Positions 1-27,279 of a stretch of DNA of 27,279 nucleotides are shown here, piece after piece. This DNA is from a virus, in the IMG/VR virus record IMGVR_UViG_3300029258_002211, positions 1 to 27,279 of that record; one strand, 5' to 3'. The notes below the pieces were generated by a model that searched no databases, had not been told where the DNA came from, and saw only the letters and a list, made by a program, of their open reading frames with translations. How positions within the stretch are numbered: the first letter of the stretch is position 1; the number at the start of each line of letters is the position of its first letter. A program made the translations under genes and the position numbers.

Positions 1-144
1 AATCGGGTAGACGAACGTATTGATAATCTCTGTGCCTTTTCCCATCATCCCCCCTCGTATCCAAAAAACTGCTGTACGCTTCCTGCCAGTTGCTGGAACG
101 CACTCTTCTGTTCTGTGCTCCAGACCAGCGGCACATCCCCAACC
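1..144. repeat. Direct repeat copy A (144 bp, exact, at window edge)
   Basis: Bases 1-144 are identical to 475-618, an offset of 474 bp (158 codons, so in frame for the GT2 gene). Identity stops abruptly at 145 versus 619. The copy starts exactly at the window edge, so its full length is unknown. It may be a real tandem duplication or a contig-end artefact. Confidence 0.97.
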
Positions 145-522
145 TGGTTCCTTCGGCGACATTGGATTGACACACACTGCTGTCTCATACCGCCGGAATG
201 TCTCGATAATGCCCGGCCACCAGGTATTCGTAAGGAATACTGTATCATCATTTACCGCTGTGACATATTCCGTCGGCGCAAGGCGAATGCCTAGATTGAC
301 CGCTTGAGCGAATCCATAATTTTTGCGAGTTTTTATCCACAGGTCACAATGCCGCCGTAGTTCACGCTCGAATGTTTCGTCTGGCTGCGTTTGGTCTACC
401 ACGATGACGTGATAGTTTTGCGGCGTCGTGAGCTTGAGACTGGTCAGCGAGTCCAGGATGAAATCACGCCTGCAAATCGGGTAGACGAACGTATTGATAA
501 TCTCTGTGCCTTTTCCCATCAT
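1..522 (-). CDS. GT2-like glycosyltransferase, partial (3' end beyond window)
   Basis: This frame stays open from an ATG-ATG at 522 to the left edge (174 codons, no stop). Residues 1-125 look like a family 2 glycosyltransferase: an N-terminal beta strand with Y-P-I-C, a nucleotide-binding stretch (HVIVVDQT), a NYGFAQAVNLGI helix typical of rhamnosyltransferase-like GT2s, and a probable DxD metal site (VNDDTVF) followed by TWWPGI. Such enzymes transfer a sugar from a nucleotide sugar onto a glycan. The start overlaps the stop of the sulfotransferase (TGATG), so translation is probably coupled. From about residue 127 the frame enters the 144-bp repeat: it reads the sulfotransferase tail out of frame and then re-encodes its own first 16 residues. 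The true C-terminus is therefore unknown, and the last 48 codons may be an assembly artefact. Confidence 0.75.
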   Translation of the reverse strand, partial: MMGKGTEIINTFVYPICRRDFILDSLTSLKLTTPQNYHVIVVDQTQPDETFERELRRHCDLWIKTRKNYGFAQAVNLGIRLAPTEYVTAVNDDTVFLTNTWWPGIIETFRRYETAVCVNPMSPKEPGWGCAAGLEHRTEECVPATGRKRTAVFWIRGGMMGKGTEIINTFVYPI

Positions 523-618
523 CCCCCCTCGTATCCAAAAAACTGCTGTACGCTTCCTGCCAGTTGCTGGAACGCACTCTTCTGTTCTGTGCTCCAGACC
601 AGCGGCACATCCCCAACC
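475..618. repeat. Direct repeat copy B (144 bp, exact)
   Basis: This is the second copy of the 144-bp repeat. Here it spans the 3' end of the sulfotransferase gene and the first codons of the GT2 gene in a sensible arrangement, so it is probably the authentic location. Confidence 0.97.
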
Positions 619-1076
619 CGCCTGTATGTGTCAGCCCAGTACCAGCAGCACGCATCAAATGCGTTCATTGCTATTGACGGCTGTATCGGCGGATACCCTG
701 GCTTCTGGTAGCAGCCCCGTGCTAGCATCGAGCGCACAACATAGCGTCCGTCGCGCACAATGGCGATGATGGACATGTTGAATGTGTCTCGCAACTCAGG
801 CATGCAATACCGCAGATAGCTGTTTACCTCAGCATAGCCAAGGTCTGGGTGCCGTTCCCAAATCGCGTGCATTTTTGGTACCCGCCGCCGGATGAATTGG
901 TCTACATTCTCTATGCCAGCATACACGTTTGCGTAATGGCGCATGTCGTATTGCGCCAGTGGCTCGTGGTGTATGGCGATAGTCGAATCACATTGATCCA
1001 TCACCCGCGCCAGCCACTGAGTGCCAGAGCGCCCGTGCCCGGTGATGATGAAGCGAAGGTCTAACCTATTGCCCAA
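519..1076 (-). CDS. Sulfotransferase-like protein
   Basis: This 185-aa protein has the P-loop-like 5'-phosphosulfate-binding motif of PAPS-dependent sulfotransferases near the N-terminus (ITGHGRSGTQWLA, residues 11-23). It also has the 3'-phosphate-binding motif (IVRDGRYVVRSM, with R108, D109 and S116). Known members move sulfate from PAPS to a hydroxyl or amino group of a glycan or small molecule. It is short for the family (usually about 250 aa or more). The likely start is TTG with a GAAGG Shine-Dalgarno sequence only 3 nt away, and the gene overlaps the end of the upstream 60-aa gene by 16 bp. Within a glycosyltransferase/methyltransferase block, its probable role is to sulfate a phage-directed glycan (inference). 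The phage also carries a PAPS-reductase-like gene at 25900-26699, though that is broken. Confidence 0.72.
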   Translation of the reverse strand: MGNRLDLRFIITGHGRSGTQWLARVMDQCDSTIAIHHEPLAQYDMRHYANVYAGIENVDQFIRRRVPKMHAIWERHPDLGYAEVNSYLRYCMPELRDTFNMSIIAIVRDGRYVVRSMLARGCYQKPGYPPIQPSIAMNAFDACCWYWADTYRRVGDVPLVWSTEQKSAFQQLAGSVQQFFGYEGG

Positions 1077-1243
1077 TCGCCTTCTGTTTCCTGGTAGACT
1101 TCGATGGTACCGTTGTCGAAATCATCCTGGGTGGGAGAAGTCACGTCGATGTACCACAACTCGCTATCGTCTTTCAAGCCCAGTGCTTCAACTGCTGTTT
1201 TGAATTCGCCCCAGGTCATGCATTTGGCATTTTTGTTTGCCAT
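1061..1243 (-). CDS. Small hypothetical protein, 60 aa
   Basis: Not recognised. It is a short acidic protein (starting MANKNAKCMTW, ending in a Glu/Asp-rich tail) without membrane segments. The frame is open to 1294, but the ATG at 1243 is preceded by a good Shine-Dalgarno (GGAGG, about 8 nt upstream) and is preferred. The longer start would directly overlap the end of the DNA methyltransferase gene. It lies between the DNA methyltransferase and the sulfotransferase and overlaps the latter by 16 bp. The WGEFKTAVEALGLKDDSELWYIDV segment resembles short phage proteins of unknown function. Confidence 0.65.
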   Translation of the reverse strand: MANKNAKCMTWGEFKTAVEALGLKDDSELWYIDVTSPTQDDFDNGTIEVYQETEGDWAIG

Positions 1244-1290
1244 GGTGTCCTCCGTTATGTCAATGTTTGTCCAGCGGTCAGTTTCGCTTG

Positions 1291-3069
1291 TCATAGCATC
1301 TCTATCTCTAACTGTTGCGGGGAATTAGCTTTTGCTATTCGCTCAGCCTTCCGTGCTGCCTTGAGCACGGCCTTCGGCTCGGTCTCTCCCGTTCGCTCTG
1401 ACCAGCCCGCCCACCACTTGCAGCGCGCTTCAGCAATAGTGCAGTACTCGGCGTTCTGCTCAATCATCACGACTTCATCCCACCCGGCAAGCAATGCGCC
1501 GATGGCCTCTGACCCTGTACCGGCGAATGGGATCAAAAGTCGGCGGGGTGCGTATTCGGGTGGGGGAAGGAGTAAGGTTGCCAGCCAGCGGGTAAGGGCG
1601 AGGGGCTTGACGGTTGGGTGGGAATTGCGGCGAGGCGCTCCATATCCATCATGTTTACCTAGTTCTGTTGTTCTAACACCACACTCTGGCCCAAGAGCAA
1701 GAGAAAATGTTTCATCTAGCCCTGCATCGCGTTCCGCCCGTGAACTTTTACTCGCATACTTTCTCACATCCCCCAGCGCCAGCCGCTCGCTGGCATCCTG
1801 CCAGAACGGGCGCTCGGCGCGGTCGAGGGCATGAGATGGGTTGACGTAAAACCTACTTGGGCCACCTTTGTCCTCATATAGTGGACCTTGTGTATCCTTT
1901 CCAGCCCACCTGCCATAACCACCTTCACTCTTGTTATAGGTTGTTGGATAGTTACCAGCAGAACGCCTTTCCCCCGCTTGCTCATCTAATCTCCGCACGC
2001 TGCACGCCCACTCTCCATCATCTCCGCACTCCGGGCACGCCGTCGCCGTCTCACTCAGCCACCAGCCCCCGCACACGGGGCAGTGGCGGGCACAGCGGTA
2101 GCGGGGGACGGGCTCGGTGCCGTCGGGGTCGGCATGATTTGGGCGTATGGCTGATGATTTGGAATGTCCATCTGGCTTGAGGCACAAAGGGTTACCGAAA
2201 CTGCCGCCAGTGTGTCCCTTGCTGGTCTTAACGGGTTGAAATGTACCTCCTGGATTTCCCTTCACCCTCTCCACCGCCCCGACCTCGATCATGCCCGTCC
2301 CTCCGCACACGTCGCACGGTTCGGTGCCGCTCACTGCGGGCGCGCGCCCGTTGCCGCCGTCGCCGTGGCAGGCGGGGCAAGGGCAGGACTCTAGTACACG
2401 CTCGCAGAGTTCGTGGTGACAAACGGCGTAGTTCGGGGGCCATCTTCCTGTGCGTGGGCTGCATTTGCTTAGCTGTCCCTTGGCTTTACCTTTAGAAATT
2501 AGTGAAAAGCAATCACCAGTATACCTGTGCACACCTGGATGGTCTGGGGCTGCTACCCGTCCACCCTCAATCCACAGACTGCCCGCTCCCGTCTCCACGA
2601 TGTCGTCAAGCCGGTTGCGGCCCCACGGCATCTGCGCGGCGATGATGGGTTCTAGTACGTTCTTTAATGGCTGACCACCATACCGATGACCATTGAACTC
2701 TGGATACCCTTTAATTCGTGTCGCCTTCGGAAAGCTCTGTCCGCTTAGCCAACCCACCATCGGGGCGCAATCTACAACCCCCACGCCTTCCACGAATACC
2801 GACGGCTGGATAATGTACCCCGCATCCTCTACCGCGCACGCCAGCCGGTGCCAGCCACGAGTAGACGCAAACGCCAGCATCCAGGCCCCAGGGTGCAAGT
2901 GGCGAGCAATAGCAGCCCAGGTAGCAGGCTGGAAGGCTATATCTCCATCCCACTTTTTACTCATAAAATTGATAGAATAAGGCGGATCGCAAAGGCAAGC
3001 GTGAAACGGCTCACCGGTGTACGATTCGGCCCATTCCATTACGTCAGCGCGTACGATTTCCCAGGTCAT
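1291..3069 (-). CDS. DNA methyltransferase (N4-cytosine/N6-adenine) with zinc-ribbon-like inserts
   Basis: This protein of about 592 aa has the amino-methyltransferase catalytic motif DPPY at residues 28-31. HPTVKP lies at about 484-489, and the SAM-binding motif FAGTG at 515-519. That order (catalytic motif first, SAM motif last) fits the beta-type arrangement. It probably methylates phage DNA at adenine N6 or cytosine N4, guarding against restriction. The central 450 residues are unusual: two cysteine clusters (about 229-259 and 326-356) contain DnaJ-like CxxCxGxG pieces such as CPACHGDG and CDVCGGTG, then CPVCGG and CPECG. They occupy the place of the target-recognition region. The ATG at 3069 overlaps the upstream stop as ATGA with AGGTG before it; a GTG at 3078 is the alternative. 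No restriction endonuclease gene is adjacent. Confidence 0.9.
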   Translation of the reverse strand: MTWEIVRADVMEWAESYTGEPFHACLCDPPYSINFMSKKWDGDIAFQPATWAAIARHLHPGAWMLAFASTRGWHRLACAVEDAGYIIQPSVFVEGVGVVDCAPMVGWLSGQSFPKATRIKGYPEFNGHRYGGQPLKNVLEPIIAAQMPWGRNRLDDIVETGAGSLWIEGGRVAAPDHPGVHRYTGDCFSLISKGKAKGQLSKCSPRTGRWPPNYAVCHHELCERVLESCPCPACHGDGGNGRAPAVSGTEPCDVCGGTGMIEVGAVERVKGNPGGTFQPVKTSKGHTGGSFGNPLCLKPDGHSKSSAIRPNHADPDGTEPVPRYRCARHCPVCGGWWLSETATACPECGDDGEWACSVRRLDEQAGERRSAGNYPTTYNKSEGGYGRWAGKDTQGPLYEDKGGPSRFYVNPSHALDRAERPFWQDASERLALGDVRKYASKSSRAERDAGLDETFSLALGPECGVRTTELGKHDGYGAPRRNSHPTVKPLALTRWLATLLLPPPEYAPRRLLIPFAGTGSEAIGALLAGWDEVVMIEQNAEYCTIAEARCKWWAGWSERTGETEPKAVLKAARKAERIAKANSPQQLEIEML

Positions 3070-4127
3070 TTCCAGCACCTAAACAACACCCGCGTTCCGT
3101 GATCCCTACTCCCACCTAGACATTCAACCCGCGAAAACAACGCCTCCAGTTGTCCTCGGTACGTACTCTCGTTCTCTCCCGCGTGACCTTCCAAATACAA
3201 TATCTGTTTGCACAGTGCCGCCGCCCATGGCAATGGTTTCGTCTGCTTGCACGACAGAAGTAACACCACATCAAACCGTGTCAGCCCGGATAGCGGCTCG
3301 ATCTCATCTTTCTGCCCCGGTAGCGTCAGGCCTAAATAGTCCAGATTCCAGTATCCTAACCAGTTTGCAACCTCGCGGGCCAGTTCGGCTACGTGCGGCT
3401 TGTCCACGCCGACAATACACCGAGCACCACGCCGAGAAAACTCATGGCACATCGCGCCCAGGTTACACCCCACGTCCAGCACGCTTGCACCATTGAATCC
3501 TACCTCATCCAGCTTCATTGCGGTCACCCGCGTCGTCATGTTGCGCTGGCTCTCCAAGCCCAGTATATCTCCCTGATACGGCTCAGATCGGCTACCCCAG
3601 GCGGCACCTTCTCGGCACCGGCGGGCCAGGTCTTCCTCATAGTCTGGGTGGACGAAATGGTGCTGAAAATCCACCATCTGGCTACCTATCCAATTCGCCT
3701 CGTTCATATCGCCGCCACGGGTGCGAATCTTGTACTGGTCTACAACTTCACGCCGACACGCAGCCCGGTCAAATGCACCGCCGTCATCCTCTACGTATTC
3801 GGTTACTTGTGCCCACTGTTTGCCATTTACCTGGATAATGTCGTAGACGCGGGGCGCGAATCCCCGAAGTGCAAACAGGTTTTGCGCCTTGGTGCAATCG
3901 GTGAGCTTGACGCCTGTGTGCCCCCAATCGAAGTTCTCCAACGGCTCATAGTGATGGTGATGCTTGAACACTTTCAGGCACAAGCCAAAGCGTCCATAAA
4001 CATCTGCCAGGATGTCTGTCACGGCGGGACTGTACACAATGAAGGTAAACGCACCTTGGTCAATGCGTGATCCCCGTCGGTGCGGCTTGAATAGGCGAGC
4101 AGGAACGTTAATGTTAAGTTTCTGCAT
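3066..4127 (-). CDS. Class I SAM-dependent methyltransferase with kinase-like N-terminal region
   Basis: In this 353-aa protein the C-terminal half is a Rossmann methyltransferase: SAM-binding motif I at about 216-224 (VLDVGCNLG), an acidic strand end at about 240 (GVDKP), and a later FDVVLLLS strand. Residues 1-115 are not part of that fold. A strand with a lysine (LCLKVFK), a helix, then RVYDIIQV and WAQVTEYVED look like the N-lobe and hinge of a protein-kinase/aminoglycoside-kinase fold (inference from pattern only). The H-H-H-H run at 56-59 is natural, not a tag. The gene sits in the glycan-modification block and is coupled by ATGA to the DNA methyltransferase. A sugar or small-molecule O- or C-methyltransferase is likely, but the substrate is unknown. 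Confidence 0.72.
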   Translation of the reverse strand: MQKLNINVPARLFKPHRRGSRIDQGAFTFIVYSPAVTDILADVYGRFGLCLKVFKHHHHYEPLENFDWGHTGVKLTDCTKAQNLFALRGFAPRVYDIIQVNGKQWAQVTEYVEDDGGAFDRAACRREVVDQYKIRTRGGDMNEANWIGSQMVDFQHHFVHPDYEEDLARRCREGAAWGSRSEPYQGDILGLESQRNMTTRVTAMKLDEVGFNGASVLDVGCNLGAMCHEFSRRGARCIVGVDKPHVAELAREVANWLGYWNLDYLGLTLPGQKDEIEPLSGLTRFDVVLLLSCKQTKPLPWAAALCKQILYLEGHAGENESTYRGQLEALFSRVECLGGSRDHGTRVLFRCWK

Positions 4128-4314
4128 CTTCTAGCGCCTTGCCGCAAAACGGACAGTATCCAATCAGGCAACCAAATTCATAAGTATCAGCTCCTGTCCA
4201 TGCTACAAACAGCCAACCTTCATTTTCCTTGTAGATGATGCCAATGGCCCCCCACTGCCAATCTGATTCTCTGCAATGATGTTCTACTCTACTGCATGCT
4301 TGTTCATCTTGCAT
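4114..4314 (-). CDS. Small zinc-ribbon-like protein, 66 aa
   Basis: It is a hypothetical phage protein. The C-terminus carries a CPFCG knuckle (residues 54-58), and scattered upstream cysteines and histidines could complete a metal site. The middle is a probable beta-sheet (WGAIGIIYKENEGWLFVAW). The open frame extends to 4383, but the ATG at 4314 overlaps the end of the upstream GT4 gene and has GGAGGTG about 10 nt before it, so it is preferred. No function can be assigned. Confidence 0.65.
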   Translation of the reverse strand: MQDEQACSRVEHHCRESDWQWGAIGIIYKENEGWLFVAWTGADTYEFGCLIGYCPFCGKALEDAET

Positions 4315-5158
4315 TGTCCAGCACCTCCAGCCACCGTCCCCGCAGCCGTTCCCATGTCCAGTGCATGCGCATGGCACTTGCACTCATTGCACCCAGGCTG
4401 TAATAATCTGCTGAACACGCCATGTTCAGTAGCTCCGGCCAATCTTTCACGATGATAACGCCAGCACCCGTCGCTCGAAGGTCGCGAGCTACACCCACAT
4501 CGAACGTCACGACCGGACGGCCACATGCCGTCGCTTCCAAGAGCGGAAAGCCAAATCCCTCAGACGATGATGCACAAGCATAGACGTGAATTTGCCGATA
4601 GTATTCGTGCATCGTCTCCATCTCGAATTTCCCAGCCTGCCGACCGCCTTTCATTTGGGTTAAGTTAGGATAAAATTGCACCTTGTCGCGTATCGTCACC
4701 ATTTCTTGCTCTAGCCGTGCAAATTGCTTGCGCGGGTTCTTCCACTGCCCACACCAGCCTGCACACCGTATTGTAGTATCAGGCCAGGGTTGTGGAAAGA
4801 AATGCTTGGGGTTGATACCCCAAGGGAGTAGAACGGCGCGCTCCTTGTACCTGCGCTCAATGCGCTCGTACACCAGAGAACTGGCTGCGCATACTGTGCC
4901 TGCGTCGTTGGCCCACCCGGTTTCGTGCGGCTCCCAGACAAACTTGATCACTTTCTCGGAATCACAATCTGGATTGCGATTCGGACCAGGGAAGAAGCAC
5001 ATCACCACGTCATATTCGTTCCAGTTCAATGGGCGGTAGGTGATGGTCGTTTCATACTGGTCTGCAATAGCTGCGGCAAGCTGGCAGCTGTGATACTCAG
5101 AGAAATTGTGCCAGGATAGCCAAATGGCAAGTTTGCGCTTACCCAAAACACACCTCAT
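4304..5158 (-). CDS. GT4-like (GT-B) glycosyltransferase
   Basis: This protein of about 284 aa is recognisable from its C-terminal GT4 donor-site region: VYACASSSEGFGFPLLEATACGRPVV (about 193-217), with the E-x7-E pattern of retaining GT-B enzymes. Earlier comes LLPWGINPKHF (about 110-120), matching the interdomain linker. It would transfer a sugar from a nucleotide sugar in the cytoplasm. It is shorter than typical GT4 enzymes (about 350-400 aa), with a reduced N-terminal domain. The start is uncertain: the ATG at 5158 lies inside the upstream gene's tail (20-bp overlap), nearby TTG/GTG codons behind GAGG are alternatives, and a far upstream ATG (5227) would overlap more. It is adjacent to another GT4 gene, so the two probably act in one pathway. 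Confidence 0.8.
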   Translation of the reverse strand: MRCVLGKRKLAIWLSWHNFSEYHSCQLAAAIADQYETTITYRPLNWNEYDVVMCFFPGPNRNPDCDSEKVIKFVWEPHETGWANDAGTVCAASSLVYERIERRYKERAVLLPWGINPKHFFPQPWPDTTIRCAGWCGQWKNPRKQFARLEQEMVTIRDKVQFYPNLTQMKGGRQAGKFEMETMHEYYRQIHVYACASSSEGFGFPLLEATACGRPVVTFDVGVARDLRATGAGVIIVKDWPELLNMACSADYYSLGAMSASAMRMHWTWERLRGRWLEVLDNAR

Positions 5159-6068
5159 CGAGCATTGCAAGCCGCCGTGATAGTGGATACCGATTGGCAA
5201 TGTAAGCTCGATATTGCTTCGGCTCATACACGTTACTCAGAAACATATCGACCGCCTGGCCGTGCACATCGAAGACCCACTCCTCCGGCCAGATGTCACG
5301 GATACCATTCGTCGCTTGAAGCACTGGCCGAATCCCCTTAGCAGCAGCCTCTCCAATCGCGTAACCAAACGCTTCCTTGAACGATGTGCTCAGCAGGTAG
5401 TGCTTATCCTCTAACCATTCATTTAGGTCTGGCACCCACTGGCTGGTAAACGTCACCCGCTCGGCTAGTGCTGGATTCTGTGCCAGGTATCCATCGCAGT
5501 GCGCTTGCCACCAGTTAGGCGACCACTTTTGTCCACGCACGTATAGGCGCCACGGGTGGTCAGGATCACGGCGGATCAACTCGTTGAATACTTGGAGTGC
5601 GCCGAATAGATTCTTTGCTATCCAGTAATGTCCGACCCAGGCTATGTTGTAGCCCCGCACCGGTTCCCGGCGCATTGTCCAAGCATCCAGGTCTACGCCG
5701 CCAGGGATAATGTGGATAGGCAAATTGTCGGGCAAACCAGGCGGATGCTCACGCATCCAGCGCAGCATGTGTTCACTCATCGTTACCAGTGCGTCCACCC
5801 AGTTCCAGTTGACCTTCTGCCAATGGCCGCCGTAGATGTCAGCATCCACGGCTTCTGCTATGACGCAGGTGCCGGGGGGCTTAGGTTGCTCGTTGGAAGC
5901 ACGGCACAAGTTGTTGTCAATAGGATAGAAGTATGCCAGCCCATCGTGTGGCACTAGGTCAGGTCCCCACCAGATACCCGTGTTCACGTCGTGGCCCAGT
6001 GCGCGCCAGTGGTCGAGAAGAGGCCGACAGAATTTCAATTTCCAACTGTCGAAGAGGTAGATTTTCAC
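5139..6068 (-). CDS. GT4-like (GT-B) glycosyltransferase
   Basis: This 309-aa protein has GT4 landmarks: IIPGGVDLDAW (about 120-130) at the domain linker, WVGHYWIAKNLFGALQVF (about 144-161), and the donor-site segment STSFKEAFGYAIGEAAAKG (about 227-245) with its two glutamates. The GTG start is supported by a GTGA overlap with the stop of the 34-aa membrane peptide gene and by GGAGG about 11 nt upstream. The longer frame to 6122 would run over that small gene. It probably adds a sugar to the same glycan as its neighbours. Confidence 0.82.
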   Translation of the reverse strand: MKIYLFDSWKLKFCRPLLDHWRALGHDVNTGIWWGPDLVPHDGLAYFYPIDNNLCRASNEQPKPPGTCVIAEAVDADIYGGHWQKVNWNWVDALVTMSEHMLRWMREHPPGLPDNLPIHIIPGGVDLDAWTMRREPVRGYNIAWVGHYWIAKNLFGALQVFNELIRRDPDHPWRLYVRGQKWSPNWWQAHCDGYLAQNPALAERVTFTSQWVPDLNEWLEDKHYLLSTSFKEAFGYAIGEAAAKGIRPVLQATNGIRDIWPEEWVFDVHGQAVDMFLSNVYEPKQYRAYIANRYPLSRRLAMLDEVCFG

Positions 6069-6169
6069 TTCTGCCACGCCTCCACCAGCAACCACGCAAC
6101 CGCCACCGTGTCCCACGCACACAGAACACCAGCAGCAAAGAGAAATGCACCGGCTATACCAGGTGTCAT
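6065..6169 (-). CDS. Small single-pass membrane peptide, 34 aa
   Basis: This ORF is short but well placed. An ATG at 6169 sits 6 nt after an AGGGTGAG Shine-Dalgarno and just after the stop of the FkbM gene. Its TGA stop overlaps the GTG start of the next GT4 gene. The product, MTPGIAGAFLFAAGVLCAWD followed by TVAVAWLLVEAWQK, is almost entirely hydrophobic with a single Lys at the end, so it is one membrane span. Translational coupling on both sides argues that it is real. It could anchor or modulate the neighbouring glycosyltransferases; the function is unknown. Confidence 0.62.
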   Translation of the reverse strand: MTPGIAGAFLFAAGVLCAWDTVAVAWLLVEAWQK

Positions 6170-6173
6170 ACTC

Positions 6174-6839
6174 TCACCCTACCGTGAACTCAAACACTGT
6201 CGCATCCATGAACACACTTCCAACCTGGCAGTACCCAAATCGCGCCAGGTATTTCGTCACGTCTGCATATCTTTGACGGCTGCGAATCTCGATGAACAGC
6301 GCCGGGCGTTGCTGAGATAACAGCATCTCGGCTCCGCGCAACACATGTAGCTCGTGGCCCTCTACGTCTATCTTGACCACTCTCACCGGACGCGCCTGTT
6401 CCATCGCCATGATGATGTCAAGCGTTTCAACCTTAACATCCTCACCAGGTACCAGGCGGAATTGTCCCAGGTTTGGCCCGAAGTGTTCCAGACCCATTAT
6501 ACTCGGCTTGTCACTCACCGCGCAGTTGTGCACGTGTACGCGCCGCTCTACACCATTCAACTGGTACAGTGCCCGCTGCCGTTTACAAGATTCGGCGCGC
6601 GGTTCGATGGCAATTACGTACTTCGGCGCACAAAAGGATGCGAAGAAGAGCGAATGATTGCCCAGCGCCGCCCCGACGTCCACAAACACACCACCGACAT
6701 AATGCCAGTAGATGTATTCTAGCATCCGCTGCTCGAAGAATTCACCGCGTACCCAGGCGGCTTGCATGTGCTCGCGCGATTCATGAACGATAGCTTGCGC
6801 ATTGCCAGCGCGAGAAATGAGAGGATGAATATCATTCAT
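6174..6839 (-). CDS. FkbM-family methyltransferase
   Basis: This 221-aa protein has FkbM hallmarks: SAM-binding motif VFVDVGAALGNHSLFFA (about 51-67), an acidic strand end AIEPRAE (about 77-83), and the family signature KIDVEGHELHVLRGAE (about 156-171). FkbM enzymes are O-methyltransferases that commonly cap or decorate sugars, glycolipids or polyketides. It is complete in length and coupled to the upstream methyltransferase by a 4-bp ATGA overlap. Its position among glycosyltransferases suggests methylation of a sugar in the phage-encoded glycan (inference). Confidence 0.88.
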   Translation of the reverse strand: MNDIHPLISRAGNAQAIVHESREHMQAAWVRGEFFEQRMLEYIYWHYVGGVFVDVGAALGNHSLFFASFCAPKYVIAIEPRAESCKRQRALYQLNGVERRVHVHNCAVSDKPSIMGLEHFGPNLGQFRLVPGEDVKVETLDIIMAMEQARPVRVVKIDVEGHELHVLRGAEMLLSQQRPALFIEIRSRQRYADVTKYLARFGYCQVGSVFMDATVFEFTVG

Positions 6840-7450
6840 ACGTGCACCTCAGATGCAACTCTGCTAATCACGTCAAAGTCAATCCAGAATTGTCTGGCTT
6901 CATCTGGCTTCTGGTAAAACCCGGTCGTGTTAGTGCGCGGAAGGCCGTCGATTGCTCCGTGCACGACGCCACGGAATCGCGTCTCTCGCCACCCGTCCAG
7001 CAAGTGCAAGGCACTCTTCACCGGATGCCAGGTGATGTCGTCGGCCACCAGCCAGCCACCCGGTCGCACTTTAGCCCGCGCGTCCCGGATGCACCACGGA
7101 CGTGCTTTGCCGTCCACAAATACCACGTCCAGGGATTCATCGGGAAACGTGTCAATAACCGCAACGTATATCTTAGCCAGTGCTTTTTGATCACGCAGCC
7201 GATCATCGAATTCGACCAGGTGCAGGTCGGCGTCCAGACCAAGCTCATCCAGCTTTACGCACACGGCGGTGAACCATTGCGGGTTATTCTCTACCGATGT
7301 AACGTGGCGGGCCTGTCCGGCGAACCAGATGGTAGACTTGCCTGCACCATACTCGAAGACAGTCGAGAGAGGCGTGACGATAGACTCAAAAAATGCCACG
7401 GCTTGGTCATTGACCAGGGGAGTATATGGAGGTAAAACCTCGATGTTCAT
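6836..7450 (-). CDS. Class I SAM-dependent methyltransferase (O-methyltransferase-like)
   Basis: This 204-aa protein has a Rossmann core with motif I VFEYGAGKSTIWFAG (about 31-45), the acidic SAM-ribose residue in VTSVENNPQW (about 50-59), DVVFVDGK (about 108-115) and RPGGWLVADDITW (about 128-140). This resembles small-molecule/sugar O-methyltransferases of the Methyltransf_24 type. The stop overlaps the FkbM start (ATGA) and the start overlaps the GT2 stop (ATGA), so all three are one translationally coupled unit. The substrate is unknown, but a sugar or glycan intermediate is the natural guess from context. Confidence 0.78.
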   Translation of the reverse strand: MNIEVLPPYTPLVNDQAVAFFESIVTPLSTVFEYGAGKSTIWFAGQARHVTSVENNPQWFTAVCVKLDELGLDADLHLVEFDDRLRDQKALAKIYVAVIDTFPDESLDVVFVDGKARPWCIRDARAKVRPGGWLVADDITWHPVKSALHLLDGWRETRFRGVVHGAIDGLPRTNTTGFYQKPDEARQFWIDFDVISRVASEVHV

Positions 7451-8199
7451 TTGCCCTCCTTTGGTTCACACGTCTGCCAATCTATCTGCATCCGTCGCCA
7501 GTTGAAATGGTTTACTGGCGGCCAGCGGTCTTTGTGCCCGTGCTCTATGCCCAACGGGTAACCCCACGGGTCTTCGTCATCACCTTCACCCCAGAGGTGA
7601 ATCGTTCGGATGTCCCGCGCATAGCCTGCTTTCCAGTCAGCCTTACGCAGCTGTCCGCAGATGTACCACTCTTCGTTGTTGCGACTGGCTTGCTTGACCT
7701 TGCGCCAACCGCCAACCTCACGCACTGCGTCTGTGCGCATCAGGCGCAGAACCGCACCGATGTGATCTCGCTGTACGATCTCCGGTGCATCGGCAAACAT
7801 CCGGTTGGCATTGTCGCCGATCATCACGTGTGGACGGCAGGCAATAGCAGCATAGTCCGGGTTGCGTTCGGCCAGGTCTAGCAGCCGGGCCAGCCAGTCC
7901 ACGCCGTCTTTCGGCACAGAGGGGACAATGTCGTTGTCTGTGCATACGTAGAATGGACTGCTGGCCTGTTCCAGCAGCCGGTTGAATCCCCAGTGTACGC
8001 CATTGTTGTCGAGTGATAGTTCATAGCCGTCCACCAGTCCCTCGGCGGCCAGTGCCTTGATCAACTCCACAGTCCCATCCACGCTGCCGTTGTCCAGCAC
8101 AATCAGGCGGTGTGGCGTCGTAGTCCGTGCGTGAATAGCGCGAATACTGGTATCCGTGATGCGGTAGCGGTTGCAGGTGAGCATGCAAATGTGAATCAT
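7447..8199 (-). CDS. GT2-like glycosyltransferase
   Basis: This 250-aa protein has the GT-A fold: N-terminal IHICMLTCNRYRIT, the nucleotide-binding LIVLDNGSVDGT (about 32-43), a DxD metal site in CTDNDI (D88-N-D90), and a later NNEEWYICGQL segment in the acceptor/catalytic region. It would use a nucleotide sugar to extend a glycan. The start forms an ATGA overlap with the preceding 50-aa membrane protein gene. The C-terminus is rich in Trp and His (HLWGEGDDEDPWGYPLG). The length is normal for a single-domain GT2. Confidence 0.85.
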   Translation of the reverse strand: MIHICMLTCNRYRITDTSIRAIHARTTTPHRLIVLDNGSVDGTVELIKALAAEGLVDGYELSLDNNGVHWGFNRLLEQASSPFYVCTDNDIVPSVPKDGVDWLARLLDLAERNPDYAAIACRPHVMIGDNANRMFADAPEIVQRDHIGAVLRLMRTDAVREVGGWRKVKQASRNNEEWYICGQLRKADWKAGYARDIRTIHLWGEGDDEDPWGYPLGIEHGHKDRWPPVNHFNWRRMQIDWQTCEPKEGK

Positions 8200-8348
8200 T
8201 TGTTACCCCTTGCCAGATGTTTGATCACATCGGAAATCACCGATGCGATGAACAATGTAATGAGTATGTCGCCAATGACGCCAACAAATAGCATCGTGCC
8301 CACGACGTTTGCGTTTACAATTGTGTATGCCACAGCCCAAGTCAACAT
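8196..8348 (-). CDS. Small membrane protein, 50 aa
   Basis: The ATG at 8348 has a strong Shine-Dalgarno (AAGGAGGACTAA just before it), and the TGA stop overlaps the ATG of the next GT2 gene. The product is very hydrophobic: WAVAYTIVNANVVGTMLFVG and ILITLFIASVISDVI are two likely membrane spans, with a basic C-terminus (HLARGNK). It fills what would otherwise be a 150-bp gap. The function is unknown. Together with the 34-aa peptide at 6065-6169, it shows a pattern of tiny membrane proteins immediately preceding glycosyltransferase genes. Confidence 0.7.
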   Translation of the reverse strand: MLTWAVAYTIVNANVVGTMLFVGVIGDILITLFIASVISDVIKHLARGNK

Positions 8349-8657
8349 TTAGTCCTCCTTAAGCACGAAATGTAAAGTCATATCCTGAACCCTGATACAC
8401 TTCTCCTCACGGCAATTCCAAACAGCGATAGCTTCTTCCTCAGTAGCATACCTGTCTGTTTGTATTAAGCAAACACTACATATAACCTTGTGCCATAAAG
8501 AACTACCAGACCATTCATCCCATTCATCATTCTCATGCACAATATGCGCCTTACTGCCACAATGCGCACATGATTTAAGTTCTGTGGCCTTTCTCCTTGC
8601 CTCATATAGCCGGCGTGCTCGATCTACGTCTATATAGGCATCAACTTTAAGCTCCAT
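8349..8657 (-). CDS. Lar-like zinc-ribbon protein (restriction alleviation family-like)
   Basis: This 102-aa protein has a zinc ribbon in the layout of the Lar/restriction-alleviation family: LKSCAHCGSKA (about 28-38), a second pair VICSVC, then the characteristic EEAIAVWNCR ending. Founding members in lambdoid phages modulate host type I restriction, but the wider family is mostly uncharacterised, so function here is tentative. The ATG at 8657 follows GAGGAGAG and is preferred over the upstream in-frame start at 8672. It is followed directly by a 50-aa membrane protein gene with its own strong ribosome-binding site. Confidence 0.68.
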   Translation of the reverse strand: MELKVDAYIDVDRARRLYEARRKATELKSCAHCGSKAHIVHENDEWDEWSGSSLWHKVICSVCLIQTDRYATEEEAIAVWNCREEKCIRVQDMTLHFVLKED

Positions 8658-8742
8658 GATCTCTCTCCTCATAAATCATGCCGGATTCTACAGTCACCTC
8701 AATAACTCGTTCAAATATTGGCATTAGTTTCTTAAGTATCAC
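8647..8742 (-). CDS. Possible tiny ORF, 31 aa
   Basis: A GTG at 8742 (with GGATAG just before it) opens a 31-codon frame that bridges the gap between the 86-aa gene and the Lar-like gene, overlapping both by about 11 bp. The product (VILKKLMPIFERVIEVTVES then GMIYEERDHGA) looks like a plausible amphipathic helix. Position is the only support; it may be chance. Confidence 0.3.
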   Translation of the reverse strand: MILKKLMPIFERVIEVTVESGMIYEERDHGA

Positions 8743-8992
8743 TTCTATCCGCTGTCATATCTATGGGCCCCAGCAGATTGGCCCACTCTTGCCTGCCAAG
8801 ATTACCCAGCACATCCGAGGCTTGTGCCACTGCCTCTTTTGCCTTTCGTTTTATGATAGCCTGAACCACATCTTGCGTCGTCTTATTTATGAGCTTGCGC
8901 TCTTCTGGTGTACATTGGTTCCACCATGCACGCCGAGCATCATCTGTATCAAGTTCCAGTACTTCCAGCCATAAGGTCTCAGCATCTCTCAC
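8732..8992 (-). CDS. Hypothetical helical protein, 86 aa
   Basis: Not recognised. It is a soluble, mostly helical, charged protein (TPEERKLINKTTQDVVQAII, then KRKAKEAVAQASDVLG) with no cysteine motif or membrane span. The frame opens at a GTG at 9007, but the GTG at 8992 is preceded by GAGGAGAG at good spacing and is preferred. It lies between the GT2 gene (9004-9912) and the Lar-like gene. Confidence 0.6.
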   Translation of the reverse strand: MRDAETLWLEVLELDTDDARRAWWNQCTPEERKLINKTTQDVVQAIIKRKAKEAVAQASDVLGNLGRQEWANLLGPIDMTADRSDT

Positions 8993-9003
8993 AATTGCTC
9001 TCC

Positions 9004-9912
9004 TCACCTCACATAATGCACATACAGCGCCGCATGAATAACGTGTACCTGATAATGCCTCGTCAACGCCAGCATCCAGCAGTGGTCATCTCCCCAAGGG
9101 TTGCCAACGTGGCCTTTCCCAATCAGTCCCCGCTCAACCGGCCCCCGCTTTCCACTGCCATAACCGGTCGTACCAAATTCAAGCCCTAGCCATTCATCTA
9201 TCCCATCGGCGCAATCGTCAGGGTGTTTCCACGGCGGCATTAGTCCTATGTTTTCGTAACATTCTCGATGGTAGATGAACATTCCTGTCCCAATGTGACC
9301 CGATGGGAATAACCTGTGCTGTCCATTCGTGTCAATCGGCGGCATCCAGGCTGGACGTATTTTTGTCCACGCTATCGCCACGCGATTGTCAGGCTGTCCG
9401 GCCTGCCCGTGTACGATTGCTCCGGCTACCCACAAGCGCACGTCTGGTTCCTGCTCGATGTGATGTGCAAATGTACGCAGGTACTCCTGATCCCAGCCGT
9501 CATCGTCGTCTAACCAGCAAAGCCAATCGCCTTGCGCCAGCCGCATGCCAGTATTGCGCGCCACCACTCGCTGCTGTCGCTCCCTGTGTCGTATGTAGTG
9601 CCAGCGCCCATCTGTCCAGTGCGATTCGACTACCGGGTCACTGCCATCGTCCACGCGCCAAACTGGCAGACCAAGGCGTTCATCGAATATAGCTAGGCTA
9701 GTATGATTAGTTGAGTCTGAAACACTAATATCCTTGTCTTTTACTCTCCTTTGTTCAAACACTGCCAGACGAGCATGATCAGTTGAACCATCGTCGATGA
9801 CCAGGCATTCCCAATCGTCACAGGTTTGCACAGCTACGCTGTCCAGCGCCCGCTGTAGCCGTCCGTCGGCACGGTTGTATGTCGGGATGATGATAGAGAA
9901 TTGCGGTGTCAT
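9004..9912 (-). CDS. GT2-like glycosyltransferase with internal duplication
   Basis: This 302-aa protein has a clear GT2 start (FSIIIPTYNRADGRLQRALD, residues 5-24), CLVIDDGSTDHA (36-47), a DxD cluster LCWLDDDDGW (131-140) and a later WGDDHCWML acidic region. It would transfer a sugar from a nucleotide donor. Residues about 43-54 (STDHARLAVFEQ) are echoed 24 residues later (STNHTSLAIFDE), with matching 33-bp DNA repeats (9754-9786 and 9682-9714, 23/33 identical). The repeat lengthens the loop between the donor-binding strand and the DxD motif. The ATG at 9912 overlaps the upstream stop as ATGA; the frame opens earlier (9957), but that start lies inside the upstream gene. Confidence 0.86.
   Translation of the reverse strand: MTPQFSIIIPTYNRADGRLQRALDSVAVQTCDDWECLVIDDGSTDHARLAVFEQRRVKDKDISVSDSTNHTSLAIFDERLGLPVWRVDDGSDPVVESHWTDGRWHYIRHRERQQRVVARNTGMRLAQGDWLCWLDDDDGWDQEYLRTFAHHIEQEPDVRLWVAGAIVHGQAGQPDNRVAIAWTKIRPAWMPPIDTNGQHRLFPSGHIGTGMFIYHRECYENIGLMPPWKHPDDCADGIDEWLGLEFGTTGYGSGKRGPVERGLIGKGHVGNPWGDDHCWMLALTRHYQVHVIHAALYVHYVR
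9682..9786. repeat. Imperfect 33-bp direct repeat inside GT2 gene
   Basis: Units 9682-9714 and 9754-9786 match at 23 of 33 positions, with a period of 72 bp (24 codons, in frame). Several differences are G/A changes. They encode STNHTSLAIFD and STDHARLAVFE and probably arose by slippage or tandem duplication. Confidence 0.8.
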
Positions 9913-10238
9913 AACGGCCTCAGCGTCGTCGTCGAGAACGTATATATAGCCCACCACCCGTGCTCATCGTGATATGTATTGGCACCGGCAGTAAGCATCT
10001 CCTCGGCTTCCTCCTCGGTCTCAAATGGCCCCCGCGCCCCAGAACTATCTTGGAAAGTTGGGTGTGTTTGCATATTGAATTGCTGCCCTATTTCTTCTAA
10101 TGTCTCGCCATAGATACCATACAACTCCTTTGGCGGCAAATCCTCAAGTTTAACCTCTTCCTCTGTGCCATCGTCATTTATGCGGATGCGTCTAGCGCTC
10201 ATTGCCTTCAAGATAGCGATCTCAGACTGGTCGTTCAT
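9909..10238 (-). CDS. Hypothetical acidic protein, paralogue A (109 aa)
   Basis: No family is recognised. The N-terminal half (MNDQSEIAILKAMSARRIRI then NDDGTEEEVKLEDL) closely matches the 58-aa protein at 10507-10683. Both share the IRxNDDGTEEE core, a P-[KE]-EL step and a terminal EEIGQ/DEIGQ. The C-terminal half (ETEEEAEEMLTAGANTYHDE, then HGWWAIYTF) is unique to this copy. It is acidic and soluble. The stop overlaps the GT2 start and the start overlaps the membrane protein gene by 4 bp, so it is a tightly coupled operon member. Confidence 0.65.
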   Translation of the reverse strand: MNDQSEIAILKAMSARRIRINDDGTEEEVKLEDLPPKELYGIYGETLEEIGQQFNMQTHPTFQDSSGARGPFETEEEAEEMLTAGANTYHDEHGWWAIYTFSTTTLRPL

Positions 10239-10510
10239 CTTTCTGACTCCTCTCTAAATATCGGCGTATCCAGACAAGTCCACACTTCGTGAAAGAGCAA
10301 CAACAACACGCCAACCAACCCGACGGTAATGAAAGCAGGTAAAAGGAAGATGGTCAATAGCAATCGCGCCCAGGTTATTCCTGCTACCCACTCTTTTACA
10401 ATAAGCTCAATGTTGTAATAACCAACCGTCAATGCAATACATATACACATCATGCCTATCGTCTGAGCAAGAACATACATACTCAGCAATATCGACCAGC
10501 CGTCGTTCAC
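10235..10510 (-). CDS. Small membrane protein, 91 aa
   Basis: It has two clear hydrophobic spans: WSILLSMYVLAQTIGMMCIC followed by IALTVG (about 5-30) and LLLTIFLLPAFITVGLVGVL followed by LLLF (about 50-73), separated by a short charged loop with KEW. The C-terminus is charged (FREESER). It lies exactly between two paralogous acidic proteins with 4-bp overlaps on both sides. No family is recognised. A membrane partner for the paralogues or for nearby glycosyltransferases is possible but unproven. Confidence 0.65.
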   Translation of the reverse strand: MNDGWSILLSMYVLAQTIGMMCICIALTVGYYNIELIVKEWVAGITWARLLLTIFLLPAFITVGLVGVLLLLFHEVWTCLDTPIFREESER

Positions 10511-10683
10511 TTTATCACCTCTTCTGGTTGACCAATCTCATCTATTGTTCCATCATAGATACGACGTAATTCTTCTGGCGAAAGACTCTCAAACTCAATC
10601 TCTTCTTCCGTACCATCATCGTTAACGCGAATGGGATTGAATCCCATCATTTTCAAGAAAGCAACTTCAAGTAAATCATTCAC
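10507..10683 (-). CDS. Hypothetical acidic protein, paralogue B (58 aa)
   Basis: This is the short paralogue of the 109-aa protein at 9909-10238 (shared PIRVNDDGTEEEIEFESLSP core and a DEIGQ ending). The open frame reaches 10722, but the GTG at 10683 is chosen for three reasons. It overlaps the upstream stop as GTGA, it has GGGAGGG before it, and the resulting N-terminus (VNDLLEVAFLKMM) aligns with that of its paralogue (MNDQSEIAILKAM). The function is unknown. Confidence 0.62.
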   Translation of the reverse strand: MNDLLEVAFLKMMGFNPIRVNDDGTEEEIEFESLSPEELRRIYDGTIDEIGQPEEVIK

Positions 10684-10961
10684 TTCGCCCTCCCTCTCTC
10701 TTGCTTTACTCCCAGTGCCCACGCGTTGTGCAACAGCGCCAATAGTATTGCTTCACCCTGCGCCATCATTCGCAAAGTGTTCTCGTTCTCTACTGTACCA
10801 TTCGCCCGCGCCATCGCCCACAGCATCTCGGCCAGTGCCTTGCCAGCCTGGATAACAGCCACATACTCTTGTGACGGCTCTTCAATCAACACATCGGCTT
10901 GTTCCCGTGACACGAGTATCAAGGCTCGCTCAATAGCAATTCGTTGTTCATCGAGAACCAT
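10680..10961 (-). CDS. Hypothetical helical protein, 93 aa
   Basis: Not recognised. It appears all-helical with alternating hydrophobic and charged residues (AIERALILVSREQADVLIEE, then ALAEMLWAMARANG and AILLALLHNAWALGVKQERG). The hydrophobic C-terminal helix is too polar-flanked to call a membrane span with confidence. It starts at an ATG (or the GTG just before it) overlapping the stop of the upstream GT4 gene and ends with a GTGA overlap into the next gene. Confidence 0.6.
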   Translation of the reverse strand: MVLDEQRIAIERALILVSREQADVLIEEPSQEYVAVIQAGKALAEMLWAMARANGTVENENTLRMMAQGEAILLALLHNAWALGVKQERGRAK

Positions 10962-12247
10962 CACAGTATTCTCCCGTCGTTCAAGTAAAACAGCGGCTCA
11001 ACGTACCGCTTGAAGACATAGTCAGGATTGCGTTCCTTGCGTATTCTGGTACGCTGTGCCAGCACCGGGTTGTGGTTCAGCTCATAGGCTACACGTCCAG
11101 CGACGCCAGCAAAGTAGCTGTCGATGTCATCATAGGCTACATCAGTAGTTCCGTCTACTCCAGACAGCGCATTCACGGCACTGGAAAACTCAAAGAACGC
11201 AGCCTGATTGCCAAACACCGACCGCAGTATGGGCAGGCTGCGATTGAGCACCAAAAATGCACCACACAGTGCAGCCTCTTGTGCAATGAGACTGTATGTC
11301 TCTGACTTTGACGGCATCACAAATACATTGCACAAGAGCATCAAATCGCGCACAACTTCGCGCGGTGCACATAGGTGGAGGCTTTCGTCGAATTGGCTGG
11401 TGAAGGTCAGGTCGATGTCCGTAAGCCCCAGCGTCTCGGCCAGCGCCAGCAATTCATCTCGGTACGTCACTTTATCCCCACCGGTCGAGTGAAAGTCTAC
11501 CACCACTACCCGCACGCTGCGGTCGAGTGTGTATTTCAGTGCCGCTGCTGTGCGCATCACATACTCGACCTGTTTACCGCGATCCAACCGTACCGGGTAG
11601 ACGAAAATGGCATCCGCAGATAGCAGCTCTTTCTCTCTGACCAACCGCGCAGTGATGTCCTGAAAACCAAGATACTGAAGGATATTGGTCGAATGAGGCA
11701 CAACTGCCACGTCGTCCACACCACACTGAAAAGCCTGCGCTACACGTGGCACATCCCAGGCGTTTGGAAAGCACACTTTGCTATTTGGCATGTGGCGTTG
11801 CAGTGGGGCCAGTCGCCGATCGTCTGTCGTCCACACCGGAGACGGAGTTGCGCTGTGTACCCAGTTCAACCACACAGCAGCCGGGTGTTCCTTCGCCCAC
11901 CACCGCGCGGCGAAATTCAATGGTATCGTCGCACACTGATAAATCATGTCGTGTGTAATGATCACGTCCACGCCATCCAGCACTACATCCAGCGCGGCGT
12001 GAATGGACTTCACGTCCTCTTCCAACTGGGGATAGAACTCGACATGATTCTTGCGCTCCTTCGGTGGCGGAATGTGGCGCAGTTCAACCTCGTGCCACGC
12101 CCGCTTCGGCTCAAACTTCTCGTCTACGACGCCGATCACGGAGTAACCGGCGTCTCGGCACATTCGTATTTGTGTCTCGGCGACGATGTTGAGGCTGTAG
12201 GTTGAATCGGCCTCGTAGAAGTCGGTCAAGAGACAGATGGTTTTCAT
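10961..12247 (-). CDS. GT4-like (GT-B) glycosyltransferase
   Basis: This 428-aa protein is full length for GT4. The N-terminal Rossmann domain begins TICLLTDFYEADSTYSLN. The hinge FVYPVRLDRGKQVEYVMRTA (about 215-234) is the classic start of the C-terminal GT4 domain, and VFVMPSKSETYSLIAQEAAL with CGA (about 308-330) holds the ExxxxxxxE donor site. It is the first gene of the glycan block after the head genes, has its own AAGGAAGG ribosome-binding site and is separated from the preceding gene by 26 bp. It transfers a sugar from a nucleotide sugar; the acceptor is unknown. Confidence 0.85.
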   Translation of the reverse strand: MKTICLLTDFYEADSTYSLNIVAETQIRMCRDAGYSVIGVVDEKFEPKRAWHEVELRHIPPPKERKNHVEFYPQLEEDVKSIHAALDVVLDGVDVIITHDMIYQCATIPLNFAARWWAKEHPAAVWLNWVHSATPSPVWTTDDRRLAPLQRHMPNSKVCFPNAWDVPRVAQAFQCGVDDVAVVPHSTNILQYLGFQDITARLVREKELLSADAIFVYPVRLDRGKQVEYVMRTAAALKYTLDRSVRVVVVDFHSTGGDKVTYRDELLALAETLGLTDIDLTFTSQFDESLHLCAPREVVRDLMLLCNVFVMPSKSETYSLIAQEAALCGAFLVLNRSLPILRSVFGNQAAFFEFSSAVNALSGVDGTTDVAYDDIDSYFAGVAGRVAYELNHNPVLAQRTRIRKERNPDYVFKRYVEPLFYLNDGRIL

Positions 12248-12273
12248 TTATCGCCTTCCTTGCTCCTTGCTTA

Positions 12274-12519
12274 CTATTCTGCTAGTAAGTCGATTAGCTT
12301 GTCCTTGCGTCCTTTCGGCTCGATGTGCCGCACGTTTGGTTCTGACCAGTGTTGTGGAACGCCAAATTCATCCACGATGATATTCACCTGAATGACTGAT
12401 ATGCCCTGGCTTTTGCCTGCTCCTTTCAGCCGGTACACCAGAGGCAGCCAGTCATGCAGTGCATCCCACTCGTCTGGCACGACGACGCCCGGCACAGTTA
12501 CACTCGTGCTATTGTTCAT
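12274..12519 (-). CDS. Hypothetical protein, 81 aa, next to minor head gene
   Basis: Not recognised. It is a soluble protein with an N-terminal Thr/Val stretch, WDALHDWLPLVYRLKGAGKS, and a probable beta segment ISVIQVNIIVDEFGVPQHW. GGGGG precedes the ATG. It lies between the minor head protein and the first glycosyltransferase, so it may be the last gene of the head module, but no structural similarity is visible. Confidence 0.6.
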   Translation of the reverse strand: MNNSTSVTVPGVVVPDEWDALHDWLPLVYRLKGAGKSQGISVIQVNIIVDEFGVPQHWSEPNVRHIEPKGRKDKLIDLLAE

Positions 12520-12529
12520 CTATCCCCCT

Positions 12530-13150
12530 TCATCCCGGCCCTATCAGGCTCGGCGGTCTGCCCGGTGTACACGGCTCGTCGGTAGGCAGGAATCCACACC
12601 CACAACGAAACCCGCCACAGTTGAGTGCAGGAGACTGTGGCCTGATTCCATATTTCTCCCACGTAGAACCTCGGTATATGCGCCCGTTCATGTTCAGGCA
12701 ATCCACGCAGTGCGCTTTCGTTACCCGCGTGAGGTTGAGCACCCACTTGAGCTTCTTGTCCCGGCAAGCTAATTGCTTAGCCTCGTTCGCCACATCCTTG
12801 TACCGGTTAGCCCATAACTCTGCTCGCTTTAGGAATCCTGCCAGCGGTTGTGCTTCGGGGTTGGGGTTGCCGTCAGTGTCTTGCTTGCGCCCGACCTCAA
12901 TGGCATTTAGAAAAGCAGGCAGCCGTATAAGCTCAGTCATTATGCGGTTGCTGAGAGTGATGAGCTCTTCCTGTGATAGCTCCGACCACTGGATACCGCA
13001 CTCGGCAGCTCCTTCTCTCCACGCTATGCGCAATCCCCGGCGGATAGTTGAGCCGATGCTGTTCTGTGCTTCCTGCCACGTCATGACGCCGCGCCACAAG
13101 CCACGAACGCCTGAGCGGATACCCAGGCCATAGTCAGATTCGCCGCTCAC
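12530..13150 (-). CDS. Phage minor head protein, MuF / SPP1 gp7-like
   Basis: This 206-aa protein sits directly after the portal gene, the usual place of Mu gpF/SPP1 gp7 head-morphogenesis proteins. The C-terminal third has the cysteine-rich hallmark: TKAHCVDCLNMNGRIY (about 143-158), then CGGFRCGCGFLP, ending in a proline-rich tail. In relatives this protein binds the portal and enters the procapsid in few copies. The start is GTG with GGAGGGA upstream. It is short for the family (usually 250-400 aa) and lacks any visible extra enzymatic domain. Its last codons share a 15-bp sequence with the end of the large terminase gene. Confidence 0.8.
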   Translation of the reverse strand: MSGESDYGLGIRSGVRGLWRGVMTWQEAQNSIGSTIRRGLRIAWREGAAECGIQWSELSQEELITLSNRIMTELIRLPAFLNAIEVGRKQDTDGNPNPEAQPLAGFLKRAELWANRYKDVANEAKQLACRDKKLKWVLNLTRVTKAHCVDCLNMNGRIYRGSTWEKYGIRPQSPALNCGGFRCGCGFLPTDEPCTPGRPPSLIGPG

Positions 13151-13180
13151 CTAAATCCCTCCATGATTATATCTCTGCAA

Positions 13181-15046
13181 TTAAACAAGCTCTTTTCCCA
13201 TTGCATCTGCCATTTGCGCAATGGCAAATTCGGCAAGCTCATCTGCGCTCACTTCTCCCCGCCGATATTTGCTGATAGCGATAGCCAGCACAGCCTCGGC
13301 AGTGCCTTCTTCCGGCGGTGGAAGCGTGTCCTCTCCGCTCGGCTTTTCTCCCTGTTCTACTGCCTTGGTTTTCGGTACCTCAATGCCAAACGCTTCGTCA
13401 GTCGTCATATCGCCTGCCCCTGCCACGCCCAATGCCTGCAAGCTCACGCGCCACAGTTGCGCCAGGATACGCCGACCAGTTTCCAGCGGAATGACACCGC
13501 CCTCGACCAGCGGCGAAAGCGACGTGTTGACCAGTTGTCCGATAGCCTTCACCACGTCGGGGAAATCAGACAGACTGAACGAGTCGATGTTGACCTCACA
13601 CGTCCATTCTCCGAACGACACGTTGCCGTATTTCTCTTTGAGTCCAATGACAATGCGTGCCATCTTGCGGAACTGCGCCGCCCAGAACGTCTTGTACCGA
13701 AAGAAAAGCATGGACTGGCTTTTGTCCATCGCCAGCGCGGTCGCGTAACGCATCACGTCCAGGCCAGCCGATGACGGGTACAACCCCTCCCCCAACAACG
13801 CATGCCAGGCGAAAATGTCATTGTCTGTTTTGGCATCACCCGCACCGGTGGACATCGGCAAATCTTCTACGTCTATTGCTTGGTTCATCACCTCAGACGA
13901 CCCACCAAGCGGTGGCGGATTCGTGTCGTAGGCGCTAGAAGATTGAGATAGATTAGATGCAATGACACTCTTGACTGCCGATACAGCCCGGCTACCACCC
14001 TTCGTTTTGTACCGCCGCACGAAAGCAGCCTTGCTCTCACTCACGGCTAAGCGGGATTCCATAAATCGCCGGTGCGCTTTCAGCCATGGCCCGCCGGTTG
14101 TGGACAGCGGCCAGCCCCACAGGTCGTTGTCTTCCTTGTGGTTGTGGTGAATGTGCTGAACACACACAACAGATCGTGGGTGATCATCGCCACCCAATGT
14201 CGCACCGTCGTCTATCTTACGTCCCAGATCAGCTCGGTATGCACCGCGTGGCAGTACCGTCTCTGCCAGCGTCTTGTCGCCGCCTCGGTACGGTTCGTCT
14301 AGAATACCGGCAAGGAAGGCTTGCCAGTCGGGATAGTACCAGGTTCGGTGTGCACCACCGGTCGCCGTCGCCGACGACGTCTCCGTCCATTCACGCTTAT
14401 AGAATAGCGGACGCTTGGCGTTGTCAGGGTGGGGAATGATCTCGGCGATTTGTGCCGGGTCAATTTCGGCGATTGTCGTTTCCCCGTCCAGCGTGGAGGC
14501 ATAATAGGCTAAAAATCGGTTGCCCTTCACCAGCAGCCAGTTGCTCAGCTCCTGGATGCAATCCGTCGCCAGCACAGCCTGATTACGATCCGCTTCCCAG
14601 AACTCCTGGAATACAGCATCCGGGTCGTGGTCGCCGGACAGCTTCTCTAGGGGTTGCGCCGTCTCAGTCACATCCTCGATTGGCGATAGAGACACCTGCA
14701 CGCTCTCACCGAGTCCCCAACTTGTCCACAGCCACACTGACCATTGGGCTACCGGGCTGTATTTATACAGACGCTCAGATTCATTGACGGCCCGCTCTCG
14801 TTCAGCAGCGTTGGGGAAAGCATACCCAATGGAATCCCAACCAAGCTGTTGCAGGTAATCGGTGATGAGCCACGGGTCTACCTCACCCAGGTTACCAAGC
14901 TGGCGCATTAGTTCTTGCGGTGGCAGTGCCCACGGTCCTTCGTAATATGCTTGCTGCATCAGGCGCAGAGTTGCCTGTAGCGTTTCTTGTCTCTGTGCCG
15001 GGAGGCCACCGTTCGCGCCAGCCCACTGTTCAGCTAATGTTGCCAT
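13181..15046 (-). CDS. Phage portal protein
   Basis: This 621-aa protein lies between terminase and minor head genes, the canonical portal position. Its sequence fits: a helical N-terminus, a wing region with LSNWLLVKGNRFLAYYAS, a long helical stem region (LDVMRYATALAMDKSQSMLF), and an acidic C-terminal crown/tail (KPSGEDTLPPPEEGTAEA). Portals form the dodecameric channel for DNA entry at one capsid vertex. It is at the long end of the family range. The ATG has AGGAGAG upstream and overlaps the 72-aa gene by 17 bp. Identification rests on context and overall composition rather than a single motif. Confidence 0.85.
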   Translation of the reverse strand: MATLAEQWAGANGGLPAQRQETLQATLRLMQQAYYEGPWALPPQELMRQLGNLGEVDPWLITDYLQQLGWDSIGYAFPNAAERERAVNESERLYKYSPVAQWSVWLWTSWGLGESVQVSLSPIEDVTETAQPLEKLSGDHDPDAVFQEFWEADRNQAVLATDCIQELSNWLLVKGNRFLAYYASTLDGETTIAEIDPAQIAEIIPHPDNAKRPLFYKREWTETSSATATGGAHRTWYYPDWQAFLAGILDEPYRGGDKTLAETVLPRGAYRADLGRKIDDGATLGGDDHPRSVVCVQHIHHNHKEDNDLWGWPLSTTGGPWLKAHRRFMESRLAVSESKAAFVRRYKTKGGSRAVSAVKSVIASNLSQSSSAYDTNPPPLGGSSEVMNQAIDVEDLPMSTGAGDAKTDNDIFAWHALLGEGLYPSSAGLDVMRYATALAMDKSQSMLFFRYKTFWAAQFRKMARIVIGLKEKYGNVSFGEWTCEVNIDSFSLSDFPDVVKAIGQLVNTSLSPLVEGGVIPLETGRRILAQLWRVSLQALGVAGAGDMTTDEAFGIEVPKTKAVEQGEKPSGEDTLPPPEEGTAEAVLAIAISKYRRGEVSADELAEFAIAQMADAMGKELV

Positions 15047-15248
15047 CGTGTTCTCTCCTGCCCTCCAGGTCTTCCAGCGTCAGCCCCCGCAGTACGCGCA
15101 CCCATTCATCTGCGTTTACGGCACATATCAGACCGCCATACCAGTTCTTGAACAGCAGCCGCCCAGCCCGGTCTATGGTCATTCTGTGCGCTTCCACGAA
15201 GAATGTGTTGCCGTCTGTCGTCATTATGCCAAACGAAGTGGTTTTCAT
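15030..15248 (-). CDS. Hypothetical protein, 72 aa
   Basis: Not recognised. It is probably a small beta-rich protein (TSFGIMTTDGNTFFVEAHRM, then GRLLFKNWYGGLICAVNADE) with a charged helical end. It lies between terminase and portal genes, overlapping the portal start by 17 bp and touching the preceding stop (TAATG). No signal peptide or membrane span is visible. Confidence 0.6.
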   Translation of the reverse strand: MKTTSFGIMTTDGNTFFVEAHRMTIDRAGRLLFKNWYGGLICAVNADEWVRVLRGLTLEDLEGRREHDGNIS

Positions 15249-15454
15249 TACTCCTCATCAATCAGGTTTGCAAACAGCGTGTCGATTGCGCAATCTTTCT
15301 CTTCCAGCGCTAGTGCTGCCTCGCGTAGCAATTCGATGCACTGGCTTGCCAGAAACTCGGTCAGGTGCACGCGCGTGCTGTCGCCGGTAGTTACCCGGCG
15401 ACAGAGGCCCAGCTTGATGGCCGTTTCACGAAGCTGTCTGGCTAAGTCGTTCAT
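15248..15454 (-). CDS. Hypothetical helical protein, 68 aa
   Basis: Not recognised. It is a short soluble protein, mostly helical (LARQLRETAIKLGLCRRVTT, then CIELLREAALALEEKD). It follows the large terminase gene by 3 bp and is followed directly by the 72-aa gene. Confidence 0.6.
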   Translation of the reverse strand: MNDLARQLRETAIKLGLCRRVTTGDSTRVHLTEFLASQCIELLREAALALEEKDCAIDTLFANLIDEE

Positions 15455-15457
15455 GTT

Positions 15458-16738
15458 TTACCATCCCGGCCCTATCGGTAGTCGCCTGTCTATAACCTCA
15501 GTGCGCTCACCTGGCTGTGTGAGGTAGGCCACAGCGTAACGTAGCGCGTCCAGCATGTGATATGATTCCTTGTCCTCTATCGTTTCTGTCGGATTGCCTC
15601 GTCTGTCCATCTTGCGCCGGTAGTTACCTATTTCACTCATCAGATTGGGGCAGTTATCGTGAATGACCAGGCCAAAGTCTTTGAGCAACTGGTATACCCG
15701 GTCAATCCCTGCCCACACGTCTGAGATAGGTGGTTCGAGGAGCGGGATGCCAGCCCCGGCCCAGTCCGCCCGTGCCTGTCGCTCGCTTGGCCCTCCACCC
15801 ACCCAGGCAAATATCGTTTCACCCTTGCTCGCCCGGAGAATGTTATCGACATGTCCAGGTGTTGTTTCTCCAAATTCCTGATAATATTCCCTGTAGATAT
15901 TGAGCACGCCGTTTTGTGTATCCCACGCCAACCACACGGCGGCGATGTATGCGCCGAACGGGTCTATGCCAACGGCTCGCGGCCACAGTGCAGGTGGGGC
16001 GAAGTGCTTGACGACGTGCTTGTGCTCGTCGAATACGTCATAGATGCTTCCCTCCGGCGCAGCCCACAGGCCGTGGTAGAGGCGCAGCAGGCGTGATCCG
16101 GTCATGTTGCGCAGGCGGGATAGTGACCGCCTGCCTTGTTCTGTCCACGCTTCTTGTGTATGATCCCACAGAGTGGGATTGTCTTTGTGTGTGGACTCGA
16201 AGAACGTCAGCGGCCCATCCTTGGCACGTGTTCTTATCCAGTGCGTTGGAGGCCCAGGGTTGCAGTCTCCGATTAGCTGTGTGTACGGCATTACGGCTCC
16301 GCGTCCCGTGACGGGTCGGGTTAGGTACTCCCAGTCTGGTAGGCTCAACTCCTCGACCTGGTTGATGTATATCACATCTCTTTCGGATGATAATGTCTTG
16401 CCGGGGTCGTCCATCCCGCCAATCCAAATGCGGCTACCGTTGGGGTAGTCAATCCATTGTGGATAGCCACCGCCGTAGATGCGCACACCAGGTCCATGAT
16501 CTGTGAGTAGGTCTCTTTTTAAGGTGTGAAAGACAGTGCCGGTGATGTCAGTTTTGCGTTTGCGGATGATGGCAAGTTGTGCGTTGGGGTATTTGTAGGC
16601 CAGGGTGTGTAGCTTCCAGAGCATTGCCAGCGTTTTGCCTGTCTCGGCAGGCCCTGATAGAATGACCTCCGGCTCCCGGCATAGAATCGCATCGCGGTTG
16701 CCACCATAGAATGAATAAGGTGTCTCTGGTGTGTTCAC
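15458..16738 (-). CDS. terL: Terminase large subunit (TerL)
   Basis: This 426-aa protein is the ATPase/nuclease motor that packages DNA into procapsids. The ATPase domain has Walker A SGPAETGKT (28-36) and Walker B VIYINQVEEL (122-131) with the catalytic glutamate pair. The RNase-H-like nuclease domain starts at AVGIDPFGAYIAAVWL (about 255-270, metal-binding D259) and ends with the conserved aspartate in YHMLDALRYAVAYL near residue 400. It starts at a GTG overlapping the small terminase stop (GTGA). The length is normal. It ends in LPIGPGW, encoded by a sequence also found at the end of the minor head gene. Confidence 0.95.
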   Translation of the reverse strand: MNTPETPYSFYGGNRDAILCREPEVILSGPAETGKTLAMLWKLHTLAYKYPNAQLAIIRKRKTDITGTVFHTLKRDLLTDHGPGVRIYGGGYPQWIDYPNGSRIWIGGMDDPGKTLSSERDVIYINQVEELSLPDWEYLTRPVTGRGAVMPYTQLIGDCNPGPPTHWIRTRAKDGPLTFFESTHKDNPTLWDHTQEAWTEQGRRSLSRLRNMTGSRLLRLYHGLWAAPEGSIYDVFDEHKHVVKHFAPPALWPRAVGIDPFGAYIAAVWLAWDTQNGVLNIYREYYQEFGETTPGHVDNILRASKGETIFAWVGGGPSERQARADWAGAGIPLLEPPISDVWAGIDRVYQLLKDFGLVIHDNCPNLMSEIGNYRRKMDRRGNPTETIEDKESYHMLDALRYAVAYLTQPGERTEVIDRRLPIGPGW

Positions 16739-17082
16739 AGTTCATCCGGGTTGATGTTTCCGGTGTATTTGATGACGATCTCGCCGCTTTGTTCAGTTTT
16801 TTGTGTTTGAGTATAGCCACGCATGGCACCTTTCATTTTCAGGTACCACTTTGCGGTATGGACGTCTCTCTCATCACAGATGCTACTGTGAATCACAGAC
16901 TCAGCAACGTCAACAAGTCTTTCACATTCATCGTCATAAGCTCGCTTGACCGTGCTGTGTCCCTCAATCCACCGCTTGGCTGTGTTCCACTCACAGCCAA
17001 CACGCTCAGCTATAGTAGTGATAATGCCACCACTACCATCTATTGCATTTATAAATTGCTGAGCAGTATATTTAGAACCCAT
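16735..17082 (-). CDS. Terminase small subunit-like protein
   Basis: This 115-aa protein is directly upstream of and coupled to terL. The N-terminus (QQFINAIDGSGGIITTIAER, then VGCEWNTAKRWI) is a helix-turn-helix of the type used by small terminases to bind packaging sites, followed by a helical oligomerisation-like segment (AYDDECERLVDVAESVIHSS) and a short beta tail (GEIVIKYTGNINPDEL). It would recognise phage DNA at a pac or cos site. The noncoding 166 bp upstream is a candidate for that site. A generic HTH regulator is the alternative, but the context favours TerS. Confidence 0.82.
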   Translation of the reverse strand: MGSKYTAQQFINAIDGSGGIITTIAERVGCEWNTAKRWIEGHSTVKRAYDDECERLVDVAESVIHSSICDERDVHTAKWYLKMKGAMRGYTQTQKTEQSGEIVIKYTGNINPDEL

Positions 17083-17110
17083 ACCCCTTCGTTAGTTTTC
17101 CTCAGCCTGC

Positions 17111-17139
17111 TTGACATTCTATCCAATCCAGTGTATAAT
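17111..17139 (+). promoter_or_regulatory. Perfect-consensus sigma70-type promoter, plus strand
   Basis: TTGACA at 17111-17116 and TATAAT at 17134-17139, with a 17-bp spacer. Both boxes are exact. It is the only convincing plus-strand promoter in a window whose protein genes are all on the minus strand. It points away from the small terminase gene; predicted start is about 17146. Confidence 0.8.
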
Positions 17140-17145
17140 GTAACC

Positions 17146-17205
17146 ATCAATCAAAGATGCTGAAAGGCAAAAATGGAAACGACCCACTTGTTGGGTTGTT
17201 TTCAT
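17146..17205 (+). ncRNA. Candidate short hairpin-terminated RNA
   Basis: Starting about 7 nt after the plus-strand -10 box, the transcript would meet a 12-bp hairpin (17175-17186 with 17192-17203, 5-nt loop) preceded by an A-rich stretch and with a U-rich 3' arm. Two of the pairs are G-U, allowed only in plus-strand RNA (they become A-C mismatches on the other strand), which favours this orientation. An alternative pairing of 17175-17181 with 17226-17232 could form a longer three-stem RNA. A 42-codon frame (17157-17285) overlaps but has no Shine-Dalgarno. Confidence 0.5.
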
Positions 17206-17248
17206 ATCCCAGGCCGGAGGGTGGCCGTTTCCCTCTCTTATATGAGTA

Positions 17249-17548
17249 TCACGCATCTTTAAGCTCCCCGTTCGGTTGCAGGTAGGTAGAGCTAGTATCC
17301 TCTACCAGTCGCGCCCGTGCTACGTTTGGTTCGCATGCTGGAATGTCGGCCACCGTCAGCAGTGCCAGCCAGCGCGGTAGTACTTCCTTGGTCACGGTGC
17401 CGTCACGGAACATGCGTATCAGAGTGCATGGTGTGCCCCAAGCCGCAGCCCAATCTTCACTGGTATTGTCTGTCCCGCCGACGATCATGTGCCCTAGGTC
17501 ATCGAGACGCTGCCTCAGGCTATCGCCGGTGATGGTTACGGTAGTCAC
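17249..17548 (-). CDS. Hypothetical protein, 99 aa
   Basis: Not recognised. It is a soluble protein beginning TTVTITGDSLRQRLDDLGHM, with an amphipathic helical middle (TKEVLPRWLALLTVADIPAC) and an unstructured end. It starts at a GTG with GGAGG 7 nt upstream. It is the last gene before the noncoding gap and the terminases, and its 3' end lies opposite the possible read-through region of the plus-strand RNA. Confidence 0.6.
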   Translation of the reverse strand: MTTVTITGDSLRQRLDDLGHMIVGGTDNTSEDWAAAWGTPCTLIRMFRDGTVTKEVLPRWLALLTVADIPACEPNVARARLVEDTSSTYLQPNGELKDA

Positions 17549-17590
17549 TTATAGCCTCCAAGGTTGCGGAAGGCCACGGCGCGGGCGAAG

Positions 17591-17908
17591 TCACTTGTCA
17601 CCGTGGCCTCCCGCATCGACCAACTCTGAGATACTAGTCGGACAGTATGTCCAATCTGTTTTGGCCCGCCCTGACTGCCTAAGTGCTCGATTAGCTTCCG
17701 ACTCATTCCATAGCACCTCATCTTGTTTACGGTAACATTGTGATGAACCAGCCCATACGCAAGCCTTGACGCTGGGGCACATTAGTCCATTTATTCTCTG
17801 GCAATGAATCGTTGGCGGCATTTTTATATTCCACCACCACACATCCTGTACCATATTCCATTCCCGGCACACCCACGCCATAAACTCCCACAGCGGGGAT
17901 TCGATCAT
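17591..17908 (-). CDS. Hypothetical cysteine- and tryptophan-rich protein, 105 aa
   Basis: Not recognised. It has about six cysteines (VCREW, HCQRING, CPSVKACVW, QCYRK, YCPT) and a WWW run near residue 24, suggesting a small metal-binding or disulfide-stabilised fold. The ATG at 17908 or a TTG at 17917 (with AGGGG upstream) could start it. It follows the sugar epimerase gene closely. Confidence 0.5.
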   Translation of the reverse strand: MIESPLWEFMAWVCREWNMVQDVWWWNIKMPPTIHCQRINGLMCPSVKACVWAGSSQCYRKQDEVLWNESEANRALRQSGRAKTDWTYCPTSISELVDAGGHGDK

Positions 17909-17922
17909 CGGTCCCAATCCAC

Positions 17923-18855
17923 TTACCCCTGCCGATACCAGGTCACCGTATGCTCCAGCCCCTCGTAGAAGCTAACATCGGGCTGGTATTCTATCATGCA
18001 ACGTATCTGGCCAATATCGGCATACGAATGGCGTATGTCACCGGGGCGCGGGTCGGTGAACCGCGGATCGATGCTCACATCCAGGATCTGATGCAGATTG
18101 GACACCAAATCGAGAAGTGTGTACCGTTCTCCAGAGCCAATATTGAACACTTGTCCCACCCCATCAGGGCTCTCGCACGCCAGCAGGTTCGCCCGGACGA
18201 CATCGGCAACGTAGACAAAATCCCGTGACTGTAACCCGTCGCCGTAGATGGTCGGTGGTTCACCCTGCAGCAAAGCTGCAATGAACCTGGGGATGACCGC
18301 CGAATACTGCGATGTCGGGTCCTGGCGCGGGCCGAACACGTTGAAATAGCGCAATACTGTCGTCGGCAAGCCGTAGACGTGCTGGAAAGCGCGACAATAA
18401 TGCTCCCCGGCCAGTTTGGACACGGCGTAGGGTGAAAGCGGGAGTGTGAGCATGTCCTCTCGTTTGGGAAGCACCGGGTCTTCACCATAAACAGCCGACG
18501 AGGAAGCGTACACCACCCGGTGCACACCAACATCTCGGGCCGCGACGAGTACGTTGAGCGTGCCAACCAAGTTAGTCTGGTTGGCCGCCAGGGGGTCGGC
18601 CACGGAGTGAGGCACCGAGGACAGCGCGGCCAGGTGTATGACGTAGCTCGCACCCGCCATAGCCCATCTCACGGTCTCCAAATCACCAACGTCACCTTCA
18701 ATCAGATCAACGTGGGATAGGGCCTCCTGCAGATTGTCACGCTTTCCAGTCGAGAAGTTGTCCAACACCCGCACGGAAGCACCACGCCTGAGCAGCTCAT
18801 CAGCGATATGCGAACCGATGAAACCAGCACCACCTGTCACCAGATACAATGCCAT
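17923..18855 (-). CDS. NAD-dependent sugar epimerase/dehydratase (UDP-glucose / UDP-GlcNAc 4-epimerase-like)
   Basis: This 310-aa extended short-chain dehydrogenase is intact. The NAD-binding motif TGGAGFIGSH lies at 7-16. VLDNFSTGKRDNL (about 30-42) resembles 4-epimerases. HLAALSSVPHS follows at about 74. The catalytic serine lies in ASSSAVYG and the YxxxK pair in SPYAVSKLAGEHY, with a downstream DFVYVADVV segment. Such enzymes interconvert UDP-hexoses or their N-acetyl forms, supplying nucleotide sugars for glycosyltransferases. AGGTAGG precedes the ATG. The sequence is visibly more GC-rich than most neighbours and adjoins a broken wecB, so both were probably acquired together from a cellular genome. 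It could feed the GT block at 1-12247 (inference). Confidence 0.88.
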   Translation of the reverse strand: MALYLVTGGAGFIGSHIADELLRRGASVRVLDNFSTGKRDNLQEALSHVDLIEGDVGDLETVRWAMAGASYVIHLAALSSVPHSVADPLAANQTNLVGTLNVLVAARDVGVHRVVYASSSAVYGEDPVLPKREDMLTLPLSPYAVSKLAGEHYCRAFQHVYGLPTTVLRYFNVFGPRQDPTSQYSAVIPRFIAALLQGEPPTIYGDGLQSRDFVYVADVVRANLLACESPDGVGQVFNIGSGERYTLLDLVSNLHQILDVSIDPRFTDPRPGDIRHSYADIGQIRCMIEYQPDVSFYEGLEHTVTWYRQG

Positions 18856-18858
18856 ATC

Positions 18859-19451
18859 CTACCTTCCGACCAGCATTTCGACGATCCGCTCCGCCGCTCG
18901 ACCATCCCACAAATCCGGCACGCGTCCTTCGGGCACGTCGCCCGCCAGGATGCGCTCGATCTCCGGCACAACGCGCTCCGGCGCAGAGCCGATGACCCGG
19001 TTGGTACCCACGGTAACGGTGACGGGGCGCTCAGTGGCCGGCCGCAGCGTCACACAGGGCACGCCCAGGATCGTCGTCTCCTCCTGAATGCCACCCGAGT
19101 CGGTCAATACCACACGCGTCCGCGCCATCAGGTGCAGGAACTCCAGGTAGCCCAGCGGCTCACATAGGCCTGGCCCCAGCAGTTTCATCGCTCGCGCCAG
19201 CAACCCAAAATCCTCCAGGCGCTTGCGGGTACGGGGGTGAACCGGGAAGATGACATGCAGTCGCTCCCGCACCTGTCCCAGTGCCTCGACGATGGCGGCC
19301 AGTTTGGCCGCCATCGTCCACGTTGCGAGGCCGGTGCAAGGTCACGAGCGAACGTGAACCCTTCTGGCGGTTCGTCGCCCAGCGCGTGCCGGGCGACTAG
19401 CTCATCCAGCGCGCGAGAGGCAGAAATGGCCTCAATGGCTATCATCACCAT
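18859..19451 (-). pseudogene. Decayed UDP-N-acetylglucosamine 2-epimerase (WecB) remnant
   Basis: Three frames in succession encode parts of the C-terminal half of WecB: SRALDELVARHALGDEPPEG (from about 19420), then VTLHRPRNVDD (about 19345-19313), then AKLAAIVEALGQVRERLHVI with FPVHPRTRKRL, TDSGGIQEETTILGVP and RPVTV to the stop at 18859. Intact WecB is about 370 aa; the N-terminal half is missing and two frame changes separate the pieces, so it cannot make an active enzyme. The last frame alone (from 19314) would give a 151-aa fragment. The second frame change falls inside a perfect 14-bp inverted repeat. The DNA is GC-rich and ends directly at the intact epimerase gene, suggesting one imported two-gene sugar-nucleotide segment. 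Confidence 0.85.
19288..19318. repeat. Perfect 14-bp inverted repeat with 3-nt loop
   Basis: Bases 19288-19301 and 19305-19318 are exact reverse complements around GTT. The repeat lies precisely where the wecB remnant changes frame between NVDD and AKLAAIV. There is no T-run on either side, so it is not an intrinsic terminator. Confidence 0.95.
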
Positions 19452-20256
19452 CCTCCTCAACCTTGCTACTGCTCATCATCGGCATGTACACCACGTACAG
19501 GTCAGGCGACCCTACCAGCCCGGCGAAGTAGTAGCCATCTTCCAGCTCCTGCCCCGGCGGAGCAACGTAGTACTCCGGGTACACACCCCCCTTGTCGTAC
19601 CACTTGCACGACTCGTATAACTGCGCCAGGCCGTCGAAGTTGGGTGTCACGGCGTAGGTGATAGTGCCGTCCCACTGGCCTGTACCAGGCACCACGTCGC
19701 CAGGGTGCACGTCGCGCTGAATCGGCATCACGTACGGTTGCATTGTGTTGGCGATATGCCCGCTCTGAATCAGTGCGCCATCTTGGTACAGACGATAATT
19801 ACAATCGAGCGCGTAATCCAGCTTGGGTATATCAAGTGTGTTCACGCCGGTGAACGTGAACACCTCCCCGCTGGACGCCTCGACCGTGACAGTAATCAGA
19901 GTGTAGTACTCTACTGTGTCTGATACGATAGTCGTATGGTTAGAAGTTTCATAACCTGTCATACCTATCCAGGCCCAGCCGTCGCCCTGTTCTGTGTCTG
20001 GCGCATCCCAGAACAGCCCGATCTCTCGCGTTACGGTGTCCAGCGCCTGCACCTCGAATACCTCTACATACGCATCAGGCCCCGGCACCGGTACCGGCAA
20101 TACAGACATCGGCGGAGTAGGCAGTGGAGACGCAGTCGGAGGAACGTAGCAGGATGAAAGGCCAACAGACAAAAGAACGGCTGCGCCGATGGATGCCAGA
20201 ACAATGGCAATGCTGGTTGCCAGTCTGCTATGCTTTTTGCTCATCTCTTTGTTCAT
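19432..20256 (-). CDS. Putative lipoprotein, secreted beta-rich protein
   Basis: This 274-aa protein has a classical lipoprotein signal: basic N-terminus (NKEMSKKHSR), hydrophobic core (LATSIAIVLASIGAAVLL), lipobox-like LSSC with Cys at about 36, then a Pro/Ser/Thr-rich linker. The mature part is beta-rich and Tyr-rich (VEYYTLITVTVEASSGEVFT), without a motif I can name. The C-terminus LYVVYMPMMSSSK resembles the YLPL-type ends of Chloroflexota exported proteins (weak). AGGAG lies 6 nt before the ATG. It might be a surface-exposed lysogenic-conversion or superinfection-exclusion protein (inference). Its 3' end overlaps the wecB remnant by about 20 bp. Confidence 0.68.
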   Translation of the reverse strand: MNKEMSKKHSRLATSIAIVLASIGAAVLLSVGLSSCYVPPTASPLPTPPMSVLPVPVPGPDAYVEVFEVQALDTVTREIGLFWDAPDTEQGDGWAWIGMTGYETSNHTTIVSDTVEYYTLITVTVEASSGEVFTFTGVNTLDIPKLDYALDCNYRLYQDGALIQSGHIANTMQPYVMPIQRDVHPGDVVPGTGQWDGTITYAVTPNFDGLAQLYESCKWYDKGGVYPEYYVAPPGQELEDGYYFAGLVGSPDLYVVYMPMMSSSKVEEDGDDSH

Positions 20257-20548
20257 TGAGTACTCCTATTACTTGATCATACCTCTGTGCGCACCATCCA
20301 AGTGGCACCTTTCGTTCATCCCACGCCGGGTCTATATCGCCGATTTCAATCAGTCCAATCTTCAATGCCTGAATCAACGCCGGAATGCGTTTGCACTTGT
20401 ATGGCGCTGGAGGTAGCCCCAACTTGCGAAATAGACACCGCCACGTCTCGCGAACCGTGCCAAGCTGAATACCACCGTGATGGGCCAGCCATCGGTTCGT
20501 GCGAGTGGCGTGGCACAGAAACCACCGCTGGCGCTTGGTCAAGTTCAT
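20228..20548 (-). CDS. LuxR-type helix-turn-helix protein
   Basis: About 106 aa from the ATG at 20548 (the frame is open to 20629). LTKRQRWFLCHATRTNRWLA (residues 3-22) followed by HHGGIQLGTVRETWRCLFRK and LGLPP aligns with the LuxR/GerE C-terminal DNA-binding domain pattern (LT-RE... A.. L.....TV...... KLG). The helices after it (RIPALIQALKIGLI) also fit that family. There is no receiver or ligand domain, so it is a stand-alone HTH. It follows the lysis-type genes and precedes the lipoprotein, overlapping the latter by 29 bp. It could regulate late genes, but its target is unknown. Confidence 0.6.
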   Translation of the reverse strand: MNLTKRQRWFLCHATRTNRWLAHHGGIQLGTVRETWRCLFRKLGLPPAPYKCKRIPALIQALKIGLIEIGDIDPAWDERKVPLGWCAQRYDQVIGVLNEQRDEQKA

Positions 20549-20559
20549 CCACGCACGAC

Positions 20560-20625
20560 GCTCCTCCAGGAACCGGGGCACGCCCCGGTTGCAAGCACGC
20601 ACCCCGGCCCCAGGAAAGGAGGAGC
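20560..20625 (-). promoter_or_regulatory. Possible ribosome-binding-site-sequestering RNA structure
   Basis: The purine-rich GGAGGAGC before the HTH gene (20560-20567) is exactly complementary to GCTCCTCC 50 nt upstream (20618-20625). Between them lies a perfect 9-bp inverted repeat (20571-20579 / 20582-20590). Folded, this would hide the Shine-Dalgarno. If translation begins at 20629 instead, the structure is within the coding region. Confidence 0.4.
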
Positions 20626-20679
20626 ACACCGGACGCCCGCAGCCCAGCCACGAGAAACAGACGCCCGTGAACTCACAGA

Positions 20680-20994
20680 CTAACCCCCACCCTTTATCGG
20701 CCCATCGTTCATCATCTCATCTACCTCCAACGCAATCTGGTGTTGCGCTGCTATCTCAAGCTCGCGCCGCTCCAGGCTATTCTCTTCCGTTTCCTCTATC
20801 TGGTCGGCAATACTCAGTACAGTGGCCGAATCCACCGCTCCGTTCAGCAACTTTTTGGCTGTCGCCAGCAGGAACCGTAGCGCGCGCAGATACCACGCCA
20901 GGTCACGGCGTGCCCGAATGCGAGCGGCGCGGACGGCAGCGATAGGGTCACCTTGACTACTTTCTGTAGTCGACTGACTATTTTTTGTAGTCAT
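20680..20994 (-). CDS. Hypothetical helical protein, 104 aa
   Basis: Not recognised. It has a Ser/Thr/Gln-rich N-terminus followed by helical basic and acidic segments (AARIRARRDLAWYLRALRFL, then QIEETEENSLERRELEIAAQ). It is probably a soluble coiled-coil-like protein. It overlaps the M23 peptidase stop by 4 bp (ATGA). The first 13 codons coincide with two tandem inverted repeats that could form adjacent hairpins at the translation start. Confidence 0.6.
   Translation of the reverse strand: MTTKNSQSTTESSQGDPIAAVRAARIRARRDLAWYLRALRFLLATAKKLLNGAVDSATVLSIADQIEETEENSLERRELEIAAQHQIALEVDEMMNDGPIKGGG
20955..20992 (-). promoter_or_regulatory. Tandem inverted repeats over a start codon
   Basis: Two adjacent dyads are present: GACTAC / GTAGTC (20955-20960, 20966-20971) and GACTA / TAGTC (20976-20980, 20988-20992). 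They share the same half-site and lie immediately after the ATG of the 104-aa gene. They could be two operator sites or two mRNA hairpins; no promoter is visible just upstream. Confidence 0.55.
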
Positions 20995-21620
20995 TTCTTC
21001 TTCTTCAACATCGCGTCCACCACCGCCGGGTCCAGGTGTGCTTTTAGCACTGGCACCGGGTCAATCCATCGTATGTCTGGATGCTTGGTGAACCACCAGT
21101 GCGGTTGAAACGGGTTGCGTGCCATATCAAGATGCAAGTGGTCACCACCTGCCCCCAATGTGTAGTTTCCGATATGACCAATGCAATCGTCAACCATGAT
21201 CATATCGCCAGGCTTCCAATCGCAGCTTTCCAGATGCCAATAGCGCACCCACAGGGGCGTGCCGTCGTGTTCTATCTCGATGACCACGCCGCCGAGGTAG
21301 CTGTTGCTGTACCCGGCAGCGTAGACGGTGCCCGAAGCAATCGCCCACACTGGCTGGCCTCGATCTACATCACCCCACGGATAGTGGTCTACATTTTCGT
21401 CAATACCGGTATGGCAATAGCCATCATTCTTCGCACCAGTCGTGTCGTGCCACGCCGCGCAATACCATTCCTCAGTTGGATACTCACACGAACCAACCGG
21501 ATATGCCCACCCCTCTTCTGGCTCCGGCTCCTGTGCCAGCAGTATCCGCAGCCGAATCGCCGCATTTTCACAGGCGGTGGCAACAGCAGAAATTTCTGCG
21601 ATTTGGTCAAGAGTCATCAT
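20991..21620 (-). CDS. M23-family metallopeptidase, probable endolysin
   Basis: This 209-aa protein has the LytM/M23 zinc site: CHTGIDEN (H70, D74), YWHLESCDWKPGD (H129) and GDHLHLDM (H161, H163). Around them is the usual beta-sandwich (VWAIASGTVYAAGYSNSYLG, VVIEIEH). M23 enzymes cut peptide crosslinks in peptidoglycan. The N-terminus is a short helix without a signal peptide, so export would depend on a holin such as the candidate at 23424-23705. The C-terminus ends in four lysines. The gene is in the lysis region and overlaps neighbours on both sides. A virion-associated hydrolase is the alternative. Confidence 0.85.
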   Translation of the reverse strand: MMTLDQIAEISAVATACENAAIRLRILLAQEPEPEEGWAYPVGSCEYPTEEWYCAAWHDTTGAKNDGYCHTGIDENVDHYPWGDVDRGQPVWAIASGTVYAAGYSNSYLGGVVIEIEHDGTPLWVRYWHLESCDWKPGDMIMVDDCIGHIGNYTLGAGGDHLHLDMARNPFQPHWWFTKHPDIRWIDPVPVLKAHLDPAVVDAMLKKKK

Positions 21621-21876
21621 CGTCGTCTCCCTTCTTTCGCCAGATGCGTCTACGCCTGCTCGCTTGTCTATCCCATACCATCAACGTCTCCCACCCTCCA
21701 GCATCTACCAAGCGCATCAGGCGATTGTGTGCCGTCGTCACGCCAATAACCTCGCCGGTCTCGTGTTTTATGTGCTCGATGTAGTCCTCTTTCATAATAT
21801 CGTCAGGCAAACGCGGCGGTAGCACCGTCAGCCGTACCAACTCATTCAGCAATTCTTGCTTGCGTTCGTCGTTCAC
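21607..21876 (-). CDS. Hypothetical charged protein, 89 aa
   Basis: Not recognised. The N-terminal helical region (NDERKQELLNELVRLTVLPP) is followed by IEHIKHETGEVIGVTTAHNR and a very basic stretch (RQASRRRRIWRKK), then an acidic tail of consecutive aspartates. It might bind nucleic acid through the basic patch. It starts at a GTG with GAGGAAG upstream; it overlaps the M23 gene by 14 bp. Confidence 0.6.
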   Translation of the reverse strand: MNDERKQELLNELVRLTVLPPRLPDDIMKEDYIEHIKHETGEVIGVTTAHNRLMRLVDAGGWETLMVWDRQASRRRRIWRKKGDDDDDS

Positions 21877-22754
21877 AGCACTTCCTCTGTGCGTAGGTCT
21901 TGCGTTCTGGCAAACGGGTGAATCTTGAATAGCTCGCCGTCCACGATCTCCAGCGCCACCATGCCGTCAGTGATGAGGTACTTTGACTGCGACACTTGCT
22001 GGCCGTGTTCGCTCAGGCCACAATACGCTGGCAATACGAGGAAGTCCGCTGTCCAGAATGTTACAATCCCGTTTACATCATCACGCCGCACTCGCACAGT
22101 TTCCCACATTGCTTTGTGATAATGTGAGCGCAACACGACGCGCGGCGGCTCGTTCCCTCGCGCCAATTCTTGCAGCATTATGCTTTTGGCATAATACCGC
22201 AACTGGTTGCCTTCCGTCCATATACGGATGCCGGTCGATGGGCCATGATGAGCGTAGTCGATACTCACGCCGTCCACGTTCGCCAGGCCGTGGCGCAGAG
22301 CCATGATGTCCAGGTTTGGGTGCATACTGCATAGTTGCTCGGCGACCAGTATCTCTGCCGATGCCTCGCCAAATCCATGTGCCCCCGTGCCCTGCACCAG
22401 TCGCACTGCCGATAGGGTAGGCAGAGCAAAAATCGGTGCGAAATTCGCCACGGCGATGAGAATCTGATCTGCCATCCGCGTCCCGACGAGTTGCTGTGGA
22501 TACTTGTTCCCCTGACAGATATCACCGCCGTGAATGACCACGATCGGATCGTCGCCCGCCAACTGCTTTACATTGTCAACGTCCTGAATGTAGTTTTCCC
22601 ACAAGTATTCTTGTACCGGTCCTGGTCTTGGATGCCAGCGCACCAGGCGCCCGTTTTCATCCTCTTCGTATAGCTCGACTGCCGGATTCATCAAGCCTAG
22701 CTTGTGCCCGCCGTGGCTATCCGCGAAGACCAGAACTATTTTTCGTGTGCTCAA
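21873..22754 (-). CDS. Calcineurin-like metallophosphoesterase
   Basis: This 293-aa protein shows the ordered motifs of the superfamily: FADSHGGHKLG (D12, H14), VVIHGGDICQG (GD at about 77), a probable G-x-H segment (TGAHGFGE), and C-terminal histidines in YAHHGPS and LRSHYHK that complete the two-metal site. These enzymes hydrolyse phosphodiesters or monoesters; the substrate cannot be read from sequence. The start is probably TTG, 4 nt after the stop of the coiled-coil gene, with GGCGGA before it. Phage examples include DNA-repair-type and nucleotide phosphoesterases, but it lies among lysis genes here. Confidence 0.82.
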   Translation of the reverse strand: MSTRKIVLVFADSHGGHKLGLMNPAVELYEEDENGRLVRWHPRPGPVQEYLWENYIQDVDNVKQLAGDDPIVVIHGGDICQGNKYPQQLVGTRMADQILIAVANFAPIFALPTLSAVRLVQGTGAHGFGEASAEILVAEQLCSMHPNLDIMALRHGLANVDGVSIDYAHHGPSTGIRIWTEGNQLRYYAKSIMLQELARGNEPPRVVLRSHYHKAMWETVRVRRDDVNGIVTFWTADFLVLPAYCGLSEHGQQVSQSKYLITDGMVALEIVDGELFKIHPFARTQDLRTEEVL

Positions 22755-22758
22755 GCGG

Positions 22759-23331
22759 CTATCCGCCTATCCCGCTCCCGGCGAGTGGTCCAGTTTTGCG
22801 CCGCTTCCGGGTCACTGGATCGTAGCCGAGTTCTTCTCGCACCCACCCGCACAGGTCCTCATACTGCCGCTGCAGGGAGGCAATGATTTCGTCTCGGCGC
22901 TTGACCTGCGCCTTCAGCGACTCGATCTCTGCCGCTTGCTCTCGTTGCACTACTAGCATTTCTTCTATTGTAGCATTGAGCTTGTCACGGTCACGTTGCA
23001 CCTTTTCAAGCTCGCGTTCGAGTATGACGACGTGGCCCATCATGTCGTTAGCGTGTTTGCGTGCAGCTTCCCGCTCTGCCGTTCGCTCCGTTCGTTCTTG
23101 TGCTATCAACTCCTGCATTTGGTCCAGGAGCTCATTCGACGTAGCGGTAAGCCGAGCAGACAATTCAGCATCTGTGAGCGCACGTGTGCGGTTGGCCTCG
23201 GCGGTGGCAAGATCGGTCTGTGCATCGAGATGGCGCGCTTCCGGTCTGGCCTTGAGTAGTGCCACAATGGCCGTGGCAAGCGCGCCAATGCTGGCTAGCG
23301 CAGTGATGATCTGTGCGACGTCAGGAGGCAT
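22759..23331 (-). CDS. Membrane-anchored coiled-coil protein (spanin- or tail-chaperone-like position)
   Basis: This 190-aa protein has an N-terminal hydrophobic segment (IITALASIGALATAIVALL, about 8-26), then a long heptad-rich region from about 35 to 160 (AQERTERTAEREAARKHAND, ELEKVQRDRDKLNATIEEML). It ends with a basic tail. An N-in anchor plus a periplasmic coiled coil is the layout of inner-membrane spanins, and it lies between a holin-like and an endolysin-like gene. However, no outer-membrane partner lipoprotein is nested in it. AGGAGG lies 6 nt before the ATG. Confidence 0.6.
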   Translation of the reverse strand: MPPDVAQIITALASIGALATAIVALLKARPEARHLDAQTDLATAEANRTRALTDAELSARLTATSNELLDQMQELIAQERTERTAEREAARKHANDMMGHVVILERELEKVQRDRDKLNATIEEMLVVQREQAAEIESLKAQVKRRDEIIASLQRQYEDLCGWVREELGYDPVTRKRRKTGPLAGSGIGG

Positions 23332-23416
23332 GGAACGCCTCCTGAGTTACGAAGACAGGGCTAACGATGAGTAGCCACAGTGATTCTATCCCCTCGGTGA
23401 TGACAGCGACGTTCAC
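23321..23416 (-). CDS. Possible small membrane peptide, 31 aa
   Basis: A GTG at 23416 starts a 31-codon frame that fills the gap between the holin-like gene and the coiled-coil gene and overlaps the latter's start by 11 bp. The product, VNVAVITEGIESLWLLIVSP then VFVTQEAFHAS, has one short hydrophobic span. The ribosome-binding site is weak. It could be an antiholin-like peptide or chance. Confidence 0.4.
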   Translation of the reverse strand: MNVAVITEGIESLWLLIVSPVFVTQEAFHAS

Positions 23417-23423
23417 CGCTTGG

Positions 23424-23705
23424 CTATTTCTTGGTGATAAGATACACGGCCTGGTTGGCGATGAGCGCCTCGATGACCAGCTTGACCAGCCCAAGCGCTC
23501 CGGCCTTGTCACACACGATCATATCCACGATCCCGCCACAGGCCAAGCCGAAGACAGACAGCCCGACGGCGACCAGAAGACCCCCCATCACCATCTGTTT
23601 GTAGCTGGATTCCAATCCTTCAAACCAACCTTTGACGCCGGGGACATACGAGAAGAAAAGTGAAAGCACAATACCAGCAATGGCACTCAGTTCGTCAGCA
23701 GACAT
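23424..23705 (-). CDS. Holin-like small membrane protein
   Basis: This 93-aa protein has an excellent ribosome-binding site (AGGAGGT 6 nt before ATG). It has a weakly hydrophobic N-terminal segment (LSAIAGIVLSLFFSYVPGV), a strong span (MVMGGLLVAVGLSVFGLACG followed by GIVDMIV) and a third hydrophobic stretch (LGLVKLVIEALIANQAVYLI) before a double-lysine end. Size, span number and position as first gene of the lysis group fit a holin, which would permeabilise the membrane to release the M23 endolysin. It is the first gene downstream of the promoter-terminator leader at 23800-23923. Confidence 0.65.
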   Translation of the reverse strand: MSADELSAIAGIVLSLFFSYVPGVKGWFEGLESSYKQMVMGGLLVAVGLSVFGLACGGIVDMIVCDKAGALGLVKLVIEALIANQAVYLITKK

Positions 23706-23799
23706 TTCTTACCTCCTGTGTGAAACTTGATTTTTGACAAGATGAGATGATAGCAAGCCCACCACCACCCCATACCGCCATCCTCCCAAGATTGAGAAC

Positions 23800-23827
23800 A
23801 AAAAAACCCCACGCATATTGCGTGGGG
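23800..23827 (-). terminator. Strong intrinsic terminator
   Basis: A perfect 9-bp stem (23807-23815 with 23819-23827, 3-nt loop) is followed on the minus strand by seven T (bases 23800-23806 on plus are A). It ends the ParB-like operon and would also terminate RNAs started at the promoter at 23894-23923. Confidence 0.93.
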
Positions 23828-23845
23828 CCTACTGCTCCCTGACTC

Positions 23846-23869
23846 GCACCGGGCCAACTGCGCCGGTGC
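23846..23869 (-). other. Hairpin upstream of terminator
   Basis: A 7-bp GC-rich stem (23846-23852 with 23863-23869, 10-nt loop) lies between the promoter start site and the terminator hairpin. It has no T-run of its own; it may be a pause or antiterminator-recognition element. Confidence 0.6.
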
Positions 23870-23893
23870 TGCTATTCGATTGTTATATTGAAG

Positions 23894-23923
23894 ATTATAC
23901 CACGATTATGAGTAATATGTCAA
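23894..23923 (-). promoter_or_regulatory. Consensus sigma70-type promoter, minus strand
   Basis: TTGACA (minus strand of 23918-23923), an 18-bp spacer, then TATAAT (23894-23899); both boxes are exact. The -35 box contains the stop codon of the ParB-like gene. It fires toward the two hairpins and the lysis genes. Confidence 0.85.
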
Positions 23924-24468
23924 GTACTGTGCTTGACTTTCTCATAGTGCGCGCAGGTCGTGCAATCACCACCTTGTGCGTATACCTTGCACACGTGGCT
24001 TTTGTCGTATGTGCACGGCTTGCGCTCCCACGCTGGCCGTCCGCTAGGGAGCGTGGGCGAATAGAAAGCGGGCAAGGTCTCGACACCTGCTTCCCGTGCC
24101 GCCAGCCAGCGTCGTCGGTTTATGCTAACCAGATGTCCATCTTTCGCGTTCTGTACCACGAAGATGGGCGGGGGGCGGTGTCCCTCTTTGAACCACTCGA
24201 TGTACTGCTGAGTGGTTTTGTACCGAAGGGCGAATTCCCATTCGCCCTCGCTTGGACGAACCTCGTCAACACCCACATCGACCAGCGCGTAAATCAGGCC
24301 GTCCTTGTCCATCGCCCAATCGTAATCGGGCACGTAGTCGGGACGGTTCAGCTTCTGGCTCTCGCGCTGAAACGGGTAACGGTCGTAGTTCTGCCGCGCC
24401 CGCTCCAAATCCACGTTGGCCTCGATCCACTCTTGAGTGATGTCATTAGCCTGGTCTATGGTCAGCAT
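23920..24468 (-). CDS. ParB/sulfiredoxin-like domain protein with Cys-rich tail
   Basis: This 182-aa protein's middle (about residues 95-145) has the ParB-like layout: PPIFVVQNAKDGHLVSINRR followed by RWLAAREAGVETLPAF. That matches the strand, -DG-H--NG-RR-, helix and A--AG pattern of the ParB/Srx fold (nucleases, serine kinases, DNA-binding proteins). It lacks the classical GERR helix. The C-terminus has four cysteines and a histidine (CTYDKSHVC, then CTTCAHYEKVK), probably zinc-binding. The ATG at 24468 is preceded by GGAG. It is the last gene of the operon driven by the 25031-25059 promoter. Its molecular function is open; regulation or DNA modification are candidates. Confidence 0.62.
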   Translation of the reverse strand: MLTIDQANDITQEWIEANVDLERARQNYDRYPFQRESQKLNRPDYVPDYDWAMDKDGLIYALVDVGVDEVRPSEGEWEFALRYKTTQQYIEWFKEGHRPPPIFVVQNAKDGHLVSINRRRWLAAREAGVETLPAFYSPTLPSGRPAWERKPCTYDKSHVCKVYAQGGDCTTCAHYEKVKHST

Positions 24469-24694
24469 CGTCACTCCACTCTCCAATCATCAAAGCCGCG
24501 AATCCAGCACGAGCAGTCAAAACGTCAATGTACATGATAGCCTGTGCATCGCGTGGATTTTTTGGATCAAGTCTACGGGCCAGGTTGCGCACCCGGCGCG
24601 TAAATCCTGCCCTGCGGGCCTTCCCGTATAGATACAGCCCGCCAGTGTCCACCCACTCCCTGTACAATTTCCTTGCTGCCTCGACTTTGTCCAT
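24446..24694 (-). CDS. Hypothetical basic helical protein, 82 aa
   Basis: Not recognised. It is helical and strongly basic in the middle (LYGKARRAGFTRRVRNLARR), followed by AQAIMYIDVLTARAGFAALM. It may bind nucleic acid. AGGTG lies before the ATG. It is the second gene of the three-gene unit and overlaps the ParB-like gene by 23 bp. Confidence 0.6.
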   Translation of the reverse strand: MDKVEAARKLYREWVDTGGLYLYGKARRAGFTRRVRNLARRLDPKNPRDAQAIMYIDVLTARAGFAALMIGEWSDDADHRPG

Positions 24695-24702
24695 CGTTTC
24701 AC

Positions 24703-25002
24703 CTACTTCCAGAACCAGCCGCGCTTGCGGCTGTATCCCAACGTGGCCTCCGCGAGAACCTCGCGCCCGATCTCGCGCCTGCGAGTTACTTTGTGACCTG
24801 GTCCTGCCCCCGCGTCAAGATGCGTGGTACTCTCGTATAAATCTACCATAACTCTGACGATCTGCACCGTGTCACCCTTGCGGATGTCGGCGAACCTGTA
24901 AGCCTCTTCCGCAGGTGGTAGCTCACCAAAACGAGCTTGTGGGTGCCACTCGGCGATATTTGCTGTCTTGTTGTATATCTCGTGTACTGTGCTGATTGCC
25001 AT
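24703..25002 (-). CDS. Hypothetical protein, 99 aa, first gene of promoter unit
   Basis: Not recognised. It is a soluble, mixed-fold protein (AYRFADIRKGDTVQIVRVMV, then DLYESTTHLDAGAGPGHKVT) with a basic C-terminus rich in Arg, Lys and aromatic residues. The DIRKGDTVQIVRVMVD stretch looks like an SH3-like barrel strand pair. The ATG follows a G-rich ribosome-binding site and lies about 22 nt after the predicted transcription start, so it is the promoter-proximal gene. Confidence 0.62.
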   Translation of the reverse strand: MAISTVHEIYNKTANIAEWHPQARFGELPPAEEAYRFADIRKGDTVQIVRVMVDLYESTTHLDAGAGPGHKVTRRREIGREVLAEATLGYSRKRGWFWK

Positions 25003-25030
25003 CGTCTGCCCCCCTCTCTAAGATGACATT

Positions 25031-25059
25031 ATTATAACAGATTACTAGCCAGTTGTCAA
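25031..25059 (-). promoter_or_regulatory. Perfect-consensus sigma70-type promoter, minus strand
   Basis: TTGACA (minus strand of 25054-25059), exactly 17 bp, TATAAT (25031-25036). It is preceded upstream by a terminator, so it starts an independent operon (24703-25002, 24446-24694, 23920-24468). The spacer resembles that of the promoter at 25603-25631. Confidence 0.9.
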
Positions 25060-25080
25060 GTGTTTGGTCTGAAACTGGCT
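25047..25080. promoter_or_regulatory. 8-bp inverted repeat around the -35 box (candidate operator)
   Basis: AGCCAGTT at 25047-25054 and AACTGGCT at 25073-25080 are exact inverted halves separated by 18 bp and flank the -35 box. The layout suits a dimeric repressor. No footprint or repressor gene is visible in the window. Confidence 0.45.
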
Positions 25081-25153
25081 CATATTGGTCACTTTTGGCC
25101 TGTTTTCACGCCAAAAAGCAGTCCCCGAGACGGCTTGAGAATCACCGAGAATG

Positions 25154-25180
25154 AAAACGCCCCGCCGAGGTGGCGGGGCG
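25154..25180 (-). terminator. Intrinsic terminator
   Basis: A perfect 9-bp GC-rich stem (25158-25166 with 25172-25180, 5-nt loop) is followed on the minus strand by TTTTC. A second perfect 8-bp dyad with a 1-nt centre lies just upstream (25183-25199). Together they end the unit containing the 25223-25573 gene. Confidence 0.88.
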
Positions 25181-25222
25181 CATGCTTCACAGTGAAGCAC
25201 TATTTGAGACAGTCTCGACCTC

Positions 25223-25573
25223 TCACACATATCGTTCAGTCCAATCCTCTACCTCCTCTCCTAAGTCCTCTGCCTCACCGGCCCTGACGTGCGCGGCGAG
25301 GTGTTGAGCACCGGGTCCGCCGTATGCTATTTCCTGTCCACAGATCGGGCAGATGATACTCGTGGTCTGCCGCTCGACCGGTTCAGGCTCTCGTGCCCGT
25401 ACCAGCTCGATGTCCCCACGTGCGATCTCTTTCACCAACGACCGCCAGGATGGTCGGCCTGCTCTCGGACCGGTTGGCGGACACGTGCCGAGTTCATCCG
25501 CCAGCCGCTCTAACTTCTCCCATTCTTCGGGCCACAGAACCAGTGACCGCCGCTTCTGTTCTCCTCTTGACAT
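25223..25573 (-). CDS. Putative DNA-binding protein with C2H2-like zinc finger, 116 aa
   Basis: The N-terminal region (KRRSLVLWPEEWEKLERLAD) has the strand-helix look of ribbon-helix-helix proteins, though this is not certain. Residues about 74-93 form a C2H2-type finger: CPICG... followed by HLAAH (spacing roughly C-x2-C-x12-H-x3-H). The acidic C-terminus (EAEDLGEEVEDWTERYV) is probably flexible. GGAGGG precedes the ATG. The gene has its own promoter and terminator, so it is a single-gene unit, and it is a good candidate for a small phage transcription regulator. Confidence 0.6.
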   Translation of the reverse strand: MSRGEQKRRSLVLWPEEWEKLERLADELGTCPPTGPRAGRPSWRSLVKEIARGDIELVRAREPEPVERQTTSIICPICGQEIAYGGPGAQHLAAHVRAGEAEDLGEEVEDWTERYV

Positions 25574-25602
25574 ACCTTCCCTCCTATGTCAGCTATGGTG
25601 TC

Positions 25603-25631
25603 AGTGTACCACATAACTAGTCACTTGTCAA
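25603..25631 (-). promoter_or_regulatory. Sigma70-type promoter, minus strand
   Basis: TTGACA (minus strand of 25626-25631), 17 bp, TACACT (25603-25608; 4 of 6 consensus). The -35 box overlaps the end of the upstream zinc-ribbon gene. The 29-bp element is identical to the 25031-25059 promoter at 22 positions, including 12 of 17 spacer bases. Confidence 0.7.
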
Positions 25632-25866
25632 TACCACCAGAGGGAATACCAGAAGTTCTCCCTGCCAGAAACGGCGGCAAGTCATTCTCCGCACTTCCCG
25701 GCACTGCTGCATTATACCGCAGCAATACGCGCCCGCACTCTGGACATTTGAGCACCAGCCGCCTGCTGTCACACCGATGCGGTGGTAACAGTGATGCGCC
25801 ACAGTGCCCGCAGACTATTCCGGCCTCATCATTGCAATCGAGGCTTTGTTCCTGTACACCATTCAT
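25621..25866 (-). CDS. Small zinc-ribbon protein, 81 aa
   Basis: It has two cysteine knuckles, CGHCG (about 19-23) and CPECG (about 41-45), with CDSRR between them. This gives a four-cysteine zinc ribbon like those of many small phage proteins. The rest is proline- and glycine-rich and probably disordered. A GGAAG element precedes the ATG. A TATAAT-like box without a good -35 lies just upstream (25888-25893). The function is unknown. Confidence 0.62.
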   Translation of the reverse strand: MNGVQEQSLDCNDEAGIVCGHCGASLLPPHRCDSRRLVLKCPECGRVLLRYNAAVPGSAENDLPPFLAGRTSGIPSGGIDK

Positions 25867-25899
25867 TGCTGGCTTCCTTCACAACTCATTATAAGTGCT

Positions 25900-26699
25900 C
25901 TAATGGCAAGTAGCCCAAAGCGGCAATTGCGACCGTGCTTGCCGCAGCAGGTTGCCAATGCTGGTGCCATTTTTCCACGTGTGGCCTATCTCAACCTCCA
26001 ACTCCGCTGCACGCTGTGCCAGCGCGGGATATTGACGGCAGAAGTTCAGCACCTCATCAGGTCGCGTTTTCAGCGGACAGCACCAGCAACCTACTCGCAT
26101 GGCGTGATGATAAATCGGGTTCAGTTCAATCCCGTGATAGTCAAGGAATTGTGCCACACATCATCCTGTGGCCACCGCAAGATAGGCCGATATACCGGCA
26201 CCTTGTATGCCTTAGCTTCCTTGAATCCTTCATCGTGCGAATCAAACTGTGGTAGTTGTGCCCGTGAATCGCTCTCTTCTGCCCGCTCGCCCATAATGAG
26301 CACGGGGCGCTCAAATTCACGTGCATACAGCCGAGTTGGGAATTGCTTTAGGTACCGCGTACAATACCGCTGCCAGTAACTCGGCCAGCGCCCGCGACCA
26401 CGTACCATTTCAAACAATGTCGGAGCAGTGTACCAGGCAGCGCGGGGCTTCCCGTTGCGCAACGGCGGAAGTGGTCTGTCGCCACTGCGCACGTGCTCAA
26501 TAGAATGACCTAGCACGCCTGCCAAATATTTGAGATACAGCTCGTTCTCAGGCCATCCTGCGCCTGTCGGATTGTGAACTAAGTAAACACGGTCGGACGG
26601 CAATATGTCAAGCGCCCACAGCGCCGTAGCGGTACTATCTTTGCCACCGCTTACTCCAACAATATAGGCCGTAAAGCCTTGAAGCTCTACAGGGATCAT
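25900..26699 (-). pseudogene. PAPS reductase-like PP-loop protein, split by a frameshift
   Basis: The first frame (26699-26121) has the PP-loop VSGGKDSTATALWAL (about 14-28), VYLVHNPTG, and a YWQRYCTRYLKQFP segment, as in phage phosphoadenosine-phosphosulfate-reductase-family proteins. It runs out of frame after RWPQDDVW. The second frame (stop at 25900) continues exactly where it should: AQFLDYHGIELNPIYHHAMR, then VGCWCCPLKTRP with the family's cysteine motif. One missing base near 26146-26150 (tggcac where tgggcac would restore the frame) explains the break. Whole, it would be about 265 aa. A sequencing error, a recent mutation or programmed frameshifting are all possible. The family includes enzymes of sulfur activation and DNA phosphorothioation. 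Confidence 0.85.
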
Positions 26700-27082
26700 T
26701 TCGCCCTTGCCAGATGGTGCAGAAACTCAATTCCATCATCCAGATTATCAAATACAACACTGGCTGTACTGCGCAGCATCCCCAGGCGTCGCCCTGCCAC
26801 TGGATCCGATGCCGTCTTTTCGTCCACGAAAACAATGGTTTTGCCAAGCGCATAGGCAAACCCAGCCTCTAGGCTAAGGCCGTAACCAGATGGGTTGCTA
26901 GATTCAAAATAGACAAATAGCACATCGCTAGATTTGAGCGCATACAAGTCCCAGGCCGTGTACTCGCGCTCACCACTCAAGCCGTGGTCACACGGATTGA
27001 GATACCGCACACCTGGCGGCCCATTTCGTCTGACTTTCTCCTGCCATCCCGACTTCATGCCGCCTGCTAAATAGACTCTCAT
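26696..27082 (-). CDS. Nucleoside 2-deoxyribosyltransferase-like protein
   Basis: This 128-aa protein starts MRVYLAGGMKSGWQ, the glycine-rich opening of the nucleoside 2-deoxyribosyltransferase superfamily. The segment DLYALKSSDVLFVYFESSNP followed by SGYGLSLEAGFAYALGKTIV contains the characteristic aspartate and the catalytic-position glutamate (LEAG). Relatives cleave or swap the base of deoxynucleosides; in phages they often belong to nucleotide salvage or DNA base modification. It is coupled to neighbours on both sides (TAATG upstream, ATGA downstream) and is complete in length. Confidence 0.78.
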   Translation of the reverse strand: MRVYLAGGMKSGWQEKVRRNGPPGVRYLNPCDHGLSGEREYTAWDLYALKSSDVLFVYFESSNPSGYGLSLEAGFAYALGKTIVFVDEKTASDPVAGRRLGMLRSTASVVFDNLDDGIEFLHHLARAK

Positions 27083-27279
27083 TATGCCCCTAACTTCCCA
27101 TAAATATCATAGTCATAAGTAAGGTTGATTTGTCTTTCAATCCATTCTCGCGTATCATCGTGAAGTACGATCCTGTTTTTGTTTTGCTCATACCACCTAC
27201 GTGTGTCAGGATTGCCATAAGCACGTCCAGCCCCGCGCCAATCAGCCAGCATCTCACGGCGATAGCGTCCAGGCATCGG
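27082..27279 (-). CDS. DUF5662-like protein, C-terminal fragment (5' end beyond window)
   Basis: The frame is open past the right edge; codon 27277-27279 reads Pro before the first Met, so this is probably internal. The end, MPGRYRREMLADWRGAGRAY then WYEQNKNRIVLHDDTREWIE, matches the C-terminus I recall for the DUF5662 family common in phages: EM.ADW.GAG, WY..NK...LH..TR.W. That family has no settled function; the assignment is from memory of the pattern. It is coupled to the next gene by TAATG. Confidence 0.6.
   Translation of the reverse strand, partial: PMPGRYRREMLADWRGAGRAYGNPDTRRWYEQNKNRIVLHDDTREWIERQINLTYDYDIYGKLGA

Follow-up and report, generated by a model that had tools for sequence, protein, structure and literature searches.

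An antisense-facing consensus promoter in the gap upstream of the phage terminase genes: a candidate source of a cis-antisense RNA against the late operon

The window analysed here is the whole stretch 1-27,279 (27,279 nucleotides) of IMG/VR virus record IMGVR_UViG_3300029258_002211, and in the gene set that we used all of its genes lie on the minus strand, as the initial annotation had described it. Directly upstream of the terminase genes a perfect promoter faces the other way, and the question that this locus raises is what such a promoter would make and for what. The setting is given by the following features.

13181-15046: portal protein (phrog_10963)
15458-16738, minus strand: terL, large terminase (PF04466, phrog_2)
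16735-17082, minus strand: terS, small terminase, assigned by position and by relatives that adjoin TerL
17111-17139, plus strand: sigma-70-type promoter, TTGACA-17-TATAAT
17249-17548, minus strand: gene upstream of terS, with a codon score in the coding range
20991-21620: M23 endopeptidase

TerL, the protein in the TerS position, the portal protein and the M23 endopeptidase mark this as a late operon. Searches of Pfam and PHROG gave no match to terS, and a search for relatives of the gene at 17249-17548 found none. Downstream of the portal gene, the region 1-12247 (minus strand) holds, by eye, many glycosyltransferases and methyltransferases and not capsid genes, which is odd for a late operon, and positions 1-144 recur at 475-618 with zero mismatches, so that the end of the contig holds either a repeat or a fork in the assembly. 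A replication origin at ∼17 kb was considered and rejected, the GC skew showing no lasting switch there.

The promoter consists of TTGACA (17111-17116), a 17-nt spacer and TATAAT (17134-17139), and this exact match stands in the noncoding gap of 166 bp (17083-17248) that had been described upstream of terS. Its description as the lone strong promoter of the plus strand also holds, since the best other plus-strand site within 8000-27279 scores 9/12 and the other two perfect promoters are on the minus strand, pointing along the operon. The whole window thus contains three perfect promoters, as against none in 100 dinucleotide-preserving shuffles, and the three longest stretches between genes (166, 214, and 220 bp) each have one of these promoters inside or starting at most 4 bases away. 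Given this excess over shuffled sequence and this placement, the plus-strand promoter almost certainly owes its existence to selection, be it current or bygone. Judged by the promoter sequence alone, no phage factor is required, which would fit action early in infection or during lysogeny.

Could the product be a small protein? The reading in which the plus-strand transcript is translated from an ATG at 17157 into a 42-residue peptide draws on a 42-codon ORF (17157-17285, plus strand) that opens ∼11 nt past the predicted transcription start. This ORF lacks a Shine-Dalgarno sequence, has a codon score like that of non-coding plus-strand ORFs and lower than those of 99% of equally long (42-codon) slices from real genes, and found no match by tblastn against phages even at E 10. 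On these three grounds we rejected the small protein, which we regard as very improbable, and the translated, conserved ORF that the initial annotation had named as the challenge to its RNA reading did not materialize. It is the sole notable ORF that overlaps the predicted transcript. The promoter, the ORF score and the folding described below are together probably best read as a non-coding transcript of the plus strand.

The predicted transcript and its pairing elements are as follows.

17146-17265, plus strand: candidate short RNA, its start placed from the −10 element
17173-17205, plus strand: 14-bp hairpin (17173-17186 with 17192-17205), with a 5-nt loop and two G-U pairs on this strand
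17153-17160 with 17253-17260, plus strand: closing stem of the predicted fold
17175-17181 with 17226-17232, plus strand: alternative stem, energetically disfavoured

The hairpin had been noticed before, as one of 12 bp; it is present, with a length of 14 bp. Stems of at least 14 bp arose in 3 of 2,000 shuffles of the gap, and they also occur at three other sites in the window, on one or both strands. On the plus strand both the hairpin and the closing stem have pair probabilities near 1; the latter is new to this analysis, and its 3′ arm (17253-17260) overlaps the final codons of the 17249-17548 gene. The outer stem that had been proposed as an alternative does exist in the sequence, although it is 4.2-5.7 kcal/mol worse than the main fold and has a probability below 0.002. 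Folding of 17146-17265 gives z = −3.5 on the plus strand (a single test); the minus strand yields z = −2.65. With a variable 3′ end, 34 of 1,500 shuffles fold equally well or better, which suggests a plus-strand fold modestly better than chance.

On the minus strand the two G-U pairs turn into A-C mismatches, and the pair probability of the hairpin core is therefore reduced to 0.62. The earlier argument that the G-U pairs make sense only on the plus strand consequently stands for the hairpin; it is not a clean one, because the closing stem, 8 bp on the plus strand, can be extended with a G-U pair to ∼10 bp on the minus strand, where its probability is 1. With this stem at least as strong on the minus strand, the pairing evidence is mixed and leans to the plus strand, for which we see a modest preference. 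The stem, together with the minus-strand z-score and a run of five T that follows the hairpin on that strand, would suit nested repeats that act in the late mRNA, serving its processing, stability or weak termination between 17249-17548 and terS. We consider this quite improbable, as the mismatches weaken the hairpin, the minus-strand terminator score is poor (see below) and the plus-strand promoter is left unexplained.

The initial annotation had the RNA end in the hairpin, a claim that scoring for intrinsic terminators did not support. By a score of the d'Aubenton-Carafa type (our own implementation) the hairpin reaches −13.5 on the plus strand and −17.2 on the minus strand, compared with +54 and +35 for the two clear terminators of this phage under the same scoring. 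The best plus-strand value is thus well short of the intrinsic terminator expected of a discrete small RNA gene, and since the hairpin does not score as one, the predicted transcript may continue antisense to 17249-17548, its 3′ end perhaps being formed by a route other than intrinsic termination. This result also bears on a trans-acting small RNA, a discrete species of 60-115 nt that would act on host or other phage mRNAs. Its own strong promoter, the intergenic site, the stable predicted hairpin and the precedent of small intergenic RNAs in phage PAK_P3 (PMC4933390) speak for such a molecule, but we found no good intrinsic terminator, no homologue and no Rfam match at gathering scores (the weak matches being at chance level), and we hold it to be rather unlikely.

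Other RNA-like elements lie elsewhere in the window, on the minus strand. At 23795-23923 a perfect promoter with an extended −10 precedes a predicted RNA of ∼95 nt that folds strongly (z −6.4), with a strong terminator (23830-23804) just before a small gene at 23424-23705 that is holin-like by eye, and with the M23 endopeptidase and terminase genes farther on. In layout this resembles the lambda pR′-6S-tR′ arrangement for late control by antitermination, and as a candidate RNA it surpasses the plus-strand element at 17111. Translation of the 23424-23705 gene is possibly controlled by a 14-bp, G-U-rich hairpin (23742-23773) situated between its Shine-Dalgarno sequence and this terminator at 23.8 kb. 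A clear border between transcription units lies at 25031-25181, where a strong terminator (25181-25157) gives way to a perfect promoter with an extended −10 (25059-25031) ahead of the gene at 24703-25002.

Relatives of the element were sought at several levels. Blastn of the gap against phages and plasmids returned chance-level pieces only, and pattern scans of IMG/VR either came back empty or hit coding sequence with no relation to it. With three aligned TerS sequences as query, a search yielded 18 phage loci with a homologous TerS, and the promoter and repeats are absent from all of them, a weak test given that the closest TerS is 57% identical. What several of these loci share is a short leader.

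17083-17100, minus strand: conserved terS leader with a Shine-Dalgarno-like AAGGGG, outside the plus-strand element

The leader is identical over 18 bp in L141, the closest TerS relative, and similar in other TerS relatives. Similarity to L141 stops at 17100 and the promoter starts 10 bases farther, which places the element outside the conserved terS cassette. The AAGGGG of this leader (17082-17103, minus strand) lies 1 or 2 bases from the ATG here versus ∼7 in L141, so that terS may have another start, or be translated differently, in this phage. Relatives by TerL (L010, 70%; L089, 64%, from a Dehalococcoidia MAG and the closest cellular relative; L009, 61%) have other genes before TerL and no such gap, and where upstream DNA is present among those at 50-70% (L009-L013 and L089) it shows neither a comparable gap nor an antisense promoter. 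Across 81 loci we looked for an antisense promoter that recurs upstream of TerL and found none; in the one near case, L084, it lies inside a terS coding region. In the collections searched, the ∼150-bp element therefore looks specific to this phage, although such collections may omit very near relatives and the absence is accordingly not proof.

These comparisons weigh on the proposal that the locus is a packaging site (pac or cos), in which the repeats would be DNA binding or cutting sites for the terminase and transcription would be incidental. In phage SPP1 the late promoters, the ribosome-binding site and the start of gene 1 all overlap with pac; PL1 and PL2 are late promoters in sense orientation that serve the region upstream of gene 1, PL1 having an atypical −35 (PMC6316719). 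Our locus is like that region in that a promoter immediately precedes the gene for the small terminase, and unlike it in that this promoter points antisense, its −35 is perfect and any pac function is putative. The TerL, of the PF04466 type, would be compatible with such a site. The conserved sequence before terS (17083-17100) falls outside the proposed RNA, the homologous loci share only the short leader, and a pac site does not need a perfect promoter. Its location being the sole point in its favour, we rate a packaging role as improbable.

The phi29 pRNA is a small phage RNA near packaging functions, and it belongs to the phi29-type motor. The suggestion in the initial annotation of an RNA that assists packaging recalls it, as here too a candidate small RNA sits beside packaging genes; the present phage, however, has TerS and TerL (PF04466/phrog_2) and not a phi29-type motor, and its candidate RNA gave no Rfam match.

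The border at 17100 also admits an accessory insertion (moron), or a part or remnant of one, whereby the promoter would have arrived with foreign DNA upstream of terS, once served a plus-strand gene or RNA, and would now fire without a selected role. Consistent with this, similarity to the closest TerS relative ends 10 bases before the promoter, the element occurs in no relative, and two genes encoded before terS, for an epimerase and for a C-terminal piece of phrog_29538, look like accessory cargo. The latter gene (18859-19314, minus strand) encodes a 151-aa protein that looks truncated, because its match covers the C-terminal part of phrog_29538 only (236-378 of 383). A perfect 14-bp palindromic hairpin (19288-19318) is found at the start of the same gene. 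Against an inserted remnant, all 12 promoter letters are intact, which speaks for continued selection or a recent event, and there is no trace of a plus-strand gene, the downstream plus-strand ORFs lying opposite genes. We regard such an insertion as unlikely, though worth keeping in view.

With all genes in the set used on the minus strand, any plus-strand product is antisense to the late message, and the antisense option of the initial annotation was right by geometry: a transcript from this promoter would oppose the late operon, and also 17249-17548 if it runs past 17248. Its option of a regulatory RNA is likewise a reasonable one, the promoter being beyond chance, the ORF non-coding and the plus strand the better folding. 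We tentatively favour a cis-antisense RNA with a regulatory role, fired by a promoter of the host-sigma type and opposing the late operon where it enters terS-terL; its transcription and length, like that role, we infer from the sequence. A consensus promoter for the main sigma factor of the host would fire a short, folded, non-coding RNA into the minus-strand late operon, and this RNA would match the late mRNA with full complementarity immediately before terS-terL-portal. This RNA could pair with the late mRNA, and convergent transcription would meet the late polymerases, the most likely result being that less transcription carries on from the lysis and accessory genes upstream into those for packaging. 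Such damping would operate while late transcription is weak, early in infection or in lysogeny, and strong late transcription would override it. Weighing against this account are the lack of a clear terminator, a fold that is only modestly unusual, a closing stem that is at least as good on the minus strand, and TerS relatives that do without the element.

Lambda OOP, a short RNA made from its own promoter, targets cII in the early region and ends at a clear terminator. The RNA predicted here is similar in being short, having its own promoter and lying opposite to a phage operon, and differs in that the operon is a late one and no clear terminator follows. OOP and other lambdoid antisense RNAs are cited in passages of PMC4933390 and PMC5869508. 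A closer likeness in target is offered by the Pseudomonas phage PAK_P3, whose 20 antisense RNAs, 15 from the structural region and stronger early, are proposed by its authors to hold back late genes or prevent late leak, and which also makes small intergenic RNAs of ∼100 nt late in infection (PMC4933390). Both cases would set antisense RNA against late or structural genes to restrain leaky late transcription; there, however, the RNAs were seen by RNA-seq and nearly all lie inside genes, whereas here a single promoter in an intergenic gap is known from sequence alone. Our literature search found no direct precedent for an antisense RNA specifically at terS.

Phage antisense RNAs are an already known form of regulation, to which the element described here, an orphan, would belong. 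That it represents a new kind of phage RNA, a host-sigma antisense RNA with a closed fold through which terminase expression or DNA packaging would respond to the state of late transcription, we think highly improbable. The terminase of this phage has relatives in Chloroflexota, a group for which we found no phage transcription data. If real, the element would offer a clean example of antisense control, exerted by a single promoter, where a phage packaging operon begins.

Follow-up and report, generated by a model that had tools for sequence, protein, structure and literature searches.

The stretch analysed here (the window) is the complete IMG/VR record IMGVR_UViG_3300029258_002211, a linear fragment of 27,279 bases from an uncultured phage. 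Its host is probably a member of the Chloroflexota, since the homologues of its holin-like gene in genome contigs all came from Anaerolineae/Chloroflexi genomes. Lysis, terminase and portal genes, together with genes for sugar epimerases and glycosyltransferases, lie on the minus strand downstream of a promoter with a terminator close behind it. The features of this region are as follows.

25621-25866, upstream of 23920-24486: zinc-ribbon protein of another family than the one described below, with a sub-threshold match to a phage translational-regulator family (E 0.18)
25031-25059, minus strand: second perfect promoter
23920-24486, minus strand: gene with a C-terminal cysteine cluster, candidate regulator, with a weak ParB_N-like resemblance (E 0.067)
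23894-23923, minus strand: sigma-70 promoter, TTGACA at 23923-23918, 18-bp spacer, TATAAT at 23899-23894
23872-23882, minus strand: leader 5' motif CAATCGAATAG
23846-23869, minus strand: hairpin 1, GCACCGG-CGCAGUUGGC-CCGGUGC, with a 7-bp stem, a bulged C, 2 bp and the pentaloop AGUUG
23824-23839, minus strand: hairpin 2, with a 3-bp stem, a bulged A, 2 bp and the pentaloop AGUAG
23799-23830, minus strand: intrinsic terminator (tR'-like), CCCCACGC-AAUAU-GCGUGGGG, then seven T
23424-23705, minus strand: holin-like gene (93 aa), the first gene past the terminator, with the Shine-Dalgarno sequence GGAGG
22759-23331, minus strand: coiled-coil protein of the lysis cassette (190 aa), with weak coiled-coil matches
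20991-21620, minus strand: M23 peptidase endolysin (PF01551, 1.7e-13)
16735-17082, minus strand: probable terminase small subunit (115 aa), 48% identical to the product of the gene directly preceding TerL in locus L009
15458-16738, minus strand: terminase large subunit (TerL)
13181-15046, minus strand: portal protein (phrog_10963, 2.4e-21)

No Pfam or PHROG name was obtained for the holin-like family. Elsewhere in the window, a perfect 12/12 sigma-70 promoter was found on the plus strand inside the late region (17111-17139), and a PAPS-reductase-like gene at 25900-26699 (minus strand) appeared to be split by a frameshift into 26121-26699 and 25900-26157.

An earlier sequence-only reading had placed at this locus a perfect promoter with an 18-bp spacer, a hairpin within about 20 nt of it and a 9-bp hairpin followed by seven T, all ahead of lysis and packaging genes. 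This was borne out: the minus-strand promoter agreed with the consensus at all 12 positions, hairpin 1 began about 18 nt past the expected start, and the seven T were present. The perfect stem of the terminator comprised 8 rather than 9 bp, lengthened by weaker A-U and G-U pairs (12 pairs at 23830-23804 in the scan). The promoter spacer ends in TGG, with TG preceding the -10 element; a transcript start is expected near 23887, and the predicted RNA from promoter to terminator would measure about 85-90 nt. The promoter-then-terminator pair was found only once in the whole window and exceeded what shuffling produced, as 300 window shuffles contained no 12/12 promoter followed by a terminator at 150 nt or less, and 100 shuffles no 10/12 promoter paired with a terminator. 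The leader, folded over 93 nt, gave a minimum free energy of -41.9 kcal/mol (z -4.9 versus shuffles). Its terminator uses as 5' arm the 3' arm of hairpin 2, so that hairpin 2 and the terminator are mutually exclusive; in folds of the growing RNA, hairpin 2 was present at +68 and displaced by the terminator from +80. No Rfam family reached its cut-off in the window, the best sub-threshold match being anti-hemB, a generic hairpin plus terminator. The interval 23706-23799, which the earlier reading had named as a possible site of a separate promoter, contained no good one: between the terminator and the holin-like gene, which starts 94 nt downstream of it, only a weak extended -10 (TGC-TATCAT) was readable.

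Upstream of the switch, the second perfect promoter (25059-25031) directly follows a terminator at 25181-25157, which is the ordinary order. This promoter would drive 24703-25002, 24446-24694 and 23920-24486, an operon that would supply a regulator. The stop codon of 23920-24486 overlaps the -35 element of the late promoter, the position held by Q in lambda; the AF2 model of its product was uninformative (pLDDT 33). The spacers of two upstream promoters, P25631 and P25059 (window 25590-25640 and 25020-25066, minus strand), share the motif AnTGnCTAGTnAT, likely a common operator, and the late promoter at 23923 is without it. The gene at 25223-25573 (minus strand), with its own extended -10 promoter, encodes a small protein that by eye combines a ribbon-helix-helix with a C-terminal zinc finger (IICPICGQE..H..H) and is a possible regulator.

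To place this arrangement among other phages, relatives were sought by several routes. Exact-pattern searches of viral contigs with the upstream 188-aa gene, TerL and the terminator sequence gave no relatives, nor did an INPHARED DNA search, and a portal search of genome contigs returned no matches. Because the nearest TerL relatives (L007-L011) have little in common in the region of the lysis genes, the comparison was based on the holin-like gene instead. Its homologues comprised 32 viral loci and further loci in Anaerolineae genomes. With a strict scan, a promoter followed by a terminator was found upstream of 8 of 67 distinct holin-like loci, compared with 1 of 260 control genes drawn from the same loci (p 1.6e-5). 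Inspected by eye, the order was clear in about 17 loci, namely the window, L099, L103, L104, L108, L112, L113, L124, L128, L139, L162, L164, L167, L168, L170, L171 and L173. It also preceded the terminase genes of the terminase relatives L052 and L081, and in related phages the promoter-into-terminator unit always lay on the late-gene strand. L104 and L124 kept the promoter, a short motif and the T-rich tail, and their terminator stems differ in sequence yet still pair. The comparison of related phages that the earlier reading had called for thus revealed a recurrent order of promoter, leader and terminator. This arrangement is common, not universal, since in five loci (L092, L100, L106, L118 and L119) the holin homologue is immediately preceded by a promoter without a terminator, and L087/L093 has a terminator, then a promoter, then the holin homologue.

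The DNA that precedes the terminase genes of L081 (L081:727-1043) contains more than one copy of the promoter sequence TTGACAGGCTGGATATAATAAGATTATC; hairpins and T-runs lie between these copies and also follow them. In L117, L148, L152, L155, L157, L158 and L174, the promoters of holin-like or late genes are overlapped by a near-palindrome (GAACAnnTGTGCTAT type) whose resemblance to a LexA/SOS box suggests that some prophages of Anaerolineae are under direct SOS control.

The strongest clue, overlooked in the earlier reading, is the conserved pattern of the very RNA that links promoter and terminator, with bulged hairpins of which one overlaps the terminator. The leaders of one phage group share CAAnnGAATAGG ... 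GGAGUUUACCGCCC together with a covarying bulged-A hairpin (P1), a leader captured here as model R1. L164, L171, L167 and L103 have GAATAGG and GGAGTTTACCGCCC in common between promoter and terminator, with one T fewer in L103, and a pattern scan of viral contigs added L172-L179, L183 and L184. Pattern matches in L180-L182 lay inside reading frames and were set aside as chance, as was that in L021. P1 is built as a stem, a bulged A, 2 bp and UUACC, and its covariation score was 0.417 against 0.200 (1 of 500 shuffles; slid versions scored at most 0.15). In nearly all group members the terminator takes its 5' arm from the 3' arm of P1. The two structures are therefore mutually exclusive, an anatomy characteristic of attenuators. 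This version of the leader was found in front of late modules only: before holin/lysis genes in L164, L171, L167, L173 and L183, before scaffold and capsid genes in L172, L176 and L179, and before the portal gene, after TerL, in L174. In L178 the leader and terminator lie among tail genes without an obvious promoter, and the phage of L172 (37.7 kb) carries two leader copies, the second before its terminase genes. The conserved leader matched no Rfam family. The R1-motif pattern was absent from 396 Anaerolineae genomes; 147 genomes from a single family yielded three occurrences, all ahead of holin homologues.

The window leader consists of CAATCGAATAG followed by two GGnGCAGUnGGCCC hairpins, the second of which overlaps the terminator. 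Its 5' motif departs from the consensus of the other phages, CAAnnGAATAGG, by a final G changed to C. On both strands of the window, CAAnnGAATAG occurred once, inside the leader and on the right strand, and the top match of model R1 in the window was at 23887-23872 (8.8 bits, E 1.2). The pattern GGnGYn5GCCC had exactly two matches on the two strands, both in the 84-nt leader and on the right strand, where 2.4 chance matches would be expected window-wide from this relaxed motif, written after the window had been viewed. The two copies, GGCGCAGTTGGCCC (23864-23851, hairpin 1) and GGAGCAGTAGGCCC (hairpin 2), are 26 nt apart; for the stricter form common to both, 0.01 chance occurrences would be expected, a form derived from the copies themselves. 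Both fold as stem - bulge - GC - AGUnG - GC - stem, giving hairpins 1 and 2 the common core GG-n-GC-AGUnG-GC-CC. Hairpin 2 is similar in architecture to the R1 bulged-A hairpin (GG-A-GU-UUACC-GC-CC), with the loop AGUAG in place of UUACC and only 3 outer pairs. Kinship of the window leader with the conserved leader, as a diverged relative, is suggestive rather than proven, because the relaxed pattern was made after the window was seen. A bulged-hairpin descriptor was not above chance on unrelated leaders, and the hairpin likeness is therefore claimed for the conserved group and the window only.

Nine contigs of the conserved group, some of them near-duplicates, carry a small zinc-ribbon gene (C-x2-4-C ... 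GG ... CxxCG) that often ends 3-11 nt upstream of the promoter. The nine include all the pre-holin and pre-terminase members with enough upstream DNA, except L103. The gene was not seen on the examined parts of L174/L177, L178, L179 and L103, most of which are fragments; outside the conserved group, its profile was matched by L168 only, which has a different leader. A Fisher test of the co-occurrence of gene and leader was given no weight, as its denominators were rough and entered by hand and the contigs include near-duplicates. The structure model of the zinc ribbon (pLDDT 75) had no PDB match at E ≤ 0.001, and the family had no match in the window. In other loci, small helix-turn-helix (HTH) proteins are encoded directly upstream of the holin-like gene (L115:2678-2923, L116:2655-2915 and L098:1305-1538); the top PHROG match of those in L115 and L116 is annotated as a sigma factor, and the three are candidates for another class of late regulator.

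Taken together, the locus is probably an on/off switch for late genes that is worked through its RNA leader and not by any known lambda-type Q protein. We propose, with moderate confidence, that in this Chloroflexota phage a phage factor from the upstream operon gives read-through, most likely via the nascent leader RNA. RNA polymerase would start at about 23887 throughout infection and halt after 85-90 nt at the terminator, and this halt would keep the lysis, packaging and glycan genes off. Late in infection, the factor would let polymerase pass. Judged from the anatomy, it would most likely act by binding the emerging leader: because the initial portion of the terminator stem is taken up by hairpin 2, holding this hairpin would block formation of the terminator. 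Recognition through RNA is favoured because it is the promoter-terminator RNA that is conserved in pattern. A more specific version is offered tentatively, as a possibility: an undescribed attenuator of Chloroflexota phages, in which a small phage zinc-ribbon protein (or, in the phage of the window, a diverged counterpart) recognises bulged hairpins that precede and overlap promoter-proximal terminators, and thereby switches on several late modules together through RNA-guided antitermination.

The main rival, which we consider rather unlikely, is a DNA-binding antiterminator of the Q/AlpA type, encoded by 23920-24486 or a neighbour in the upstream operon, that binds between or near the -35 and -10 elements and is loaded onto polymerase as soon as initiation is over; the hairpins would be incidental. 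Such a factor would suit both the position of 23920-24486, which ends within the promoter as Q does, and the geometry of the locus, which matches that of alpB in Pseudomonas aeruginosa, where 54 nt separate the transcript start from the terminator tB (PMC7969949). The window also has a -10-like AACAAT at +4 to +9, fitting NANNAT, and small HTH genes lie just upstream in L115, L116 and L098; the -10-like element, however, is not conserved among related leaders. Neither PF03589 nor PF06530 was found in the window, itself a fragment, or in 16 related records, and an hmmscan of the upstream-gene proteins against Pfam, the only search to cover PF06323, matched no Q family (Q families as named in PMC7171158). 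Features common to the leaders lie downstream of the start and are largely RNA structure with covariation, and L178 keeps leader and terminator with no obvious promoter for such a factor. A lambda-type pause element was not conserved among the leaders. The locus had been described as a lambda PR'-tR'-like switch without a recognisable Q-like gene, and these Q-family searches likewise gave no match. The lambda-like late switch is supported as a way of working, the unit recurring before the late genes of related phages, whereas assignment of the locus to the lambda Q system is not supported. RNA-guided antitermination is favoured because the search for a Q protein failed and the shared signal lies in the RNA.

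An ordinary operon end is improbable. The upstream genes do run into the terminator in the same direction, and the terminator could close their operon while the late genes start from the weak extended -10 below it, as in the order of L087/L093; this would leave unexplained both a perfect promoter just before the terminator and the shared leader motifs. Still harder to sustain is action of the two leader hairpins on polymerase without a phage protein, with the terminator leaking or passed by RNA alone, in the manner of the HK022 put RNA, which is about 70 nt long with two stem-loops, putL lying just after PL (PMC9378689). The window leader likewise has two hairpins, yet put is constitutive, which would make the terminator pointless, and the conserved group has one terminator-overlapping hairpin and a linked zinc-ribbon gene. 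A stand-alone gene for a small RNA of about 85-90 nt, placed before the lysis genes by happenstance, is just as hard to credit: although a terminated RNA is predicted under either reading, relatives keep the unit before late operons of differing content with no other strong promoter past the terminator, and one phage has it twice.

To our knowledge, detailed understanding of late-gene antitermination is limited to phages of a few Proteobacteria. A recurrent unit of Anaerolineae phages, in which a covarying hairpin excludes the terminator and to which a zinc-ribbon gene is linked, would represent a separate way of controlling late genes. The finding names a concrete protein and RNA as test objects, and the leader motif marks late operons in uncultured phages.

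In its layout, the locus resembles lambda PR'-tR'/Q, which likewise has a strong promoter and a terminator before a lysis/packaging operon, and here too a candidate regulator gene lies directly upstream. It differs from lambda in the lack of a PF03589 or PF06530 protein and of a conserved pause element, in its paired bulged hairpins overlapping the terminator, and in the repetition of the conserved leader, elsewhere, before several late modules. The window leader is also much shorter than that of lambda. In LicT-type antitermination, the protein keeps a terminator-excluding hairpin in place, but LicT/BglG proteins are not zinc ribbons. In phage Mu, the small zinc-finger protein Com binds a leader hairpin (PMC6483171); Com acts on the translation of mom, however, and the zinc-ribbon family has no significant match to it. 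HK022 put also has two hairpins right after a promoter, and these affect terminators, but put works without a phage protein and on early genes, its sequences appear unrelated, and in the present locus a hairpin overlaps the terminator. The AlpA/alpBCDE system shares the succession of promoter, terminator and lysis genes and needs an antiterminator, AlpA, which binds DNA between the -35 and -10 elements (PMC7969949), whereas here no AlpA relative was recognised and the shared signal is in the leader.
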